A stretch of DNA of 64,000 nucleotides. Source: a virus. The stretch spans positions 1 through 64,000 of the IMG/VR virus record IMGVR_UViG_3300020176_000008; one strand, given 5' to 3'. The stretch's first letter is position 1; every line of letters begins with the position of its first letter. The notes under the pieces are model-generated. The model saw only the letters and a list, made by a program, of their open reading frames with translations. It was not told the DNA's origin and searched no databases. Shown here in pieces: positions 1 through 64,000 of this stretch. The position numbers were made by a program, and so were the translations under genes.

Positions 1-2
1 AT

Positions 3-782
3 CTTACTGATGTTCCGCAAACTTCATTTAATGATCTTAGTGACCGTCCTGTATTTTTTGACGGTGAATTTTCTTCACTAACCAATCTTCCAACCACTTT
101 GGCTGGTTATGGTATTACTGATGCATTTAATGGCTCATATAATAGTCTCGATGATTTGCCAATATTATTCAGCGGATCATATAACGATTTGACAAATACT
201 CCGGATATTCCGGTCCTCGATCAACAGCTGTTAACTACCTCTGTTCCAGAATTTGCCGGAATTCAATTTGCAGATGGCATACAGTATCGTGCATATTTAG
301 GCCAAGATTTTGGCAAATATGTGTTTACACAGATAACTGACGTAAGTGTTATCCTTGGCCAAGGAGCTTCAGGATCTTGGAGACCGTATACATATGAACA
401 GGGTTTTGTATCTTCTGCGGCAAGTAATCCAACATTAGAACATATTCCTGCTCCAGATAGTACTGGAAAATTTAACGGATTTTACCAGAGCGGCGTATAT
501 GAAATTACTGCAGTATTTAGCGCAATAGGCAATAATGCTAGGTCTACGATGGCGGTTACTATTAAAGCTGGGGACGATGGAGCTACTGCAAATTTGGGCA
601 CAATCGGCACAGAATTTGATGTAGTAAATAGATCAACGGCAACACTAAGTACGATTGTTAGATTTACTAGTCCTGTGCTAGAATCAAACCAAATTTGGTT
701 TACAGCTTCAGATACAGAAGTTGATGCTGCCGCAGTGAGTTATATTTCTAATGTTAACGTGACTATTAAGAAAATTGTCTAA
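3..782 (+). CDS. Virion fibre-like structural protein, 5' end outside window
   Basis: The reading frame is open from the first bases of the window, so the N-terminus is missing; the first internal ATG is at 99. The visible N-terminal part carries a short degenerate repeat of the kind F/Y-x-x-L-x-x-x-P (FSSLTNLP, YNSLDDLP, YNDLTNTP), common in phage fibre and whisker proteins. The C-terminal half is rich in Ser, Thr, Val and aromatic residues and looks like a beta-rich receptor or decoration domain. It lies directly before the sheath-stabiliser gene with a TAATG overlap, so a virion role is likely. The exact protein (fibre, whisker or neck accessory) cannot be told. Confidence 0.6.
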   Translation, partial: LTDVPQTSFNDLSDRPVFFDGEFSSLTNLPTTLAGYGITDAFNGSYNSLDDLPILFSGSYNDLTNTPDIPVLDQQLLTTSVPEFAGIQFADGIQYRAYLGQDFGKYVFTQITDVSVILGQGASGSWRPYTYEQGFVSSAASNPTLEHIPAPDSTGKFNGFYQSGVYEITAVFSAIGNNARSTMAVTIKAGDDGATANLGTIGTEFDVVNRSTATLSTIVRFTSPVLESNQIWFTASDTEVDAAAVSYISNVNVTIKKIV

Positions 783-1510
783 TGTTAAGTAACAATATAT
801 ATTATCACCAGATCACGCGAAAGATTATCGTAGCTTTTGGTGCTCTATTCAGTAATATTAAAATTATTCGATCTAACGAAGGGATTGAAGTGCAAGGTAT
901 GGAAGTACCTATTGCATACGCTCCTAAGGAAAAATGGATTATGCGTATCGACCAGGATCCGAATTTGGATTCATATGTCTATACATCTTTGCCGCGGCTT
1001 TCATTTGAAATGACCGGTTTAACATACGATTCAACTCGCAAGGTTAATCGTATGAATTATATTTCGTGTGGCGATGGTACTGATACAGTGCAAAGAATGT
1101 ATTCTCCAGTTCCATATAATTTCGAAATTTCATTATATGTAATAAGTAAAACTCAAGAAGATGCGCTACAGATCGTAGAACAAATATTACCAACATTTTC
1201 ACCAGAATATACATTATCATTACAACCTATTACCGATAATGATTTGGTGGTCGATGTTCCAGTTATTCTAAATAATATTAGCTTACAAGATGATTATGAA
1301 GGTGATTTCCAGACTAGAAGATTCATTACATATACGTTAAACTTTACTCTTAAAGCATACATGTATGGACCAATTAAGGATGGTAAAGTTATTACTACTA
1401 CTGTAGTTGATATGACTAATCCGGATACTGGTGCAGCTATAGGCAATTATTCTGCAACAGGTGATTCATCAACGGGTGATGTAACAAGTGATCTTTGGAA
1501 TAACTTTTAA
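782..1510 (+). CDS. 15: Tail sheath stabiliser and completion protein (gp15)
   Basis: The 242-residue product matches T4 gp15 in length (272 in T4) and pattern: an N-terminal segment with FSNIKI..R followed by V-P-I-A-Y-A-P-K-E-K, like the VPITYASKEH region of T4, then QIVEQILPTFSP, close to QIVEQILPYFQP of T4, and a C-terminal RRFITYTLNFTLKAYMYGP segment. In T4, gp15 forms the hexamer that caps the finished tail and joins it to the neck. The start codon overlaps the stop of the preceding gene. Terminase follows, as in T4. Confidence 0.9.
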   Translation: MLSNNIYYHQITRKIIVAFGALFSNIKIIRSNEGIEVQGMEVPIAYAPKEKWIMRIDQDPNLDSYVYTSLPRLSFEMTGLTYDSTRKVNRMNYISCGDGTDTVQRMYSPVPYNFEISLYVISKTQEDALQIVEQILPTFSPEYTLSLQPITDNDLVVDVPVILNNISLQDDYEGDFQTRRFITYTLNFTLKAYMYGPIKDGKVITTTVVDMTNPDTGAAIGNYSATGDSSTGDVTSDLWNNF

Positions 1511-1516
1511 TTATTA

Positions 1517-1537
1517 GTATCTAGAGATACATTATAC
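1517..1537 (+). repeat. 21-base hairpin repeat, copy 1
   Basis: GTATC-TAGA-GATAC (5-bp stem, 4-base loop) followed by ATTATAC. The same element, with C for T at the first loop base, recurs at 12368-12388 and 45951-45971. Here it lies immediately before the terminase start codon, which otherwise lacks a clear ribosome binding site. Read on the minus strand, the right part is GTATAAT. Confidence 0.8.
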
Positions 1538-1540
1538 CAT

Positions 1541-3151
1541 ATGGACCTGAATAAATTAAAAGTTTACAACAGTAATTCGAATCTTAAGGGGGCAGGTCAA
1601 GCAATACCGTTCTCCCAGCATGAAATCGAAGAATATTTGAAGTGTTCGGAAGATCCCGTCTATTTTATTCAGACTTATTGTAAAATTGTAACATTGGACC
1701 ACGGTTTACAACCGTTCAATCTGTACCCATGTCAGATTAACAAGGTCAAAGTCATCCATGAAAACCGAAAGGTTATTCTCATGGAAGGACGACAGCAGGG
1801 TAAAACTACCACTTCCGCTGCATACATTCTATGGTACACTTTATTCCAATCAAATAAGACCGTTGCTATTCTTGCGAACAAGAAAGCAGCAGCTATGGAA
1901 GTACTTGATAGATATCAGACAATGTACGAAGGTCTTCCAAAATGGTTACAGCAGGGTGTTACTACATGGAACAAGGGTGATATTGAATTAGAAAACGGTT
2001 CTAAGGTATTCACCGCTGCAACATCTACATCTGGTATTCGTGGTAAATCGGTTAACTTACTATACGTTGACGAAGCTGCAATTATTCCAAACAATGTTGC
2101 CGAATCATTCTTCACATCAGTATATCCTACAATCTCTGCTGGTGAGACTACTAAGATTCTATTAAGCTCAACTCCTCTTGGATATAATCACTTCTGGAAA
2201 TTCTGGACCGATGCTGAACAGGACAAGAACGGATTCGTTAACTTGTTTATTCCGTACTGGGAGATTCCAGGTAGAGATGAGAAGTGGGCAGAAGAACAGC
2301 GTAGACTTCTTGGTGAGATTAAGTTTAACCAAGAAGTGCTGTGTACATTCCTTGGTTCTAGTTTGACATTAGTTGCCGCGGACACTATTGCACAAATGGC
2401 ACCGGCAGCTGCCGAGTTTTCTTCCAATGACGGATTGGATATATACGAAAAACCTAAAGAAGGTCATGTATACGCTATGGCGGTGGATCCTGCCAAGGGA
2501 GTCGGTGGAGACTTCTCGGCAATTGTTGTCGTAGATATAACACAAGTTCCATATCGCACCGTTGCTAAGTACAGGAATAAAAATATTCTTCCTATGCTAT
2601 TTCCTACCGTGATACATAAGTTGGGAACCGATTATAATCAAGCTTATGTTCTAATAGAATTGAATGCTGGTGAACAAGTTGCCGACATTCTTTATAACGA
2701 TATGGAATATGAGAATTTAATGTTTGTTACGCGTGATACTAAAGGTCAGAGCGTTTCAGCAGGTTTTGGTGGAGGTAAAACCCAATTGGGTGTATATACC
2801 GACAAGAAAACAAAAAGAATGGGCTGTTTTAACCTGAAAAGTCTCTTAGAGGGTAAAAAACTGCTAGTGAATGACGCTGATCTTATATCTGAAATTTCTA
2901 CTTTCATTGAATCTAAAGGATCGTATGCAGCCGATGAAGGCTACCATGATGACTTAGTAATGTGTTTAGTTCTGTTTGCTTGGGCTTCTAGTAGTAATTA
3001 CTTTGAAGATTTAAGTAATATAAATATAAGGCAAGCGATCTATGAGAATCATATGGCAGCAATTGAGAATCAGTTGACACCCTTTGGTTTTTATAATGAT
3101 GGTCGAGAAACAGACGAAGAAGCTTCCATCCGACAGCTTCTTTCATCATAA
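1541..3151 (+). CDS. 17: Terminase large subunit (gp17)
   Basis: DNA-packaging motor ATPase and headful nuclease. Residues 83-90 are the Walker A GRQQGKTT (SRQLGKTT in T4), 173-180 the Walker B LLYVDEAA with its catalytic Glu, and 209-212 the coupling motif SSTP. The C-terminal RNase-H-fold nuclease shows acidic residues at D316 (AVDPAKG), E373 (LIELNAGE) and D470/D471 (YHDD). At 536 residues it is shorter than T4 gp17 (610), mainly at the N-terminus. No gp16 small subunit lies upstream in this window, unlike the T4 order 15-16-17. It is preceded by the hairpin repeat. Confidence 0.97.
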   Translation: MDLNKLKVYNSNSNLKGAGQAIPFSQHEIEEYLKCSEDPVYFIQTYCKIVTLDHGLQPFNLYPCQINKVKVIHENRKVILMEGRQQGKTTTSAAYILWYTLFQSNKTVAILANKKAAAMEVLDRYQTMYEGLPKWLQQGVTTWNKGDIELENGSKVFTAATSTSGIRGKSVNLLYVDEAAIIPNNVAESFFTSVYPTISAGETTKILLSSTPLGYNHFWKFWTDAEQDKNGFVNLFIPYWEIPGRDEKWAEEQRRLLGEIKFNQEVLCTFLGSSLTLVAADTIAQMAPAAAEFSSNDGLDIYEKPKEGHVYAMAVDPAKGVGGDFSAIVVVDITQVPYRTVAKYRNKNILPMLFPTVIHKLGTDYNQAYVLIELNAGEQVADILYNDMEYENLMFVTRDTKGQSVSAGFGGGKTQLGVYTDKKTKRMGCFNLKSLLEGKKLLVNDADLISEISTFIESKGSYAADEGYHDDLVMCLVLFAWASSSNYFEDLSNINIRQAIYENHMAAIENQLTPFGFYNDGRETDEEASIRQLLSS

Positions 3152-3163
3152 AAACAGTGAAAT

Positions 3164-3171
3164 TATAAATA
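3164..3171 (+). promoter_or_regulatory. T4-type late promoter before sheath gene
   Basis: Exact TATAAATA, the T4 late promoter consensus recognised by gp55, 43 bases before the sheath start in the gap after terminase. A strong AAGGAG ribosome binding site follows at 3201. Confidence 0.85.
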
Positions 3172-3214
3172 ATAAATCATCCGAGTTGGATTTTTAATAA
3201 TAAGGAGTTGCAAC

Positions 3215-5527
3215 ATGCCTTTTCTAGTTAGCCCAGGCGTAGCAGTAGTCGAGAAAGACTTTAGTTCAATTGTACCAGCGGTCTCTTCATCTACCGGCGC
3301 TTTTGCTGGCCCATTTTCATGGGGACCAGTTAATTCACCATTGAGAATTTCTTCAGAAAACGAACTAGTTTCAAAACTAGGAAAGCCTACTGATGCGAAT
3401 TATCAATCATTCTTTTCTGCAGGCAATTTCTTAGCCTACACGAATACATTATATGTTAACCGTACTGACGGTGATGGCCTGCTAAACGCTTCTAGCGTAC
3501 AGTCTGGTCCTGTAGCTTCAGCGGATATTTCTATCACAGAGCAAGGTAGTGGTTACACTGCTGCTGAAACTCTAACTGCAACAGTAGAATTTGCTGAACC
3601 ACTTATCGGCGGTTCAACAGCAGAAGGCACATTGATGTGGGAAGAGTACGATGCAATTAACGGCCTATGGCGCGTTAGCGGTATTCAACTAACTTCTGCC
3701 GGTGGTGGATACGTTAATCCACCAGCAATTACTATCAGTGATCCTGCTGCTGGTACTACTGCAACTGCTGCAGTATCAAGAATTGTAAAAACCGGCGTCA
3801 AGATCAAAAATATCGATGACTACCAAAATAATTTTTCTGAAACGCATTTGCATAACGGAGAGTTTGCTGCTAAGTATCCAGGCACACGTGCTAACGGTGT
3901 TACAGTATACTTGATTGATGCAAACAACTGGGCTTCAATGCCAGTTACAGTTCAGAAACAATTTACTGGCGCTCCAGGTACTTCTGATTACGCTGCTGTA
4001 AACGTTGGCGCTAATGCATTAGACGAATTGCACATCTTGGTTGTTGACAATTCTAAGGGCTCTTTTACTGGCGTAAGCGGTGCAGTATTAGAGAAGTTTG
4101 AATATGTCTCTAAACTAAGTGATGCTAAGAGATCTGATGGCACCAATATCTACTATAAAGATATTGTTAATAACCAGTCTAACTACTTGTGGGCACTAGC
4201 TACTCCAGCTGCTATTCAGGAAAAAGCTTTAGCTCTTGGTGTAACTTCCACTACAACAGATGATGCCGGCAATATTACTATTTCTGATAGTACTAAGTTT
4301 GCAGAGCTTTCAAGCTTCATGAACGAGTTCAATGCATCTAATAGTGCTGTCGAATTCAAACTAAGTCTTTTTGGCGGTTCAAACGAAGGTGTGCACACTA
4401 TTTCTGGCATTACCACAACTACAGCTAACGATGCTATCACTGCATACGTTATTACAGTTACTAGTGAAACTATTGCCGAAACTGCTGCAGTAGCTGTCAC
4501 TAGCGTTGGAGATGCATATAATTGGGGAAGTTCTTCTGACATCATAGTTGATAGCGGATTCCAATTGGCCGTTTTAAATTCTACATTTACTGATGGTGTT
4601 GCTTTGGCTGGTGGTGCTGATGGTTCAGCTCCTACTGACGGTCAAGTTCAAGAAGCATATGCAGCTTTTGCTAACACAGACGATTACGAAATCTCTTTAG
4701 TTGTTGCTGGTAATGTTTCTACAACGGTTGCAAACTATCTAATCACATCTTTGGCTGAAGTTCGTAAAGATTGTATCGTATTCATCTCTCCACGCAATGC
4801 TAGCGGTAATCATTGGATCACCTCTACTCAAGCCGGCGTAACCCCAGAAAATGCAGCGATTGCATACAAAAATGCGGTTAACGCTAGCTCTTCATACGGT
4901 GTTATTGATTCTGGCTGGAAGTACCAGTATGATGCATACAATGACAAGTACCGTTGGGTTCCATTGAATGGTGATACTGCTGGCTTATGTGCTCGCGTTG
5001 ACTTTACTGCCGATCCATGGTATTCACCAGGTGGTTTCAACCGCGGTCAGATTAAGAACGTTGTTAAGTTGGGCTACAACCCTAACCAAACTCAACGTGA
5101 TGCACTATACACAGAAGGTATTAACCCAGTAGTTATCTTCCCAGGACAGGGAACTGTTCTATACGGAGATAAGACTATGTTAGCTAAACCTTCAGCATTC
5201 GATCGTATTAACGTACGTCGCTTGTTCATCGTATTGGAAAAATCCATTGCTACCGCTGCTAAGTACCAGTTGTTTGAATTTAACGATTCATTTACTCGTG
5301 CTCAGTTCCGCAACTTGGTTGAACCGTTCCTACGTGATGTACAAGGTCGCCGTGGTGTTGTTGACTTCAAGGTTGTTTGTGATGAAACAAATAACACTGG
5401 CGAAGTTATCGATCGTAACGAATTTGCTGCTGATATCTACATCAAGCCAAACCGTTCAATCAACTTCATCACTCTAAACTTTGTTGCGGCTCGCTCTTCA
5501 GTAAGCTTCAGCGAATTAGGCGCATAA
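3215..5527 (+). CDS. 18: Contractile tail sheath protein (gp18)
   Basis: The 770-residue product begins MPFLVSPGVAVVEKDFS, the typical gp18 N-terminal strand, followed by a GAFAGPFSWGP segment. The C-terminal third (IVVEKS-like helix, FRNLVEPFLRDVQGRRGVVDF, then YIKPNRSINFI) is the conserved sheath core that binds the tube. The middle (about residues 95-450) is Thr/Ala-rich and more variable, fitting the surface-exposed protruding domains. T4 gp18 has 659 residues, so this one has extra surface material. The gene has its own late promoter and is followed by a hairpin. Confidence 0.96.
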   Translation: MPFLVSPGVAVVEKDFSSIVPAVSSSTGAFAGPFSWGPVNSPLRISSENELVSKLGKPTDANYQSFFSAGNFLAYTNTLYVNRTDGDGLLNASSVQSGPVASADISITEQGSGYTAAETLTATVEFAEPLIGGSTAEGTLMWEEYDAINGLWRVSGIQLTSAGGGYVNPPAITISDPAAGTTATAAVSRIVKTGVKIKNIDDYQNNFSETHLHNGEFAAKYPGTRANGVTVYLIDANNWASMPVTVQKQFTGAPGTSDYAAVNVGANALDELHILVVDNSKGSFTGVSGAVLEKFEYVSKLSDAKRSDGTNIYYKDIVNNQSNYLWALATPAAIQEKALALGVTSTTTDDAGNITISDSTKFAELSSFMNEFNASNSAVEFKLSLFGGSNEGVHTISGITTTTANDAITAYVITVTSETIAETAAVAVTSVGDAYNWGSSSDIIVDSGFQLAVLNSTFTDGVALAGGADGSAPTDGQVQEAYAAFANTDDYEISLVVAGNVSTTVANYLITSLAEVRKDCIVFISPRNASGNHWITSTQAGVTPENAAIAYKNAVNASSSYGVIDSGWKYQYDAYNDKYRWVPLNGDTAGLCARVDFTADPWYSPGGFNRGQIKNVVKLGYNPNQTQRDALYTEGINPVVIFPGQGTVLYGDKTMLAKPSAFDRINVRRLFIVLEKSIATAAKYQLFEFNDSFTRAQFRNLVEPFLRDVQGRRGVVDFKVVCDETNNTGEVIDRNEFAADIYIKPNRSINFITLNFVAARSSVSFSELGA

Positions 5528-5530
5528 TAT

Positions 5531-5552
5531 AAGCAGGGGGAGACCCCTGCTT
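5531..5552 (+). terminator. Hairpin terminator after sheath gene
   Basis: Perfect 9-bp stem AAGCAGGGG / CCCCTGCTT with a GAGA loop, three bases after the sheath stop codon. Only a short T-poor tail follows (ACTTG), so termination may be partial, or the hairpin may protect the 3' end of the message. Confidence 0.7.
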
Positions 5553-5557
5553 ACTTG

Positions 5558-5565
5558 TATAAATA
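5558..5565 (+). promoter_or_regulatory. T4-type late promoter before tube gene
   Basis: Exact TATAAATA directly after the sheath hairpin and 30 bases before the tube start codon. Confidence 0.85.
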
Positions 5566-5595
5566 CATATAACAGTTAAAACAAAGGAGTCTTAA

Positions 5596-6156
5596 ATGGC
5601 TAGAATCTCAGATTTTAAGGCACAAATGGGCGGCGGTGGCGCTCGCGCTAACCAGTTTAGAGTGGAACTATCTTTCCCTTCTTACGTTGGTGTTAGTGCT
5701 TCTATCGGCCAATCGTCCCAATTCTTGTGTAAATCAGCATCATTGCCTGGTTCAACAATCGACAATATGCCGATTAATTACCGCGGTCGTGTTGTTAACA
5801 TTGCTGGCGAGCGTACCTTTGCTCCATGGCAGGTTACCGTCTATAATGACACAGACTTTGGTATCCGTAACGCTCTAGAAAAGTGGGCCGATGGCGTTCA
5901 AAGCTTGACCGATACTACCGGTTTGACAAGCCCAGGTGCATATCAAGTAGATCTATTAGTTCACCAGTTAGATCGCAACGGTGCTACACTAAAGACCTAT
6001 AAATTCGTTGATGCGTATCCAACAGAAATTGGTCCAATCGCATTGGACTTTGATACAACTAATCAGATCGAAACATTTGATGTCAACTTCACATACAACT
6101 ACTGGACAACTACTGAGTCCACTGGTTACGTTAATGTTAACATTGAAATCGGTTAA
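5596..6156 (+). CDS. 19: Tail tube protein (gp19)
   Basis: The 186-residue product (163 in T4) starts MARISDFKAQM and continues with ANQFRVELSFP, the conserved opening of gp19. It holds the tube-fold pattern with NMPINYRGRVVNIAGER and FAPWQVTVYNDTDFGIRNA, where T4 has the loop and strands that stack the hexameric rings. It forms the inner tube that the sheath contracts around. A strong AAAGGAG site precedes the start. Confidence 0.95.
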   Translation: MARISDFKAQMGGGGARANQFRVELSFPSYVGVSASIGQSSQFLCKSASLPGSTIDNMPINYRGRVVNIAGERTFAPWQVTVYNDTDFGIRNALEKWADGVQSLTDTTGLTSPGAYQVDLLVHQLDRNGATLKTYKFVDAYPTEIGPIALDFDTTNQIETFDVNFTYNYWTTTESTGYVNVNIEIG

Positions 6157-6184
6157 TTAGCAACTTAGATTGGTTTAAAATATA

Positions 6185-7747
6185 ATGAATATATTTGGAT
6201 TTGAAATCCAGCGTAAAAAGACGGAAGTCCAACTTACACCTGTAGCGCCAGCACATGATGACGGCGCTACCGTTGTAACATCCGCTGGTGGTTATTATGG
6301 CCAGATGATTAATCTCGAAGCGACGATTCGTTCAGAAAACGATATCATTCGTCGCTATCGGGAGATTTCGCAGTATCCGGATTGCGATTCGGCAATTGAT
6401 GATATTGCCAACGAGGCGATTGTATCTGAAGAAGATGATATCCCTGTTGAGATTGTTCTAGATGATCTTAAAGTGTCTTCTGGAATTAAAAAGAAGATCA
6501 CTGAAGAATTCTATCAAGTCATGAGGCTTCTAAAGTTTGACCAAAAAGGTCATGATATGTTTAGAAGTTGGTATATTGATGGTAGAATGTATTATCACAT
6601 CTTGATTGATGAGAATAATCCCAAGAATGGTATTGTAGAACTACGTTATATTGATCCGCGAAAGATTCGTAAAATCAAAAACGTTAAGAAACAAAAGAAT
6701 GCGAATGGCGTGGAGATAGTTAAGTCTATTGACGAGTACTATATCTACAATGATAAAGGCATTCAAGAAGGTGATGTAAAGGGCGTTAAATTACCAATAG
6801 ATTCAGTAATTTACGTTCCATCTGGAATCACAGATCAAAATACAGGTATGGCATTATCATACCTACACAAAGCTATTAAATTAGTCAATCAATTAAAAAT
6901 GATGGAAGATGCATTAGTCATCTATCGTATCAGTCGTGCGCCTGAGCGTCGTATTTTCTACGTTGACGTTGGAAACCTTCCTAAGATGAAGGCGGAACAA
7001 TACGTCAACGACTTGATGAATAAGTTTAAGAACAAGGTTGTATATGATGCAACCACAGGTGAAGTACGAGATGATCGTAAACACTTATCAATGATGGAAG
7101 ACTTCTGGATGCCACGTCGTGAAGGCGGCAAGGGTACAGAAATTACAACGTTGCCGGGTGGTCAGACGCTTGGACAAATCGAAGATATTGAATTCTTCCA
7201 GAATAAACTATTCCAGGCTTTAAATGTTCCAGCCTCTCGTCTAAAGGGCGAACAAGGATTTAACTTAGGTCGTTCGTCAGAAATTACTCGTGACGAAATA
7301 AAGTTTACTAAATTCATTCAACGAATTCGTAAGAAGTTCTCTAATATATTTTTAGATGCGCTAAGAGTTCAATTGATTGCTAAAGGCATTATCAACCCAG
7401 AAGAATGGGATGATATGTCGCAAGATATCCGCTTTGACTTCCAAAAAGATAACTACTTTGCGGAAATTAAAGAGTCCGAGATTACGCAGTCTAGATTGAA
7501 TATACTTCAGACCGTAGATCAATTTGCCGGTAAGTACTACTCTCCAACATGGATCAAGAAAAATATCTTGAAACTAACTGATGAAGAAATTGAAGAGATG
7601 GATGAAGAGAACGAAGAGTATAACAAACAGCAAATGGAACTGCAAAGGCAACAGCTCGAAATGCAACAAGGGCAACAGCAACAGCAGCCAGAATCAGATA
7701 ATACAGATAATACACAATTAGGAGGTGAAGATGTCTACAACCCGTAA
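6185..7747 (+). CDS. 20: Portal vertex protein (gp20)
   Basis: At 520 residues it is almost the T4 length (524). Recognisable segments are YPDCDSAIDDIANEAIV near residue 65, the RYIDPRKIRKI strand, the EDALVIYRISRAPERRIFYVDVGNLP helix-strand segment and the ALNVPASRLKGEQGFNLGRSSEITRDE region of the crown and stem. It forms the dodecameric portal through which DNA enters and leaves the head. The C-terminus is Gln-rich. The prohead core gene starts inside the last 17 bases. Confidence 0.97.
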   Translation: MNIFGFEIQRKKTEVQLTPVAPAHDDGATVVTSAGGYYGQMINLEATIRSENDIIRRYREISQYPDCDSAIDDIANEAIVSEEDDIPVEIVLDDLKVSSGIKKKITEEFYQVMRLLKFDQKGHDMFRSWYIDGRMYYHILIDENNPKNGIVELRYIDPRKIRKIKNVKKQKNANGVEIVKSIDEYYIYNDKGIQEGDVKGVKLPIDSVIYVPSGITDQNTGMALSYLHKAIKLVNQLKMMEDALVIYRISRAPERRIFYVDVGNLPKMKAEQYVNDLMNKFKNKVVYDATTGEVRDDRKHLSMMEDFWMPRREGGKGTEITTLPGGQTLGQIEDIEFFQNKLFQALNVPASRLKGEQGFNLGRSSEITRDEIKFTKFIQRIRKKFSNIFLDALRVQLIAKGIINPEEWDDMSQDIRFDFQKDNYFAEIKESEITQSRLNILQTVDQFAGKYYSPTWIKKNILKLTDEEIEEMDEENEEYNKQQMELQRQQLEMQQGQQQQQPESDNTDNTQLGGEDVYNP

Positions 7748-7922
7748 TTTAGTTGATGCTTTAATTAGCGGAGATTCATTGTCAATCGAAACTACGTTTG
7801 ATGCAGCAATGTCAGAACGTATTTCAGGCGGCCTAGATGCCATGAAGATGAGCATTGCTAATAGTATGTTCAATCCGGCACCCGAAGCTGTAGAGGCTAT
7901 TGCCCCAGAAGAAACAGAATAA
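7731..7922 (+). CDS. 67: Prohead core protein (gp67-like)
   Basis: A 63-residue protein. The ATG at 7731 follows AGGAGG at 7720 and is preferred to an in-frame GTG at 7725 that overlaps the ribosome binding site. Its first half, with LVDALISGD followed by a short amphipathic helix, resembles the start of T4 gp67 (LIEAIKSND), and it ends in an acidic tail as gp67 does, though a shorter one. Position between portal and protease is as in T4. In T4 gp67 is part of the prohead core and is cut by gp21. Confidence 0.7.
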   Translation: MSTTRNLVDALISGDSLSIETTFDAAMSERISGGLDAMKMSIANSMFNPAPEAVEAIAPEETE

Positions 7923-8431
7923 TGAAATTCATTAGTTCCATGAGAAAACCAAGTGATGACGTAGCATATAAAGGCCATGTCATCACTATATCCGAAAATA
8001 ACGTATATGTCGATTCGGAACTAATATTAGAAGACTGCATCAGCAATGGTGCAGGTAAATTGTATGCTAAGTCATACATTGATTCTATAGTCGTTTTAGA
8101 GACTGCCGAAGTTGTTACTACGGAGTCTATCGTAAATACTGCGATGCGACACCATGGAATCAAGCTGACGAATACATTAGTAGAGTCATATAAAGAGTTA
8201 ATTCTTGCAGGAGAATTTACTCTAGATCCGGTTGTATTAGAACTTAAAGAAGGTAAATCTTCTATTTACGGTAAAACCGAATTTATCTTAAATGATAATT
8301 CTGTGGTCGCAATCAATGAATCTACTATCAAAAAATTGCTATCTTTAAATGTAGATAAATATAAATTAGTAGATTTTATGAAACAGTCTAAAGACAACTT
8401 TGTTGCTGTAATACAAGAACTTGGAAGATAA
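7922..8431 (+). CDS. 68: Prohead core protein (gp68-position)
   Basis: A 169-residue protein starting with a TAATG overlap on gp67. The assignment to T4 gp68 (141 residues) rests mainly on position between genes 67 and 21. The sequence begins MKFISSMRKPSDD and has a beta-rich first third with a helical remainder; I see no strong motif. T4 gp68 is a minor core protein that influences head length. Confidence 0.5.
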   Translation: MKFISSMRKPSDDVAYKGHVITISENNVYVDSELILEDCISNGAGKLYAKSYIDSIVVLETAEVVTTESIVNTAMRHHGIKLTNTLVESYKELILAGEFTLDPVVLELKEGKSSIYGKTEFILNDNSVVAINESTIKKLLSLNVDKYKLVDFMKQSKDNFVAVIQELGR

Positions 8432-8433
8432 CT

Positions 8434-8832
8434 ATGGCAAAACACATTTTAAAACTAACAGACAAGAAGGTTGCCGTTAAAGTAAACGGGACTGACGTAA
8501 CTGAAACAATTACGTTGGCGTCCGATTGCAAATTAGCAGCTGAAACTATTGATCAAACACAATCAGTTAGCATTCTATCAATCACATGGATGGGAGCTGC
8601 GGGAGCATACGCCACAATCACGCGTGGCACTTCCGCAGTGCCGATTGCAATTGTTCAAGGCGAGTGCGCAACCACTATCAATTTTGCTGGATCTGAATTT
8701 TCTGAATCGGTTACTCCGACGGAAGATATCAAGATTGTCACTAGTGGCGATATGCAAGTATACTTATTGTTGAGAAAAGATGATGGTTACTCAACCGCCG
8801 ATCCTCAGCAGTACACAACTATTCCATACTAA
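8434..8832 (+). CDS. Unknown, probably virion-associated
   Basis: A 132-residue protein not found at this place in T4. It is rich in Thr, Val, Ile and Ala with alternating hydrophobic residues, which predicts an all-beta fold, and ends YTTIPY. It has no signal peptide or membrane segment. Its place inside the head operon, two bases after gene 68 and before the protease, suggests a small head or decoration protein. No family is recognised. Confidence 0.55.
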   Translation: MAKHILKLTDKKVAVKVNGTDVTETITLASDCKLAAETIDQTQSVSILSITWMGAAGAYATITRGTSAVPIAIVQGECATTINFAGSEFSESVTPTEDIKIVTSGDMQVYLLLRKDDGYSTADPQQYTTIPY

Positions 8833-8844
8833 TAGGAGTATTTC

Positions 8845-9498
8845 ATGAAACTTATTAGAGAAGTAGTTGAATCCGTAAATTTAATTACGGAAAACAAACT
8901 AGGACAAGAAAAAGAATACTTCATCGAAGGTATTTTTCTTCAATCAGAATTAAAAAACCGTAATGGTCGTATGTACCCAGAGCCTACGATGGATAATGCG
9001 GTTAAGAGTTATGTGGAAAATTACGTTAACCAAAAACGTGCTTATGGTGAATTAGGTCATCCTGATACACCAAGTATCAATCTAGATCGTGTGTCACACA
9101 TTATCACAGATTTGAGAAAAGAAGGTACAAATTGGATTGGTAAAGCTAAAGTACTTGCAACTCCTATGGGACAGATTGCTCGTGGCTTACTAGATGGCGG
9201 TGCTAATCTTGGTGTATCTAGCAGAGCGCTCGGTTCGTTAAAAACCAACAGGGATGGAATACAAGTCGTACAAGACGATTTTGTCCTTTCTACTGCTGCT
9301 GATATTGTCGCTGATCCTTCAGCGCCTGATGCTTTCGTAAGAGGTATCATGGAAGGTCACGAATGGGTTTATGTCGATGGGAAATACGTGGAAAAGCAGA
9401 TAGAACAAACTCGAAAGTTAATCAAAAGTACTTCAACAAAGCACTTGACTGAAGTATCAGCTGTTGCTTTTGAAAAATTCTTGAATTCTTTAAAGTAA
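8845..9498 (+). CDS. 21: Prohead maturation protease (gp21)
   Basis: The 217-residue product (212 in T4) has the conserved YFIEGIFLQSELKNRNGRMYP opening (YIEGIFMQAEVVNRNKRLYP in T4), the GELGHP segment with the catalytic His, and GVSSRALGSL with the catalytic Ser (GVSSRGLGSL in T4). This serine protease cuts prohead proteins after (I/L)-x-E. It is the enzyme expected to process the capsid-targeting leaders seen between 39.7 and 50 kb. AGGAG precedes the start. Confidence 0.96.
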   Translation: MKLIREVVESVNLITENKLGQEKEYFIEGIFLQSELKNRNGRMYPEPTMDNAVKSYVENYVNQKRAYGELGHPDTPSINLDRVSHIITDLRKEGTNWIGKAKVLATPMGQIARGLLDGGANLGVSSRALGSLKTNRDGIQVVQDDFVLSTAADIVADPSAPDAFVRGIMEGHEWVYVDGKYVEKQIEQTRKLIKSTSTKHLTEVSAVAFEKFLNSLK

Positions 9499-9504
9499 TA
9501 AATA
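9497..9504 (+). promoter_or_regulatory. Possible late promoter variant before scaffold gene
   Basis: AATAAATA, one mismatch from the late consensus, overlaps the protease stop and lies 44 bases before the scaffold start. Its overlap with a TAA stop makes chance likely. Confidence 0.3.
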
Positions 9505-9547
9505 ATATTAACACCATTGGATATATCCAATCAATAGGAGATTACAC

Positions 9548-10459
9548 ATGTCAATTGATCAAAAAATCGCTCAGCTAATGGAAGAGTCTGAAAAGCTCCA
9601 GGCTGAAGAGTCACAAGAAGTTGTTGCTGAAGAGGCAACTGAAGAAGTAGTAGCTGAAGAAGCCGCTACGGAAGAGCAAGTTGAAGTTGTTGCTGAAGAA
9701 GCCCAAGAAGAAACCGCTGAGTTATCAGTTGACGTTTCTGCTGACGTTGCTGCTTTAGTTAACGGCGAAGAACTTAGCGAAGAATTTAAAACCAAAGCTG
9801 CTACGATTTTCGAAGCTGCTGTGGTAACTCGTGTTAAGTCAGAAATGGCTAAACTCGAAGAACAGTTTGAAACTCAACTTGCTGAACAAGTTGAAGAAAT
9901 CAAAGATGGGTTAGTTGAAAAAGTTGATGGATATCTCAACTACGTTGTTGAGCAGTGGATGACTGATAATGAAATCGCCCTTGAAAATGGCTTAAAGAAT
10001 GAAATCCTAGAAAGCTTCGTAAGCGGCATGAAGGGTTTGTTCCAAGAGCACTATATCGAAGTACCTGAAGACAAGTTTGACATCTTAGGTGATATGCAGC
10101 AAGAGATTGTTGACATGAAATCTAAGCTAGACGAGCAACTATCTACTAACGTAGATTTGTCCGCCAAGTTGAACCAGATGGTACGAGTTTCTGCAATTGA
10201 TGAAGTTTCTTCACAGTTAGCAGATACAGACGCTGAAAAGTTCAAAGCTTTAGCCGAAGAGTTATCTTTTGAAGACTCTGAAACTTTTAAAACAAAGCTT
10301 GAAACTATCAAAGAAAACTATTTCGGCCAGAAGCAGCAAACTGCCAAAGTTGATACTGTCGTAACTGATGAACCAGTCGAGCAATTAGACGAGAGCGTAA
10401 AAGCTCAAATCGACCCTCGCATGGAAAGATACTTAACAGCGTTTAGGTCATCTAAGTAA
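9548..10459 (+). CDS. 22: Prohead core scaffold (gp22)
   Basis: A 303-residue, highly charged, mostly helical protein with a Glu/Ala/Val-rich N-terminal region (about residues 20-60), where EEVVAEEA-like units repeat. Length (269 in T4), composition and position between protease and capsid genes fit gp22, the main internal scaffold that gp21 degrades during maturation. Several L-x-E or I-x-E tripeptides could be cleavage sites. AGGAG precedes the ATG. Confidence 0.88.
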   Translation: MSIDQKIAQLMEESEKLQAEESQEVVAEEATEEVVAEEAATEEQVEVVAEEAQEETAELSVDVSADVAALVNGEELSEEFKTKAATIFEAAVVTRVKSEMAKLEEQFETQLAEQVEEIKDGLVEKVDGYLNYVVEQWMTDNEIALENGLKNEILESFVSGMKGLFQEHYIEVPEDKFDILGDMQQEIVDMKSKLDEQLSTNVDLSAKLNQMVRVSAIDEVSSQLADTDAEKFKALAEELSFEDSETFKTKLETIKENYFGQKQQTAKVDTVVTDEPVEQLDESVKAQIDPRMERYLTAFRSSK

Positions 10460-10489
10460 TCTATTAAATCTTTTAAAGGAAAATATAAA

Positions 10490-11734
10490 ATGGCAACACG
10501 TCCAGAATTATTGAAAAAGTGGTCACCAATCCTAGAAGCCGAAGGCGTTTCTAAAATTGGTGACCAATACCGTCGTGAAGTTACCGCTCAACTCTTGGAA
10601 AACCAAGAGCGTGCGATGCATGAAGGTGCTCAGGCACTTTTCGAAACTTCTTCTATCGCTAACCAAGGTGGTGGTTCTATCGCTGGTGGACAAGCTAATG
10701 CAGCTGGTTCAGGCGTTGACGGCTACGATCCAGTTCTAATCAGCTTGGTTCGTCGTGCAGCTCCACAAATGATCGCTTATGACATTTGCGGTGTTCAGCC
10801 AATGACACAACCTACCGGTTTGATCTTCGCAATGAAGAGCCGTTACGAAGACCAAGCAGGTGCTGAAGCATTGTTCAACGAAGCCGATACTGGTTTCGCT
10901 GGTACAGGTGCTCATCCAGCTGGTACTGGTATGTCTACTGCTTCTTCTGAAGACCTAGGCGAGAACGGTACGTTCGGTCAAATGGCTTTCTCAATCGAGC
11001 GTACATCAGTTGTTGCTAAGACACGTGCATTGCGTGCTGAGTACACTGTTGAACTTGCTCAAGACTTGAAGGCTGTTCACGGTCTAGACGCCGAAGGCGA
11101 ATTGAGCAACATTCTCTCAACAGAGATCACCCAAGAAATCAACCGTGAAGTTGTTCGTACAATGTACACAGCTGCTAAAGTTGGTGCACAAAACGGTACA
11201 GCCGTTGCTGGTACATTCAACCTAGACGTTGACTCTAGCGGCCGTTGGTCAGTTGAGAAGTTCAAGGGCTTGATGTTCCAAATCGAACGCGAAGCTAACT
11301 TGATCGCCAAAGAAACACGTCGTGGCCGTGGTAACTTCATCGTTACTTCTGCTGACGTAGCTTCTGCCTTGGCCATGGCCGGCGTGTTGGATTACACTCC
11401 TGCATTGTCTACTGGCTTGAACGTTGACGAGTCTTCAACAACCTTCGCTGGTGTGTTGAACGGCAAGTACAAAGTGTATGTTGACCCATACTTCAGCACA
11501 ACTGCTGCTGACCAATTCTTCTTGGTTGGTTACAAGGGTACTTCTGCATTCGACGCTGGTATGTTCTACTGCCCGTACGTTCCATTGGAGAAAGTTCGTG
11601 CTATCGATCCAGCTACGTTCCAGCCAAAGATTGGCTTCAAGACTCGCTACGGTATGGTTGCAAACCCATTCACTAGCTTGTCAGCTGGCGCTAACGTTTA
11701 CTACCGCAAGGTAACAGTTACTAACTTGATGTAA
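10490..11734 (+). CDS. 23: Major capsid protein (gp23)
   Basis: An HK97-fold capsid protein. The N-terminus ELLKKWSPILEAEG parallels ELLNKWKPLLEGEG of T4. Other shared segments are VRRAAPQMIAYDICGVQPMTQPTG, ELAQDLKAVHGLDAEGELS and the C-terminal GFKTRYGMVANPF. LFE at residues 50-52 fits the gp21 rule (I/L)-x-E, so the mature chain probably starts at T53 (T4 cuts after E65). At 414 residues it is about 100 shorter than T4 gp23, because the region corresponding to the T4 insertion domain is strongly reduced. Codon use is unusually C-ending and G-rich compared with neighbours, as expected of the most highly expressed gene. Confidence 0.98.
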   Translation: MATRPELLKKWSPILEAEGVSKIGDQYRREVTAQLLENQERAMHEGAQALFETSSIANQGGGSIAGGQANAAGSGVDGYDPVLISLVRRAAPQMIAYDICGVQPMTQPTGLIFAMKSRYEDQAGAEALFNEADTGFAGTGAHPAGTGMSTASSEDLGENGTFGQMAFSIERTSVVAKTRALRAEYTVELAQDLKAVHGLDAEGELSNILSTEITQEINREVVRTMYTAAKVGAQNGTAVAGTFNLDVDSSGRWSVEKFKGLMFQIEREANLIAKETRRGRGNFIVTSADVASALAMAGVLDYTPALSTGLNVDESSTTFAGVLNGKYKVYVDPYFSTTAADQFFLVGYKGTSAFDAGMFYCPYVPLEKVRAIDPATFQPKIGFKTRYGMVANPFTSLSAGANVYYRKVTVTNLM

Positions 11735-11762
11735 TTGACGAAACCTACGTAGATAGGTATTT

Positions 11763-11792
11763 AAAGGGATCCTTCGGGATCCCTTTTTTTTT
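11763..11792 (+). terminator. Strong terminator after capsid gene
   Basis: Stem AAAGGGATCC / GGATCCCTTT (10 bp) closed by a TTCG tetraloop and followed by an unbroken T run: a textbook intrinsic terminator. Confidence 0.95.
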
Positions 11793-11794
11793 AT

Positions 11795-11802
11795 TATAAA
11801 TA
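11795..11802 (+). promoter_or_regulatory. Late promoter directly behind terminator
   Basis: Exact TATAAATA starting two bases after the terminator T run and 22 bases before the next gene's ATG. The same terminator-plus-late-promoter arrangement recurs at 38979-39008. Confidence 0.85.
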
Positions 11803-11823
11803 GTGTATCATGAGGATAATCAT

Positions 11824-12357
11824 ATGACCATCAGAACTTTAGCCTGTCCATTACCAGCTGGAATAAACTCGTTGTCCCCAGCGGGATACATGTTCAACAT
11901 TCAAAAATTGCCAGAGTTGACGTACTTCTGTCAGCAGGTATCATTGCCATCTATTAATCTAGGAAATACTGAATTCATGAACCCATTGGTTCGAGTACCA
12001 GTACCTGGAGATACTTTAGACTTCGAACCATTACGGATAGAGTTCGTGGTTGATACGGGTATGCTTAACTATCAAGCTGTTTATAGTTGGTTGACTGGTA
12101 TTGCTTACCCAGAAGATAATTTACAGTTTACTTCTTTTAAAGCGCAACAGACGTTTCAAACTACTGATGTATCATCTATGGTGTCAGATGCCACTTTAGC
12201 CATATTAGATAATAATAACAATAAAAGTGCAACTGTTACATTCAAAGATTGTTATCCTTTAAACATAGAGTCATTGACTTTCTCATCTACTATTGATGAT
12301 GTACAAGTCATGATTGGTGCTGCAACTTTTGCATACACGATATATACATTTTCATAA
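11824..12357 (+). CDS. Tail tube-fold protein, in the gp3 position of related phages
   Basis: A 177-residue protein. The ATG at 11824, nine bases after GAGG, is preferred to an upstream GTG that would overlap the promoter. The pattern PELTYFCQQVSLPSINLG, then VPVPGDTLDFEPLRIEFVVD and YSWLTGI resembles the gp19 tube fold, so it may be a tube paralogue, tube terminator or baseplate-proximal tube initiator. From memory, related cyanophages carry a tail-completion gene named 3 between capsid and uvsY, which suits this place, but similarity to T4 gp3 itself is not evident to me. Confidence 0.55.
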   Translation: MTIRTLACPLPAGINSLSPAGYMFNIQKLPELTYFCQQVSLPSINLGNTEFMNPLVRVPVPGDTLDFEPLRIEFVVDTGMLNYQAVYSWLTGIAYPEDNLQFTSFKAQQTFQTTDVSSMVSDATLAILDNNNNKSATVTFKDCYPLNIESLTFSSTIDDVQVMIGAATFAYTIYTFS

Positions 12358-12367
12358 TTAATTATTT

Positions 12368-12388
12368 GTATCCAGAGATACATTATAC
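12368..12388 (+). repeat. 21-base hairpin repeat, copy 2
   Basis: GTATC-CAGA-GATAC followed by ATTATAC, identical to the copy at 45951 across the 21 bases. A second small hairpin (GAGTAG / CTACTC, 12392-12412) follows. It sits between the last late gene of this block and the uvsY promoter, consistent with a boundary element. Confidence 0.8.
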
Positions 12389-12445
12389 TGTGAGTAGCCT
12401 ATTAAACTACTCGAAGTGGATGAATTAGAATATTCCTCCTTGTGA

Positions 12446-12451
12446 TATAAT
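12446..12451 (+). promoter_or_regulatory. Promoter -10 before uvsY
   Basis: TATAAT preceded by TGTGA (extended -10 like), 30 bases before the uvsY start. No clear -35 and no ATGTAC box. Confidence 0.55.
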
Positions 12452-12481
12452 ATGGTTATTCGTTATGGATAGTGGAAAATT

Positions 12482-12919
12482 ATGACTTTAGATGAACTAA
12501 TTGATCAATGGGAAAAAGATAGTACAGTCGACGGGGACAACCTCGATCGAGAGTCTATACGTACACCCAACATACATTCCAAATACCTTCGTATCATGAT
12601 GACTTACAAGATGAAGTTGTCTGCATTGAAGGTGGAATACAGTACCCTACGACAAACTAAATTTCGTTACTATCGTGGCGAGATGGGCAAAGTTGAGCTC
12701 GAACAATATGGATGGGAACAGTGGCAAGGTGTTAAGCCACTTAAGTCTGACATGAACGAGTTCCTTGATGGCGATGCCGACTTGAACAAAATTACGATTA
12801 AGTGTCAATACTTGGAAAATATGATCCAAGGCGTAGAGTCTATGATGAATCAAATTAAAGCTCGTGATTGGCAGATCCGCAACTCCATTGAATGGAAGAA
12901 ATTCATCACTGGCCAATGA
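12482..12919 (+). CDS. uvsY: Recombination mediator UvsY
   Basis: A 145-residue, helical, charged protein (137 in T4) with the conserved arrangement HSKYLRIMMTYKMKLSALKVEY followed by a Y-Y-R/S-G element (KFRYYRGEM; RLDYYSGRG in T4) and a C-terminal helix around IKARDWQIRNSIEWKKFITG. In T4, UvsY loads UvsX recombinase on gp32-covered single-stranded DNA. Its stop overlaps the uvsW start, as expected for this gene pair. Confidence 0.92.
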   Translation: MTLDELIDQWEKDSTVDGDNLDRESIRTPNIHSKYLRIMMTYKMKLSALKVEYSTLRQTKFRYYRGEMGKVELEQYGWEQWQGVKPLKSDMNEFLDGDADLNKITIKCQYLENMIQGVESMMNQIKARDWQIRNSIEWKKFITGQ

Positions 12920-14394
12920 TTACAATTACTAAACTTAACGAATCAACTATCCGTGTTATTGGCGATGATAGCATTGAACAAGAGCTCAGAGACTTCTTTA
13001 CGTTTGACGTTCCTGGTGCTCGTTATACTCCAATGTATAAAGCCAAGATGTGGGATGGAAAGATTCGCATGTATGATATACACCGCAAGACATTGCAAAA
13101 AGGTCTGTATAACTACGTGGTTAAGTTTTGTGAAAAGAACGGCTATAAGTATGCGCACGATGGTGAGGTACTAACTAAGACCGATATTGGTTTACCTAAA
13201 GTGCAGGAATTCATACAGTGGTTGAATCCATGCTCTCGTGGTGTACCAATCACTCCGCGTGATTACCAGATAGAAGCTGTCCACCATGCTATTGAGAATG
13301 AAAGAGCTTTGTTACTCTCTCCGACTGCATCAGGTAAGTCTCTCATCATTTACAGCACTATGCGCTATCATTTGGAACACGATAGAAAGTGTATCATCAT
13401 AGTTCCAACAACCAGTCTTGTTGAACAGATGTATGCAGATTTTGTAGATTACTCTACTGGAAACGGATGGAATGTAGAGAAACATTGCCAAAAACTTTAT
13501 AGCGGATTTACTCGCGATGTAAGTTCTAACGTGTTGATTACCACATGGCAATCTGTCTATAAGCAACCAGCAGCGTGGTTTAAACAGTTTGATGTGTGTT
13601 TCGGTGATGAAGCCCACTTGTTTAAAGCAAAGTCATTGACTTCTGCCATGGATAAGATGAGCGAGACTAGATACCGCATCGGTACTACTGGAACTATTGA
13701 TGCAAAGAACGCAAACAAGCTAGTTCTTGAAGGTGTATTTGGACCAGTTCACAAGGTTATTACAACCAAAGAGCTTATGGACAATAACCAGGTTGCAGCT
13801 CTAAAAATAAAGTGCTTGATGCTGAAGTATGATGACGAGTCACGTAAATTGCTCAAGGGTGCTAGCTATCAGAATGAGATGAACTTCATTGTGCAGCATG
13901 AAAAGCGTAATAAGTTTATACGTAACCTCACTATAAATTGTGAAGGCAATACGTTGTTATTGTTTCAATACGTAGAAAAACACGGCAAGATCTTACATGA
14001 CATGATTCGTGATAAGGTCGGTGATACTCGTAAAATTTATTTTGTCTATGGCGGTACCGATGTTGAGGCAAGAGAGGAAGCTCGTAGGATCACGGAAAAG
14101 AATGATGATGTTATAATTATTGCATCATACGGAGTATTCTCTACTGGTATTAACATTCCATCGATTGAGAACGTTATTTTTGCTTCACCATCGAAGTCTA
14201 AGATTCGTAACCTCCAGTCGATTGGTCGTGGTCTACGCCTGAAGAACGGAAAGACCCACTGTAACTTGTTTGATATCTCCGATGATCTTTCTTGGAAGTC
14301 TAAGAAAAACCACACATTAAACCACCTAACTGAACGTCTTAAGATATATTCTGAAGAACAGTTTAAGTATAAACTTATGGAGATAGATCTTTGA
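12916..14394 (+). CDS. uvsW: RNA-DNA and recombination helicase UvsW
   Basis: An SF2 helicase of 492 residues. The ATG overlapping the uvsY stop (ATGA) is chosen over an in-frame ATG eight codons upstream. The N-terminal domain has ELRDFFTFDVPGARYTP (ELRDFFSFEADGYRF in T4). Walker A is SPTASGKSLI, the DExH box is GDEAHLF, motif III TTGT, and motifs V/VI are ASYGVFSTGIN and QSIGRGLR. In T4 it unwinds R-loops and reverses forks, switching replication from origin to recombination mode. Confidence 0.95.
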   Translation: MITITKLNESTIRVIGDDSIEQELRDFFTFDVPGARYTPMYKAKMWDGKIRMYDIHRKTLQKGLYNYVVKFCEKNGYKYAHDGEVLTKTDIGLPKVQEFIQWLNPCSRGVPITPRDYQIEAVHHAIENERALLLSPTASGKSLIIYSTMRYHLEHDRKCIIIVPTTSLVEQMYADFVDYSTGNGWNVEKHCQKLYSGFTRDVSSNVLITTWQSVYKQPAAWFKQFDVCFGDEAHLFKAKSLTSAMDKMSETRYRIGTTGTIDAKNANKLVLEGVFGPVHKVITTKELMDNNQVAALKIKCLMLKYDDESRKLLKGASYQNEMNFIVQHEKRNKFIRNLTINCEGNTLLLFQYVEKHGKILHDMIRDKVGDTRKIYFVYGGTDVEAREEARRITEKNDDVIIIASYGVFSTGINIPSIENVIFASPSKSKIRNLQSIGRGLRLKNGKTHCNLFDISDDLSWKSKKNHTLNHLTERLKIYSEEQFKYKLMEIDL

Positions 14395-14783
14395 AAGTCG
14401 TAATAATTAAACTTATAAACGGAGAAACATTACTTGGTGAATATATCGATAAAGACCAAGTGTATATTTCCATCAATCGACCTCTTGAAGTTAAAATGAC
14501 TCCTAGCGTTGTTGGCGGTCAACTCGTGGAGAACCCAGTAATTTCAATGTACAGTCAGTTTGCTAAAGAAGAAGTATTTGACTTCCGCGGAGACCATATA
14601 CTCTACTGTGTAGAGGCTCTTTCCAAGATTGCAGATTTTTATATTAAGACCTCGGATGAAATGTATAACGTTGATATCAATGCTATCACTATAAAAGACT
14701 TTGAAGCTGGTTCTGAGGAAGAGAAAAAAGAAGGTATTGATATCGACGCAGTTCTTCAAAATTCAAAAAAGATCATGCATTAA
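14391..14783 (+). CDS. Small LSm/SH3-like protein A
   Basis: A 130-residue protein with a TTG start that overlaps the uvsW stop (TTGA); GGAG lies eight bases upstream and no nearby ATG fits. The opening IIKLINGETLLGEY, short beta strands and a conserved Pro/Phe mid-region look like an Sm/LSm-type small barrel. A shorter paralogue with KLITGETIIGEV lies at 26656. The last 25 residues are acidic. A role in RNA or protein binding near the late sigma gene is only inference. Confidence 0.65.
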   Translation: MKVVIIKLINGETLLGEYIDKDQVYISINRPLEVKMTPSVVGGQLVENPVISMYSQFAKEEVFDFRGDHILYCVEALSKIADFYIKTSDEMYNVDINAITIKDFEAGSEEEKKEGIDIDAVLQNSKKIMH

Positions 14784-14798
14784 TATACAAATATAGTA

Positions 14799-14804
14799 TA
14801 TAAT
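14799..14804 (+). promoter_or_regulatory. Promoter -10 before gene 55
   Basis: TATAAT in an AT-rich gap, 20 bases before the gene 55 start, with AAAGGA as ribosome binding site. No convincing -35. Confidence 0.45.
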
Positions 14805-14823
14805 ATATGATAAAGGAACACAT

Positions 14824-15387
14824 ATGGCACATTACGTAAACAACGCGGAAATGCTTGCGGCTATTAAAGAATATAAGCTAGCACTCAAGACGGCTAAAGA
14901 AAATGATACAACACATCCAAGGATACCTGAGTACCTTGGTAAGTGTGTACTTATGATTGCAACAAAACTATCGCATAAACCAAATTTTATTAACTATTCG
15001 TATCGTGATGATATGATTAGCGATGGTATTGAAAACTGTGTTATGTGTATTGATAGTTTCAATCCTGAAAAATCTTCTAATCCATTTGCATATTTTACTC
15101 AGGTAATCTATTACGCATTTTTGCGTCGTATCCAAAAAGAAAAGAAGCAATCTTACATCAAAGGCAAGATGATTCAGGAAATGCCATTTGATTCTTTCGA
15201 GACTCAAGATCACGACGAAGGCGAATTCATTAATAACTATTTGTCATTCGTTCAGACTCATTCCAATTTTGATGATTCTTTCATTCGTAAGAAGGAAAAG
15301 AAAAAACCAGTTACTAAAGATGATCAGTCTTTAGTAAAATTTATTGATGATGGAGAACCTGTAAATGACGATAGCAGTAATAACTGA
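14824..15387 (+). CDS. 55: Late transcription sigma factor (gp55)
   Basis: A 187-residue protein (185 in T4). MAHYVNNAEMLAAIKEYK parallels YVNNKELLQAIIDWK of T4; YRDDMISDGIENCVMCIDSFNPEKSSNPFAYFTQVIYYAFLRRIQKEKK is the reduced sigma region 2 that binds the TATAAATA element (T4: EMIADGIEASIKGLHNFD, then [23 protein letters not shown]). It directs host RNA polymerase to late promoters, coupled to the gp45 clamp that is also encoded here. Late promoter matches throughout the window fit this factor. Confidence 0.96.
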   Translation: MAHYVNNAEMLAAIKEYKLALKTAKENDTTHPRIPEYLGKCVLMIATKLSHKPNFINYSYRDDMISDGIENCVMCIDSFNPEKSSNPFAYFTQVIYYAFLRRIQKEKKQSYIKGKMIQEMPFDSFETQDHDEGEFINNYLSFVQTHSNFDDSFIRKKEKKKPVTKDDQSLVKFIDDGEPVNDDSSNN

Positions 15388-16414
15388 TCAACACTTTGGT
15401 GCGCGTGGTGATAGTGGACAGTGTCTAGATTACTATCAGAAATTCTATGATAATGTTTTCTTCCCTTCCATAGTGGAGAAGGGTGTATCATCTGTATACA
15501 TCCTAGGTGATACATTCGATCGTCGCAAGTATGTCAACTTCAATACTCTTGCTCGCGCGAAGAAAATGTTTTTTGACAAGCTTCAAGAAATGGATATGCC
15601 TGTAGTGATGATTGCAGGTAATCATGACACATACTTTAAAAACACCAATGAGGTCAATTCACCAGATCTTCTTTTGGTTGAATATTCAAATATCACGATT
15701 ATTGATAGTCCTACCACGATTATTGATGGCGTATATGTGTGTATGCTTCCATGGATCTGCGCTGATAACTATCAAGCAAGCTTAGAGGAAATCAAGAATA
15801 CCAAAGCAGAAATCTGTATGGGCCACCTTGAAATCGCAGGCTTTACGATGTACCGTGGACATGAGTCTCAGGATGGACTAGATACTTCAATCTTCAACAA
15901 GTTTGATACAGTATTTTCAGGCCACTACCATCACAAATCTTCTAAAGGCAATATCCACTATTTGGGCAACCCGTATGAGCTAACATGGCAAGACTACAAT
16001 GATCCACGTGGGTTTCATATTTTTGATTTGCAGACTCGTGAGTTAGAATTCATTCAAAATCCTTACACCATGTTTGAGCGTTACGAGTACGATGATACAC
16101 AAGAAGTCATTAATGATTTTTCACGATTCACTGACAAGTATGTTAAAATCATTGTTGTAAACAAGACTGATCTATATAAATTCGATCTTTTCATCAATGG
16201 ACTGTATCAAAGTAATCCTCAAGATGTTAAAATTGTAGAGGACTTCTCAGAGTTTACCGATGGAGAAGTCGATGAAAATATCAATTTAGAAGATACATCA
16301 TCTGTATTGATGGATTATATTGAATCACTTGAGACTGATAGCGACAAAGAAAAGATTAAGAAATTTATGAAGTCTTTGTATATGGAAGCATTGAATACAA
16401 CAGAACATGATTAA
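15365..16414 (+). CDS. 47: Mre11-like nuclease subunit gp47
   Basis: A calcineurin-like phosphoesterase of 349 residues. Metal-binding motifs are in order: TDQHFG, LGDTFDRR, GNHDTYF, MGHLEIAG and SGHYHHK. It partners gp46 in processing DNA ends for recombination-dependent replication. It starts inside gene 55 and overlaps gene 46 by eight bases, giving a translationally coupled 55-47-46 group. Confidence 0.96.
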   Translation: MTIAVITDQHFGARGDSGQCLDYYQKFYDNVFFPSIVEKGVSSVYILGDTFDRRKYVNFNTLARAKKMFFDKLQEMDMPVVMIAGNHDTYFKNTNEVNSPDLLLVEYSNITIIDSPTTIIDGVYVCMLPWICADNYQASLEEIKNTKAEICMGHLEIAGFTMYRGHESQDGLDTSIFNKFDTVFSGHYHHKSSKGNIHYLGNPYELTWQDYNDPRGFHIFDLQTRELEFIQNPYTMFERYEYDDTQEVINDFSRFTDKYVKIIVVNKTDLYKFDLFINGLYQSNPQDVKIVEDFSEFTDGEVDENINLEDTSSVLMDYIESLETDSDKEKIKKFMKSLYMEALNTTEHD

Positions 16415-18119
16415 CTTTAAGCAAATATCTTGGAAGAATTTTCTATCAACAGGAAATTCTGCAAATACAATCCAATTAAACCGTTCTGCATCTACACTCA
16501 TTGTAGGTAAGAACGGTGAAGGTAAGTCTACTGTATTGGATGCAATCACCTTTGCATTATTCGGCAAGCCTTTCCGTAATATTAACAAACCTCAACTAGT
16601 CAACTCTATCAATGGAAAGAATTGTCTGGTAGAGGTAGAGTTCGATATTGGAAGTGTTTCGTACAAGGTTATTCGTGGTATTAAGCCTGGTATCTTCGAG
16701 GTTTATTGTAACGGCCAATTGATGAATCAGGATGCCGCTGCAAAAGACTATCAAGATGTATTAGAGCGACAGATTCTAAAGCTTAGTTACAAAACATTCA
16801 CCCAAGTTGTTATCTTAGGTTCTGCATCGTTTGTCCCATTCATGCAATTGCCTGCGGCACAACGACGTAGTGTAATTGAAGATATTTTGGACATCAGTGT
16901 GTTCTCCACCATGAACACCATTCTTAAAGAAAAGATTGCGAATACTAAAGACGAAATCCAAGCAGTGGATAATCGTATTACTATTTCTAAGAACGCAGTC
17001 AATGTTCAAAAACGCATGATCGATACCTTAGTCTCTTCTAAGAAAGATCAAGTATCTCAGATCGAAAAACAAATCTCTGATAACATTGCCGATATTGCAA
17101 AGGCTGAAACACAGTTTAAAGATATCGATAAGAAAATTAAAGCCATTTCCGTCGATATTGAAGATAACGATGATCTAGATACTTGGATTGCTGCCGCGAT
17201 TCGTGCAAAATCATCGTTCTCTTCTACAATGGAACGCAATGAGAAAACTTTAAAATTCTTTGCAAAAAATGAAACATGCCCATCATGTTCTCAAGGAATT
17301 CCTCATACCCACAAGGAATCCATCGTCTCTACTTTATCGACCGATCAGGAAGAGCTTGAAGCTCAAATTGCAACTATCGAAGATGCACATTCTAAGTTGA
17401 TCGAACGACAGAAGAAAACTAACAAGCTTAATAAAGAAATCACAGTATTAAATTCACAAGCTCATGCTTTGACTATGTCTATTAGTAATCTTGTAAAGCA
17501 GAACGAGAAGCTTAAGAAAGATATCCAAGACACCCAAGATGATACTGTGAATATTGATGTTGAGAAAGCAAAGCTCAGGGAGATTGCCGAGGAAGCAATG
17601 ACCCTAGTAAATCGTAAGAACGAACTACTTGACGCTAAACAGATACAAGATGTTGCAACCCTTTTGCTCAAAGACACTGGCGTAAAGACTGCAATCATAC
17701 GTGAATATCTGCCAGTCATGAACAAGTTGATTAACGGTTACCTGAGTGCAATGGACTTCTATGTTCACTTTGAACTGGACGAATCATTCAATGAGGTTAT
17801 CAAGTCTAGGTATCGTGATGAGTTTACCTATGCTTCATTCTCGGAGGGTGAAAAGATGCGTATCGATCTTGCCATCTTGTTCACATGGCGTCAGATCGCA
17901 AAGATGAAAAATTCTGTCAATACCAACCTGTTACTCCTGGATGAAATCTTTGATTCATCACTCGATGTTGCAGGTACCGACTACTTCCTCACTATCATGA
18001 ACGCTCTACAGGACAAAACCAACGTGTTCGTCATTAGTCACAAGGGAGATCAACTGTTCGATAAGTTTCATAGTGTAATACGTGTAGAGAAGAAAAACGA
18101 CTTTTCTGTAATACTTTAG
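16407..18119 (+). CDS. 46: Rad50-like ATPase subunit gp46
   Basis: A 570-residue SMC-family protein. It opens with FKQISWKNFLSTGN and Walker A VGKNGEGKST, has long coiled coils on either side of a zinc-hook CPSC (near residue 290), then the ABC signature FSEGEKMRIDLA and Walker B LLLDEIFDSSLD, and a switch His in VISHKGD. With gp47 it forms the Mre11/Rad50-type complex. Its stop codon lies in the upstream box of the next promoter. Confidence 0.96.
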   Translation: MINFKQISWKNFLSTGNSANTIQLNRSASTLIVGKNGEGKSTVLDAITFALFGKPFRNINKPQLVNSINGKNCLVEVEFDIGSVSYKVIRGIKPGIFEVYCNGQLMNQDAAAKDYQDVLERQILKLSYKTFTQVVILGSASFVPFMQLPAAQRRSVIEDILDISVFSTMNTILKEKIANTKDEIQAVDNRITISKNAVNVQKRMIDTLVSSKKDQVSQIEKQISDNIADIAKAETQFKDIDKKIKAISVDIEDNDDLDTWIAAAIRAKSSFSSTMERNEKTLKFFAKNETCPSCSQGIPHTHKESIVSTLSTDQEELEAQIATIEDAHSKLIERQKKTNKLNKEITVLNSQAHALTMSISNLVKQNEKLKKDIQDTQDDTVNIDVEKAKLREIAEEAMTLVNRKNELLDAKQIQDVATLLLKDTGVKTAIIREYLPVMNKLINGYLSAMDFYVHFELDESFNEVIKSRYRDEFTYASFSEGEKMRIDLAILFTWRQIAKMKNSVNTNLLLLDEIFDSSLDVAGTDYFLTIMNALQDKTNVFVISHKGDQLFDKFHSVIRVEKKNDFSVIL

Positions 18120-18187
18120 TACTAATTTCTGGCCAAAAGTAATACTCTGGTTCTATATGTACAATAATTGGTATTTTATTGTACAAT
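18108..18187 (+). promoter_or_regulatory. ATGTAC-box promoter, member 1
   Basis: Two copies of the TAATACT upstream box (18109 and 18139), the first overlapping the gp46 stop; an ATGTAC box at 18157-18162; and a -10 TACAAT at 18182-18187, spacing 19. It drives the VWA gene. Member of a family described at 20264, 20511, 34490, 40727 and 58921. Confidence 0.65.
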
Positions 18188-18208
18188 ACACCTATACCGG
18201 AGATTATT

Positions 18209-20260
18209 ATGGAATCAAATGACATCCTGGCTAAACTACTAGCCAACGAGAACATCAATGTTGTACGTGGACAGGTAACCACGGCAAGTTTTAACATTGG
18301 CACACGCACTCTAGTTCTTCCGCAATGGAAAAACCTGGAGGCAGTGACTGAAGAGATGCTAATCTTGCATGAAGTCGGTCATGCTCTATTCACTACCGAC
18401 GAGTATGCAGAATCTCAAAAAGACCACCCTCGTTCATTTGGCCACTATTTGAACGTTGTAGAAGACGCACGAATTGAGCGTAAAATGAAAGACCGGTATC
18501 CCGGTGCCCGCAAAACCTTTATTGGTGGTTATGCGGACTTGGCAGCACGCGACTTCTTTGAAATTGCCGGCCGCGATTTAACTGCATATAATTTTATTGA
18601 TCGAATTAATCTGTATTTTAAACTTGGCGCAAAATGTGGCGTTAAATTTTCAAAATCTGAAATTAATTTCATATATGATATTGAGAAAACGGATAGTATT
18701 AAAGATGCAATTGAATTAACTGAACGCCTTTATGCATTCTGCAAGCAAAATGCAGAGGAAGAAATTGAAACGTCTAAAATTACACAGAATCTGGATGATG
18801 AAGATGATTCAGATGAAGACGATTTAGATGATCAATTAGAAGGCAATTACGACTATTCAGATGAAGAAGGCGAAGAAGAGGAATCTGAATCAGATATTAA
18901 CTCTGGCGAAAATGATATCGAAAAGAAATTGCAATCTGAAACGATGCAATCATTAGATTCTAAATTGCAAGATAGTGCAGATGTTGATACAGAATTCAAT
19001 TATTATGAACCTGCATTTCATCAAAACGATTTAGATGATGAGCTTATTGTTGAATATAAAACCGTATTACGTGAATTAACAGATTCAATAAGCGAAGATT
19101 CATTTCAATTTTATTCCAATAAAGCATCTCAATTGCGTCGTGATAATGCTTCTATCATTAATAATATGGTAAAAGAATTTGAAATGCGTAAGTCAGCTTC
19201 TAATTGGAAGCGTGCTCGCACAGCAAAAACAGGTCAAATTGATACAAAGAAGCTTTATGGTTATCAAATTAAAGACGAATTGTTTAAGCAATTAACTGTA
19301 ATTAAAGATGGCAAAAAACACGGAATGCTTTTCTTGCTGGATTGGTCTGGTTCAATGGGCGACTATATGAACGAAACTATTGGCCAGCTAATTAATCTTG
19401 CAATGTTTGCTCGCCGAATTAATATTCCATTTCAAGTATTTGCATTTACTTCTGCATATCGGAGTACTTATTCGCACCTCGATAAGCCTGAATATGACGA
19501 ATCCAAAAATATTAAAGGCTTAGGCAATGCTTATAATGTGTCATTATTAGAATTGTTTAGTGATCGTATGAACGAATCAGAATTTAATAAAATGGTCACA
19601 TTTTTAATTTCACGCCCCTATTATTACTCACGTAATTATGGTTTAGGTGGCACTCCTTTAAATGAAGCATTGTTGTATTTGACTGATTATATTGGAAAAT
19701 TTATCCAACAACGATCTGTAGAAAAAATGGTATTAATTACATTAACAGATGGAGAAGGTGGCAGAATTGTTGGAGAACGCAGATTAGATGTGCGTCAATA
19801 TAATGTTGAATCTAATAAGCATATTAATGTGCGTAATTTTATAAAAGATCCTATTACAGGAAAACAATATACTATTACTGATGATAGTAATACACAAACT
19901 CGCGTATTATTAACAATTATTAAAGATCGATATAATGTTTCAAATATCGGATTTAATTTAGTCTCTAATCGTCGTCACGAATTATTTCGTTTGTCATACT
20001 ATATTTTAAATAAGGATATTGATTTACATAAAATGCAATTAGATTTGCGAGCAAATAGATTTGTCGAAGTTTCAAACGGTGCATATGATCATTATTATGT
20101 AATTGATATTAAAGGATTGCGTGTAGAAAATAATATAGATCTGTCTGCAGTTAATAGTGATATGTCGGCAGCAAAAGCTTCTAGGGTATTTGCAAAGGCA
20201 ATTGGAACCAATAAAACATCTCGAGTGGTGCTCAATCAGTTTGTCTCAGAAGTAGCATAA
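18209..20260 (+). CDS. VWA-domain protein with HExxH motif (CobT-like partner of AAA+ ATPase)
   Basis: A 683-residue protein from the ATG at 18209 (GGAG upstream). HEVGH at residues 54-58, followed about 40 residues later by VVEDARIERKM, is the gluzincin-like HExxH...E pattern of a zinc peptidase. A very acidic linker (about 195-235) follows. Residues 378-382, DWSGS, form the MIDAS of a von Willebrand A domain that runs to the end. VWA proteins of this type work with MoxR/CobS-like ATPases; one lies downstream at 20708. CobT itself is a cobaltochelatase subunit, but cobalamin function cannot be assumed here. Codon use changes sharply between about 18575 and 20170. Confidence 0.8.
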   Translation: MESNDILAKLLANENINVVRGQVTTASFNIGTRTLVLPQWKNLEAVTEEMLILHEVGHALFTTDEYAESQKDHPRSFGHYLNVVEDARIERKMKDRYPGARKTFIGGYADLAARDFFEIAGRDLTAYNFIDRINLYFKLGAKCGVKFSKSEINFIYDIEKTDSIKDAIELTERLYAFCKQNAEEEIETSKITQNLDDEDDSDEDDLDDQLEGNYDYSDEEGEEEESESDINSGENDIEKKLQSETMQSLDSKLQDSADVDTEFNYYEPAFHQNDLDDELIVEYKTVLRELTDSISEDSFQFYSNKASQLRRDNASIINNMVKEFEMRKSASNWKRARTAKTGQIDTKKLYGYQIKDELFKQLTVIKDGKKHGMLFLLDWSGSMGDYMNETIGQLINLAMFARRINIPFQVFAFTSAYRSTYSHLDKPEYDESKNIKGLGNAYNVSLLELFSDRMNESEFNKMVTFLISRPYYYSRNYGLGGTPLNEALLYLTDYIGKFIQQRSVEKMVLITLTDGEGGRIVGERRLDVRQYNVESNKHINVRNFIKDPITGKQYTITDDSNTQTRVLLTIIKDRYNVSNIGFNLVSNRRHELFRLSYYILNKDIDLHKMQLDLRANRFVEVSNGAYDHYYVIDIKGLRVENNIDLSAVNSDMSAAKASRVFAKAIGTNKTSRVVLNQFVSEVA

Positions 20261-20263
20261 AAA

Positions 20264-20309
20264 GTAATACTTTTGACATATGTTCAATAATTGGATGTTT
20301 TGGTATAAT
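20264..20309 (+). promoter_or_regulatory. ATGTAC-box promoter, member 2
   Basis: TAATACTTTT upstream box, ATGTTC at 20280-20285, 18-base spacer and TATAAT at 20304-20309. The 37 bases from the -10 to the start codon are nearly the same as in the next promoter (33 of 37 identical). Confidence 0.7.
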
Positions 20310-20337
20310 AAACCATAGACGAACAACGGAGAACGTT

Positions 20338-20502
20338 ATGAAACTAAAAGAAGCCTTCATGGAATACCTGGAAAATGCCGTAGAAGCAATTGCTTCTGGC
20401 GAGGTAGACTCAGACGAGGTTGTACAGGAACTGGTAGACTTGGGGATGCATATCTCCGTTGCCCGGGACATGGTTTATACAGCAATTGAAAGTAGTACCT
20501 AA
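20338..20502 (+). CDS. Small acidic helical protein
   Basis: A 54-residue protein with its own promoter and ACGGAG ribosome binding site. The sequence, starting MKLKEAFMEYLENAVEAIA and continuing through VVQELVDLGMHISVARDMV, is amphipathic helical and acidic, with no Cys. No family recognised. It sits between the VWA gene and the AAA+ gene, so it may be an adaptor or inhibitor of that pair; this is inference from position. Confidence 0.6.
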   Translation: MKLKEAFMEYLENAVEAIASGEVDSDEVVQELVDLGMHISVARDMVYTAIESST

Positions 20503-20510
20503 GTATTATA

Positions 20511-20568
20511 AAATAGTATACTTTTTTGGTGTACTACTATGTACAAAAAATAGAAGATTTGGTATAAT
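20511..20568 (+). promoter_or_regulatory. ATGTAC-box promoter, member 3
   Basis: A degenerate upstream box (AGTATACTTT), ATGTAC at 20539-20544, 18-base spacer and TATAAT at 20563-20568, then a near-copy of the preceding gene's leader. Confidence 0.7.
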
Positions 20569-20596
20569 AAACCATAGACAGACAACGGAGAATATT

Positions 20597-20692
20597 ATGA
20601 AATTTATGACTGATCTTACACAAGCTACTTTGGTTGCCATCTTGATCGGTGCTCCATTTGCCTTCTATTTTGCCTTTATGATGCAACCTTAA
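20597..20692 (+). CDS. 31-residue single-span membrane micro-protein
   Basis: The frame after ACGGAG and the duplicated leader encodes 31 residues: MKFMTDLTQA, then an uninterrupted hydrophobic stretch (about residues 11-28) with Gly, Pro and Phe, ending MMQP. That is one membrane helix with a short polar N-terminus. Its own promoter and good ribosome binding site argue that it is real in spite of its size. Function unknown. Confidence 0.55.
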   Translation: MKFMTDLTQATLVAILIGAPFAFYFAFMMQP

Positions 20693-20707
20693 ACTGAGGA
20701 TTATATT

Positions 20708-21877
20708 ATGAAACGTGTGACTGACGAATTCAAGCAAGAATTCATTTCGGGCCTAAATGCAATGTTCCCTGACGTGGTTACATCAGGGCTCGTATCTAAC
20801 GCTCAGATTACTGAGTATATGAAAAAGACTAAAGATAAAAAGTGGCCGACGTGGCTCACTCGTCCCGACGCTCGCGCAAGTCGTGGCGTGTATTTTATTA
20901 CTGCGCAAAAGAAATCAAATGTTGTGCCTATGAATGTTCCAAAACCCGTGGCAGTAGTGCAATCTACTGACACTAAGCCGCTAGTTCCTGTAAAGGATCC
21001 AGCATTCGTACCTTTCGGTATTTACAAAGATGTTGAAACTATCGTCAAGTCTCGACAGTTTTATCCTGTGTATATCTATGGACCTACTGGTAACGGTAAG
21101 TCTACTGCAGTAGAACAGGCTTGCGCAAAGCTCAAGACTCCGATGATTCGTGTTAACTTAAACATGATGACAGACGAAGATCAATTGATCGGCACTAAGA
21201 CTCTTGTAGATGGTAACATCGAAATTGTCGAAGGTCCAGTATTGATTGCGATGCGCGCAGGTATTCCGCTATTGCTCGATGAACTTGATGCGGGTTCTGC
21301 AAATACTTTGCTGTGTTTGCAGCCAATCCTTGAAGGTAAACCGTACTTTTTCAAGTTGAAGAATGAATTGATTATTCCTGCAGAAGGTTTCAACGTCTTT
21401 GCTACTGGTAATACCAAAGGCAAAGGTTCAGATGATGGCCGTTATATCGGTACAAACATTCTCAACGAAGCTTTCTTGGAACGCTTTGCGATTACTCTAA
21501 CTCAAGATTATCCTTCAACTGGTGTTGAACGGAAAATCGTAGAAAATATCATGGGTCAATATGACTGTTACGATGAAGACTTTGCAACATCCCTTGTAAA
21601 ATGGGCTGATGCAATCCGTCGAACCTTCAATGATGGAGGTATCGATGAAAGTGTTACAACTCGCCGACTGATTCACATTGTACGCGCCTTTAGTATCTTT
21701 AAAAACAAGACTAAGGCAATTGAGTTGTGTACCAATCGATTTGATGAAGTAACACGACAGGCTTTCATTAACCTCTTTGAAAAGGTGAGTACTGATCCGG
21801 ATTCTGATCTACTTGCTTCTAATGAAAGCGCAACTGTTATTATTAATGATGGAATTGATGATGGAGATACACTATGA
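20708..21877 (+). CDS. cobS: MoxR/CobS-like AAA+ ATPase
   Basis: A 389-residue ATPase. The N-terminal domain (to about residue 75) ends in TRPDARASRGVYFI and is shared with the next gene. The AAA+ core has Walker A GPTGNGKST, Walker B LLLDELDAGS, sensor-1-like NVFATGNT and an Arg-rich second region. It resembles the CobS-like proteins of T4-like marine phages. By family it should remodel a target presented by a VWA partner, here the protein encoded at 18209. Involvement in cobalamin synthesis is not shown by anything in the window. Confidence 0.85.
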   Translation: MKRVTDEFKQEFISGLNAMFPDVVTSGLVSNAQITEYMKKTKDKKWPTWLTRPDARASRGVYFITAQKKSNVVPMNVPKPVAVVQSTDTKPLVPVKDPAFVPFGIYKDVETIVKSRQFYPVYIYGPTGNGKSTAVEQACAKLKTPMIRVNLNMMTDEDQLIGTKTLVDGNIEIVEGPVLIAMRAGIPLLLDELDAGSANTLLCLQPILEGKPYFFKLKNELIIPAEGFNVFATGNTKGKGSDDGRYIGTNILNEAFLERFAITLTQDYPSTGVERKIVENIMGQYDCYDEDFATSLVKWADAIRRTFNDGGIDESVTTRRLIHIVRAFSIFKNKTKAIELCTNRFDEVTRQAFINLFEKVSTDPDSDLLASNESATVIINDGIDDGDTL

Positions 21878-22221
21878 AATATAAAGACATGACATTCACC
21901 TACTCTACACTGACACGTATCCAACGTAAAGCTGTAGATGCATTTATTGCCCTAGATCCTTCTTTAGCAACTGCTAATAGTATTTCGCGCCAACGTTTGG
22001 AGGAATTGTTTCTACAAGCTCGTAAAACTGATCCTAAGCTTGGTTATCCTGCATTCGTGACCCGATGTGAACGAGTCGCCCGCGGAGTCTATCAATGGCC
22101 GAGTCCAGGTGCAGTTGTGAATCTTTCTGCGATTAAATCTCCTGAGGTTGCTAAGACGGTAGAACAGACTGAATTTGAAGAAACGTTTGCCAAAGAAATG
22201 GCAGATTGTGGTATAATTTAA
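21874..22221 (+). CDS. Stand-alone paralogue of the CobS N-terminal domain
   Basis: A 115-residue protein overlapping the ATPase gene by ATGA. Its middle, KTDPKLGYPAFVTRCERVARGVYQW, lines up with KTKDKKWPTWLTRPDARASRGVYFI in the ATPase N-terminal domain, and the upstream helices also align by length. It therefore looks like a separated copy of that domain, perhaps a DNA- or substrate-binding winged helix. The C-terminal 35 residues are acidic. Confidence 0.65.
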   Translation: MKYKDMTFTYSTLTRIQRKAVDAFIALDPSLATANSISRQRLEELFLQARKTDPKLGYPAFVTRCERVARGVYQWPSPGAVVNLSAIKSPEVAKTVEQTEFEETFAKEMADCGII

Positions 22222-22234
22222 ACATGGATTTCTT

Positions 22235-22272
22235 GCTGGGTGGTTTTGACCATCGGCCACTCAGCTTTTTTT
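22235..22272 (+). terminator. Intrinsic terminator ending the VWA/AAA+ block
   Basis: Stem GCTGGGTGG / CCACTCAGC (9 pairs, one G-T) followed by seven Ts. Confidence 0.9.
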
Positions 22273-22301
22273 ATTAGATGGTATTTTAAAATGGAGTTTT
22301 T

Positions 22302-22547
22302 ATGACTAAAATTGAACGCTTGAATGCTTACTTGTCAACCGGTGCCACTGTTACTGCTAAACAGATTGGTAGCATGTTCGGTATCGCAAATCCTACTGCC
22401 GCAGTTCATGCCTTGCGCAGTCAAGGTGTTTGTGTTTATGGCAACAAAGTTACACTACATGATGGTACTCCCTCCACAAAATACCGTGTTGGTGCTCCAA
22501 GCAAGAAAATGATCCAAGCTGCACACTCAGTTGGCGCATTCAACTAA
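22302..22547 (+). CDS. Small winged-helix-like DNA-binding protein
   Basis: An 81-residue protein after ATGGAG. The pattern LNAYLSTGATVTAKQIGSMFGI, then NPTAAVHALRSQGVCVYG is a helix-turn-helix with a following wing (VTLHDGTPSTKYRVG), as in small phage regulators. Basic overall. It could regulate one of the promoter families in this window, but no target is shown. Confidence 0.65.
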   Translation: MTKIERLNAYLSTGATVTAKQIGSMFGIANPTAAVHALRSQGVCVYGNKVTLHDGTPSTKYRVGAPSKKMIQAAHSVGAFN

Positions 22548-22562
22548 GCTTAGTGTATTTTA

Positions 22563-22602
22563 AATATAGGCTGATGTATAATATCATATGTCAGCCTATA
22601 TT
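22563..22602 (+). promoter_or_regulatory. Perfect 12-bp inverted repeat with a promoter -10 in its loop
   Basis: AATATAGGCTGA / TCAGCCTATATT, spacer 16 bases containing TATAAT at 22577-22582. Read through from upstream, the RNA would form a long hairpin followed by TTAGTTT (terminator-like); initiating from inside, the transcript starts in the right arm. The arrangement at 26961 is very similar. Confidence 0.65.
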
Positions 22603-22621
22603 AGTTTGGAGAAGTTATATA

Positions 22622-22951
22622 ATGAAAAAAAGAATTTTGACGAAGAGCAATGATGTTCCAACAGGTATGAAGTTCGATAACGATAAACTTCGTTACGATC
22701 TGATTCCTCCTCTTGCTCAAGCTGAAATGGTGAAAGTGCTCACATTTGGAGCAGCAAAATATAAACCAAACAATTGGCAACATGTAGATGAAGCACTAGA
22801 TCGTTATTTTGCAGCATTCGAACGACACGTGTGGGCGTGGAAGATGGGTGAAACCACTGATCCTGAATCTGGTATCCATCACTTGGCGCATGCCGCATGT
22901 TGTTTAGCTTTCCTATACGAGCATGACGTCAAATATTCTAAAAAGGATTAA
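22622..22951 (+). CDS. dATP/dGTP diphosphohydrolase-like protein (DUF5664 type)
   Basis: A 109-residue protein from the ATG at 22622. The motif GMKFDNDKLRYDLIPPLAQAE, then VLTFGAAKYKPNNW and, after a helix, HLAHAACCLAFLYEHD is that of the small phage family annotated as dATP/dGTP diphosphohydrolase, N-terminal. Related enzymes reshape the nucleotide pool. With the MazG-like and DUF1599-like genes at 33-36 kb, this is one of several pool-editing proteins. Specificity is not known. Confidence 0.7.
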   Translation: MKKRILTKSNDVPTGMKFDNDKLRYDLIPPLAQAEMVKVLTFGAAKYKPNNWQHVDEALDRYFAAFERHVWAWKMGETTDPESGIHHLAHAACCLAFLYEHDVKYSKKD

Positions 22952-22953
22952 TT

Positions 22954-23613
22954 ATGAAATTAAGTAAAGACACACTAACACTAATCAAAAACTTTGCTTC
23001 TATCAACGGATCATTGATGCTGAAAGAAGGCAATAAGCTTTCTACTATCTCAGAAGCAAAAAACGTCATGGCTAATGGTAGTATTACCGAAACATTCCCA
23101 CAAGACTTTGGCATCTATGATGTCAATGAATTCTTGGGCGTTATTAGTTTGTTTGATGATACACATCTTGATTTTAAAGACAAGTATGTAACCATTAGTG
23201 ACGGTGGCACGTCAAAGATTAAATACTTTGCGGCAGGTGAAGGCGTTGTGCGTTCTGCTCCAGCTCAAATCAAGTTTCCAGAGGCCGATGTTTCATTCGA
23301 TCTTTCGCAAGAACAGATTGCAATGATTCTTCGTACTGCATCAGTACTTAAAGCTAGTGATGTTGCAATCAAGGGTGAAGATGGTGAGTTGAAAGTTCAA
23401 GTTAGCGATAAGAAGAATGATACATCTAATGCTTATGAAGTTACAATCGGTTCTACTGATAAAGAGTTTACCGCAAACTTGAAAGTAGAGAACCTTAAAA
23501 TGCTAACAGGAAATTACACCGTTGAGGTTTCTTCTAAGAAGATTTCCAAGTTCACTAATAAAGATATTGATCTCACATATTTTGTTGCTATTGAAGCCGA
23601 CAGTAAATTCTAA
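22954..23613 (+). CDS. 45: Sliding clamp (gp45)
   Basis: A 219-residue protein (228 in T4). MKLSKDTLTLIKNFASINGSLMLK matches MKLSKDTTALLKNFATINSGIMLK; IYDVNEFLGVISL matches IYDLNGFLGILSL; the end YFVAIEADSKF matches YVVALEADSTHDF. It forms the trimeric ring that tethers gp43 polymerase and activates gp55-dependent late transcription. AAGGA precedes the ATG. Confidence 0.96.
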   Translation: MKLSKDTLTLIKNFASINGSLMLKEGNKLSTISEAKNVMANGSITETFPQDFGIYDVNEFLGVISLFDDTHLDFKDKYVTISDGGTSKIKYFAAGEGVVRSAPAQIKFPEADVSFDLSQEQIAMILRTASVLKASDVAIKGEDGELKVQVSDKKNDTSNAYEVTIGSTDKEFTANLKVENLKMLTGNYTVEVSSKKISKFTNKDIDLTYFVAIEADSKF

Positions 23614-23620
23614 TTTATTG

Positions 23621-23626
23621 TATAAT
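23621..23626 (+). promoter_or_regulatory. Possible promoter -10 before gene 44
   Basis: TATAAT preceded by TTG, 24 bases before the gene 44 start; no -35 found at the right distance. Confidence 0.4.
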
Positions 23627-23649
23627 ATATTTTTGTTATGGAGTTTAAT

Positions 23650-24588
23650 ATGAGTGAGCAGTATTTATGGGTCGAGAAGTACCGTCCACAGAAAATTGAT
23701 GAGTGTATTCTGCCCGAATCATTGAAAAAGACATTTAAGGAGTTCATCAATTCTGGTGAACTTCCTAACTTTTTGTTTTCCGGTACTGCTGGTACTGGTA
23801 AAACCACGGTTGCTAAAGCACTGTGCAATGAGGTTGGTGCAGAGTATCTATTCATCAACGGTTCAGAAGAATCAGGTATCGATGTTCTTCGAAACAAGAT
23901 CAAGTCATTTGCATCGTCAGTATCGCTAACTAATGCCAAGAAAGTAGTTATCCTCGATGAGGCTGATTATTTGAATCCTAACTCCACTCAACCTGCATTG
24001 CGTGGTTTTATCGAGGAGTTTAGTAACAATTGTCGTTTCATTCTTACATGTAACTTCAAGGCACGAATCATTGAACCACTTCACTCTCGTTGTGCTGTAA
24101 TCGATTTTAAAATCGAGAACAAAGATAAGGCCAAGATCGCAGCAGGTTTTTACCGTCGAGTTGTCGACATCCTCTCAACCGAGAAGGTCGAATCAGATGG
24201 CAAAGTTGTTGCTGAAGTAATCACAAAATACTTTCCAGATTATCGTCGCATCTTAAATGAGTTGCAACGATATTCTGTTTCCGGTAAAATTGATTCAGGC
24301 ATCTTAGTAAACTTGGGTGAAGAGTCATACAAAGAACTGTTCAAAAACCTGTCCGATAAGAACTTTACCGAGGTTCGTAAGTGGATTGGCAAGAACAGTG
24401 ATACTGATTCAACAGAGTTATTCCGTACACTCTATGACAGTGCAAAAAATTCAGTTGAGCCTTCTTCAATTCCTCAATTGGTTTTGATCCTTGCTGATTA
24501 CCAGTATAAAGCAGCTTTTGTTGCTGATCAGGAAATCAACAATATGGCAGCACTAACTGAAATTATGGCTCAGGTGAAATTTAAATGA
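23650..24588 (+). CDS. 44: Clamp loader large subunit (gp44)
   Basis: An AAA+ ATPase of 312 residues. The ATG at 23650 is preferred because the in-frame ATG at 23638 is itself part of the ATGGAG ribosome binding site. It begins WVEKYRPQKIDECILP, with Walker A GTAGTGKTT, Walker B VVILDEADYL and the SRC box (EPLHSRCAV) of clamp loaders. It assembles with gp62 to load gp45. Confidence 0.95.
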   Translation: MSEQYLWVEKYRPQKIDECILPESLKKTFKEFINSGELPNFLFSGTAGTGKTTVAKALCNEVGAEYLFINGSEESGIDVLRNKIKSFASSVSLTNAKKVVILDEADYLNPNSTQPALRGFIEEFSNNCRFILTCNFKARIIEPLHSRCAVIDFKIENKDKAKIAAGFYRRVVDILSTEKVESDGKVVAEVITKYFPDYRRILNELQRYSVSGKIDSGILVNLGEESYKELFKNLSDKNFTEVRKWIGKNSDTDSTELFRTLYDSAKNSVEPSSIPQLVLILADYQYKAAFVADQEINNMAALTEIMAQVKFK

Positions 24589-24932
24589 CTGACTTAATAC
24601 TGTTAACTATAATCTGTATTTTTGTTGCATTCTTTATCGGCATGCGTTATGAACGTGCACGTATCCTCCAAATTATCGAATCTAATTTGGAGGATGCTGA
24701 AGACGAAAATGAAGTGGCAGACCAAGTTCCTGAAGGTTATATGCGAATGCGTATCGAACTTCATGACGATATTATGTTTGCATATGGCGAAGATGGAATG
24801 TATCTTGCGCATAACAGTGATCCAGATCAGTTACTCATTAATTTGACAGAGCGTTTTAAAGACACAAAGTTTATTGCAGATCCGGAAAGTATTGATATTA
24901 TGTTAAAGAGATCTAACTATGACACCGTTTGA
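24585..24932 (+). CDS. Membrane-anchored protein inserted between clamp loader genes
   Basis: A 115-residue protein overlapping gene 44 (ATGA) and gene 62. The N-terminal helix (about residues 3-20, LILLTIICIFVAFFIGM) is a membrane anchor or uncleaved signal. The rest is acidic and cytoplasm-like, with VPEGYMRMRIELHDDIMFAYGEDG forming likely strands. T4 has no gene between 44 and 62. No family recognised. Confidence 0.65.
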   Translation: MTDLILLTIICIFVAFFIGMRYERARILQIIESNLEDAEDENEVADQVPEGYMRMRIELHDDIMFAYGEDGMYLAHNSDPDQLLINLTERFKDTKFIADPESIDIMLKRSNYDTV

Positions 24933-25299
24933 TTTTCTTAATAGTATTAATGATACCAAAGTCAATCTGATTGACAAGGATCCTCAGAACAAGAAAGACT
25001 ACTCAGCTTTCATGGTTAACCGTGGAATGAGTTATTTCCCAGATACCATCTTGTATGCAAATGAGATGAATGTCAACAGGGATATTCCGGTCGAATGGCA
25101 GTATGACTTCTTTCTTGCCGCCATTCCTAAACGTAAACGATTCTCTAAATGGGCTAAGAAAGACAAGACTCCGGATACGATTAAACTTATTATGAAAGAG
25201 TATAATTATTCAGAGGCTAAAGCTTTAGATGTTATAAATATATTGACTGACGAACAGCTAAAGGCTATAGTCAACAAGTATTCTACTGGCGGTAGATAA
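24919..25299 (+). CDS. 62: Clamp loader small subunit (gp62)
   Basis: A 126-residue protein (187 in T4). Starts MTPFDFLNSINDTKVNLI and carries SAFMVNRGMSYFPDTILYANEMN, then WQYDFFLAAIPKRKRFSKWAKK, the conserved block of phage gp62 proteins. Shorter than T4 at the C-terminal end. Part of the coupled 44-x-62-regA group. Confidence 0.88.
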   Translation: MTPFDFLNSINDTKVNLIDKDPQNKKDYSAFMVNRGMSYFPDTILYANEMNVNRDIPVEWQYDFFLAAIPKRKRFSKWAKKDKTPDTIKLIMKEYNYSEAKALDVINILTDEQLKAIVNKYSTGGR

Positions 25300-25352
25300 T
25301 ATCATTCGGCTTTTATTATTGCTGATAATTATAACAAGAAAGTGAACGTATC

Positions 25353-25778
25353 ATGGAGTTGATCTATTATGACTGGGCACCCCAGCTTATGCTCGAGGTA
25401 ACATTACCTGAGCCGGACAATTTTTTAAAGGTGAAAGAAACCCTCACCCGTATCGGTGTGGCTTCAAAGAAAGACAAGACGCTTTATCAGTCATGTCATA
25501 TTCTTCATAAGCAGGGTAAGTATTTCATTGTGCATTTTAAAGAGCTATTTGCTCTAGATGGTAAGGAAGCTAATATCACACTAAACGATATTGGTAGACG
25601 TAATACTATCGCAAAGCTTTTGGAAGATTGGGATCTTCTGAAAATTGTTTCTTCTGACCTACAAGAAGAGCAAGCAACGTTGTCACAGATAAAAATTGTT
25701 TCATTCAATGATAAGAAAGAGTGGAATCTAGTGGCGAAATATAATATTGGCAAAAAGCCTACAAAAGGAGTGAACTAA
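25353..25778 (+). CDS. regA: Translational repressor RegA
   Basis: A 141-residue protein (122 in T4). LKVKETLTRIGVASKKDKTLYQSCHILHK and YFIVHFKELF are nearly the same as in T4 RegA (LKVKETLTRMGIANNKDKVLYQSCHILQK, YYIVHFKEM), as are LLEDWDL and VSFNDKKEWNLVAKYNIG. About 15 extra residues precede this core. It binds start regions of early mRNAs and represses their translation. The order 45-44-62-regA-43 is as in T4, with insertions. Confidence 0.95.
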   Translation: MELIYYDWAPQLMLEVTLPEPDNFLKVKETLTRIGVASKKDKTLYQSCHILHKQGKYFIVHFKELFALDGKEANITLNDIGRRNTIAKLLEDWDLLKIVSSDLQEEQATLSQIKIVSFNDKKEWNLVAKYNIGKKPTKGVN

Positions 25779-25781
25779 ATC

Positions 25782-25982
25782 ATGTTTGAATTCAAACTTT
25801 CTCTAACCGAAACTAACTTGGTACTTGCCGCACTTGGTAAGCAGTCTTTTGACCAGGTTGCTGCCCTGATTGGTAACATTCGTGGTCAAGCAGAACCTCA
25901 GCTTCCACGCGTACAGCAAGAGATGGAAGCGGCTAAAGCTGCTGCAGAAAAAGCTGATGCCGAGGGCAAAGAAGCCGCATAA
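25782..25982 (+). CDS. Small conserved phage protein
   Basis: A 66-residue protein. The first half, FELKL-like strand then LTETNLVLAALGKQSFDQVAALIG, resembles a short protein often next to regA in marine T4-like phages. The second half is an Ala/Glu/Lys helix. It follows regA by three bases. Function unknown. Confidence 0.6.
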   Translation: MFEFKLSLTETNLVLAALGKQSFDQVAALIGNIRGQAEPQLPRVQQEMEAAKAAAEKADAEGKEAA

Positions 25983-25986
25983 TTTA

Positions 25987-25994
25987 TATAAATA
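25987..25994 (+). promoter_or_regulatory. Late promoter of the hsp20 leader
   Basis: Exact TATAAATA just after the preceding stop. Transcription would be expected to start near 26000, where the first hairpin of the leader begins. Confidence 0.8.
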
Positions 25995-25999
25995 GATTA

Positions 26000-26160
26000 T
26001 ATCCCACTACCTTGGGATCGTTTGATGCTACGATAAAAGGCGTCCGATCTTGTTCGTATAAACAACGTGTAATTACACTGACAGCACGAAAGTCTGTCCC
26101 TGTATAAAGTAAGCAGGACTACTATGCCTTCGGGGTAGTAATTTCATTTAACTCGCTTAA
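26000..26160 (+). ncRNA. Structured leader or small RNA before hsp20
   Basis: A 160-base stretch with no credible frame and a row of inverted repeats: ATCCCA/TGGGAT (26001-26018), ATCGT/ACGAT (26017-26034, mutually exclusive with the first over two bases), TTGTT/AACAA (26050-26065), palindrome GTGTAATTACAC (26067-26078), GACAG/CTGTC (26080-26098), and ACTAC/GTAGT closing a CC-TTCG-GG tetraloop (26118-26139). A late promoter sits directly before it. It could be a regulatory 5' leader of hsp20 or a separate small RNA. It matches no riboswitch class that I recognise. Confidence 0.55.
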
Positions 26161-26173
26161 TAAGGAGAAAACT

Positions 26174-26641
26174 ATGACACGATTCACTGGAATCAATTCA
26201 GATCCATTTAAAGATTTTGATAAACTATGGGTTGGTTTCGATGACCAATTTGGTAGGATGTCAAAACTTCATAATGATCTATCAAAAACTTCCCAAAACT
26301 ATCCACCATACAATATCAAGAAAACGTCTGAAACTACTTACGTAGTTGAGATTGCTGTGGCCGGATTCCGACAAGAAGATATCAGTATTGAAACTGCTGA
26401 TGGAACCTTGACTGTAACGGGAAATGTGGGCGATAAACAAGAAGAGACTTTCCTTTTCAAAGGAATTTCTAATCGAGCTTTCACTCGTTCATTTGTTCTA
26501 GCCGAACATATTGAAGTAAAAGATGCTGAGATGCTTAATGGTATGCTTAGTATTTCACTTGAGTATATTGTGCCTGATCACAAAAAACCAAGGAAGATTG
26601 AAATTAAAACCTCAGATCAACCACAGTTGTTGACTGAATAA
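26174..26641 (+). CDS. hsp20: Small heat shock protein (Hsp20/IbpA family)
   Basis: A 155-residue chaperone. The alpha-crystallin domain (about 50-145) runs from PYNIKKTSETTYVVEIAVAGF through DISIETADGTLTVTG to RSFVLAEHIEVKDAEMLNGMLSISL, with the A-x-x-x-N-G-x-L core (AEMLNGML), and the C-terminal IEI is the I-x-I anchor. Similar genes are common in cyanophages. It holds unfolded proteins, perhaps during capsid or tail assembly, in line with its late promoter. AAGGAG precedes the start after the long leader. Confidence 0.93.
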   Translation: MTRFTGINSDPFKDFDKLWVGFDDQFGRMSKLHNDLSKTSQNYPPYNIKKTSETTYVVEIAVAGFRQEDISIETADGTLTVTGNVGDKQEETFLFKGISNRAFTRSFVLAEHIEVKDAEMLNGMLSISLEYIVPDHKKPRKIEIKTSDQPQLLTE

Positions 26642-26655
26642 ACCATGGAGTTGTT

Positions 26656-26946
26656 ATGACTATTAAATGTTTGAAATTGATCACCGGTGAAACAATCATC
26701 GGTGAAGTAGAAGAATCTAGTGACATTGTTTCTGTCGAAACACCTGCAGCAATCATATTGCAACAGACCGAGGATGGTAGAGTAAGTGCTAGTTTTGCTG
26801 CCTTTACTCCATATGCAAAGTTTGTCAAATTTAAAACGTCGGCAATTATTGCTGAAGTTATGATTGATGACCGTATGGCAGATGAATATCGTAGAATCTT
26901 CGGATCTGGATTAGTTGTAGCAACGGCAAATCAACTTCCAAAGTAA
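26656..26946 (+). CDS. Small LSm/SH3-like protein B
   Basis: A 96-residue protein after ATGGAG. CLKLITGETIIGEVEE parallels KLINGETLLGEYID of the protein at 14391, and SFAAFTPYAKFVKF matches its SMYSQFAKEEVF region, so the two are paralogues. Such small barrels could bind RNA or act as scaffolds; the function in phages is not known to me. Confidence 0.6.
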   Translation: MTIKCLKLITGETIIGEVEESSDIVSVETPAAIILQQTEDGRVSASFAAFTPYAKFVKFKTSAIIAEVMIDDRMADEYRRIFGSGLVVATANQLPK

Positions 26947-26960
26947 TTTTACTTTAATTC

Positions 26961-26993
26961 ACGGACAGGATATAATATATGTATCCTGTCCGT
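26961..26993 (+). promoter_or_regulatory. Perfect 12-bp inverted repeat with a promoter -10 in its centre
   Basis: ACGGACAGGATA / TATCCTGTCCGT, spacer nine bases; TATAAT at 26971-26976 overlaps the left arm end. It is followed by TTTTAGTTTG. It lies 16 bases before the DNA polymerase start and has the same layout as 22563-22602, so it may terminate incoming transcripts and start new ones. Confidence 0.65.
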
Positions 26994-27008
26994 TTTAGTT
27001 TGTGAGAT

Positions 27009-29537
27009 ATGAAATTTTATACTAATGTGAATCGTTATGGCAATAATATCCTTCTACGTGGTTATGTAGATGGTAAACGTGTCAATCGTAAAGTTAAGTT
27101 TAGTCCGACGCTGTACACCAGGGCAAAAGGGCAAACTCAGTTCAAAACTTTAGATAACGTATTTGTCGAACCTAAAAAACTTGACACTATGCGTGATGCA
27201 AAAGACTTCATGGAACGTTACTCTGACGTAAGCAACTTTGAAGTATATGGTAATACAAACTACATTGCTCAGTTTGTGGCCGAAGAATACCCAGGACAAA
27301 TCCAATTCGATCGATCTAAAATCCGAATCCATGATATCGATATCGAGGTAGCATCCGACGATGGTTTTCCAGAACCAGATCAAGCTAATCATCCAGTAAC
27401 TGCAATTACAATCTACGATAGTATTACTAATGTGTATTTTGTGTGGGCCATGGGTGATTACGACGTTGATGCTCGCGACGATAAGATTAAAGATTGTAAT
27501 ATCCGCTATACTAAGTGCGTGGATGAACAGCACTTGCTTAAATGCTTTATTAAGTTTTGGTCTGATGAGTTTACTTCTCCGGATGTTGTAACTGGTTGGA
27601 ACATTCGTGCATTCGATATTCCATATCTGGTTAACCGTATTAATCGATTGTTTGGCGAGGATGCAATTAAGTCACTATCTCCATGGGGTTCTGTCCAAGA
27701 GAAGATGGTAACTATGCGGAAGGGTCAAGTTCAAATCTATGAGATCACTGGTATTGCTCAGGTTGATTACATGGATCTGTTCATGAAGTTTGGCTATTCA
27801 TTCGGTCCTCAAGAATCGTACTCGTTAAATCACATTGCAAACACCGTACTCGGTGAAGAGAAACTATCATATGAAGAGTATGGAGATCTACACACTCTCT
27901 ACAAAGAGAATCATCAAAAGTTTATCGATTACAACATTCGTGACGTTAACTTGGTTGAGCGAATAGAAGATAAGATCGGTTTGATGACTTTATGTTTTAC
28001 TATGGCTTATAAAGCTGGCGTAAACTATAATGACACATTCGGAACTACTGGTATATGGGATACGCTGATCTATCGTTATCTTCTTGAACAGAACATTATC
28101 GTTCCTCCTAACAAGGATAGTTTCAAGACCGATTACGAGGGTGGTTATGTAAAAGAACCTCAATGTGGTGTACACGACTGGGTTGCTTCGTTTGACGTCA
28201 ACTCTCTGTATCCTAATATTATTGTCCAATGGAACATGTCACCAGAGACTATTCTCAAAGGTGATATTGAACCAAACATGAATGTTGATAGGTGTTTAAA
28301 TGAATTTAAGAATCCGCACGCTGACAAATCTATGGCTGCTTCGGGTCAGTATTTCGATAATTCTCGTCAGGGTTTCATGCCGAAGATTATTGAGGCTATG
28401 TACGATGAGCGAGTACAAATCAAGAAGAAGATGCTTGATTCAAAAAAAGAACTTGAAAAGGTCGACAAGACTAACAAGACTGAAGTATACCGTATCGAAC
28501 GTGATATCGCGACATTTGAAAACCAACAAATGACCGTTAAGATTCTTCTTAACTCTCTTTATGGTGCGTTAGGTAATCGTTACTTCCGTTACTTTACGAT
28601 GGAAATTGCAGAAGGTATTACACTAACTGGTCAATACATCATCAAGTGGGCAGAGAAGAACGTGAATGCGTATCTCAACACCGTCATGAAAACTAACAAC
28701 GACTATGTGATTGCAATCGATACTGATTCTGTCTATGTTTGTCTAGGTGCACTGGTTGATCAAGTTATGCCTGGTAAGTCAAAAGATAAAGTTGTCGACT
28801 TCCTTGATAAGGTATGTGCCAAGATTGAAACCGATGTACTCGATGTTGCATTCAAGGAGCTGATGGAAAACACCGGTGCGTTTAAGCAACGTATCTCCAT
28901 GAAGCGTGAAAGTATTGCCGATCGTGGTATTTGGTCTGCCAAGAAGCGATACATTCTGAACGTATGGGACAATGAAGGTGTTCGTTACACAAAGCCTAAG
29001 CTAAAGATCATGGGTATTGAAGCTATTAAGTCTTCTACCCCAGCCCCATGTCGTGAAGCTTTTAAGGATCTATTTAATATCTTGATTTCAGGTACTGAGC
29101 AACAGACTCAAGAGTTTATCGCAGACTTCCGTAAGAAGTTTAACTCATTGCCTGTTGAAGAGAAGTCTTTCCCTCGTGGCGTTAGTGCGGTTCAGAAGTA
29201 TGTAGATAAGAAGACTAAGTCTTACATCAAAGGTACTCCTATAAATTCACGTGCTGCTATCTTACATAACTACTTGTTGGATCGTCATGGATTGAAAAAC
29301 ATTGCTCCTATTCGTGCGGGTGAAAAGATCAAGTATGTGTATCTGAATCCACGCAATCCACTTCGTGAAGATGTTATCGGCTTCCAAAATATTCTTCCAA
29401 AAGAATTTGATATGCATCGCTATATCGATAACGCAAAACAATTTGACAAAGCATTCCTCGGGCCCGCTAAAATCATCTTAGACTCAATCGGATGGAAGGC
29501 TGAAGAGGAATCATCACTAGAGGACTTTTTTGGATGA
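27009..29537 (+). CDS. 43: DNA polymerase (gp43)
   Basis: A family B polymerase of 842 residues (898 in T4). Exonuclease motif I is DIE at 111-113, Exo II is GWNIRAFDIPYL near 197, and Exo III is YNIRDVNLV near 308. Polymerase motif A is DVNSLYPNI at 396-404, motif B is the KILLNSLYGALGN helix and motif C is IDTDSVYV. All catalytic residues are present, so it should be a proofreading replicase. The C-terminal LEDFFG resembles the clamp-binding tail of T4 gp43. Confidence 0.97.
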   Translation: MKFYTNVNRYGNNILLRGYVDGKRVNRKVKFSPTLYTRAKGQTQFKTLDNVFVEPKKLDTMRDAKDFMERYSDVSNFEVYGNTNYIAQFVAEEYPGQIQFDRSKIRIHDIDIEVASDDGFPEPDQANHPVTAITIYDSITNVYFVWAMGDYDVDARDDKIKDCNIRYTKCVDEQHLLKCFIKFWSDEFTSPDVVTGWNIRAFDIPYLVNRINRLFGEDAIKSLSPWGSVQEKMVTMRKGQVQIYEITGIAQVDYMDLFMKFGYSFGPQESYSLNHIANTVLGEEKLSYEEYGDLHTLYKENHQKFIDYNIRDVNLVERIEDKIGLMTLCFTMAYKAGVNYNDTFGTTGIWDTLIYRYLLEQNIIVPPNKDSFKTDYEGGYVKEPQCGVHDWVASFDVNSLYPNIIVQWNMSPETILKGDIEPNMNVDRCLNEFKNPHADKSMAASGQYFDNSRQGFMPKIIEAMYDERVQIKKKMLDSKKELEKVDKTNKTEVYRIERDIATFENQQMTVKILLNSLYGALGNRYFRYFTMEIAEGITLTGQYIIKWAEKNVNAYLNTVMKTNNDYVIAIDTDSVYVCLGALVDQVMPGKSKDKVVDFLDKVCAKIETDVLDVAFKELMENTGAFKQRISMKRESIADRGIWSAKKRYILNVWDNEGVRYTKPKLKIMGIEAIKSSTPAPCREAFKDLFNILISGTEQQTQEFIADFRKKFNSLPVEEKSFPRGVSAVQKYVDKKTKSYIKGTPINSRAAILHNYLLDRHGLKNIAPIRAGEKIKYVYLNPRNPLREDVIGFQNILPKEFDMHRYIDNAKQFDKAFLGPAKIILDSIGWKAEEESSLEDFFG

Positions 29538-30124
29538 ACCAATTATTAGATTATATAAAAGTTTATGATGATGTTCTGGATGAAAATATTTGCCAGAATC
29601 TGATTGACACATTTGAAACATTCAACCCACAAAAATCTCCATTCTATCGACAATCAAAAAATTCATGGGATCTAGACTATCGTCAGTTTTATGAATTTGA
29701 TATTGCACGAGTAGTTGAATTTAATCATTTCATAAATCCGGTATATAATGTTGCTAAGAATATATTTGCACGATACAATCGTGAATGCGGTAGATTCTTT
29801 CCGGAAAAGATGGGTTTCGAAGATCTGCGAATAAAACGATATGATGCGAATGGAATTGATCAATTTGGTTGGCATGCGGATGTTGGCAATTACGCATCAG
29901 CTCGCAGATTCTTAGTTATGTTCTTTTACTTAAATGATGTAGAGGAAGGAGGCGAGACCGAATTTCAATTTTCTGGTGATTACTCGAAGGTCCCGGACTT
30001 TACAGTAAAACCTAAACGTGGTAGAATAGTAGTATTCCCCCCAATGTGGATGTTCCCTCATCGTGGTTGTATGCCTATAAGCGGATCAAAATACATCCTT
30101 TCGACCTATGCTCATTATCAATAG
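29534..30124 (+). CDS. 2OG-Fe(II) dioxygenase, prolyl-4-hydroxylase type (1)
   Basis: A 196-residue protein overlapping gene 43 (ATGA). Iron ligands are H114 and D116 (FGWHADVG) and H176 (FPHRG), with K186 placed to bind 2-oxoglutarate. FYLNDVEEGGETEF is the typical P4H loop. Proteins of this family are frequent in cyanophages; substrates are unknown but may be a virion protein or a nucleic-acid base. A second member at 52067 has HxE in place of HxD. Confidence 0.88.
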   Translation: MNQLLDYIKVYDDVLDENICQNLIDTFETFNPQKSPFYRQSKNSWDLDYRQFYEFDIARVVEFNHFINPVYNVAKNIFARYNRECGRFFPEKMGFEDLRIKRYDANGIDQFGWHADVGNYASARRFLVMFFYLNDVEEGGETEFQFSGDYSKVPDFTVKPKRGRIVVFPPMWMFPHRGCMPISGSKYILSTYAHYQ

Positions 30125-30132
30125 GAGTTTCT

Positions 30133-31212
30133 ATGAGTATCCTTGACAAAATTAAAAAGAACAGTACGATTAAAGAATCTGCTGTGTTGGCTCAATCAAA
30201 GTTCTTTCAAAAGAAAGATATGATTCCAACTTCTATTCCAATCATCAACGTCGCATTGAGTGGACGTCTTGATGGTGGACTAACTCCTGGTCTTACAATG
30301 TGGGCAGGTCCTTCTAAACACTTTAAGACTGCATTCTCCCTGCTGATGGCTAAGTCATATCTTGACAAGTATCCTGATGCTGCATTGTTATTCTATGATT
30401 CAGAGTTTGGCACTCCTCAATCATACTTTGATGCATTCGGTATCGATACTGATCGTGTATTGCATACTCCTATCATGGACGTTGAACAACTAAAGTTTGA
30501 TATCATGCAGCAGCTTACCAATATTACACGCGGTGATCATGTTATTATTGTTGTGGATTCTATTGGTAACTTGGCTTCTAAGAAAGAAGTTGAAGATGCT
30601 ATGGATGGTAAGTCTGTTGCAGATATGAGTCGCGCAAAGCAAATGAAGTCATTGTTCCGTATGGTTACTCCCCACTTGACGATGAAAGATATCCCAATGG
30701 TTGTTGTTAACCATACATACAAAACCATGGAACTATACTCTAAAGACGTTGTGGGTGGTGGTACAGGTTCGTACTACTCAGCAGATAACATCTTCATCTT
30801 GGGACGTCAGCAAGAAAAAGAAGGTACTGAAATCGTTGGTTATAACTTCATTATTAACGTAGAAAAATCTCGATATGTTAAAGAAAAATCTAAAATCCCT
30901 GTGTCAGTATCTTACAATGGTGGCATTAGCACTTGGTCTGGGTTGCTTGATATTGCTATCGAATCAGGACACGTTGTCAAACCTAGCAATGGTTGGTATT
31001 CAAAAGTAGATATTGAAAGTGGTGAAATTGAAGAAAAGAAGTACCGTCTCAAGGAAATCGATAATCGTGATTTCTGGATGCCTATCGTTACTTCAAAGTC
31101 ATTTAATGATTTCGTGAACAAGAAGTATCAAGTTTCATTTGGCGATATCATCAAGGATGAAGACATTACAAAGGATTTAGAAAACTATGATGACGCAACT
31201 GAAGCCGCATAA
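30133..31212 (+). CDS. uvsX: Recombinase UvsX
   Basis: A RecA-like recombinase of 359 residues; the ATG at 30133 after AGGAG is chosen over a much earlier in-frame ATG that lies within the previous gene. The Walker A is the unusual GPSKHFKT (59-66), close to GPSKSFKS of T4. HVIIVVDSIGNLASKKE is the Walker B region, and VVVNHTYKTMELYSKDVVGGGTG the L2/DNA-binding region. It catalyses strand exchange with UvsY (12482). Confidence 0.96.
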   Translation: MSILDKIKKNSTIKESAVLAQSKFFQKKDMIPTSIPIINVALSGRLDGGLTPGLTMWAGPSKHFKTAFSLLMAKSYLDKYPDAALLFYDSEFGTPQSYFDAFGIDTDRVLHTPIMDVEQLKFDIMQQLTNITRGDHVIIVVDSIGNLASKKEVEDAMDGKSVADMSRAKQMKSLFRMVTPHLTMKDIPMVVVNHTYKTMELYSKDVVGGGTGSYYSADNIFILGRQQEKEGTEIVGYNFIINVEKSRYVKEKSKIPVSVSYNGGISTWSGLLDIAIESGHVVKPSNGWYSKVDIESGEIEEKKYRLKEIDNRDFWMPIVTSKSFNDFVNKKYQVSFGDIIKDEDITKDLENYDDATEAA

Positions 31213-31531
31213 AGTTTTAGGTCGAATGATAGATGGCGTAGATACCCATGCGCTATCTCTCGAAGAAGGAGACTTTGCAGATATTATCTTTCTGTATAAG
31301 AATGTCTCCTTCGACGAGGATAAAGAAAACGACAAGCTAAAGCTTAGATTCGAATACGAAGTTATCGAAGTTCCAGAATATCGCCATGGATACGATAAGA
31401 TCGAATTCGAAGCTGAATTAGGGGATTTTTTGGTACAATTGTTATTCTACGGATTAGAAAAAGACCACTTAGGATTTATTGATGACAACGAGCGTTCAAC
31501 AGACCATCTTATCAAACCTCATTCACAATGA
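31187..31531 (+). CDS. Unknown protein between uvsX and gene 41
   Basis: A 114-residue acidic protein that overlaps uvsX by 26 bases and gene 41 by 50 bases. The start may be either of two adjacent ATGs. Sequence has SLEEGDFADIIFLYKNVSFDED and a mixed strand-helix pattern. Dual overlap and good reading length suggest a real, coupled gene. Family unknown; similar small genes sit here in related phages as far as I recall. Confidence 0.55.
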   Translation: MMTQLKPHKVLGRMIDGVDTHALSLEEGDFADIIFLYKNVSFDEDKENDKLKLRFEYEVIEVPEYRHGYDKIEFEAELGDFLVQLLFYGLEKDHLGFIDDNERSTDHLIKPHSQ

Positions 31532-32876
31532 GGAATTTTGCAGAAAAGTTTCTCCTTTCCTGAAGTCTGAGTACTTCACGGATCATTTTGAGAATGTTGT
31601 ATTCAACACATTGCAGGACTTTTTTGCAAAGTACAATAAGCCTGCAAGCATGGATATCTTAAAGATCCAGATTCGTGATATTGAAAAACTAAACGGAGAT
31701 CAAGTCGATAGTATCGATACATACATCGACAATCTAAACTTTCGTACTGATAACATGGAATGGTTAGTTGAGACCAGTGAAAAGTTCTGTAAAGATCGTG
31801 CAGTATACAACGCGATTCTAGATTCAATTAGTATCATCGATGGCAAAGATACTAAGACTAGTAAGGATGCAATTCCTTCTATCTTGTCCGATGCATTGGC
31901 GGTATCATTCGACTCTGCTATCGGCCACGATTACATTGAAGACTTTGAATCTCGATATGATTTTTATACTCGTGTAGAAGAGAAGGTTGCATTTGATATT
32001 GATCTATTGAATAAGATTACTAAGGGTGGTTTATCTCGCAAAACACTTAATGTAATTCTTGCTGGCACTGGCGTTGGTAAGTCATTGGCTATGTGTCATA
32101 TGGCTGCATCAACTCTAATGCAAGGATTGAATGTATTGTATATTACAATGGAAATGGCAGAAGAACGTATCGCAGAACGTATTGATGCAAACCTTATGAA
32201 TATGACCATGGAAGAAATGGCAACGGTTGATAAGGACATCTACGAGACTCGATTCGAACGTGTCGCCAAGAAGACCCGCGGTAAACTAATCATCAAGGAA
32301 TATCCAACTGCATCTGCACACACTGGTCACTTCCAAGCTTTGATCGAAGAGTTGAAGATGAAACGTAACTTTCTCCCCGATATGATTATCATTGATTACT
32401 TGAACATCTGTACTTCTTCTCGAATCAAGCAAGGTGCTAACGTTAACTCTTACACATATATTAAATCGATTGCTGAAGAAATCCGTGGTATGGCTGTTAA
32501 GTATAATGTTCCTATTTTATCAGCAACACAAACTACTCGAGGCGGCTATGACAACACGGATGTGGGACTTACTGATACTTCTGAATCTTTCGGATTGCCT
32601 GCTACTGTCGATTTTATGTTTGCTCTTATTTCAACGGAGGAGCTCGAAAACCTGGGTCAACTTATGGTTAAGCAGCTTAAAAATCGTTACAATGATCCTT
32701 CTTATTACAAGCGCTTTGTTATCGGCGTGGATCGTTCTCGGATGAAATTATTCGATGTCGAAGATTCTGCACAAAAGAATATCTCAGATTCTGGACAAGT
32801 AAACGATACACCAATCTTCGACAAGTCAGATTTTGGACAAAGAATGAAGTCAGTAGGCGAGGGATTTAAATATTAA
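31482..32876 (+). CDS. 41: Replicative DNA helicase (gp41)
   Basis: A DnaB-family helicase of 464 residues (475 in T4). TILSNLIHNEEFCRKVSPFLKSEYF parallels the T4 N-terminus; AVSFDSAIGHDYIEDFESR leads into the linker. The RecA core has Walker A GTGVGKSLAM, ITMEMAEERIAERIDANLM, DMIIIDYLNIC (Walker B), SATQTTR and the KQLKNRYNDPSYYKRF segment. The ATG at 31482 is preferred to TTG at 31479. Confidence 0.95.
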   Translation: MTTSVQQTILSNLIHNEEFCRKVSPFLKSEYFTDHFENVVFNTLQDFFAKYNKPASMDILKIQIRDIEKLNGDQVDSIDTYIDNLNFRTDNMEWLVETSEKFCKDRAVYNAILDSISIIDGKDTKTSKDAIPSILSDALAVSFDSAIGHDYIEDFESRYDFYTRVEEKVAFDIDLLNKITKGGLSRKTLNVILAGTGVGKSLAMCHMAASTLMQGLNVLYITMEMAEERIAERIDANLMNMTMEEMATVDKDIYETRFERVAKKTRGKLIIKEYPTASAHTGHFQALIEELKMKRNFLPDMIIIDYLNICTSSRIKQGANVNSYTYIKSIAEEIRGMAVKYNVPILSATQTTRGGYDNTDVGLTDTSESFGLPATVDFMFALISTEELENLGQLMVKQLKNRYNDPSYYKRFVIGVDRSRMKLFDVEDSAQKNISDSGQVNDTPIFDKSDFGQRMKSVGEGFKY

Positions 32877-32882
32877 ATGTGG

Positions 32883-32888
32883 TATAAT
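32883..32888 (+). promoter_or_regulatory. Promoter -10 after gene 41
   Basis: TATAAT in the context TGTGGTATAATAT, 20 bases before the next start codon; AAAGGAG follows. No clear -35. Confidence 0.5.
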
Positions 32889-32907
32889 ATATCTAAAGGA
32901 GATTGAT

Positions 32908-33105
32908 ATGGGACCAGTGAGTGGATATTTCTCAGAACCAGGTACGTTAAACAGGACTAGCGAAGTCTTCGATAACATGGATGGTTCATATGTTGTTATG
33001 ATGTATGAAGGAACTGATCTTCGCGAAGAGCGAATCATTGAAGGACATACATTGGATTATGCAGAAGACTGCGCAGAAAATTGGGTATTAGGAGTTATTA
33101 AATGA
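32908..33105 (+). CDS. Small unknown protein
   Basis: A 65-residue acidic protein with a strong AAAGGAG site. Pattern GSYVVMMYEGTDLREERIIEGHTLDYAEDCAENWVLGVI suggests two strands and a helix. It ends in an ATGA overlap with the MazG-like gene. Family unknown. Confidence 0.6.
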   Translation: MGPVSGYFSEPGTLNRTSEVFDNMDGSYVVMMYEGTDLREERIIEGHTLDYAEDCAENWVLGVIK

Positions 33106-33524
33106 GTGTGAATTTGATTGAAGATATGGCGCATATGCACGACCACTATGGAGTACATACTGCAATTGAGAAGTTAACTGCAGAACAGTTAAAAACGTTC
33201 CTTAAATTTCGTATTGACTTTTTGCAAGAAGAGTTGGATGAGATGAATAAGGCTTATAATGAGGGCGGTGAAAGTGCAGCTGATGATACAGTTGATGCTT
33301 TGATTGATTTGGCTGTGGTTGCATTGGGTACACTTGATGCATTCCGAGTGAATGGTTATGAAGCATGGAACCGTGTTTATAAAGCAAATATGTCCAAAGT
33401 TGTTGGTATTAAAGAAAGTCGTCCTAATCCTCTAGGACTTCCAGACTTGATCAAGCCAGAAGGTTGGACTGCTCCGACTCATGTAGATAATGTTGGTTTA
33501 TTGGAACAGGTATTTACAAAATGA
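33102..33524 (+). CDS. MazG-like nucleotide pyrophosphohydrolase
   Basis: A 140-residue all-helical protein. KFRIDFLQEELDEMNKA gives the E-x-x-E metal site and DDTVDALIDLAVVALGTLDAF the second acidic helix (D..D), the hallmark of the MazG/HisE superfamily; MSKV near residue 106 follows the usual pattern. It probably hydrolyses (d)NTPs or related nucleotides. Confidence 0.75.
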   Translation: MSVNLIEDMAHMHDHYGVHTAIEKLTAEQLKTFLKFRIDFLQEELDEMNKAYNEGGESAADDTVDALIDLAVVALGTLDAFRVNGYEAWNRVYKANMSKVVGIKESRPNPLGLPDLIKPEGWTAPTHVDNVGLLEQVFTK

Positions 33525-34492
33525 TTGGTTTCACGGTTTTCAAATCTATCTTTGATAACAAGACTGACGTAAGTGTCGACTTTGATAGCTTCGATAAGTT
33601 TGAAACTGCTTTATACCACTTGGCAACTAAGCCAGGTTATAAAGCACGGAAAGGCGAGTATACCCCGAAAGGGGTTACTCCTTCTCCGCTGATATCTCCT
33701 GCAGTTTACAAAGAAGGAACCACCCGCGCCAACGCTAATGTAATTAAGTGGGCAGGTTGGGCCGCGGTAGATGTCGACCAAGCAGTGTTTGAGGGAAATC
33801 TAAAAGACGAGTTGCAGAAACGTTATGGTAACTGGCGTTATGTTTGTTATTCTACCGCCAGTAGTACGAATGAGCATCCTAAGTTTAGACTCGTCTTCCC
33901 TCTCTCCAGAGATATTCAGTCGAATGAAATCCGTCACTTCTGGTTTGCACTCAATACAGAACTTGAGTCAATTGGAGATCTACAAACAAAAGATCTTAGT
34001 AGAATGTATTATGTTCCTGCTAAGTATCCTAATGCCAATAATTTCATTTTTAGTAATCCTGGCACTAATATTGAAGTAGATAGTCTTTTAGCAAAGCACG
34101 AGTATACGGAACGTACTGGAGATTCTTTCATGGATCGTCTACCAGAGTCTATGCAGAAAGAAGTGGTTGCATATCGCCAGAATAAACTTCGCGAGAGTTC
34201 ACGAAGTTTCCATTGGACTTCATACTCAGATTGCCCATTCATTAATCATCGTTTGATCGGTGATTATAAGGCAATTGCACGTACCGATGGTTCTGGTAGA
34301 TACTCTATGATTTACAAGATCATGACGTCGATTGCATGTAATGCGGTTCGTCAAGGTTATGCAATCACAGAGTCTGAAATCTCCCAATTGATCCTCCAGT
34401 TAGATCGTGAGACCAGTAATATATACCAAAAACGACCATTGACCACAGAAGCTTCCAGAGCCATAGAATACGCATACAAAACTGCAATGTAA
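33521..34492 (+). CDS. Putative archaeo-eukaryotic-type primase (PrimPol-like)
   Basis: A 323-residue protein. AAVDVD (D84, D86) fits the first catalytic motif of AEP/PrimPol enzymes, and YVCYSTASS, with H119 in NEHPKFRLVFPLSR, fits the second and third motifs seen in plasmid and phage RepB-type primases; SRMYYVPAKYP follows. The C-terminal third, around SMIYKIMTSIACNAVRQGY, may be a helical PriCT-like domain. It sits in the helicase neighbourhood. T4-type gp61 primase is DnaG-like and is not in this window, so this could be a replacement or an extra primase. Confidence 0.5.
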   Translation: MIGFTVFKSIFDNKTDVSVDFDSFDKFETALYHLATKPGYKARKGEYTPKGVTPSPLISPAVYKEGTTRANANVIKWAGWAAVDVDQAVFEGNLKDELQKRYGNWRYVCYSTASSTNEHPKFRLVFPLSRDIQSNEIRHFWFALNTELESIGDLQTKDLSRMYYVPAKYPNANNFIFSNPGTNIEVDSLLAKHEYTERTGDSFMDRLPESMQKEVVAYRQNKLRESSRSFHWTSYSDCPFINHRLIGDYKAIARTDGSGRYSMIYKIMTSIACNAVRQGYAITESEISQLILQLDRETSNIYQKRPLTTEASRAIEYAYKTAM

Positions 34493-34536
34493 TACTTTAG
34501 TACTATATGTACAACAATTCGAACTTATAGTATAAT
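34490..34536 (+). promoter_or_regulatory. ATGTAC-box promoter, member 4
   Basis: Upstream TAATACTTTAGTACT overlapping the previous stop, ATGTAC at 34507-34512, 18-base spacer, TATAAT at 34531-34536. The expected start point falls on or next to the ATG of the next gene. Confidence 0.8.
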
Positions 34537-34542
34537 ATACCT

Positions 34543-34806
34543 ATGATTGACCAAAACAAAGCTGAACAAATCCTCCAAGCACTATTCGACCATGAAGTTA
34601 TGAGTGAACACGATTTAGAAAATTTATCGTTTCTATTATCGTCTTCAGAAGAAACTTTATTAGATTGGTATAGCAAAGTGGATGAAGAAGACTTACGCTA
34701 TGCTAGCACTATTTTGAATATTGCCCATAACTTCTTTAGCGACAATGCCGTGGCGATCGATACTACACAAGCAAATCAGATTTTGAAAAAGTATATGTAT
34801 GATTGA
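34543..34806 (+). CDS. Small acidic helical protein
   Basis: An 87-residue protein starting only seven bases after the -10 hexamer, so the transcript would be leaderless, or a downstream ATG at 34600 is used. Leu/Glu/Asp-rich with helices around QILQALFDHEVM and LEDLRYASTILNIAHNFF-like segments. Overlaps the next gene. Family unknown. Confidence 0.55.
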   Translation: MIDQNKAEQILQALFDHEVMSEHDLENLSFLLSSSEETLLDWYSKVDEEDLRYASTILNIAHNFFSDNAVAIDTTQANQILKKYMYD

Positions 34807-35353
34807 AATTGCGCAAAAGCTAAAAGACTCCGGAACAGTACGGATCCCCAAAGAAGAGATAGAAGACGATATAGCCTCAATGGCTGTGGCGATCTTTAGT
34901 CGTGGTGCAGATTCTAGAACGCAAGAAGAAGTCTTCCGAGACTGTAAACGTATTGCGATCGAGTTTGCTTTAGTAAAAGTTCTAGGCGGTGAACGTAACC
35001 CCAAAGAGTTTAACTTTAGAGACAAAGACTCGTATATTTGGGACGTTAAGGTTGACGGTAAGAAGTTTGAAGTAAAGCGACATAAAACCGGCGCTAAATA
35101 CTTTACCTACTCTGGCAAGAAAATCGGCACATACATCAAAAACTGTATGGACATTGATTATCTAGTCACGGCTTATATGGATGAATCGGATGATAACTAT
35201 ATTATCGACTTTGCCATGATTGTGGATTCGAAGAAGTTTGAATTCTATTTTCAGAAAAGTCAGTATAATAGTTCATACTATTACGATCATCGTATAGCGA
35301 CCAAAACCGGCGATTGTGTAGCCTTTGGTCTAAGAGATGCAACAATTTATTAA
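34799..35353 (+). CDS. PD-(D/E)XK nuclease-like protein
   Basis: A 184-residue protein. SYIWDVKVDGKKFEVKRHK gives D...E-V-K, the core of the PD-(D/E)XK fold: an Asp on one strand, then E-x-K on the next. A helix with YIKNCMDIDYLVTAYMDE follows. It could be an endonuclease acting on host or invading DNA, or a structural relative. The start overlaps the previous gene by eight bases. Confidence 0.55.
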   Translation: MIEIAQKLKDSGTVRIPKEEIEDDIASMAVAIFSRGADSRTQEEVFRDCKRIAIEFALVKVLGGERNPKEFNFRDKDSYIWDVKVDGKKFEVKRHKTGAKYFTYSGKKIGTYIKNCMDIDYLVTAYMDESDDNYIIDFAMIVDSKKFEFYFQKSQYNSSYYYDHRIATKTGDCVAFGLRDATIY

Positions 35354-35362
35354 GAGGTGAAC

Positions 35363-35719
35363 ATGACACAATATACACGAGCATCAGCAAATATTCTTCT
35401 TGAGGCAGCAGAACTTCAAGAACGTAAAGGATTAGATTATAATAATCCCAATTCCTCAGTACAACAAGCAGACTATTATCCGCGTGGAGTGTGGTCTGTT
35501 ATGGATATTATTAACGCTAAATATCTTCGCATGGTATCTGTTCTAGAGACTATGGAACAAGGCGGGAAAGCTAACTTTGAATCTATTGAAGATTCTGCAT
35601 TAGATTTGATTAATTATGCATCGTTCCTTGCAGCATATATGCGTGGGCAGATTCCAGGTCAAGATGTGTCAAAGAAAGATATATTTGGCCGCAAAGTGAT
35701 TAAAGGAGAAAATAAATGA
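35363..35719 (+). CDS. Nucleotide-modification-associated protein (DUF1599-like)
   Basis: A 118-residue protein from the ATG at 35363 (GAGG upstream; GTG at 35357 rejected). ERKGLDYNNPNSSVQQADYYP, then WSVMDIINAKYLRMVSVLE and SIEDSALDLINYASFL is the layout of DUF1599/nucleotide-modification-associated domain 1 proteins, with an acidic helix (E..D) for metal binding. It overlaps gene 42 by ATGA, which supports a role in modified nucleotide supply. Confidence 0.55.
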   Translation: MTQYTRASANILLEAAELQERKGLDYNNPNSSVQQADYYPRGVWSVMDIINAKYLRMVSVLETMEQGGKANFESIEDSALDLINYASFLAAYMRGQIPGQDVSKKDIFGRKVIKGENK

Positions 35720-36393
35720 TTCGAGTAGAAGATATACGTACAGAATTTAATAATGCATTACTTGCAGAACAATTTACAGTAGATCGTAATACAGGAGTTC
35801 GAACGATTGAGTTGTTGAATGCAACCTTTATTGCAGATGAAGATAAAATTTTTGGTACAGTCAATCAAGAATACGTAGAAAAAGAACTGAGCTGGTATCG
35901 TTCAATGTCTCTCAATGTTAATGACATTGAAGGCGGACCACCTGCCGTATGGGCGCAAGTTGCAGATCCAGACGGATTTATTAATTCTAACTATGGATGG
36001 TGTATTTACTCTGAAGAGAATGGTTATCAGTTTAAACATGTGTTAGAAGAATTAGCACGTGATCCCAATTCTCGACGTGCTAATATGATCTATACTCGTC
36101 CTTCAATGCATACTGATTATAATAAGAACGGTATGTCCGATTTCATGTGCACAAATAACGTACAATATGTTCTTCGGAATGGCCAACTGCATGCGATGGT
36201 GTATATGCGCAGTAACGATGCAATTTACGGTTATAAGAATGACTACGCATGGCAAAAGTTTGTACAAGCCCAATTGTTAATCGGACTTAATGCACGAACT
36301 TCGTCATCATATGGTTTAGGCCGTATTATGTGGAATGCTGGTTCTCTGCACATATATGATCGCCACTGGCACTTGATTAAAAAAGAAGCATGA
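35716..36393 (+). CDS. 42: dCMP hydroxymethylase (gp42)
   Basis: A 225-residue thymidylate-synthase-fold enzyme, very close to T4 gp42: GVRTIELLNATFIADEDKIFG, INSNYGWCIYSE, RRANMIYTRPSM, NKNGMSDFMCTNNVQY with catalytic C145, and MRSNDAIYGYKNDYAW. D176 (K-N-D-Y-A) stands where thymidylate synthases have Asn and where T4 gp42 has D179, the residue that selects dCMP over dUMP. It should make 5-hydroxymethyl-dCMP, implying modified cytosine in this phage's DNA. It is about 20 residues shorter than T4 gp42 at the C-terminus. Confidence 0.93.
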   Translation: MIRVEDIRTEFNNALLAEQFTVDRNTGVRTIELLNATFIADEDKIFGTVNQEYVEKELSWYRSMSLNVNDIEGGPPAVWAQVADPDGFINSNYGWCIYSEENGYQFKHVLEELARDPNSRRANMIYTRPSMHTDYNKNGMSDFMCTNNVQYVLRNGQLHAMVYMRSNDAIYGYKNDYAWQKFVQAQLLIGLNARTSSSYGLGRIMWNAGSLHIYDRHWHLIKKEA

Positions 36394-36845
36394 ATTCGAA
36401 ACGACAAACAAATAAATGGAATAACAGATATATTTCATTAGCCAAGGAAATTTCTGCTTGGAGTAAAGATCCAAGCAGAAAGATTGGTGCAGTTGCAATT
36501 GGAGAAAAGGGACAAGTTTTGTCTCAGGGATATAACGGATTTCCCCGTGGAATATTTGATTATGAATCTCGGTACTCGAACAGAGAGACTAAATATCAAT
36601 ACGTAGTTCACGCTGAAATGAATTGCATTTATAATGCAACTTATAACGGAGTATCTTTGGCAGACTCTTCTCTTTTTGTGTGGGGATTGCCTGCATGTTC
36701 TGAGTGTGCTAAAGGGATCATTCAAGTAGGTATTAAGAAAGTTTACTGGTCTACTGATGAAGTGATTCCTGATATATGGGAAAAATCGTTAAAGCTTTCT
36801 GAAAATATGTTTAAAGAATCAGGCGTAGATATTATTAAGTTATGA
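36390..36845 (+). CDS. cd: Deoxycytidylate deaminase
   Basis: A 151-residue zinc deaminase. SKDPSRKIGAVAIG, GYNGFPRGI, VVHAEMNCI (H-A-E) and GLPACSECAKGIIQ (P-x-x-x-C motif) are the dCMP deaminase signature. It makes dUMP for the ThyX enzyme encoded at 51394 and, together with gene 42, helps to drain dCMP. Coupled to gene 42 by ATGA. Confidence 0.93.
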   Translation: MNSKRQTNKWNNRYISLAKEISAWSKDPSRKIGAVAIGEKGQVLSQGYNGFPRGIFDYESRYSNRETKYQYVVHAEMNCIYNATYNGVSLADSSLFVWGLPACSECAKGIIQVGIKKVYWSTDEVIPDIWEKSLKLSENMFKESGVDIIKL

Positions 36846-37993
36846 ACATTGAACCAACCAAACATTATGAAGAGTATCTGCGATACTTTGAGTTAGCCAC
36901 TAAACAACAAGAACTTTGTAACTTTGGTTGGTTACCTCATAGTGAGTCGAACATGGGTGATAGCCTAATGGAAAACGTTGAGCTATACGATGTGGTAGAA
37001 CGTAAGTACGCAGGATTCTCTCAGATCATCAACGATTGCTTTTACGGTTGGACTGAAGAACACCCATACTGGAAAAAGATGGAAAGTGGCAATGCCACCA
37101 TCCAACGTCAAATTGTTGCTAAAGACTGGACTGGAAAACATTCAGACTTTAAATTGGCGGAATGGCTCTATCTATTCATTTTACATCGTGTAACTGGTTC
37201 TGCAATTAACTACGCAACTAAACCATCAGGCTATCATAATACTATTATTTTCCATCTTCATGAATGTCGGACCATTGAAGATATGACGAGGATCGTGAGG
37301 ATCTATCACAAGCCTTTCTATACTTCGGTTGGATACCAGTTTCCGGCATTCCCTAAACCACCAGAAGGTGGTGATTACAAACGAGGCGGTGATTACTACC
37401 TCTGTGAATATGCTCCACGACTTGCACGTGAAATGGCTGAATGGTTGGAAAAAGGTGGTAAGCGAGATCTACGTGAACTAGGTGGGTTTATGCTCGATTG
37501 GAATAAGAAGAATGGTTTGCGCCAATACTTCTTTCAGTACGCAGCAACAGTTGCAGATATTGCCGATTGGTTCCCTCAGTATGTAAATCGCGACTCTATG
37601 TTCTACTACGGAACCAATGCTCGTGAATGTATTTCTTATTTGGCAACTCCAACCAAGAAGATGAATCAGGACCAATTCCTTGATGAGGTCATGCAACAAA
37701 TCTACTTGGATACAGGATCGTTTCCATATAATGCAGAAGACGTGTGTTGTGATTACATCCGATGGGTAGAGAACTATATTCGACCTGGAGCAGCGTATAA
37801 CCATTTGGACTTTGATAAGGTGTGGTCTTCATGCAAGATTAAAGATCATCCATTTGGTAGACAAGAGGCTATGTTACAATTAGGATTGGTAGATACATTC
37901 AATGGTATCACTAAACACCCATCCGATGATTATATTATTAAGAAGGCCGGTTTAACGGTAGAAGAATACAAAGCAAAATGTCAAAGCCTGTAA
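36842..37993 (+). CDS. Unknown helical protein in the modified-base operon
   Basis: A 383-residue protein coupled by ATGA to dCMP deaminase. It is mostly helical with many Trp and Tyr: SQIINDCFYGWTEEHPYW, then FILHRVTGSAINYATKPSGY and YLCEYAPRLAREMAEWLEKGG. The general look recalls the DNA-glycosylase-fold enzymes proposed to hypermodify hydroxymethyl-pyrimidines (alpha-glutamyl/putrescinyl-thymine pyrophosphorylase type), but I cannot confirm motifs. Its place directly behind hydroxymethylase and deaminase makes a role in base modification the first hypothesis. Confidence 0.5.
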   Translation: MNIEPTKHYEEYLRYFELATKQQELCNFGWLPHSESNMGDSLMENVELYDVVERKYAGFSQIINDCFYGWTEEHPYWKKMESGNATIQRQIVAKDWTGKHSDFKLAEWLYLFILHRVTGSAINYATKPSGYHNTIIFHLHECRTIEDMTRIVRIYHKPFYTSVGYQFPAFPKPPEGGDYKRGGDYYLCEYAPRLAREMAEWLEKGGKRDLRELGGFMLDWNKKNGLRQYFFQYAATVADIADWFPQYVNRDSMFYYGTNARECISYLATPTKKMNQDQFLDEVMQQIYLDTGSFPYNAEDVCCDYIRWVENYIRPGAAYNHLDFDKVWSSCKIKDHPFGRQEAMLQLGLVDTFNGITKHPSDDYIIKKAGLTVEEYKAKCQSL

Positions 37994-38973
37994 TTACAAA
38001 TCCTATTAGCAATATTCCCAAGCTTGCAAACTCCCACGTACGGGGATGGTCACAGGTGTGGGCGGAACAGCTTAACGCTGAAGTGGATCATAAGTGTTCC
38101 ACCAACATACTTAACGGATCGTTAGTGTACATCGAGCATGGTGTAAACTTTGGTGGAACACTTAATCTATTTGGCGGTGCGGGCCAAGATATTTTTGAGA
38201 AAATCGATCGTGTTATGCAATGTAAGAATGTTGTATCACTAGATTTCGACATGCCCAATTGGGGTGAACAACTGCGTAAACGTATCGGAAATGCAACTAC
38301 ATATGATGGAATCACTGAAAAGTGGTGTGATATGCTATCTAGTTGGTGTACATCAAACGTACCATCTCTAAAGCAAGAAAATATCGATTGGCTCAATGAC
38401 ATTTCGGTGGGTGACAGTCATACTCCTGCTTTTTCTCAGGCAAATGATGTGGTGTTACGTACTAACGGCAAAACATTGTTTGGTACATTAAAGAACGGTC
38501 TTAAGAATGAATTCCGTGGAATGACACCTAAAGGACAGATCACATTTAGTCTTGGTTCCATTGATATCCGTCATCACTTGCTTCGTCATGACGATAATCT
38601 AGATAATATGATATCAGAGTATGTTGCACAAGGCCAGGAACTTGAGCGTGAATATGGGGTGGATGTATATTACGGAGCACCAGTGCCTGTCGAATATGAG
38701 GATAGGAAGCTTCCTAAGTCTGGATATTTCAAAGGTACTCCATTTTTTGGATCACGTGATGATCGGATCCGACTTACGCTTAGGTTTATTGAACTACTAA
38801 ATACACATAGTGGAAACAAGGTTATAATGCCCCCAGAGGAGTGGTACCATATGGATGGTGAGAAGTATGCCAAGATGCATATGGAAGCCAGTTCTAGTGT
38901 TCATATATCGCCAGAGTATTATAGGCGATATAATTGGGGCAAACAAGACTCCCTCGAGGGGTTTTTCAATTAA
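37978..38973 (+). CDS. Unknown protein with SGNH-hydrolase-like motifs
   Basis: A 331-residue protein overlapping the previous gene by 16 bases. ISVGDSHTPAF resembles block I (G-D-S) of SGNH/GDSL hydrolases, and SLGSIDIRHHLLRHD resembles the D-x-x-H block. Upstream lies VYIEHGVNFGGTLNLFGG. It could be an esterase or acyl- or glycosyl-transfer enzyme. It is the last gene of the operon before a strong terminator, so it probably works with the 35363-37993 genes. Confidence 0.5.
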   Translation: MSKPVITNPISNIPKLANSHVRGWSQVWAEQLNAEVDHKCSTNILNGSLVYIEHGVNFGGTLNLFGGAGQDIFEKIDRVMQCKNVVSLDFDMPNWGEQLRKRIGNATTYDGITEKWCDMLSSWCTSNVPSLKQENIDWLNDISVGDSHTPAFSQANDVVLRTNGKTLFGTLKNGLKNEFRGMTPKGQITFSLGSIDIRHHLLRHDDNLDNMISEYVAQGQELEREYGVDVYYGAPVPVEYEDRKLPKSGYFKGTPFFGSRDDRIRLTLRFIELLNTHSGNKVIMPPEEWYHMDGEKYAKMHMEASSSVHISPEYYRRYNWGKQDSLEGFFN

Positions 38974-38978
38974 ACTCA

Positions 38979-39001
38979 GGGACCACTAGGTCCCTTTTTT
39001 T
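38979..39001 (+). terminator. Terminator ending the modified-base operon
   Basis: Stem GGGACC / GGTCCC with ACTA loop followed by seven Ts. Confidence 0.93.
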
Positions 39002-39008
39002 ATAAATA
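39001..39008 (+). promoter_or_regulatory. Late promoter butted to the terminator
   Basis: Exact TATAAATA sharing its first T with the terminator T run; 27 bases before the next start. Confidence 0.85.
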
Positions 39009-39034
39009 GAATATAGTTATTATCGGAGTAATAT

Positions 39035-39778
39035 ATGGCCGCTCAACAAGGCTTCCAATACGAAATAAATGCAAGTAATATGCTTAAACCAATGGGCTTC
39101 GTGCCTAAATCGTTTAAGCCTGCAGGCGCTGGTCATGACCAGCCTGACTTAATGCTCTTGCATAAAAAGAAAGAAGCCGGGTGTGAGCTTAAGATTACTG
39201 CTGCATCAGCAGGTTCATTGGTCATAAAATACGATTCTAAAGATAAGAGAAACCCTTGGAAGTTCGGTGATATTAAAGCCGACGAGGATGAGAAAAGGTT
39301 CATTGCTGATCTTGCTAAAGAGGTTAAGTTGTTTGACCTTATCAAAAAGCAATGGAAAGAAAAACCGTATAAAAGAGATAAAGACGTTGAATGGAATGCA
39401 ACTGCTGGTAAGATGACTCCTAAACAAAGATATGAAAGAGATCGTGATACCTTTGCCGATATCCGTGGTGAAATTCCTGCAACGAAAATAGAGCAGTATT
39501 ATAATCGTAAAGATACACACTATGTCAATGTTGGCACGCATGGTTTCTATTTAATGGGAAAGGCAAACCCTCTGAAATTAAAAGGTGTTCCTACATTCGG
39601 TGCTTCTGCAAAGGCTACGTATAGAGCCCGTGTTCAATACAAGGGCTCTGGAAATTATCAGTTTACGTTTGAAATGCAATTTAGTATGAAATCTAAATCT
39701 CCATACAACATTGCTCCAGTTGATGGAAAGAGCGTTACTATTTTAAAAGATAAATTAAACCTGGGATGTTTTGTATAA
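39035..39778 (+). CDS. PD-(D/E)XK nuclease-like late protein
   Basis: A 247-residue, Lys-rich protein. HDQPDLMLLHKKKEAGCELKI gives P-D ... E-L-K, the PD-(D/E)XK core, near residue 45. A second part (HYVNVGTHGFYLMGK, then GNYQFTFEMQFSM) is beta-rich. It is expressed from a late promoter, unusual for a host-degrading nuclease, so it may act in packaging or be carried in the virion. It has no capsid-targeting leader. The stop directly abuts the next ATG. Confidence 0.5.
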   Translation: MAAQQGFQYEINASNMLKPMGFVPKSFKPAGAGHDQPDLMLLHKKKEAGCELKITAASAGSLVIKYDSKDKRNPWKFGDIKADEDEKRFIADLAKEVKLFDLIKKQWKEKPYKRDKDVEWNATAGKMTPKQRYERDRDTFADIRGEIPATKIEQYYNRKDTHYVNVGTHGFYLMGKANPLKLKGVPTFGASAKATYRARVQYKGSGNYQFTFEMQFSMKSKSPYNIAPVDGKSVTILKDKLNLGCFV

Positions 39779-40729
39779 ATGAAAAACTTTATAGACTTTT
39801 TAACTGAAGCCTCTGGTAGTTCTTCTAATGAACACTTTGGCGTTGCATATGAAACTGCAACAGCGATGCATTTGCATCATATGACTGGTTCTAAGACTAA
39901 CAACGATCCAGAACATAAAAAACGAATGCAAGAGATTGGATCGAAGGGTAAAGCTGCTTTTGACAAGCTTCCTGATCATCTAAAGAGTCGTGCTTTGCAA
40001 TCAGCTAAAGCATCCGCCGAGTCTTATATTGAAAGTCTTAAAAAGAATCACAAGATTAATCCTGCTGATATTCATGAAGTTCATCATACTTCAAAGGGAA
40101 TCGATCATTTGATTAATGCTAAAGCTGATCGTATTCAAAACCCGCATGACGTTGTTGTTAAGACTAAAGATGGAAAACTACATGGAGCGTCTTTAAAGGC
40201 AACGCAAGGTACTCTAAGTAATAACGGTATCGGTACTTTCGACAGTCAGAATAAAGGTCATATTAAAACTGAGGTTGGCTCTATATGGGCAAAAGGTAAA
40301 AAGAAAGCCGGCTTAGAAGGCAAGAGCGGAGCAGAAATTAAAGCCGTACGTAATGATCCTAAAGTAAAAGCTGCAAATAAAGAAACACAGGCAGAGGCTG
40401 CAGCACACCATAGTAAACAGTTCAACAAGGCTTCTATTGAAGATCAACGTAAGCATCTACGTTATATTATGAAATCTGAAAAACCTGCAGTACCATATGA
40501 CTACGTCAATGGAGAAAAGAACAAGTCAGTTCCTAGCCATCAACTTGATCACGCTCAAGCTATTGAGAAGTCTAAGAAGTTTGAAATGCGTCATACCGCC
40601 GGAAGTAATCTAGTTAAGATCCACGACGACGAAGGTAGACACGTGGCAACAGTTGAACACAGACCGACTCATGGTGCATTCTCTGGAGTACAAGTTAATA
40701 CTAAAATTGGTACTATGAAGGCAAGTTAA
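39779..40729 (+). CDS. Capsid-targeted protein with nuclease-like core
   Basis: A 316-residue basic protein. The N-terminus MKNFIDFLTEA aligns without gaps with the T4 internal-protein leader MKTYQEFIAEA, with the gp21 cleavage tripeptide L-T-E at 8-10. The passenger is His/Lys-rich; HDVVVKTKDGKLHGASLKAT resembles a PD-(D/E)XK strand pair with S-L-K. It is therefore a candidate packaged and injected DNA-acting protein. Co-transcribed with the gene before it. Confidence 0.6.
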   Translation: MKNFIDFLTEASGSSSNEHFGVAYETATAMHLHHMTGSKTNNDPEHKKRMQEIGSKGKAAFDKLPDHLKSRALQSAKASAESYIESLKKNHKINPADIHEVHHTSKGIDHLINAKADRIQNPHDVVVKTKDGKLHGASLKATQGTLSNNGIGTFDSQNKGHIKTEVGSIWAKGKKKAGLEGKSGAEIKAVRNDPKVKAANKETQAEAAAHHSKQFNKASIEDQRKHLRYIMKSEKPAVPYDYVNGEKNKSVPSHQLDHAQAIEKSKKFEMRHTAGSNLVKIHDDEGRHVATVEHRPTHGAFSGVQVNTKIGTMKAS

Positions 40730-40773
40730 TACTTTAGTATTATATGTACAACAAATCGAAGATATGGTATAAT
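40727..40773 (+). promoter_or_regulatory. ATGTAC-box promoter, member 5
   Basis: TAATACTTTAGTATT box overlapping the previous stop codon, ATGTAC at 40744-40749, 18-base spacer and TATAAT at 40768-40773; the next ATG lies nine bases after the -10, leaving almost no leader. Confidence 0.8.
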
Positions 40774-40781
40774 ATTAATAT

Positions 40782-42014
40782 ATGTTAAAGCTTAAAGAAT
40801 TCATCGCCGAAGAAAAGAACACCCACATGGAACACGTTGAGGATATGATCTTCAATGAAGGAGTTGAGGGTGCACGTAAATCTATTTTATTCTTACGCGA
40901 TCTTCGCGACATGTTAGCCGGCAGTTCTACATCTAAAGTTACTGCAACGGTAAAATGGGATGGTGCTCCGGCCGTTTTTGCTGGCGTAGATCCAAGAGAT
41001 GGTAAATTCTTTGTTGCAAAGAAAGGCGTATTCAATAAATCGCCTAAGGTATATAAGACTGCGGCAGAAATTGATGCAGATACTTCGGGAGATCTTGCGG
41101 CAAAATTAAAGATCGCATTGATAGAATTCTCAAAGTTGGGCGTAAAAGAAGGTGTGTTCCAAGGTGATTTGATGTTCACCAAGAACGATCTTAAGAAAGA
41201 AAATATCGATGGACAGGATTATATAACCTTCCATCCAAATACTATTGTCTATGCTGTTCCGTATAATAGTGAACTAGGCAAGAAGATTAGAGGTTCAAAG
41301 ATCGGTGTTGTTTGGCATACGACGTATTCCGGAAAAACATTCGAGACTATGAAAGCAAGTTTTGGTAAAACTATAGTTGACAAGTTAAACGAGGTCCAAT
41401 CCGTTTGGATGGACGATGCTAATTATAGAGATTATTCTGGCACAGCGACGTTCACGAAAGCTGAGACAGATAGAGTCACTGCAGTTTTATCGAGTGCCGG
41501 GAAGTTATTTGGGTCAATCAGCGCGCAAACCCTAAACGCAATCTCACGAGATGCAGATCTATTAGCTGCTGTGAAGACCTACAATAACTCCAAAGTTCGT
41601 AATGCAGAAAAAATCACAAACACAAAAGCACACGTAGAAGGTCTATACCATTATATCTATGACAGGTATCAGGGTATGATTGACCGTAGAAAGACAGAAG
41701 CTGGAAAAAATAAACAAGAAGACGCTCGCAAGAAAGTTCTTCAGTTCTTTGCCCATCACGACAAGAATCAGATTGTAGCCATATTCGATTTGATGAATCT
41801 GATTGTTGAAGCCAAACAGATGATTATCGATAAGATGAATAAAGCTGGTCACATAAATACTTTCTTAAGGACTGCAAACGGTTTTAAAGTAACTGGAGTC
41901 GAAGGATTCGTTGCAATAGACCACCTATCTGGCGGTGCAGTTAAAATTGTAGATCGTATGGAATTTAGTAAAGCTAACTTTTCAGCTGATATTATCAAGG
42001 GATGGCAGAGATGA
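40782..42014 (+). CDS. Ligase-fold nucleotidyltransferase with capsid-targeting leader (DUF6267 type)
   Basis: A 410-residue protein. After the leader MLKLKEFIAEE (cleavage I-A-E at 8-10) it shows the covalent nucleotidyltransferase motifs in order: motif I K-W-D-G (K58-G61) in TVKWDGAPAVF, a FQGDLMF motif near 130, VEGFVAI (motif IV-like) and VKIVDR (motif V-like) near the end. This is the DUF6267 family of T4-like marine phages. It may be a nucleic-acid ligase or capping-type enzyme. Promoter context is early or middle rather than late, odd for a packaged protein. Confidence 0.75.
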   Translation: MLKLKEFIAEEKNTHMEHVEDMIFNEGVEGARKSILFLRDLRDMLAGSSTSKVTATVKWDGAPAVFAGVDPRDGKFFVAKKGVFNKSPKVYKTAAEIDADTSGDLAAKLKIALIEFSKLGVKEGVFQGDLMFTKNDLKKENIDGQDYITFHPNTIVYAVPYNSELGKKIRGSKIGVVWHTTYSGKTFETMKASFGKTIVDKLNEVQSVWMDDANYRDYSGTATFTKAETDRVTAVLSSAGKLFGSISAQTLNAISRDADLLAAVKTYNNSKVRNAEKITNTKAHVEGLYHYIYDRYQGMIDRRKTEAGKNKQEDARKKVLQFFAHHDKNQIVAIFDLMNLIVEAKQMIIDKMNKAGHINTFLRTANGFKVTGVEGFVAIDHLSGGAVKIVDRMEFSKANFSADIIKGWQR

Positions 42015-42271
42015 TTAGGTATGATCAATTTAAACAAAGGCTATCTGAAGCAAAGAATCCCGATGATAAGATTGTTGCTCAATTAGAAACTTTAAGTAAA
42101 AATATTTCAAAATATGCGCACCGTTGGAATGATAATCCAAGTTCGCGTATGTATAAGTGGGTCGATACATATAACGACTTAAAAGAAAAACACAGACACG
42201 GCGCTTGGGTCACGTATTGTAAAAAACATGGATTTTCCTTAGGTCATGACGCTTACGATAACTTAGCATAG
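42011..42271 (+). CDS. Small protein with capsid-targeting-like leader
   Basis: An 86-residue protein. The ATG at 42011 overlaps the previous stop (ATGA). MIRYDQFKQRLSEA contains L-S-E at 11-13, fitting the gp21 rule. The rest is basic and aromatic-rich (YAHRWNDNPSSRMYKWVDTYNDLKEKHRHGAW). Family unknown. Confidence 0.6.
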   Translation: MIRYDQFKQRLSEAKNPDDKIVAQLETLSKNISKYAHRWNDNPSSRMYKWVDTYNDLKEKHRHGAWVTYCKKHGFSLGHDAYDNLA

Positions 42272-42280
42272 GATATTACG

Positions 42281-42718
42281 ATGATTACATTTAAAGAATA
42301 TTTACAAGAAGAAAAAAATGGCCTATGGGCCAATATCCATGCTAAACGCAAACGTATTAAAGCTGGTTCCAATGAAAAGATGCGTAAGCCAGGATCTAAA
42401 GGAGCTCCGACCGATGCCGATTTTAAATCAGCAAACGAGGAATCAGAAATTGGTGAAGCGGCTATCGATGCTAAAGGGCATAAGTCTTCTACCGGTGGAT
42501 TGACACAAAAAGGCGTTGATGCTTTTCGTAGAGAGAACCCAGGCAGTAAACTACAAACTGCAGTAACTACGAAACCATCTAAAATGGATCCTGATAGTAA
42601 GGATGCTAAACGTAGAAAATCTTTCTGTGCCCGTATGAGCGGCGTTGAAGGTCCTATGAAGGACGAGAACGGTAAACCAACACGTAAAGCACTTGCTCTT
42701 AAGAAGTGGAATTGTTAA
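42281..42718 (+). CDS. Basic capsid-targeted protein (DUF6321 type)
   Basis: A 145-residue Lys-rich protein. The leader MITFKEYLQEE has L-Q-E at 8-10. The C-terminal half, GLTQKGVDAFRRENPGSKLQTAV followed by DAKRRKSFCARMSGVEGPMK, is the DUF6321 pattern found in many phages. Probably a DNA-associated head protein. Confidence 0.7.
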   Translation: MITFKEYLQEEKNGLWANIHAKRKRIKAGSNEKMRKPGSKGAPTDADFKSANEESEIGEAAIDAKGHKSSTGGLTQKGVDAFRRENPGSKLQTAVTTKPSKMDPDSKDAKRRKSFCARMSGVEGPMKDENGKPTRKALALKKWNC

Positions 42719-44256
42719 TGAGCGAATTAAATGACTTCTTGAAACTGATTTCTGAAGCTAAGGCCCAAGATCCTAAGCATCAGAAAATTAAAGAGATTAA
42801 GGAAACTGTTAGAGAAGACGTTAATGACTTCTTTGCACAGTTGGCTTCTGCGTCTCCAAAACACTTTGAAATTGAAAAAGAAGAAATCGATGAGCTAGTT
42901 GAAAAAATCGAAGCTATAGAGCAGATCGAACAAGATATTATCCAGGAAGAAATTCCAGAAATTAAAAGTGAAGCTGATAAACAGGCAGAAGTACTTAGCT
43001 TGCTTAAAAAGCAGCCTGATGCTGTACCATTCTCACAGCCCAATCCAGAACCCACATCTAAAGATATTAAAGCTATCACCGATAAAATTAAGTTCATGGA
43101 ACAATGGCTAGGAAAAATAACTGCCACTGGTCCAGGTTCAGGCGAAGTTAACTTTAGATATTTGGATGACGTTGAGCGTTCAACGATGACATCTGGTAAT
43201 GATAATTGGGTGCTCGAATACGATGCTGCTTCAAAGAAAGTACAATTCACCAAAGATATTGGTCCAATAGATTCTGTTCAATTTGATGTTACTCATGAAG
43301 ATGATAATACACATGGTGAGGGAACTCTCACCTGGAATAATTTTGATCGCACATTAAATTTGCATCATAAAAACAGTGTTAGGCAACAAATTGGTCAAGA
43401 ACAATATTACCCGCCAGTTAAAAACATAACAGGTTCAACCATTACGAATGGTACGTTGGTTATGTTTGCTGGTGCAGAATCTGATAATAATGCAAGACTT
43501 CTAATTACTCCTATGATTGCCAATGGCACGTACCCAAGTCTTTATGTTATGGGTATAACGACAGAAGACATAGTAAATGGAGAGACTGGGTTTGTAACAG
43601 CATTTGGTTACGTCAATGATGTTGACACTTCCATGTGGGAAGAAGGGGATATTCTTTATGCAAATCCTTTAGTTCCAGGTGGTTTAACAAATATAAAGCC
43701 AACAGCGCCAAATAATGTTATCCCTGTTGCAGCGGTTGTGCATAAAGATGCCGTTATTGGTCGAATCATAGTTCGTCCTACTGTCGAACAGGAGATGCAG
43801 TATGCTAGATTCTCTTCAGAGATCGACCAACATCCATTAACCGTCGATACTGCTTATCCAATTACATTTGGGGTTACTGACATCTCTCGTGGATTCCATG
43901 CCGATGGAGAAACTATTCCTGATTATTCAAAGATTTATACAGAAGAATCAGGTTTCTTTAAGTTTGATGTAACTATTTCTTTGACTTCGACTAACGCGGC
44001 TGCTAAGGCATTCTATGTATGGATGAGAAAGAACGGAGTTGACATTCCTCGTTCAGCAAAGCGTCAGTCTATAACAGGCAACGGAGTATATCAGCTTTTG
44101 GCTTATACGCTTTCAGTTAGTCTTGCAAAGGATGATTACATTCAAATCATGTATGCAGCTTCTGATACTGCTATTATAATTGATGCACCTGACGTAACAG
44201 CATTCAGTCCTGCTATTCCTTCAGCAACGATAACTTGTACACAGATAGCACTATGA
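42718..44256 (+). CDS. Large fibre-like or head-associated structural protein
   Basis: A 512-residue protein; the ATG at 42718 overlaps the previous stop (TAATG), and a GTG at 42706 is rejected. The N-terminus MSELNDFLKLISEA holds I-S-E at 11-13. A Glu/Lys coiled coil (to about 105) follows, then beta-rich repeats (FRYLDDVERSTMTSGNDNWVLEYD), a GTLVMFAGAESD segment as in fibre heads, and a C-terminal C1q/TNF-like jelly-roll (YVWMRKNGVDIPRSAKR). Possibly a fibre or a head-surface protein. Confidence 0.6.
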   Translation: MSELNDFLKLISEAKAQDPKHQKIKEIKETVREDVNDFFAQLASASPKHFEIEKEEIDELVEKIEAIEQIEQDIIQEEIPEIKSEADKQAEVLSLLKKQPDAVPFSQPNPEPTSKDIKAITDKIKFMEQWLGKITATGPGSGEVNFRYLDDVERSTMTSGNDNWVLEYDAASKKVQFTKDIGPIDSVQFDVTHEDDNTHGEGTLTWNNFDRTLNLHHKNSVRQQIGQEQYYPPVKNITGSTITNGTLVMFAGAESDNNARLLITPMIANGTYPSLYVMGITTEDIVNGETGFVTAFGYVNDVDTSMWEEGDILYANPLVPGGLTNIKPTAPNNVIPVAAVVHKDAVIGRIIVRPTVEQEMQYARFSSEIDQHPLTVDTAYPITFGVTDISRGFHADGETIPDYSKIYTEESGFFKFDVTISLTSTNAAAKAFYVWMRKNGVDIPRSAKRQSITGNGVYQLLAYTLSVSLAKDDYIQIMYAASDTAIIIDAPDVTAFSPAIPSATITCTQIAL

Positions 44257-44268
44257 ATATTTAAGTCA

Positions 44269-44276
44269 TATAAATA
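44269..44276 (+). promoter_or_regulatory. Late promoter
   Basis: Exact TATAAATA in the gap before the nucleotidyltransferase fusion gene, 30 bases before its ATG. Confidence 0.8.
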
Positions 44277-44306
44277 ATACATATTACTTATTATAGATGG
44301 ATAAAA

Positions 44307-45950
44307 ATGAAAAGATATAAGCAACTCATAAAAGAATTGCCGTCAAAAAAGGTTGTGTTCGCATTCGGCAGGTTTCAGCCTCCGACGAATGGTCACGCAC
44401 TTTTAGTCAATGCGGTAACTAAGTTGGCATCTGCTCAGAAGGCAGATCATGTCATTTACACATCCCGTACTCAAGACAAAAAATCAAATCCACTTCCAGC
44501 TAACCGCAAGGTATATTATCTTAAGCGGATGTTTCCCCATGCCAAATTCATGGCGGCAACCGATAACATGCGCACATTCATGGAAGTGGCTGCCGAGTTA
44601 TCTAAGAAGTATAAGCATCTCGTAATGATTGCTGGCTCGGATAGAGTTGCTGAATATAAGAAACTATTAGATAAGTATAACGGAACCACATTCAACTTTG
44701 AAACTATCGAAGTTGTTTCTGCCGGAGAGCGTGATCCAGACTCGGATACTGCATCGGGAATGTCTGGTACTAAGATGCGTGAAGCTGCCAAGAAAGGTAA
44801 CTTTGCCGCGTTTAAGAAAGGTCTGCCACATGGTATTACTGAGTTAGATGCTAAACGTCTAATGAATGAAATCCGTGAAGGTATGGGTATCGATGCTATT
44901 AAAGAATCTATCCAGTTCGAAAGAGATACAATTAGAGAATCATACCATTCTGGCAATATCTTCAACGTAGGAGATAAGGTACTATTTGAGGAGCAGGTAT
45001 GCGAGATCGTGAAACGTGGATCTAACCATGTTTTAATCCAATTGCAGGATGGGTCATTGGAAAGTAAATGGCTAAATCAAGTACAAGTATTTGAAGATGT
45101 GGCACAAGAAGTCACCGAGGAAATAAACGAAATGAAATATACCGCATCTGACAAAATTAAAGTCGCAAGAGTAATTGCAATGTCTCTCGGCTTAGAAGAA
45201 CCTACTAGTAATAATCCGGAACTTCTTGTCAATACTGCATTACGTAGAATCAAGAATAAGACATTTTCTGCCCGCGGAAAAGAAATCGTTGCCAACATGC
45301 TAGATGTTGCAAAAGAAGCCGGAATCAAATATGATGAGAAGCTTGCCGTGGCATTTAAGCAATCTGAGGTAGATGAAGAAGTTGTTGGAAAGTCATTGCA
45401 CTGCGGTGATAATTCAGTGCGCGTCTTGAAAATTAAGCATCATCTTGGAGAAGAAGCAGATGATGATGAAGAAGAGGAAGAAATGTCCGACGATGATTTG
45501 GATAAAGTAGCCGATTCAATGAATGACGATCATATGCTTCACGGATATGACGACGAAGAATTAGATATCATCGATGACGAAACTGGCGAGAAGGTCGACG
45601 AACTCAAAGAAGAAACTTTGAATGAAGTATTAAGCCGTCAAGAAAGAATCAAGTCTAAGATCAGGTTTGCTCGTACCAAGAGTAAGCGTGAACGTAGATT
45701 GCGAATCGCATTAAAAACTAGATCGTCTGTTAAGAAGGTAAATACTAGAGCTAGACGATTAGCAGTTAAAGCTTTAAAGATGCGAATTGCTAAAAGACCT
45801 TTAAACAAATTGTCTGTCGGTGAAAAAGAAAGACTAGAAAAAATAGTACAAAAGCGTAAATCTGTTATCAATAGATTAGCTATGCGTATGGTACCTAAAG
45901 TACGCAAGTATGAAAACGATCGTTTGGTTCATAGTACTTATACTAAATAA
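44307..45950 (+). CDS. NMN adenylyltransferase-like domain fused to acidic and basic tails, capsid-targeted
   Basis: A 547-residue fusion. MKRYKQLIKEL resembles the capsid leader (I-K-E at 8-10). Residues 21-30, GRFQPPTNGH, are the (T/H)-x-G-H motif of cytidylyl/NMN-adenylyl transferases, with SGMSGTKMREA as the ISGTxIR-type motif near 148. A KOW/SH3-like strand region (about 215-250) and a highly acidic linker (about 380-430) follow, then a strongly basic C-terminus (about 445-547) rich in Arg/Lys. Similar fusions exist in T4-like marine phages. It may be packaged with the DNA and act on NAD or nucleotides after injection. Confidence 0.7.
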   Translation: MKRYKQLIKELPSKKVVFAFGRFQPPTNGHALLVNAVTKLASAQKADHVIYTSRTQDKKSNPLPANRKVYYLKRMFPHAKFMAATDNMRTFMEVAAELSKKYKHLVMIAGSDRVAEYKKLLDKYNGTTFNFETIEVVSAGERDPDSDTASGMSGTKMREAAKKGNFAAFKKGLPHGITELDAKRLMNEIREGMGIDAIKESIQFERDTIRESYHSGNIFNVGDKVLFEEQVCEIVKRGSNHVLIQLQDGSLESKWLNQVQVFEDVAQEVTEEINEMKYTASDKIKVARVIAMSLGLEEPTSNNPELLVNTALRRIKNKTFSARGKEIVANMLDVAKEAGIKYDEKLAVAFKQSEVDEEVVGKSLHCGDNSVRVLKIKHHLGEEADDDEEEEEMSDDDLDKVADSMNDDHMLHGYDDEELDIIDDETGEKVDELKEETLNEVLSRQERIKSKIRFARTKSKRERRLRIALKTRSSVKKVNTRARRLAVKALKMRIAKRPLNKLSVGEKERLEKIVQKRKSVINRLAMRMVPKVRKYENDRLVHSTYTK

Positions 45951-45971
45951 GTATCCAGAGATACATTATAC
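45951..45971 (+). repeat. 21-base hairpin repeat, copy 3
   Basis: GTATC-CAGA-GATAC plus ATTATAC, starting one base after the stop codon and 37 bases before the dps start. Identical to copy 2. Confidence 0.8.
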
Positions 45972-46007
45972 CAAACATACAGAATTAAACTTCGATCGGA
46001 TTAAAAT

Positions 46008-46463
46008 ATGGACGAATTAACAAAATCACTTAACAAATGTCTGGCAAATACGTTCATAATGTATTTCAAAACACATTCATACCATTGGAATGTGGAAGGT
46101 ATTCACTTTAGTCAGTATCATAAATTCTTCGGTGATCTATACGAAGAAGTCCATGGTGCCGTAGACACTATTGCAGAAAAGATTCGTATCGAAGGTCCAT
46201 ATGCTCCAATTAGTCTGAGCGAATTGTATAATAATGCTACACTAGAAGAAGACAAAGAAAAGCCACAGACGTGTTACGCCATGGTTGTTAGCACATATGC
46301 TGCAAATGCATCTGTTATTGGTTGTTTACAAGAAGCGTTTGATATGGCTAATCAAATGAACAAACAAGGACTTGCTGATTTCTTGGCAGGTCGTTTAGAT
46401 ATCCATAAGAAGCACGAATGGATGCTTCGTGTTTCAATGAAGTTAAATGAAGGGGAAATGTAA
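46008..46463 (+). CDS. dps: Dps/ferritin-like protein
   Basis: A 151-residue four-helix protein. THSYHWNVEGIHFSQYHKFFGDLYEEVHGAVDTIAEKIR holds the Dps ferroxidase ligands: H26, H38, D53 and E57, aligned to H51, H63, D78 and E82 of E. coli Dps. In bacteria Dps oxidises iron and coats DNA. In a phage it may protect the genome from oxidative damage. It lies in a late structural block and is followed after one base by the next gene. Confidence 0.88.
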   Translation: MDELTKSLNKCLANTFIMYFKTHSYHWNVEGIHFSQYHKFFGDLYEEVHGAVDTIAEKIRIEGPYAPISLSELYNNATLEEDKEKPQTCYAMVVSTYAANASVIGCLQEAFDMANQMNKQGLADFLAGRLDIHKKHEWMLRVSMKLNEGEM

Positions 46464-46464
46464 A

Positions 46465-47316
46465 ATGAATTTTAAACAATTTTCAGAACAGAAGTTAAAA
46501 GGCAATCAACATAAGCTTGATAAAAACGGCAATGGTAAACTAGATGCTGATGATTTTAAAAAATTACAAGCTGAAGAAAATGATGAAAACGCCAACGATG
46601 TAGTTGATACTTCAGATTTTAAATTAGATAAAAACGGTAAAAAATATAAAGCCGGCAAGATCGTTTTTAAGCACGGCGAGGACGACGGCAAGAATAATAT
46701 GTCTGAAGCTGCAGAAGAAATGTCTGACGCGGAAATGAAAAAACGTGAAGACTATGTCAAAGGCATGAAAAAGAATTATAAATCATTCGTTGACAAATAT
46801 GGCAAAGATCGTGCAAAAAATATCATGTATGCTACTGCTACCAAGATGGCTATGAAAGAAGATCAGGTAGAAGAAGGCTGGGATGACATGCAAAAGATGG
46901 TTAAGAAGAATGCTGAAAAGCAAAAGACTTCTACCATGACTAAGCATGATATTAAGAAAACAGACACTGGTACCGTTTATACTAAACAACGTGATCCAGA
47001 TGGCATGAGCAAAGAGTTCAAGAGAGATAACTCCGAAGTTAAGCGCGGGCGTGGCCGTCCTAAAAAGAACCAATTTGCTGAAGCACTAGAATTTTTAATG
47101 GACCTTACAGAAGAGCAATTCGACCAGGTAGTTGAAGAAGGACTCGATTCTTTCGTTGAATCATATATCGACGAAGGCAAGGGTTATGCTCCAGGTTGGA
47201 TGATCAACGCCGATCCTGAGCTCAAGAAAAAATTAGATGCCAAAAAAGCTAAACAGAAAGCTATGAAAGCATCTATGGGTAATCCTAACGCTGGTAAACC
47301 AGCAAGCAATAAATAA
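46465..47316 (+). CDS. EF-hand and AT-hook containing virion-like protein
   Basis: A 283-residue protein from the ATG at 46465 with GGGGA upstream. MNFKQFSEQKLKG recalls, in shorter form, the capsid leader. DKNGNGKLDADD (about 18-29) is a full EF-hand loop, and a degenerate second one follows (LDKNGKKYKAG). GMKKNYKSFVDKYGKDRAKNIMYATATKMA is a motif shared by marine phage structural proteins, and KRGRGRPKK is an AT-hook. Likely head-associated and DNA-binding; Ca2+ binding is predicted only. Confidence 0.65.
   Translation: MNFKQFSEQKLKGNQHKLDKNGNGKLDADDFKKLQAEENDENANDVVDTSDFKLDKNGKKYKAGKIVFKHGEDDGKNNMSEAAEEMSDAEMKKREDYVKGMKKNYKSFVDKYGKDRAKNIMYATATKMAMKEDQVEEGWDDMQKMVKKNAEKQKTSTMTKHDIKKTDTGTVYTKQRDPDGMSKEFKRDNSEVKRGRGRPKKNQFAEALEFLMDLTEEQFDQVVEEGLDSFVESYIDEGKGYAPGWMINADPELKKKLDAKKAKQKAMKASMGNPNAGKPASNK
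47308..47315 (+). promoter_or_regulatory. Possible late promoter variant
   Basis: AATAAATA overlapping the previous stop codon, 30 bases before the next ATG; one mismatch to consensus. Confidence 0.3.
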
Positions 47317-47344
47317 GTATAACATTCCAAATAAGGAGAATAAA

Positions 47345-47926
47345 ATGGCACTATGGACAAATAAAGACGAGGAAGCTGGTAAGCCAAAGTACTTGTCAGA
47401 CGCCGATAAGGCAAATACATACGGCGCTGATGCCGCCGAGACTGCCGCCACGCCCGGTGTGACTGCAGGTTGGGTTCTAAAAACTGAAGGTACCGGCGGT
47501 CGTGCTGGTCGTGTTACATATGAAACAATGGTCGCAATGGGTTCAATGAGTACTGATGGTGATTCAGTACTTACTACACAGACACGCACTATTACTATTA
47601 GCGGTCAACCGGCTAATGTATCTGCCGTTCTAGGCGATGAAGAGACAGTTGCATTCTCAGTAACAGCATCAGTTTCACCTGCAAGTTCTTCAACATTAGT
47701 ATACGCATGGGAATTCTCTGAAAACGGTGGTTCTACATGGGATGATGCACAACCAGAATGGGCAACAGGATTTAATACTGCTGAAATCACCATCGCTAAT
47801 GCTGATGTCGATCTAGGCGGCGGCGCTGGCGATCTAAATGGATATCAGTTCCGTTGTGTAGTTTCTACTGACGGCGCCTCTGATGTAACTTCTGATGCTG
47901 CTACACTAACTGTAGCTACACCTTAA
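47345..47926 (+). CDS. Virion surface protein with Ig-like domain
   Basis: A 193-residue protein after AAGGAG. The N-terminal 75 residues (MALWTNKDEEAGKPKYLSDA, then GWVLKTEGTGGRAGRVTYETMVAMG) are a module common in T4-like marine phage structural proteins. The C-terminal half (about 80-193) reads as one Ig-like beta-sandwich, with YAWEFSENGGSTWDD and YQFRCVVSTDGASDVTSD. Probably head decoration. Confidence 0.7.
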   Translation: MALWTNKDEEAGKPKYLSDADKANTYGADAAETAATPGVTAGWVLKTEGTGGRAGRVTYETMVAMGSMSTDGDSVLTTQTRTITISGQPANVSAVLGDEETVAFSVTASVSPASSSTLVYAWEFSENGGSTWDDAQPEWATGFNTAEITIANADVDLGGGAGDLNGYQFRCVVSTDGASDVTSDAATLTVATP

Positions 47927-47932
47927 TTAAAT

Positions 47933-47949
47933 GCGGGTTAACTACCCGC
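47933..47949 (+). terminator. Hairpin after the Ig-like gene
   Basis: GCGGGT / ACCCGC stem with TAACT loop; the tail GTATATT is T-poor, so it is a weak terminator or an mRNA end-protecting hairpin. Confidence 0.6.
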
Positions 47950-47956
47950 GTATATT

Positions 47957-48313
47957 ATGAATTTTAAATTGACTGATGACAACTTCATCCTGTATGCTAT
48001 GAAGCACTATGATAATACACAGTGCCATAGTGTACAGGAATTTGAAGAAGATTTACGAAGGTTTCTCTATTTGAAGAAACTTTTCAGGCGGTATTCGGAG
48101 GGCGAACTTAGAGAGCGATTGATTCTAAACCATCTAATAGTATTGTATAATATTTTTGGAGAGTGTTTAAATGAAATGCTGCTATTCAAAGTCGACAAAG
48201 AACACTGGCCGGCATTAAAGACTTTCATGGTATACTTAGGTAGACTAGAAGAGTCGGAACTAACAGACGTCACTTTAGATCAGAACATAGTAAGTATATT
48301 AAGGAAAATTTAA
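47957..48313 (+). CDS. Conserved phage protein, probably structural accessory
   Basis: A 118-residue helical protein: ILYAMKHYDNTQCHSVQEFEEDLRRFLYLKKLFRRY and LRERLILNHLIVLYNIFG. I recognise it as a type of small protein common in T4-like marine phages (DUF7207-like), without known function. Its stop overlaps the next start by one base. Confidence 0.6.
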   Translation: MNFKLTDDNFILYAMKHYDNTQCHSVQEFEEDLRRFLYLKKLFRRYSEGELRERLILNHLIVLYNIFGECLNEMLLFKVDKEHWPALKTFMVYLGRLEESELTDVTLDQNIVSILRKI

Positions 48314-48858
48314 TGAATTCCACAACTGACAATTTAATTGCATTCAGGGTCTTATATATGTTGGTCACTCCATTTGAGAAGACTGATGCGTATAAGTTCG
48401 GAATCATCGACAAAGATGGTAATGCGTTAAAGAAGGTTAAAGATTTAGATGACTCTGAAGAAAGAGATTCGTATACTGCGTTACATAGATTAGTTTTTAA
48501 TCTTAAAAAATTATTAGGTAAAGTTCCAGGTGGAAAAACTAAGTTTGCTTCTGTAATGGCAGCATATTGGTTGATTAAAGAAAATCTAAATGTACGTACA
48601 TCAATTAAAGAACATGAGTTGATTGAAACTATTCATGCAATAGAATCTAAAAACTTATGCATGGTTGAAGAAGAATTGGATTTTGCTGATTTAATAAAAA
48701 ATATTGACCCACTTGAAGAAGATGCTGTAGCAGCTATCGCTAATGTGGTTGGTGATGGCACTGCTACATCTGTTGATTATCCAGCAATAAAACCTAAGAA
48801 AAAGAAAACCCTAAAATTATTCCGCAGACAGAAGGATGGAGAATATGAAAAAGTTTAA
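48313..48858 (+). CDS. Conserved phage protein, unknown
   Basis: A 181-residue protein with VLYMLVTPFEKTDAYKFGIIDKDGN, ALHRLVFNLKKLLGKVPGGKTKFAS and a basic C-terminal tail (PKKKKTLKLFRRQ). The pattern is familiar from marine T4-like phages, where it sits beside the preceding gene. Two Phe/Leu-rich helices but no clear membrane span. Function unknown. Confidence 0.6.
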   Translation: MNSTTDNLIAFRVLYMLVTPFEKTDAYKFGIIDKDGNALKKVKDLDDSEERDSYTALHRLVFNLKKLLGKVPGGKTKFASVMAAYWLIKENLNVRTSIKEHELIETIHAIESKNLCMVEEELDFADLIKNIDPLEEDAVAAIANVVGDGTATSVDYPAIKPKKKKTLKLFRRQKDGEYEKV

Positions 48859-50056
48859 TCAATTTATGACAGAAGCTATTGCCGAATCGGATGCTGCGTG
48901 GGCTGCCGCTGAAGCAAAGCGCAAGGAGCAAGAAGCCAAAAAAGCTTTAACTAAAAAGGATGCTAGCACTGTCGACAAGATTCGTGCTATGATGGCTAAA
49001 GAGAAAATGAAGGAAGAAGTCGAGATTGAAGAAGCAAATACTCCTTCTGATGCTGATTTACATAAGACGCTTGGCCCTACCAAGAATATGCAGCAAGGAG
49101 TTGATGCTTTAAAGAAAAAGCATGGAATGTCTGATGATGAGGCTAAAAAACATGTTCGTAGATTGATGGGTATGAAAGAAGAAGCTGATCAGATTGACGA
49201 GTTAAGCAAAGGTACATTGCGTTCTTACATAGATAAGAAGTCGGATGATCATGAGTCCAATAGACAGGGTGTGATTGATGCACGTGATGCTCTACGCCAG
49301 CACAACAGGAACAGACCTTCCCTTGATGCACCTCTTAAACATCAATTTGACCATGACGCTAAGAAACGTGAACTAGAGAAAGATGTCAATGCTGCATCAA
49401 GAACTGCTACACGTTCAAATGTAAACATTCTTAAAGCAAAGAAACGTTTGAATAAAGAAGAAGTTACAATGAATGAAGCAAAAGACAAACAAGAGTATGG
49501 CTACGAAGGTGCCATGGCTATGACTCAATTAAAGACATTAACCCGTCATGGTGAACATATGATGGGTATGATGAAAGAAGATACAGATCTTCCGGAATGG
49601 GTTCAGTCAAAGATTACTCTAGCAACTGACTATGTTCAAACCGCTCATGATTATTTAATGAGCGAAATGAATGAAGAGCTGTCAAAATCAGCAGAACAAA
49701 TTGATGAATTGAGCAAGTCTACATTAGGTTCATACGTTAGAAAAGCATCCGGCAATGCGGCATCTGCTACTCGTGCTGCTGGCGTAGAAGCTGGTGCACG
49801 AGGACCAAACCGGTTTGCTAATATGGACTCTAAAGAAAAACGTGCTGAAAAGAGACTAAGTGGTGTATCTAAAGCAGTTGATCGTTTGGCTAAAGAAGAT
49901 ATGCATACTGATAAGAAGGAAGATCCTCCTTTTGATGGTCCATATTCTAAAAAGAAAGTTGCTACTCCAGGTAAACAGGGTTATGGCATGTCAGCAGCTC
50001 GTCATCTAGCACGTCAAGCTTTACAAAAAGTTGCAGACAAACAAAAGAATAAGTAA
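48845..50056 (+). CDS. Multi-segment capsid-targeted protein
   Basis: A 403-residue protein. The ATG at 48845 gives MKKFNQFMTEA, which matches the capsid leader in spacing (M-T-E at 8-10); the ATG at 48836 is an alternative. Inside are two copies of a short motif, QIDELSKGTLRSYIDK and QIDELSKSTLGSYVRK, about 175 residues apart, a helical block YGYEGAMAMTQLKTLTRHGEHM through TAHDYLMSEM, and many I/L-x-E sites. It may be a polyprotein cut by gp21 into head peptides. Confidence 0.6.
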   Translation: MKKFNQFMTEAIAESDAAWAAAEAKRKEQEAKKALTKKDASTVDKIRAMMAKEKMKEEVEIEEANTPSDADLHKTLGPTKNMQQGVDALKKKHGMSDDEAKKHVRRLMGMKEEADQIDELSKGTLRSYIDKKSDDHESNRQGVIDARDALRQHNRNRPSLDAPLKHQFDHDAKKRELEKDVNAASRTATRSNVNILKAKKRLNKEEVTMNEAKDKQEYGYEGAMAMTQLKTLTRHGEHMMGMMKEDTDLPEWVQSKITLATDYVQTAHDYLMSEMNEELSKSAEQIDELSKSTLGSYVRKASGNAASATRAAGVEAGARGPNRFANMDSKEKRAEKRLSGVSKAVDRLAKEDMHTDKKEDPPFDGPYSKKKVATPGKQGYGMSAARHLARQALQKVADKQKNK

Positions 50057-50526
50057 TGGGAATCACTGCAGCTATCCGTGCTATCGCTATTCTTGTAATA
50101 GTCGTTATCATAGCGGCGGCAGGTTGGTATGTAACATCTCTCAAGGCCGATCTTGCGGTTAGCCTTGAGAATACCAAGAAAATGACCGATGCCGTTCAGG
50201 CACAACAAGAGTTAATCACGCAAATACGTATAGAGCAAGAAGCTATTAGTAAGATTAATAGTGAACTAACCGGCGTGATTAAAGCACAACAAGAAGATAT
50301 GAATTCCTTACGTGATAGGTTCAACACCTCTGCGGATGGAAGCAAGCGTGATTTTGGAAAACTAGCTGCAGAAAAACCTGCACTGGTAGAAAAATCTATT
50401 AATACTGGAACCAAGAATGCTTTACGATGTATAGAGTTAGCATCTGGTTCACCTTTGACTGAAGGCGAGAAAAATGGCACTGAGACTAATAAGGAATGTC
50501 CTTCTTTACTCACTAGTAGTAACTAG
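50056..50526 (+). CDS. Probable inner-membrane spanin (Rz-like)
   Basis: A 156-residue protein with one N-terminal membrane helix (about residues 6-26, IRAIAILVIVVIIAAAGWYV), then a long Gln/Glu coiled coil (about 35-100) and a Pro/Ser-containing end. The next gene starts within it in another frame and encodes a lipoprotein, the classic Rz/Rz1 arrangement. It would span the periplasm at lysis. One-base overlap with the gene before it. Confidence 0.6.
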   Translation: MGITAAIRAIAILVIVVIIAAAGWYVTSLKADLAVSLENTKKMTDAVQAQQELITQIRIEQEAISKINSELTGVIKAQQEDMNSLRDRFNTSADGSKRDFGKLAAEKPALVEKSINTGTKNALRCIELASGSPLTEGEKNGTETNKECPSLLTSSN

Positions 50527-50869
50527 CAGCGGTTGTGCATTCTTGCCATCTTTTGGTAAAGAAAATATTAAACCGGTAGAGATACAAACTAAGGCAGTCG
50601 ATAAGACTCCTCTCAACATTGATAATCCTTTACCTATAAATACTAATACAATCAAGTGGTTGATTGTAACACCTGACAATGTAAATGAAGCTTTTGCTAA
50701 TTTAGAAGGCAATAAAGTATTATTCGCTATAACGGATGACGGTTATCAGGATCTATCGATGTTGATGGCAGAAATTAGAAATTTCATTAACGCTCAACGC
50801 GTTATAATAATCAAGTATAAAGAATACTACGAGCCTAAAGCGGGGATTCAAGATGGCGTTGGAAACTGA
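50474..50869 (+). CDS. Probable outer-membrane lipoprotein spanin (Rz1-like)
   Basis: A 131-residue protein with a short basic start, hydrophobic signal and lipobox-like SSGC (Cys21). The mature part has PLNIDNPLPINTN, with Pro residues as in Rz1, followed by a mixed domain ending MLMAEIRNFINAQRVIIIKYKEYYEP. It is longer than most Rz1 proteins. Overlap with the Rz-like gene supports the pairing. Confidence 0.6.
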   Translation: MALRLIRNVLLYSLVVTSSGCAFLPSFGKENIKPVEIQTKAVDKTPLNIDNPLPINTNTIKWLIVTPDNVNEAFANLEGNKVLFAITDDGYQDLSMLMAEIRNFINAQRVIIIKYKEYYEPKAGIQDGVGN

Positions 50870-51287
50870 ACTAGAAGTACTTAAGAGTGTGGTTGGAAAA
50901 CTAGACTCCTCTTTAGAAAAGATATCTGAAGTATCCAATAGTATTGGGAAACTCCTAGCAGTCCATGACGAACGCCTAAATTCTTTAGAAAAGGTCAGTG
51001 ACAAACGCGATCGTGAAATCGATGAATTACACTCACGTATCACCACGCAAACACGAGAAATCCTGGAAAAATTGGAATCCATGGAAAAGCGTATCGAAGA
51101 ACGTATGAAGCACGCTGCAGTGGTATCAACACAACAACATAATGATATCAAAAATGAAATCCAAGGTGATATGAAAGAAATGGAAGATCGAATTCGTACA
51201 CTAGAAAAATGGAAATGGTATATAATGGGTGCTGGAGCAGCCATTGGTTATGCCCTATCCAATCTGATACCCTTAATAAAACCTTAA
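50853..51287 (+). CDS. Coiled-coil protein with C-terminal membrane anchor
   Basis: A 144-residue protein overlapping the lipoprotein gene by 17 bases. Residues 5-120 are charged heptads; WYIMGAGAAIGYALSNLIPLI (about 122-142) is a single membrane segment at the C-terminus. Together with the two spanin-like genes it forms a lysis-like cassette, and it may be a holin, antiholin or anchor (DUF7201-like). No endolysin is seen beside it. Confidence 0.5.
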   Translation: MALETELEVLKSVVGKLDSSLEKISEVSNSIGKLLAVHDERLNSLEKVSDKRDREIDELHSRITTQTREILEKLESMEKRIEERMKHAAVVSTQQHNDIKNEIQGDMKEMEDRIRTLEKWKWYIMGAGAAIGYALSNLIPLIKP

Positions 51288-51313
51288 AAGTTTATTAAAG
51301 AAATATATTTTTG

Positions 51314-51338
51314 AATGGGCTTGAAAAAGCCCATTTTC
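51314..51338 (+). terminator. Intrinsic terminator after the lysis-like cassette
   Basis: Stem AATGGGCTT / AAGCCCATT (9 bp, perfect) with GAAA tetraloop, continuing into TTTCG. Confidence 0.88.
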
Positions 51339-51393
51339 GTCACCAGTTGTCTATATATAGTAGACCACTTGAATACATTTATGGAGAAGCGCA

Positions 51394-52065
51394 GTGCAAG
51401 TACGTCTTATTTCTTATACAAAACCCTCACGTGAACTTATTGAAGAGGGATTATACGATGTTCAGGAACTAGTGGCATATTGTGCCCGTGTTTCTAACCC
51501 AGCAAATCAGTTTAACACTGAAACCTCAGAAAAATTAATCGGATATCTAATCAAACATGCTCATTGGTCACCTCTTGAGATGGCAAATGCATGTATTGAA
51601 ATTGATACGACACGTGACATTGCTCACCAGATCGTAAGACATCGCTCTTTCTCGTTTCAAGAATTCTCACAGCGTTATGCTAATGTGGGAGAACTTGGTG
51701 ATATGTTTACATTTCGTGAAGCTCGTTTACAAGATGCTAAGAATCGCCAAAATTCCGTAGAGACCGAAGACTCAGAATTGAAGCGTGAATGGATGATTCA
51801 GCAGAGAAAAGTTATTGAAGCCGCAGAGAGTGCTTATAAATGGGCAATCGATAACGGTGTTGCAAAAGAACAGGCTCGTGCAGTTCTACCAGAAGGTCTA
51901 ACGAAAACACGAGTATATATGAATGGTACTATTCGCAGCTGGATTCACTATATTCAGTTACGTGCAGCAAATGGTACACAAAAAGAACATATGGAAATTG
52001 CTAAGGCCTGTGCTAAGGTAATTGCCGATATTTTCCCGTTAACCAATACTCTTCTAGAAGAATAA
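51394..52065 (+). CDS. thyX: Flavin-dependent thymidylate synthase ThyX
   Basis: A 223-residue enzyme. RHRSFSFQEFSQRY (82-95) is the ThyX motif R-H-R-x7-S. It makes dTMP from dUMP with methylenetetrahydrofolate and FAD. The start is GTG with GGAG seven bases before. It replaces the T4 td enzyme. A small inverted repeat (GTCTA/TAGAC, 51349-51365) lies upstream. It heads a deoxynucleotide block continuing to nrdB. Confidence 0.95.
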   Translation: MQVRLISYTKPSRELIEEGLYDVQELVAYCARVSNPANQFNTETSEKLIGYLIKHAHWSPLEMANACIEIDTTRDIAHQIVRHRSFSFQEFSQRYANVGELGDMFTFREARLQDAKNRQNSVETEDSELKREWMIQQRKVIEAAESAYKWAIDNGVAKEQARAVLPEGLTKTRVYMNGTIRSWIHYIQLRAANGTQKEHMEIAKACAKVIADIFPLTNTLLEE

Positions 52066-52066
52066 T

Positions 52067-52627
52067 ATGGCACAACCTAAGTATAATAATACTGCAGACG
52101 ACTTCGTTGGCATATATGATAATGCACTAGACGAAGCGGTTATAGAGCATTATGAAAAGATGTTTGCTGAATATGAAAATAGTCAAGGTTGGTATAGACC
52201 AGAAGATAGACATATTAAAGATGATTTGTCTATCAGCCTAGATCGAAGTCAAGCTGAAGTATTCTTAAATAATTTTTGGCCTAAGTGGGATGATTATGCA
52301 AACCAGTATTCTACATTAAAAGATTTTGGTCCGCCTATTGTACATGGAGTTAAAATTCAGCGCACTAGACCGGGAGAAGGGTATCATATTTGGCATACTG
52401 AGCAAGGTTCTATCGACTCTGGTAATAGATTCGGAGTCTTTCTTTGGTATATGAATGATGTTGAACAGGGCGGAGAGACTGAATTCTTATACTTAAAAAA
52501 GAGAATTCATGCTATTCGCAATAGATTGGTTATTTGGCCGGCGGGTTATACGCACACGCATAGGGGCAATCCACCACTTAGCAATGATAAGTATATAATC
52601 ACCGGTTGGGTTGAATTTTCAAGATAA
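52067..52627 (+). CDS. 2OG-Fe(II) dioxygenase, prolyl-4-hydroxylase type (2)
   Basis: A 186-residue relative of the protein at 29534. The proximal ligand pair is H110 and E112 (IWHTEQ), so H-x-E instead of H-x-D; the distal His is H165 (THTHRG) and K175 is the oxoglutarate-binding position. FLWYMNDVEQGGETEF is conserved. It lies between thyX and nrdA, one base after the thyX stop. Substrate unknown; the context suggests nucleotides or DNA but does not prove it. Confidence 0.83.
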   Translation: MAQPKYNNTADDFVGIYDNALDEAVIEHYEKMFAEYENSQGWYRPEDRHIKDDLSISLDRSQAEVFLNNFWPKWDDYANQYSTLKDFGPPIVHGVKIQRTRPGEGYHIWHTEQGSIDSGNRFGVFLWYMNDVEQGGETEFLYLKKRIHAIRNRLVIWPAGYTHTHRGNPPLSNDKYIITGWVEFSR

Positions 52628-52641
52628 TAATGGAGAAAAGC

Positions 52642-54441
52642 ATGACGAATATTGTTCATGGAATTAAAGTAGATTACAGTAGAGATAGTCTGTTCGATAG
52701 TTTGGGTATTACTCGCCTTAAAGAGTCATATATGAAAGAGGACGAAACTTCTCCTCAGGAAAGGTTTGCCTATGTTAGTTCGAAGTTTGGTAGCAATCCT
52801 GAGCATGCTCAGCGGTTGTATGATTATGCTAGCAAGCATTGGCTTAGCTATTCTACTCCTATTCTATCTTTCGGCCGTAGTAAGCGTGGCTTACCTATCT
52901 CATGTTTTCTCAATTACATCGAAGATACCGCCGAGGGCTTAGTAGAAAACTTGTCGGAAACGAACTGGCTTAGTATGCTAGGAGGCGGTGTTGGTGTAGG
53001 ATTTGGCATTCGTTCTGCTGATGATAAATCCACTGGAGTCATGCCACACCTTAAGATGTATGATGCATCATCTTTGGCATATCGTCAAGGCCGCACTCGT
53101 CGTGGATCTTACGCTGCATATCTAGATATCGATCATCCAGACATTATCAACTTCTTGGAAATGCGTAAGCCAACAGGTGATCAGAACATGCGTTGTTTGA
53201 ATATGCACCATGGTATTAATATTCCAGATCGATTCATGGAAATTATTGAACGAGCCATGTTGGATGATAATGTGGATGACTCATGGGACTTAGTAGATCC
53301 AGCTTCCAATGAAGTTCGTGAAACAGTATCGGCAAAAGAACTATGGCAGCGTATCCTGGAAATGCGTATGCAGACAGGTGAACCGTATATCCACTTCATC
53401 GATGCAAGTAACCGTGCAATGCCGCAATGGTTAAAGGATCGAGGCCTACGCATTAATCAATCAAACTTGTGTTCTGAAATTATCCTACCAACCAATGAGA
53501 AACGTACAGCTGTATGTTGCCTATCTTCATTGAACTTGGAACACTATGATGATTGGAAAAAGAACAAGATGTTCCTAAAAGACGTGGCAGAAATGCTCGA
53601 TAACGTATTGCAGTACTTCATTGATAATGCCCCTAAGCAAATTAAACGTGCAAAGTACTCTGCTATGCGTGAGCGTTCTATTGGTATCGGTGCATTAGGT
53701 TGGCATGCACTATTGCAAAAACAGAATCTACCATGGGAAAACCCAATGGCGGTTGGATTGAACAAGAAAATATTTTCACATGTGAGGAAGCACTTAGATG
53801 AGGCTAATAAATTATTGGGGATGGAGAGAGGTGAAGCTCCAGATGCAGAGGGTACTGGTAATCGTTTTAGTCATCTCATGGCTATTGCTCCCAATGCTTC
53901 TTCTTCCATTATCATGGGCAATACTAGCCCTTCTATTGAACCTTATCGCGCCAATGCTTATCGCCAAGACACTCTATCGGGTTCTTCGCTAAATAAGAAT
54001 CGCCATCTAGATAAGATCATTCAAAAGGAAGCAGAAAATCATCCAGATGCTTGGGCTCAAGAACAGTGGTCTTCTATCATTGCTCATGATGGTTCAGTTC
54101 AGCATTTAGCATGGATGAACGATTGGGATAAAGATGTATATAAGACTGGTATGGAAATCAATCAGCAGTGGGTTATTCAACATGCAGCAGATCGCCAAGA
54201 ATATATCGATCAAGCACAATCTTTGAATGTGTTCTTTAGACCTGACTCACATATTAAGTATATCCATGCAGTCCACTTCCAAGCTTGGAAGCAAGGTTTG
54301 AAGACTATGTACTATTGTCGTTCTGATAAAATTGCAAAAGCTGATAGAGTTTCGAAACGTATTGAGCGAGAAGTCATTAATGAACTTGACTTGTCTGCAT
54401 TAACCGGTGATGGTGATGTATGTATCGCTTGCGAAGGTTAA
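52642..54441 (+). CDS. nrdA: Ribonucleotide reductase large subunit NrdA
   Basis: A class I RNR alpha subunit of 599 residues from the ATG at 52642 (GGAG six bases before). There is no ATP cone at the N-terminus. STPILSFGRSKRGLPISCFL carries one redox Cys; NLCSEIILP and the following CCLSS carry the others; PNASSSIIMGNTSPSIEP is the conserved loop near the C-terminus. VCIACEG is the C-terminal C-x-x-C pair reduced by thioredoxin. Shorter than T4 NrdA (754), as in compact marine phage enzymes. Confidence 0.94.
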   Translation: MTNIVHGIKVDYSRDSLFDSLGITRLKESYMKEDETSPQERFAYVSSKFGSNPEHAQRLYDYASKHWLSYSTPILSFGRSKRGLPISCFLNYIEDTAEGLVENLSETNWLSMLGGGVGVGFGIRSADDKSTGVMPHLKMYDASSLAYRQGRTRRGSYAAYLDIDHPDIINFLEMRKPTGDQNMRCLNMHHGINIPDRFMEIIERAMLDDNVDDSWDLVDPASNEVRETVSAKELWQRILEMRMQTGEPYIHFIDASNRAMPQWLKDRGLRINQSNLCSEIILPTNEKRTAVCCLSSLNLEHYDDWKKNKMFLKDVAEMLDNVLQYFIDNAPKQIKRAKYSAMRERSIGIGALGWHALLQKQNLPWENPMAVGLNKKIFSHVRKHLDEANKLLGMERGEAPDAEGTGNRFSHLMAIAPNASSSIIMGNTSPSIEPYRANAYRQDTLSGSSLNKNRHLDKIIQKEAENHPDAWAQEQWSSIIAHDGSVQHLAWMNDWDKDVYKTGMEINQQWVIQHAADRQEYIDQAQSLNVFFRPDSHIKYIHAVHFQAWKQGLKTMYYCRSDKIAKADRVSKRIEREVINELDLSALTGDGDVCIACEG

Positions 54442-54596
54442 GGAAATTCTGGAGACTTTGGGCAAGAGCGATTGGTGAGAAATCAGGAAAGAACGTACAA
54501 GAAGCTGATACCATCGCTCTAATTAGAACATTAATAATATTATGCTATGTTGTAACAAATATGTTCATCATGGCTGGTGTTATCAGACATTGGTAA
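54420..54596 (+). CDS. Small basic single-span membrane protein
   Basis: A 58-residue gene overlapping the nrdA end by 22 bases. MYRLRRLRKFWRLWARAIGE is strongly basic, then an acidic turn (NVQEADT) and a membrane helix (about 33-53). Similar proteins with FWxLWAxAxGEK and an AGVIRHW end are, from memory, found in T4-like marine phages near nrd genes. No clear ribosome binding site; translational coupling to nrdA is likely. Confidence 0.65.
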   Translation: MYRLRRLRKFWRLWARAIGEKSGKNVQEADTIALIRTLIILCYVVTNMFIMAGVIRHW

Positions 54597-54600
54597 AAAT

Positions 54601-55254
54601 ATGTTAGAAACTATATGTGACACAATGATGGAAGCGTACAAGCGCAATTGGATTACTAGTAGGGATGGAAACGTCTCTATCCGCCATCACGATCGAAATC
54701 ATTTTTATATTACACCAAGCGGTGTACGTAAACAAACACTACAGCCAGATCAATTTAAAAAGATCGATATTATCGCTGGTATCAATAGTGGAGTAGGTAG
54801 TGCGTCGTTATTATATTGTTGGCAAGAAGCCGAATATACTGATATTAGCAAGAACTTAAAACCTAGTGGAGAGATTCCTCTTCATTTTGGTTTACAGAAA
54901 GAATTACCACAAGGTTTGGATGTTCGTGTAGTGATGCACTTTCATCCTACCTATTGTGTTGCAGCTATGCATGCTGGAATCGATTTATCGAATGTCTGCA
55001 AGGACTTTCCAGAGTTGAATAGATATACAAGAGTTGCAAAGAATGTACCAGATGTTCCACCTATTAGTCAAGAGTTGGCAGATAACTGTTTCGAAAACCT
55101 CGGACTTAATAGGAACGGAAATATTGAATATGATATAATTGGTATTAAAGGACACGGCGTCGTTGCCATTGATTCTTCGCCATGGCGTGCTTATGAGCAC
55201 ATAGAGAGATTAGAGCATATTTGTAAAATCGTATTAGCATCAGGAAAACTATAA
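54601..55254 (+). CDS. Class II aldolase/adducin-family protein
   Basis: A 217-residue protein from the ATG at 54601; an in-frame GTG at 54577 is an alternative start. SRDGNVSIRHHDRNHFYITPSGV is the substrate loop, SGEIPLHFGLQK and VMHFHPTYCVAAM supply zinc-binding His residues, and IGIKGHGVVAI supplies the third. It could be an epimerase or aldolase on phosphosugars. In cyanophage relatives its role is open. Confidence 0.8.
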   Translation: MLETICDTMMEAYKRNWITSRDGNVSIRHHDRNHFYITPSGVRKQTLQPDQFKKIDIIAGINSGVGSASLLYCWQEAEYTDISKNLKPSGEIPLHFGLQKELPQGLDVRVVMHFHPTYCVAAMHAGIDLSNVCKDFPELNRYTRVAKNVPDVPPISQELADNCFENLGLNRNGNIEYDIIGIKGHGVVAIDSSPWRAYEHIERLEHICKIVLASGKL

Positions 55255-55514
55255 TGAAACTATTAAAATTCGAAGCATCATGGTGTCAACCATGTAAGCA
55301 ATTGGGAGAAACTTTAAAGACGATGAACTTGCCATGGCCGGTTGAAGCAATCGATATCGATGAAGAAGAAAACCGTAATGAAGTTGTGAACCGTGGTGTT
55401 CGCAGTGTTCCTACTTTGATTCTGTTGGATAACAATAACAAAGTAATACGTCGCATTACTGGTAACGGTATGACTCGTTCACAACTACTAGAAGCTTTTG
55501 GCTTGAAAGAATAA
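55254..55514 (+). CDS. nrdC: Thioredoxin (NrdC type)
   Basis: An 86-residue thioredoxin fold with active site WCQPC (about 10-14), the cis-Pro SVPTL and a DIDEEEN loop. It is placed to reduce the NrdA C-terminal Cys pair. One-base overlap with the aldolase gene. Confidence 0.9.
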   Translation: MKLLKFEASWCQPCKQLGETLKTMNLPWPVEAIDIDEEENRNEVVNRGVRSVPTLILLDNNNKVIRRITGNGMTRSQLLEAFGLKE

Positions 55515-55515
55515 T

Positions 55516-56502
55516 ATGGTAAAATCTAAAACTAGACTCACGGACGAGCGTAATTACTTCAAACCATTTGCCTATCCTTGGGCATACGATGCGTGGTTGA
55601 AGCATGAACAAGCACATTGGTTACATACAGAAGTTCCAATGATGGAAGATTCCAAAGATTGGAAAAAGAAACTAACTGCTGAAGAGAAGTTGTTCCTTAC
55701 AAATATCTTTAGATTCTTCACGCAGGGAGATATCGATGTTGCTGGTGGTTATGTTAAAAACTATCTGCCGTACTTCCCACAGCCTGAAGTTCGTATGATG
55801 TTATCAGGTTTTGCCGCCCGTGAAGCACTACACATTGCTGCTTACTCTCACTTGATTGAAACCTTGGGAATGCCTGAGTCAACATATCAAGAATTCTTGG
55901 AATACCAAGAAATGAAAGACAAGCACGATTACGTGTTAGAGTTATCATCCAACAACGGTACGATTCAATCTACCGCTGAACATATTGCGGTATTCTCTGC
56001 CTTTACTGAAGGTATGCAATTATTCTCATCATTCATTATGTTATTGAACTTTCCTCGCCATGGTGTGATGAAGGGTATGGGTCAGATTGTCACGTGGTCT
56101 ATTGTTGATGAGACTATGCACGCAGAGTCAATGATCCAATTGTTTAAGACTTATGTTAAAGAAAATCCAGAGATTTGGAATGACCAACTCAAAGGTCGTA
56201 TTTATTCCATTGCAGAAAAGATGGTTGAACTAGAAGATAAGTTCATCGATTTATCATTCGCAAGTAGTGATATGCGAGAGTTGAGTGCACACGATGTTAA
56301 GGAATATATCCGTTATATTGCTGACCGCCGTTTGATCTCCATGGGTATGAAAGGTATCTTCAAACGTAAGAAGAATCCATTGCCATGGGTTGAAGAAATG
56401 ATTAACGCGCCAGTTCATGGCAACTTCTTTGAGAACCGTGTTACTGACTACGCAAAGGGAGCTTTGTCTGGTACATGGAATGATGTTTGGGGGAAAGCCT
56501 AA
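55516..56502 (+). CDS. nrdB: Ribonucleotide reductase small subunit NrdB
   Basis: A class I RNR beta subunit of 328 residues. Metal ligands are visible in REALHIAAYSHL (E..H...Y, with the radical Tyr in place), EGMQLF and VDETMHAE. Tyr and Glu/His spacing match class Ia enzymes, so a standard di-iron tyrosyl radical is expected. It follows thioredoxin by one base. Confidence 0.94.
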   Translation: MVKSKTRLTDERNYFKPFAYPWAYDAWLKHEQAHWLHTEVPMMEDSKDWKKKLTAEEKLFLTNIFRFFTQGDIDVAGGYVKNYLPYFPQPEVRMMLSGFAAREALHIAAYSHLIETLGMPESTYQEFLEYQEMKDKHDYVLELSSNNGTIQSTAEHIAVFSAFTEGMQLFSSFIMLLNFPRHGVMKGMGQIVTWSIVDETMHAESMIQLFKTYVKENPEIWNDQLKGRIYSIAEKMVELEDKFIDLSFASSDMRELSAHDVKEYIRYIADRRLISMGMKGIFKRKKNPLPWVEEMINAPVHGNFFENRVTDYAKGALSGTWNDVWGKA

Positions 56503-56666
56503 TGATACGACATTTTGATTGTGATTCATGTGGAGCCCACGGCAAAATCACTTTTAAAGAGCAAAGCGGTATTGCAACCAGTGAGGTTGCGTACTGCCCG
56601 TTTTGTGGTGGAGACATTTATGAAGATGAACGTTATGACCAAGATGAGTCGGACTCAGAGGATTAA
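56502..56666 (+). CDS. Small zinc-ribbon protein
   Basis: A 54-residue gene whose ATG shares one base with the nrdB stop. It has C-D-S-C (7-10) and C-P-F-C (32-35), a two-knuckle zinc ribbon, and a very acidic tail (YEDERYDQDESDSED). Such proteins often sit behind nrdB in marine T4-like phages, to my knowledge. A role in transcription or in nucleic-acid binding is plausible. Confidence 0.7.
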   Translation: MIRHFDCDSCGAHGKITFKEQSGIATSEVAYCPFCGGDIYEDERYDQDESDSED

Positions 56667-56751
56667 GTTGATCATACATCGCCTCAATACTATTAGGGGG
56701 TTGATGAAACTCTTTGAATAAATACTATATCTAAACAAAAATGGGTATAGT

Positions 56752-57150
56752 ATGTGGTTATATAAAGATGTAGAATTTGATGAAGGCTTGATTGAAAAAA
56801 ATATCGGATTCGTTTATCTTATAGTCAATAAGACAACCAATCGGCGTTACATTGGAAAGAAGCTTTTTTGGTTTAGCAAGACTCGTCAAGTTAAAGGAAA
56901 AAAGAAGAAAGAAAAGGTACCGTCTGATTGGAAGACCTATTGGTCATCTTCGGATGATGTCAAGAAAGATGTTGCAGAACTTGGGGAAAATAATTTTACA
57001 CGTGAAATATTGCATCTTTGTATCAATAAAGGTACGATGACTTACCTAGAAGCTAAACTTCAATTTCATTATGAAGTATTAGAAAAACCAGCTGAATGGT
57101 ATAACGGCCAAATTCAGTGCAGAATTCATAGGACTCACGTAAAGTTATGA
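56752..57150 (+). CDS. GIY-YIG nuclease-like protein
   Basis: A 132-residue protein. GFVYLIVNKTTNRRYIGKK is the GIY-YIG core (here F-V-Y ... Y-I-G), then a Lys-rich loop (KGKKKKEKVPSDWKTYW) and EAKLQFHYEVLE with the catalytic Glu position. Could be a free-standing homing or repair nuclease. A late-like AATAAATA (56717) lies 35 bases upstream. Confidence 0.75.
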   Translation: MWLYKDVEFDEGLIEKNIGFVYLIVNKTTNRRYIGKKLFWFSKTRQVKGKKKKEKVPSDWKTYWSSSDDVKKDVAELGENNFTREILHLCINKGTMTYLEAKLQFHYEVLEKPAEWYNGQIQCRIHRTHVKL

Positions 57151-58073
57151 CAACTCTACTTTTCTTGTCGGCTGTATCGTTATCAACGATTGCTGCATAT
57201 TACGCCATCATGGGGTTGATGGCAATCTTTTCTGGTGCTGCAATGTCCATAGCAATTATGGGCGGCGCATTGGAATTATCGAAGCTTGTTGTCGCTTCTT
57301 GGTTATACAGAAACTGGAAAGAGACTTCAATTTTATTAAAAACTTATTTTGTCACAGCCATTATCGTATTGATGTGTTTGACCAGTATGGGAATCTTTGG
57401 ATATCTTTCAAAGGCTCATAGTGATCAGGGAATGATTACTGGTGATGTTCTGTCTAAGATAGAACTGATTGACGGAAAAATTAAGTATCAAAGGGAGATT
57501 ATTAATGACGCTCGTGCAACGCTTGATCAACTGGATCAACAAATTGAAAAATACACCGAGCTCGGTGCCGTTACAAAAGGAGTTAAAGCAAGAGACTCCC
57601 AAAGAGATGAACGAGCCGCAGCCTACAAAACCATCGAGGAAGCGCAAGCCAAAGTCAGTGAGTACACCAACCAGCGAATCCCCCTTGCCCAAGAAGCGCG
57701 CAAGGTCGAAGCGGAAATCGGACCAATCAGGTACATCGCAGCCTTAATTTACGGCGAACAGACTGATCCTAGCTTCTTAGAAAAGGCTGTACGTATTGTC
57801 ACACTGATGATCGTAGGAGTATTTGATCCATTAGCTGTACTGATGTTCATAGGATACAATCAGACGGTAATGCGGTCTAAAGAAAAAGAACAGTCTATTC
57901 CTGAAGTAGTTCAAACTACAACGGAACCGGAACCAGAGTCTATAGAACCAACTCTAGAGACTATTCTGGAACCGGTGTTAGTAGAAGAAAAAAAAACTAA
58001 AGATGCCGGCACTCGGTTAAAAATGAGTGAACGTATCCGATGTGGTGAAAACTTCAAAATCGAAAAATTATAA
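57147..58073 (+). CDS. Multi-span membrane protein with coiled coil
   Basis: A 308-residue protein coupled to the GIY-YIG gene (ATGA). About three N-terminal membrane helices (residues 3-22, 25-52 and 68-92), then a charged helical region (about 105-190) and a further hydrophobic segment (about 211-235), and a Glu/Pro-rich tail. Similar proteins are common in T4-like marine phages. Function unknown; inner membrane. Between about 57550 and 57730 the base composition is more GC-rich than around it, and a second frame is open there (57505-57747). Confidence 0.75.
   Translation: MTTLLFLSAVSLSTIAAYYAIMGLMAIFSGAAMSIAIMGGALELSKLVVASWLYRNWKETSILLKTYFVTAIIVLMCLTSMGIFGYLSKAHSDQGMITGDVLSKIELIDGKIKYQREIINDARATLDQLDQQIEKYTELGAVTKGVKARDSQRDERAAAYKTIEEAQAKVSEYTNQRIPLAQEARKVEAEIGPIRYIAALIYGEQTDPSFLEKAVRIVTLMIVGVFDPLAVLMFIGYNQTVMRSKEKEQSIPEVVQTTTEPEPESIEPTLETILEPVLVEEKKTKDAGTRLKMSERIRCGENFKIEKL
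57505..57747 (+). CDS. Candidate nested gene in +1 frame, basic Pro/Ser-rich protein
   Basis: An 80-residue frame fully inside the membrane-protein gene. AAGGGAG at 57491-57497 stands seven bases before its ATG, a better ribosome binding site than most genes here have. The product starts MTLVQRLINWINKLKNTPSS (amphipathic helix) and ends in a Lys/Arg/Pro/Ser tail with PKKRARSKRK. The host frame's unusual GC-rich codons coincide with this overlap, as expected of dual coding. Function unknown; nucleic-acid or membrane binding would fit. Confidence 0.55.
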   Translation: MTLVQRLINWINKLKNTPSSVPLQKELKQETPKEMNEPQPTKPSRKRKPKSVSTPTSESPLPKKRARSKRKSDQSGTSQP

Positions 58074-58120
58074 TTCTTTACTATGATACAATGATATCAT
58101 GTTTGTTAATGAGGTGTGAT

Positions 58121-58348
58121 ATGGAAGGAGTACGACAAGTGCCTGCACTGTTTAAAGCAAAAGTAGCTACTACCGATGAAGCTACTATATCGGTCCAGAT
58201 TGGATATCGATTTGGATATATTGTATACTCGGATTTGGGATCCCTCAATCAACGTACATGTAGAATCTATCCCACTGAAGCTGTCGCAAAAGCTTCAAAT
58301 GGAGATCAGAAGATTGTTAAAGTGAAAGTTGAGGTTATTAATGATTGA
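58121..58348 (+). CDS. Small unknown protein
   Basis: A 75-residue protein; the ATG at 58121 follows GAGG by six bases and is preferred to the in-frame ATG at 58091. Alternating hydrophobic strands (ATISVQIGYRFGYIVYSDLG) suggest a small beta protein. It overlaps the next gene by eight bases. Confidence 0.55.
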   Translation: MEGVRQVPALFKAKVATTDEATISVQIGYRFGYIVYSDLGSLNQRTCRIYPTEAVAKASNGDQKIVKVKVEVIND

Positions 58349-58655
58349 TATTACTGAAAACGATAATATATTTGAAAATCGTCAAGAATTCTTAAAAACC
58401 CAAGAATTCCGAGATTGGCTAAATGGATTACTAATGGAAGAAACACCTACATTAGTTACATTTACCAAAAAAGATGGTTCTACTCGTGTAATGAAATGTA
58501 CTAAAAATCTATCTAAGATTCCTGTTACTATGCATCCTTCCGGCGAAAAGGAAATTAAAGAAGGAAGTGCATTTCGTGTATTTGATTTGGAAAACAACGG
58601 TTGGCGTTCATTCAACGCCGAATCTGTAAAAACTATTGAATTTAATATTGGATAA
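58341..58655 (+). CDS. WYL_2/SH3-like small protein
   Basis: A 104-residue protein; ATG at 58341 with GAGG upstream. LVTFTKKDGSTRVMKCTKNL and VFDLENNGWRSFNAESVKTI are the signature of the phage WYL_2 (DUF2693) SH3-like fold. Probably binds a nucleotide or nucleic acid; no direct evidence. Confidence 0.65.
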   Translation: MIDITENDNIFENRQEFLKTQEFRDWLNGLLMEETPTLVTFTKKDGSTRVMKCTKNLSKIPVTMHPSGEKEIKEGSAFRVFDLENNGWRSFNAESVKTIEFNIG

Positions 58656-58658
58656 TAT

Positions 58659-58919
58659 ATGATTAGCTCACCCGCAGACCGCAAAAAAATTAAAGATGCC
58701 ATGGAAGAAATCTCCAACTCGATGACTCGTGTTGATGCAGAAAAAGACTTCCAAAAAGAAGCAATTGCTGAATTAAATGATCAGTTTAAAATCTCTAAGA
58801 AAATCCTTTCTAAGATGGCACGTACATACCACAAACAGAATTTCCAGAATGAGCAACAGTCTCATGAGGAATTTGAGACCCTCTATACTGAGGTGGTGGA
58901 ACTTAAATCCGGGGAATAA
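58659..58919 (+). CDS. dsbA: DsbA-like double-stranded DNA-binding protein
   Basis: An 86-residue helical protein. The layout, with AIAELNDQFKISKKILSKMARTYHKQNF and a final FETLYTEVVEL, parallels T4 DsbA (89 residues; LGVDGKMFNRLLALYHKDN, then EVVELYDTVF). In T4 it binds DNA near late promoters and modulates late transcription. Helical length and the Y-H-K motif agree; sequence identity is modest. Confidence 0.6.
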   Translation: MISSPADRKKIKDAMEEISNSMTRVDAEKDFQKEAIAELNDQFKISKKILSKMARTYHKQNFQNEQQSHEEFETLYTEVVELKSGE

Positions 58920-58920
58920 A

Positions 58921-58968
58921 GTAATACTTTAGTACTATATGTACGAATATTCCCGATTAGTGTATAAT
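58921..58968 (+). promoter_or_regulatory. ATGTAC-box promoter, member 6
   Basis: TAATACTTTAGTACT box, ATGTAC at 58939-58944, 18-base spacer, TATAAT at 58963-58968. The transcript would start within or just before a perfect hairpin, ATAGGTAC / GTACCTAT (58967-58990), upstream of a GGAG site. Confidence 0.8.
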
Positions 58969-59008
58969 AGGTACCATACTGAGTACCTATTTTCATTTGG
59001 AGAACCAT

Positions 59009-60121
59009 ATGGCGTTGACTAAAAAAGAAGTTGCATTGAAGAACAAGCGCGAGAAACTTAAAGCCTTGGGCAATGGATACGGATCAGATGAACCTATTAT
59101 TAACAAGGATGCTTACGTTGAATCGCTGATGAGTGCCTTGAATTTCTACAACGCATCAAATGACAACAAAGAAAAACGCCGTTGGTTTATGGAGTATGTC
59201 GGCAAGAAGGAAGCTGCAAAGTTTTCCAATGTTGCCAGCGATCTAGAATTCCGATCTGCCGGTACTATTGCACGTTTGAAAATGCGTGATCAGTACTTGG
59301 CGGATCGTGAACTCGACTATCTAGAGTCTGAAGTCAAGCGATTGAGCTCATTTATCCCCAAACGAGCAGTTGTTGTTGTGGATACGGCACCGGCAAAACC
59401 TGTAGTGACTATTCAAGATCGAATGGCGGAAGCCGCTAGTTCGCACATTGCTGAATTCAATGCAATGATCGATGATTTCATTACATCTGATGAACAACCA
59501 AACTTCAGTGGATATCTAGAAGCTAACAACGTTAGTGCTCCTGTTGCAAAACTTATTCCAGCAGCCTTTGTTAACTTTTGGAATGAACTTCAAGATCTTA
59601 TTGAAGGAACCGATAAGCAACTAGTTGAAGGTTACTCCAATATTAAAAAGGTCAAGATCAAAAAGATCTGTAAACTAATTGAAGAGATTGAAGGTGCATG
59701 CGCTCAACGTGCTGTGGCTGCCAAATCAGCACGTAAACCACGTGCTCGTAAGGAGAAACCACCATCAGTCTTGGCTGCAAAAGTTAAGTTCATGAAGCAA
59801 TTCGATGAATTATCTATCGTATCTGAGCGTCCAGAGAAAATCGTAGGTGCAAAAGAAGTATTAGTGTATAATACAAAGTATAAGAAAGCTATGGTGTACC
59901 GTGCTTTCGGTGATGGAGCATTAAGTGTGAAAGGTACCAGTATCGTTAACTATGATGTTGCGTCTTCTGGTTCTAAAACAATGCGCAAGCCGGAGCAAAT
60001 CAAAGACTTTGCCGCCATGACCAAGCGAACACTTGCATCAGCATTTAAGAGTCTAACGACTAAAGAAGCTGCAGTGAATGGTCGCTTGAATGAAGAATGT
60101 ATTATTGTAAAGGTATTTTAA
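59009..60121 (+). CDS. Conserved phage protein before rnh, unknown
   Basis: A 370-residue protein from the ATG at 59009 (GGAG six bases before; TTG at 58997 rejected). Helical N-terminal half with Lys-rich start, a middle Arg/Lys linker (AKSARKPRARKEKPP, near residue 245) and a C-terminal domain with VLVYNTKYKKAMVYRAFG and LSVKGTSIVNYD. I recall similar proteins in marine T4-like phages without function. Its own early-type promoter and its place before rnh and ligase suggest a replication-related role. Confidence 0.6.
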   Translation: MALTKKEVALKNKREKLKALGNGYGSDEPIINKDAYVESLMSALNFYNASNDNKEKRRWFMEYVGKKEAAKFSNVASDLEFRSAGTIARLKMRDQYLADRELDYLESEVKRLSSFIPKRAVVVVDTAPAKPVVTIQDRMAEAASSHIAEFNAMIDDFITSDEQPNFSGYLEANNVSAPVAKLIPAAFVNFWNELQDLIEGTDKQLVEGYSNIKKVKIKKICKLIEEIEGACAQRAVAAKSARKPRARKEKPPSVLAAKVKFMKQFDELSIVSERPEKIVGAKEVLVYNTKYKKAMVYRAFGDGALSVKGTSIVNYDVASSGSKTMRKPEQIKDFAAMTKRTLASAFKSLTTKEAAVNGRLNEECIIVKVF

Positions 60122-60122
60122 C

Positions 60123-60992
60123 GTGATTTTAATTGACTTCAACCAAGTGTGTCTTGCATCTATCATGACGATGCAAAGTGAACTGAAAACTGACGATGCC
60201 GCCAAGAAAAAAGATCTAATTCGTCATATTGCTCTATCATCCATCAAGTCATACAAGAAAAAGTATGCCAAGGATTACGGACAAATCGTAATCGCATCTG
60301 ACGGACGTGGATACTGGCGCAAAGATTTCTTTCCCAATTATAAAGCTAGTCGTAAAAAGAATCGTGACAAGTCTGATTTAGATTGGAAATTTATCTTCGA
60401 CACTTTGGGCGAGATTCGTGATGACTTACGACAGCACTTTCCATATAAGGTAGTATGCCTAGACAAGTGTGAAGCCGATGATGTAATTGCAGTATTAGCT
60501 CTTCAAACTCAGGAGTTCGGTCAGCACGAAAATGTAATGATTATTTCTTCTGATAAAGACTTTAAGCAATTGCAGAAGTATGACAATGTAGCACAGTTCA
60601 GTCCTATGCTTAAAAAGCAAATGAAAGTGTCAAAGAAAGAATTGCGTGAATGGATGATTGAACATATTGTTAAGGGAGATTCCGGTGACGGTGTTCCTAA
60701 TATTATGTCTGCCGATGATGTATTCATTATAGAAGAGCGCCAAAAATCAGTAAGCTCTAAGCGTTTAACTGAGTTTATGGATAAAGGATTTGATGCTTGT
60801 CAAAATGATACTGAACGCCGTAACTGGCATCGCAATTCTACCCTTGTAGATTTTGAATATATACCTGAGGAAGTCAAAACTTCTATCATTACGGAATATG
60901 AAAAACCAGCACAAGGCGACATGAATTCTATCATGAATTACTTGATTAAAAACAAGTGTCGTTTGCTGCTAAATGAAATTGAGGATTTTTAA
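60123..60992 (+). CDS. rnh: RNase H / flap nuclease (T4 Rnh type)
   Basis: A 289-residue FEN1-family 5' nuclease with a GTG start directly after the previous stop. Acidic metal residues: D5 (LIDFN), ASDGRGYWRKDFFPNYKASRKKNRD, CEADDVIAVLA, SSDKDFKQLQ and GDSGDGVPNI (helix-hairpin-type segment). It removes RNA primers of lagging-strand fragments; DNA ligase lies three genes on. Confidence 0.93.
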   Translation: MILIDFNQVCLASIMTMQSELKTDDAAKKKDLIRHIALSSIKSYKKKYAKDYGQIVIASDGRGYWRKDFFPNYKASRKKNRDKSDLDWKFIFDTLGEIRDDLRQHFPYKVVCLDKCEADDVIAVLALQTQEFGQHENVMIISSDKDFKQLQKYDNVAQFSPMLKKQMKVSKKELREWMIEHIVKGDSGDGVPNIMSADDVFIIEERQKSVSSKRLTEFMDKGFDACQNDTERRNWHRNSTLVDFEYIPEEVKTSIITEYEKPAQGDMNSIMNYLIKNKCRLLLNEIEDF

Positions 60993-60993
60993 A

Positions 60994-61437
60994 ATGTCAA
61001 GAGAATATGTAGTAGAAATTTTAGATACGGTCAACAAAGACCCATCTAAATTAGCAGAGTTTAGAGATAATCCCGCATTGAAATATTTGTTCCAATACGC
61101 CTTTATCCCAGAACAAAAATTTGAATTGCCTGAAGGTGATCCTCCATTTAAAAAGGATGACGGCCCGCTTGGAATGTCTCCTGCAAGTTTTAATCAGGAA
61201 CTTCGTAGGTTGTATATCTTCACCAAGTCTCAGCCATTGGCTCAACTTCGTCGCGAAGCATTGTTTATCGAACTATTGGAAAGTGTGCATCCATCTGAGG
61301 CAAAAGTACTATGTGCTATTAAAGACCAGAAGTTAGATAAACTATACAAGAATATTACTGCAGATCTTGCAGCAGATTACGGTTTCATTGCAAGGCAGGT
61401 AAAGGAAAAAAAGCGTGGAAGACCAAGATCAAAATAA
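60994..61437 (+). CDS. DUF6433-type phage protein with AT-hook-like end
   Basis: A 147-residue protein; the ATG at 60994 is preferred to the ATG at 60973, which lies inside rnh. FIPEQKFELPEGDPPFKKDD, then SFNQELRRLYIFTK and LRREALFIELLESVHPSEAKVL is the DUF6433 pattern of marine T4-like phages. The C-terminus KKRGRPRSK is an AT-hook. A replication or DNA-binding role is plausible. Confidence 0.7.
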   Translation: MSREYVVEILDTVNKDPSKLAEFRDNPALKYLFQYAFIPEQKFELPEGDPPFKKDDGPLGMSPASFNQELRRLYIFTKSQPLAQLRREALFIELLESVHPSEAKVLCAIKDQKLDKLYKNITADLAADYGFIARQVKEKKRGRPRSK

Positions 61438-61636
61438 CTTTGAGTTCATTCTATCAATGGGTGACAATGAACTCAAAGCATGGTTGGAAGATTTACCAGA
61501 AGAATACATGACGTATGTAGAGATACTATTGGAAAAGGTTGAATTTCAGATGGACAAATTGCTGATGTTAACCTCTGACTATGTAGACTCCGCTGAAGTG
61601 ATTAGAAAGATTAAAGATGGTATATCAAATTCTTAA
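61415..61636 (+). CDS. Small acidic protein between DUF6433 and ligase
   Basis: A 73-residue protein, GTG start with AAGGA eight bases before, overlapping genes on both sides. Acidic, helical (MGDNELKAWLEDLPEEYMTYVEILLEKVE). Family unknown; the double overlap argues for a real coupled gene. Confidence 0.6.
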   Translation: MEDQDQNNFEFILSMGDNELKAWLEDLPEEYMTYVEILLEKVEFQMDKLLMLTSDYVDSAEVIRKIKDGISNS

Positions 61637-62918
61637 GGATATTGAAGCTACTCCTTCTCGATTGGAGAAGGAAGCTATCCTAAAAGCCAACAGTATGAAT
61701 AATATTTTGAAAGAAGTCTTTCGTCTCGCTTACGATCCCTTCACCCAGTTTTATATTCGTAAGATTCCACAATACAAGCAAATTGAAAACGTCAATATTG
61801 GTTTACCTGAAGCTTTAAATCAACTTAGTCTGTTGTCTATGAGGAAAGTGACGGGTAATGCTGGTATAGAGCATTTACGTAATATTTTATGTAATGTACC
61901 AGAAACCACTGCAAAAGTTATTGAATTAGTTATAGGTAAAGATTTACGTTGCGGTGCATCAGCATCTACAGCAAATAAGATCTGGCCTAAACTAATTCAT
62001 GAATACCCATGCATGTTATGTTCTCCGGCCGATGAGAAAACACTTGGAAAGATGAAGTGGCCTGCAATGGTCCAACTTAAAATGGATGGCATGAGATTTA
62101 ACGCTATTGTAAAAGATGGCTTAGTAGATTATCGTAGTCGCAATGGAAAAGAAATCCAAGGGATTTCACATCTAGACGAATTCTTTATTGCATTATCCGG
62201 ATATAAGAATAAAGTATACGATGGCGAACTTTTAATTGAAGCAGATGATGGCGCAGTATGTGACCGTCAAACTGGTAATGGCATCCTCAACAAAGCAGTG
62301 AAAGGCACGATTACTGCATCAGAAGCTAAATTAGTTCGTGCGACTATTTGGGATGTGATTGACTATGAAGATTTTATTAGTGGTTATAGTAGTGTTCCTT
62401 ACAGGAATCGTATTGCGTATCTTAAGAGCTTTATTCATGGTAGCTCCGTCAGGTTGGTGGAACATGAAATTGTCTCAGAGATTGCTGATGCTCGAGCGGC
62501 GTTTGACCGTTATCTTGCTGACGGCCAAGAGGGAATTATACTCAAGGACATAGACAGTCCATGGGAAGATAAACGAGTTAAGCATCAGCTAAAATTCAAA
62601 GCCGAACTTGACTGTGATTTGGAGATAATTGGCTATGAAGAAGGCACTGGAAAATATGTTGGAAAGCTTGGCGCACTTATATGTAGCTCCAGACAATCGG
62701 ACACTATCCCTATCACCGTCTCTATTGGTTCTGGGTTTAGCGATAGTCTTAGAGATAGTCTTTGGATCGACCGCGATAATCTCATTGGTAGGATTGTGGC
62801 AGTAGTATATAATGCCAAGATTGAGAATAAACAAGGTGGGAAGTCGCTATTCCTTCCTAGGTTTATTGAGATTCGAGAAGATAAAACGATCCCGGATACA
62901 GAGTCAGATATAAAATGA
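61617..62918 (+). CDS. 30: ATP-dependent DNA ligase (gp30 type)
   Basis: A 433-residue ligase. Motif I is K-M-D-G (LKMDGMRF, near residue 155), motif III is YDGELL, motif IV is QEGIILKD, and motif V is HQLKFK. An N-terminal helical DNA-binding domain precedes and an OB-fold with GRIVAVVYNAKIEN follows. It seals nicks after RNase H. Somewhat shorter than T4 gp30 (487). Confidence 0.94.
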   Translation: MVYQILKDIEATPSRLEKEAILKANSMNNILKEVFRLAYDPFTQFYIRKIPQYKQIENVNIGLPEALNQLSLLSMRKVTGNAGIEHLRNILCNVPETTAKVIELVIGKDLRCGASASTANKIWPKLIHEYPCMLCSPADEKTLGKMKWPAMVQLKMDGMRFNAIVKDGLVDYRSRNGKEIQGISHLDEFFIALSGYKNKVYDGELLIEADDGAVCDRQTGNGILNKAVKGTITASEAKLVRATIWDVIDYEDFISGYSSVPYRNRIAYLKSFIHGSSVRLVEHEIVSEIADARAAFDRYLADGQEGIILKDIDSPWEDKRVKHQLKFKAELDCDLEIIGYEEGTGKYVGKLGALICSSRQSDTIPITVSIGSGFSDSLRDSLWIDRDNLIGRIVAVVYNAKIENKQGGKSLFLPRFIEIREDKTIPDTESDIK

Positions 62919-63121
62919 AAAGAAAAAGTAAAATATTCAAAGACGGCAAAGAGGTCGGTTGGGCCAAGTCTGACTATGGTGCAATTAACAATGTGATTAA
63001 TTCATGTTTTCAACACAAGTTTGATATAACTTTATTTGAAGTCCGAGATTATTTTACTGATGAAGTACTCTGGAAGGGTGCAGATTATATAAATAGTATG
63101 AAGGCACAGGAACAGCCTTAA
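62915..63121 (+). CDS. Small basic unknown protein
   Basis: A 68-residue protein coupled to ligase (ATGA). Starts KRKSKIFKDGKEVGWAKSDYG; one strand-rich half, then ITLFEVRDYFTDEVLWKG. A late promoter lies inside its 3' end. Family unknown. Confidence 0.6.
   Translation: MKRKSKIFKDGKEVGWAKSDYGAINNVINSCFQHKFDITLFEVRDYFTDEVLWKGADYINSMKAQEQP
63088..63095 (+). promoter_or_regulatory. Late promoter inside the end of the preceding gene
   Basis: Exact TATAAATA, 57 bases before the next ATG, which has a strong AAGGAGG site. The following small genes are thus likely late and abundant. Confidence 0.75.
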
Positions 63122-63151
63122 TGTTCCATACACACACACAAGGAGGTACAT

Positions 63152-63364
63152 ATGTACACATTAAAAGCTGTGGCGCAGCACAATGCCGAATTCATCAATT
63201 CATTTGTTGATCTTAAAGTAGAAGGCTGGAAAGCTTTCGAAAAAGCATTCAACGCATATACCTACTCTTTCTATAAAGATCAGATTGCTAAAGGCGGAGA
63301 AGTTGTTCAAAAAACAGCTGATATCGTTAAGCAAATCAATAAAGGAGTAGTCGATCATGTCTAA
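63152..63364 (+). CDS. Small phasin-like protein 1
   Basis: A 70-residue helical protein after AAGGAGG. HNAEFINSFVDLKVEGWKAFEKAFNAYTYSFYKDQI has the amphipathic Phe/Ala/Lys pattern of phasins, which coat polyhydroxyalkanoate granules. It overlaps the next gene by eight bases. Similarity is by pattern only. Confidence 0.6.
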   Translation: MYTLKAVAQHNAEFINSFVDLKVEGWKAFEKAFNAYTYSFYKDQIAKGGEVVQKTADIVKQINKGVVDHV

Positions 63365-63575
63365 AAATCCCTTCGAAATCCGCTCTGAAATGCTTCATAT
63401 GGCTAAAGACTACATGGACAAACAGTGGGAAATGAACTATGTGTTCACCCAGCAAATGTTTGAACAAGGTAAGAAAACAGCCGAAGAAATGCAGGCTGCT
63501 TTGGCACCTTATTCGACCGATGAATTGATGAAAAAGGCTACGGAATTTTATTCTTTCGTATCTAAGAAAGACTAA
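63357..63575 (+). CDS. Small phasin-like protein 2
   Basis: A 72-residue helical protein with AAAGGAG before it. NPFEIRSEMLHMAKDYMDKQWEMN resembles a small protein common in marine T4-like phages; the Met/Gln-rich helix fits a phasin-type or scaffold coat. Probably paired with the preceding protein. Confidence 0.65.
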   Translation: MSKNPFEIRSEMLHMAKDYMDKQWEMNYVFTQQMFEQGKKTAEEMQAALAPYSTDELMKKATEFYSFVSKKD

Positions 63576-63577
63576 TC

Positions 63578-63646
63578 ATGTGGCCCGTTTCCGACGAGGA
63601 ATGGGAAACTTGGTTTAATCAGCCTACAGGTCCCATCTACAAATAA
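63578..63646 (+). CDS. Possible 22-residue Trp-rich micro-protein
   Basis: Frame MWPVSDEEWETWFNQPTGPI plus two residues, starting three bases after the previous stop, directly before a terminator. Three Trp among 22 residues is unusual. The ribosome binding site is weak. Confidence 0.35.
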   Translation: MWPVSDEEWETWFNQPTGPIYK

Positions 63647-63655
63647 GAAATCGCC

Positions 63656-63686
63656 GCCTGGGTGAGTGATCCTTGCCCAGGCATTT
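63656..63686 (+). terminator. Intrinsic terminator after the phasin-like genes
   Basis: Stem GCCTGGG / CCCAGGC with a 13-base loop, followed by ATTTTCG. Confidence 0.8.
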
Positions 63687-63713
63687 TCGCGTGTAAAATC
63701 TCAAAAGGATTAT

Positions 63714-63869
63714 ATGAAAACAATAATTAAAAAAATTATGGCGGCACTAACGCCGACACCCCACTATCAATTTGAAGCATTCATTATCAGTAAAAACCCA
63801 CAGTCTTCTGCAGAAGTAGAATATTGGGCTCGTATATACGAGCGCAAAAATGGAGGGTTCATCGTATGA
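63714..63869 (+). CDS. Small unknown protein
   Basis: A 51-residue protein; ATG at 63714 after AAAGGA. Basic start MKTIIKKIMAALTPTP, then a mixed end with VEYWARIYERKNGG. Overlaps the next gene by ATGA. Family unknown. Confidence 0.5.
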   Translation: MKTIIKKIMAALTPTPHYQFEAFIISKNPQSSAEVEYWARIYERKNGGFIV

Positions 63870-63985
63870 AGATTCTACGTAATGTTCAAACGTTTTTTGC
63901 GTCTATCGGTAAAGCTAGAGCTGCCGCTGAACTAACCAGACTAGGTCGTCGCGACTTAGCTCTGTTGATACTTAAAAATGATTAA
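63866..63985 (+). CDS. Small basic helical protein
   Basis: A 39-residue protein starting MKILRNVQTFFASIGKARAA and continuing with an Arg/Leu-rich helix, ATGA-coupled to the previous gene, with GGAGG 15 bases upstream. It resembles short DUF1127-like or related phage peptides only loosely. Confidence 0.5.
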   Translation: MKILRNVQTFFASIGKARAAAELTRLGRRDLALLILKND

Positions 63986-64000
63986 TATAATACTAGGGTA

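Follow-up and report, generated by a model that had tools for sequence, protein, structure and literature searches.

The sequence analysed here is the IMG/VR record IMGVR_UViG_3300020176_000008, from an uncultured T4-like virus of bacteria. The full record has 102,519 bases, and the window is its positions 1 to 64,000. Five proteins encoded between 39779 and 50056 begin with a leader like that of the T4 internal proteins, as read from the sequence: 39779 (MKNFIDFLTEA), 40782 (MLKLKEFIAEE), 42281 (MITFKEYLQEE), 44307 (MKRYKQLIKEL) and 48845 (MKKFNQFMTEA, starting at an internal ATG of open reading frame (ORF) 48836). A megablast search with this region found no match among isolated phages. The leaders and genes, named by their first position, are as follows.

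39779–39808, plus strand: leader MKNFIDFLTE of 39779 (profile score 14.2, above the 99.9% null)
39779–40729, plus strand: candidate cargo 1, putative PD-(D/E)xK-type nuclease, 316 aa (alignment and model matches)
40782–40811, plus strand: leader MLKLKEFIAE of 40782 (Glu10 invariant in 40 aligned sequences)
40782–42014, plus strand: candidate cargo 2, DUF6267 protein, 410 aa (PF19782, E 5e-109)
42011–42271, plus strand: 86-aa protein with a possible, weak IPI-like leader, MIRYDQFKQRLSE (profile score -3.6, under the threshold)
42281–42718, plus strand: candidate cargo 3, leader MITFKEYLQE and DUF6321 protein, 145 aa (profile score 23.4; PF19846, E 1.4e-23)
42718–44256, plus strand: large protein, leader claim unsupported (profile score -8.8)
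44307–44336, plus strand: leader MKRYKQLIKE of 44307 (profile score 23.2)
44307–45950, plus strand: candidate cargo 4, NMNAT/cytidylyltransferase-like enzyme, 547 aa (PF01467; PHROG 3041, E 6.8e-74)
48845–48874, plus strand: leader MKKFNQFMTE of 48845 (profile score 18.5)
48845–50056, plus strand: candidate cargo 5, Lys-rich protein, 403 aa (weak match to PHROG 5709)

An earlier note on this DNA had claimed seven such N-termini, and all seven are present as written in the ORF translations. In the T4 record, IPII and IPIII both begin with MKTYQEFIAEA and IPI with MKTFKEFTSTTTPVSTITEA. Aligned without gaps with IPII and IPIII, the five leaders match at positions 4, 7, 8 and 10. The pattern [FYLIMV][ILMV]xE, with Glu allowed at residues 9–12, matched 5 of 13 genes in 39779–50056 and none of the other 144 genes of the 102,519-base record (Fisher p = 1.7e-6); with shuffled N-termini, the mean was 0.33 matches and the maximum 3. 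The T4 pattern without gaps (hydrophobic residues at 4, 7 and 8; Glu at 10) matched 5 of 148 ORFs, all inside the cluster, compared with about 0.3 expected from a null of internal methionines in 13 phage genomes (22/10,452, or 0.21%). The alignment with IPIII that the note had proposed, with Glu at residue 10, was borne out. A wider expression (Glu at 9–17) also matched 8 of the 144 other genes and was dropped. The simple pattern has false positives, as the UvsX/RecA N-termini of some relatives match it recurrently; RecA/UvsX of S-SZBM1 scores low in the profile described below and was rejected. Gene 46447 (MNFKQFSEQK) was also rejected as a leader, as it is without [ILM]xE, though one relative has MKSYKEIAEALKG.

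We also scored N-termini with a profile trained on environmental relatives, leaving out both this phage and T4. Over 275 T4 ORFs, this profile placed gp61.1, IPIII, IPII and IPI at ranks 1–4 and gp24 at rank 6; gp61.1 starts with MKTFKEFIKED. Over the genes of this phage, exactly five exceeded the 99.9% null, with scores of 14 to 23, and the next gene scored -0.01. These were the five cluster genes. The two further leaders that the note had named, at 42011 and 42718, have the sequences described (MIRYDQFKQRLSEA and MSELNDFLKLISEA) but fall below this null. Both begin at internal ATGs (of ORFs 42002 and 42706, respectively). The layout at 42011 is weakly suggestive of an IPI-like leader, and the sole homologue found sits in a record that is identical over this locus, leaving no independent homologue. 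We rejected the leader at 42718 for its low score and because the residue proposed for cleavage is Asp in some homologues.

The mature parts of the five proteins belong to distinct families that have the leader in common, and several of them are Lys-rich. In 39779, E25, D124, S138 and K140 are invariant among 21 aligned sequences, the last two forming an SxK motif. Its predicted model best matched nucleases of the Cas4 type, at a probability of 0.87 but an E value of 0.016, and most leading PDB matches were PD-(D/E)xK nucleases (best E 0.016). The DUF6267 protein has an invariant KxDG motif (K58-W-D60-G61); its model was moderately confident overall, with pLDDT below 50 for leader residues 1–15. 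The ligase fold previously assigned to it comes down to this motif. A profile search against the PDB gave nothing, and a fold search gave no match at E ≤ 0.001, with RNA ligases appearing at E 2.6–4.2 only. The protein 44307 passes the PF01467 cut-off (25.5 bits versus 21) and contains the GxFxPPxxGH motif as GRFQPPTNGH, and its matches to NMNAT models (E 0.002–0.008) fell below the cut-off. It is best described as an NMNAT/cytidylyltransferase-like nucleotidyltransferase with putative use of NMN. No Pfam match was found for 48845.

Relatives of these genes revealed strong constraint on part of the leader. Across 40 aligned DUF6267 sequences, Glu10 is invariant, residue 8 is Ile or Leu, and positions 4, 7 and 8 are hydrophobic, whereas residues 2, 3, 6 and 9 vary and use many codons. 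Such an invariant Glu10 amid drifting neighbours requires selection. Mutagenesis in T4 has shown that positions 4 and 7 matter for targeting and positions 8 and 10 for processing (PMC9026906). The leader of 44307 is kept in homologues down to 49–56% identity. In 80 related loci, several families unrelated to one another carry the leader, and the set of proteins that bear it changes from phage to phage; at this locus, leaders are few or absent in HTVC008M and S-PM2. One family exists both in a leaderless form, MATANTVLSDINEI, and in a form prefixed with the leader, MKTFREFILE-MATANTVLSDINEI (locus L024). A scan of IMG/VR DNA for the leader returned at least 120 stretches. Among the matches listed, 121 of 124 start ORFs of at least 40 aa, spanning 48 families, and 110 of 120 stretches contain T4-like genes. 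A control scan with a permuted pattern returned 34 stretches in total, 11 of them with T4-like genes; as the leader figure is itself at least 120, the comparison of totals gives a lower bound only.

The window also encodes the head proteins with which such a leader would be expected to act, and candidate T4-type late-promoter cores lie near two of the genes.

8845–9498, plus strand: prohead core protease of the gp21 type, which would process the leaders (PHROG 207 head maturation protease, E 5.7e-74)
9548–10459, plus strand: gp22-like prohead scaffold, the expected leader-binding core (PHROG 237 head scaffolding protein, E 2.2e-82)
10490–11734, plus strand: gp23-like major capsid protein (13-genome alignment)
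38978–38995, plus strand: intrinsic terminator ending the preceding unit (7-bp stem plus T run)
39001–39008, plus strand: candidate T4-type late-promoter core TATAAATA, lying 34 bp ahead of gene 39035
44269–44276, plus strand: TATAAATA, candidate late-promoter core, 38 bp before 44307

The protease is 40% identical to T4 gp21 (E 1.7e-28) and has the GEL(G/N)HP and GVSSRxxGS blocks in common with it. In the 13-genome alignment of the capsid protein, (L/F)xE is conserved at the T4 gp23 processing site (LFE, cut before T). As both the gp21 blocks and this site are common to relatives down to T4, the 8845 protease would be expected to have a cleavage specificity that matches the leader site. The candidate promoter core recurs in relatives: in one (G002) it lies 34 bp ahead of the second gene upstream of DUF6267, and in another (G003) at an equal distance (38 bp) before the 44307 homologue. 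The number of TATAAATA motifs in the window was not above chance.

Published virion proteomes of cyanophages contain proteins with this leader. All four leader proteins of S-CREM2 (gp6, gp13, gp14 and gp154, which comprise a SAM lyase, an APH-like kinase and a cytidylyltransferase in addition to gp13) were detected in purified virions. Orthologous cytidylyltransferases/NMNATs (T4-GC190) with leaders are reported in virions of S-SM1 (MKKFSAFLNEA), S-SCSM1 (MKSFLQFLKEA) and S-SZBM1 (MRFRQFIIEA), making four cyanophages with S-CREM2. These detections, in the sources as available, report presence of the protein rather than mature N-termini, and the S-CREM2 authors allow for contamination of virion preparations by abundant proteins (PMC10665884). 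S-SZBM1_191 begins with a perfect leader (MKSFKSFLSES) yet is absent from the S-SZBM1 mass spectrometry list. S-PM2 encodes a DUF6267–cytidylyltransferase fusion without a leader, and T4-GC190 is absent from its virion list; this is suggestive, but it is one case from another laboratory, and we do not count it as support. An S-CREM2 protein annotated as Cas9 has the leader core RFASFMAE, followed by A, at residues 18–25. A simple correction of its start site fails, as the preceding Leu is CTG.

Taken together, the five leaders are very probably T4-type capsid-targeting sequences that bring cargo into the prohead, where it would be trimmed and kept in the head, probably to be delivered with the DNA. 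Late in infection, the ten N-terminal residues would bind the growing prohead core, formed by the gp22-like scaffold (9548), through the hydrophobic residues 4 and 7, and the leader would bring in the protein attached to it. Cleavage after Glu10 at [ILM]-x-E by the gp21-type protease (8845) would then free the cargo, and the leader peptide would exit the head. The cargo, namely the nuclease-like, DUF6267, DUF6321, NMNAT-like and Lys-rich proteins, would remain in the mature head and probably enter the host with the DNA. By analogy with T4, we infer that the leader is cut off and that the cargo is injected and acts at once in the host; cargo copy number and role in the host are likewise inferred. 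The core of the earlier note, by which a set of proteins packaged in the head carries a capsid-targeting leader, is firmly upheld by the conserved key positions, the portability of the leader, gp21, the gp23 site, the candidate late-promoter motifs and the virion proteomes of relatives, and its two weak leaders and its ligase fold are not.

One alternative accepts that the leader sends proteins into the prohead and gives them a role there in core assembly or DNA condensation, with no effector delivery. T4 IPIII influences head assembly (PMC9026906), several of the cargoes are Lys-rich, and 48845 is without a recognisable catalytic domain. Three of the five cargoes nevertheless look enzymatic (the NMNAT-like, nuclease-like and KxDG proteins), and the leader-bearing set varies among phages, unlike core assembly proteins. 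We consider this alternative unlikely. Short amphipathic N-termini have many docking roles, and cleavage of the leader in this phage is a prediction, so the common N-terminus could instead be a docking helix for another late complex, such as polymerase, replication or tail assembly. The match to the T4 targeting sequence at the mutagenised positions, including the strict Glu at the protease P1 site, and the leader-bearing enzymes in purified virions make this very improbable.

A chance likeness, or descent from one duplicated ancestor with a leader that is itself functionless, is less probable still. Single-linkage clustering does link 42281, 44307 and 48836 through shared domains, but 39779, 40782 and the 44307 group form separate clusters, the leader is gained or lost within one family, the null rate is 0.21%, and the invariant Glu10 again points to selection.

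One of the closest known systems is the capsid-targeting sequence of T4 IPI, IPII and IPIII (Mullaney and Black 1996, reviewed in PMC9026906), which is likewise a ten-residue N-terminal leader with hydrophobic residues 4 and 7, [ILM]xE at 8–10, a gp21 protease and mutually unrelated mature parts. The T4 proteins are small (95–193 aa), whereas the cargo here spans 145–547 aa and mostly looks enzymatic, in a phage distant from T4, with 40% identity between the proteases. T4 Alt, a head-packaged ADP-ribosyltransferase, resembles the predicted cargo in being an enzyme that gp21 processes and that is injected along with the DNA (PMC9026906), but its propeptide has 7 residues; no homologue of Alt was identified in the 64,000-nt window. 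The cyanophage NMNAT/cytidylyltransferase (T4-GC190; S-CREM2, S-SCSM1, S-SZBM1 and S-SM1) has the same enzyme family and leader, and adjoins DUF6267 in several phages. In the cyanophages, virion presence was measured and, in the reports as available, the packaging signal was unnamed, whereas here the leader is recognised and virion presence is predicted. Polyvalent proteins and other injected effectors (Iyer et al. 2017, PMC5512222) are also head-carried enzymes used at entry, as predicted here, although they are multidomain chains rather than separate genes with a common, predicted cleavable tag.

We think it likely that the T4 leader is a general, portable address for head cargo across aquatic T4-like phages, carried by dozens of unrelated proteins that include NMNAT, SAM lyase, APH-like kinase, HD-type phosphohydrolase, ADP-ribosyltransferase-like, 5'-deoxyribonucleotidase and nuclease-like proteins and the S-CREM2 protein annotated as Cas9. 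Our search of the open-access journal literature did not find the leader described in marine or cyanobacterial T4-like phages. All three T4 internal proteins are injected inhibitors of host restriction systems (PMC12373910), which makes the cargo here candidate counter-defence or takeover proteins in uncultured phages. An NMNAT cargo would be consistent with NAD+ as a battleground between phage and host. Mass spectrometry has detected enzymes such as NMNAT, SAM hydrolase and kinases in cyanophage virions, and the S-CREM2 authors were unable to distinguish packaging from contamination (PMC10665884); a tag that predicts cargo turns this puzzle into a direct test. It also lets the genome sequence alone show which enzymes a phage probably carries. 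If the leader is indeed a general address, leaders in metagenomes would list the likely injected effectors of a major group of marine viruses.

All N-termini described in the earlier note were confirmed exactly as written, and they belong to genes in the cluster at 39779–50056. The N-terminus of T4 IPII and IPIII is MKTYQEFIAEA; its gapless pattern matched 5 of 148 ORFs, every one within the cluster, and 22 of 10,452 internal methionines across 13 genomes. In a pattern scan of the record, the leader core was found in 5 of the 13 cluster genes versus none of the 144 genes elsewhere (p = 1.7e-6). UvsX/RecA N-termini (MDFLKTIVKELDNEYA, MSFLNDVVKEIGNEYA) were recurrent false positives of a simple regular expression (G004:C1, a relative's genome, 165372–166442; S-SZBM1, 86844–87857) and were rejected as leaders.

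The earlier note had also proposed a genome-wide profile search, and this placed the enrichment in the cluster. A profile trained on 80 leaders from relatives, with this phage and T4 left out, exceeded the 99.9% null in this phage for exactly the five cargo genes. The gp21 substrates known in T4 are IPI–III and gp24. Among 275 T4 ORFs, the profile ranked gp61.1, IPIII, IPII and IPI first to fourth and gp24 sixth, with only gp61.1, IPIII and IPII above the 99.9% null. T4 gp61.1, a hypothetical protein of 54 residues (L378, NC_000866 18966–19130, minus strand), begins MKTFKEFIKEDMVAGD and outscores IPII and IPIII in this marine profile. It is a predicted gp21 substrate and possibly an internal protein of T4 that has so far been missed.

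Judged by sequence, the window, bases 1–64,000 of an IMG/VR virus record of 102,519 bases in total, comes from a T4-like phage. Upstream of the protease, scaffold and capsid genes are genes reading as terminase, sheath, tube and portal.

Head genes and expression signals in the window
8845, gp21-type protease (PHROG head maturation protease, E 5.7e-74; T4 gp21, E 1.7e-28)
9548, gp22-like scaffold (E 2.2e-82)
10490, gp23-like capsid protein, third in the protease–scaffold–capsid order
38978–38995, terminator, followed by TATAAATA at 39001
39001, TATAAATA, 34 bp upstream of the first gene of the unit
38 bp upstream of 44307, TATAAATA

Megablast of the region against isolated phages gave no matches; Methylophilales phage Melnitz and Stenotrophomonas phage DLP6 are among the closest cultured relatives via DUF6267. 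In a second, longer record of 136,533 bases the cargo locus recurs and the protease is identical. Because the gp21 blocks GELGHP/GELNHP and GVSSRxxGS are common to T4 and this phage, and the gp23 processing site is (L/F)xE in 13 of 13 aligned genomes, the predicted protease specificity is supported as that of T4.

In T4 mutagenesis, residues 4 and 7 of the leader serve targeting, and 8 and 10 processing (PMC9026906). Glu10 is invariant across 40 aligned DUF6267 sequences. In a codon-level comparison of 28, residue 4 is Leu or Phe (one Ser), residue 7 Phe, Tyr, His or Ile and residue 8 Ile or Leu, and residues 2, 3, 6 and 9 vary, with up to 14 codons. A relative (L025) with a longer leader, MRTLKGFIKQLDEEKN, has LDE immediately before the conserved domain, and leader residues 1–15 are low-confidence in the predicted DUF6267 structure. 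Conservation of the mutagenised positions bears out the claim of a T4-type leader, which we predict to be a capsid-targeting sequence beyond a merely similar helix.

Across 80 related loci, several families with no relation to one another carry the leader. Since the 39779 family begins with MATANTVLSDINEI in some members and MKTFREFILE-MATANTVLSDINEI in others, the leader has been gained or lost as one unit. Scanning IMG/VR DNA with the back-translated leader returned at least 120 stretches. Among the matches listed, 121 of 124 begin ORFs of at least 40 residues, which fall into 48 families, and other T4-like genes are present on 110 of the 120 stretches listed; a complete scan with a permuted pattern gave 34 stretches, 11 with such genes. 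The NMNAT family formed a cluster of at least 43 members. Cargo among the matches listed included an HD-type phosphohydrolase (PF13328, 4e-16), a DPBB lytic transglycosylase domain (3e-12), a 5'-deoxyribonucleotidase-like protein (PHROG 2643, 1e-21) and, matching weakly, ADP-ribosyltransferase-like proteins. The PF13328 HD-domain phosphohydrolase in the compared stretch L288 (1223–1783, minus strand; leader MKTFKKFISED) is possibly of the alarmone-degrading kind and a candidate head-packaged anti-alarmone enzyme.

For the cargo itself, the 44307 product matches NMNAT/cytidylyltransferase families, upholding its assignment as a predicted enzyme of that kind. For the nuclease-like claim on 39779, E25, D124, S138 and K140 are invariant, and the leading structure matches, at weak E-values, are mostly Cas4-type and other nucleases of the PD-(D/E)xK fold, so that the product is probably such a nuclease. 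For the ligase fold proposed for DUF6267, the KxDG motif is invariant but a fold search gave no confident match. The 42281 product is a DUF6321 protein and the 48845 product is Lys-rich.

Three neighbours lack the leader: a protein immediately upstream of 39779 (39035–39778) with a PD...ExK-like stretch, PDLMLLHKKKEAGCELK; a Dps-like ferritin inside the cluster (46008–46463), retained in many relatives; and a charged protein (46447–47316) with an EF-hand-like stretch, DKNGNGKLDADDF, whose version in the relative G005 has an IAE leader. At 50056–50869 two small genes overlap; one product has a membrane segment at its N-terminus, the other resembles a lipoprotein, and together they look like spanins (an Rz/Rz1 pair). 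Two small neighbouring genes at 63152–63575 have apparently phasin-like products, with TATAAATA upstream at 63088.

Late synthesis alongside heads is a requirement for packaging. The window holds ten exact TATAAATA copies, a count by itself not above chance, and every one lies on the coding strand. The placement of TATAAATA at the locus and its recurrence at similar distances upstream of cargo-locus genes in two relatives (G002, G003) make it likely that the cargo is made late, together with heads.

Published virion proteomes bear on packaging. The S-CREM2 report gives 52 proteins detected in CsCl-purified virions (PMC10665884), including these leader-bearing proteins.

Leader-bearing proteins in S-CREM2 virions
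gp6, SAM hydrolase, MKDFDSFLEE
gp13, MKDLHSFLTE
gp14, APH-like kinase, MKRFDAFLTE
gp154, cytidylyltransferase, MKNFSSFLTE

On those data, 4 of 4 leader-bearing proteins were detected, with 52 of about 221 proteins detected overall (hypergeometric p about 0.003); the profile test alone gave 3 of 3 (p = 0.011), the simple ORF caller having missed gp14 (own score 9.6). The Cas9-annotated gp12 (L203, S-CREM2, 7704–10313, minus strand), also listed in virions, has RFASFMAE|A at residues 18–25, preceded by a different N-terminus starting MTSRW. Cytidylyltransferase/NMNAT proteins are present in virions of S-SM1 (T4-GC190; PMC3037559), S-SCSM1 (PMC9602691) and S-SZBM1 (PMC9146016), with N-termini MKKFSAFLNEA, MKSFLQFLKEA and MRFRQFIIEA, respectively. 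From the S-SZBM1 detected-protein list (PMC9146016), the leaderless DUF6267 protein adjoining the cytidylyltransferase is absent, as is a counter-example, the leader-bearing S-SZBM1_191. The S-CREM2 authors explicitly allow either contamination or packaging (PMC10665884); between these, the leader favours packaging.

With these results a known T4 mechanism, here with predicted trimming at residue 10 and putative delivery into the host, reaches a further part of the T4-like group, with a predicted cargo that is larger and mostly enzymatic-looking.
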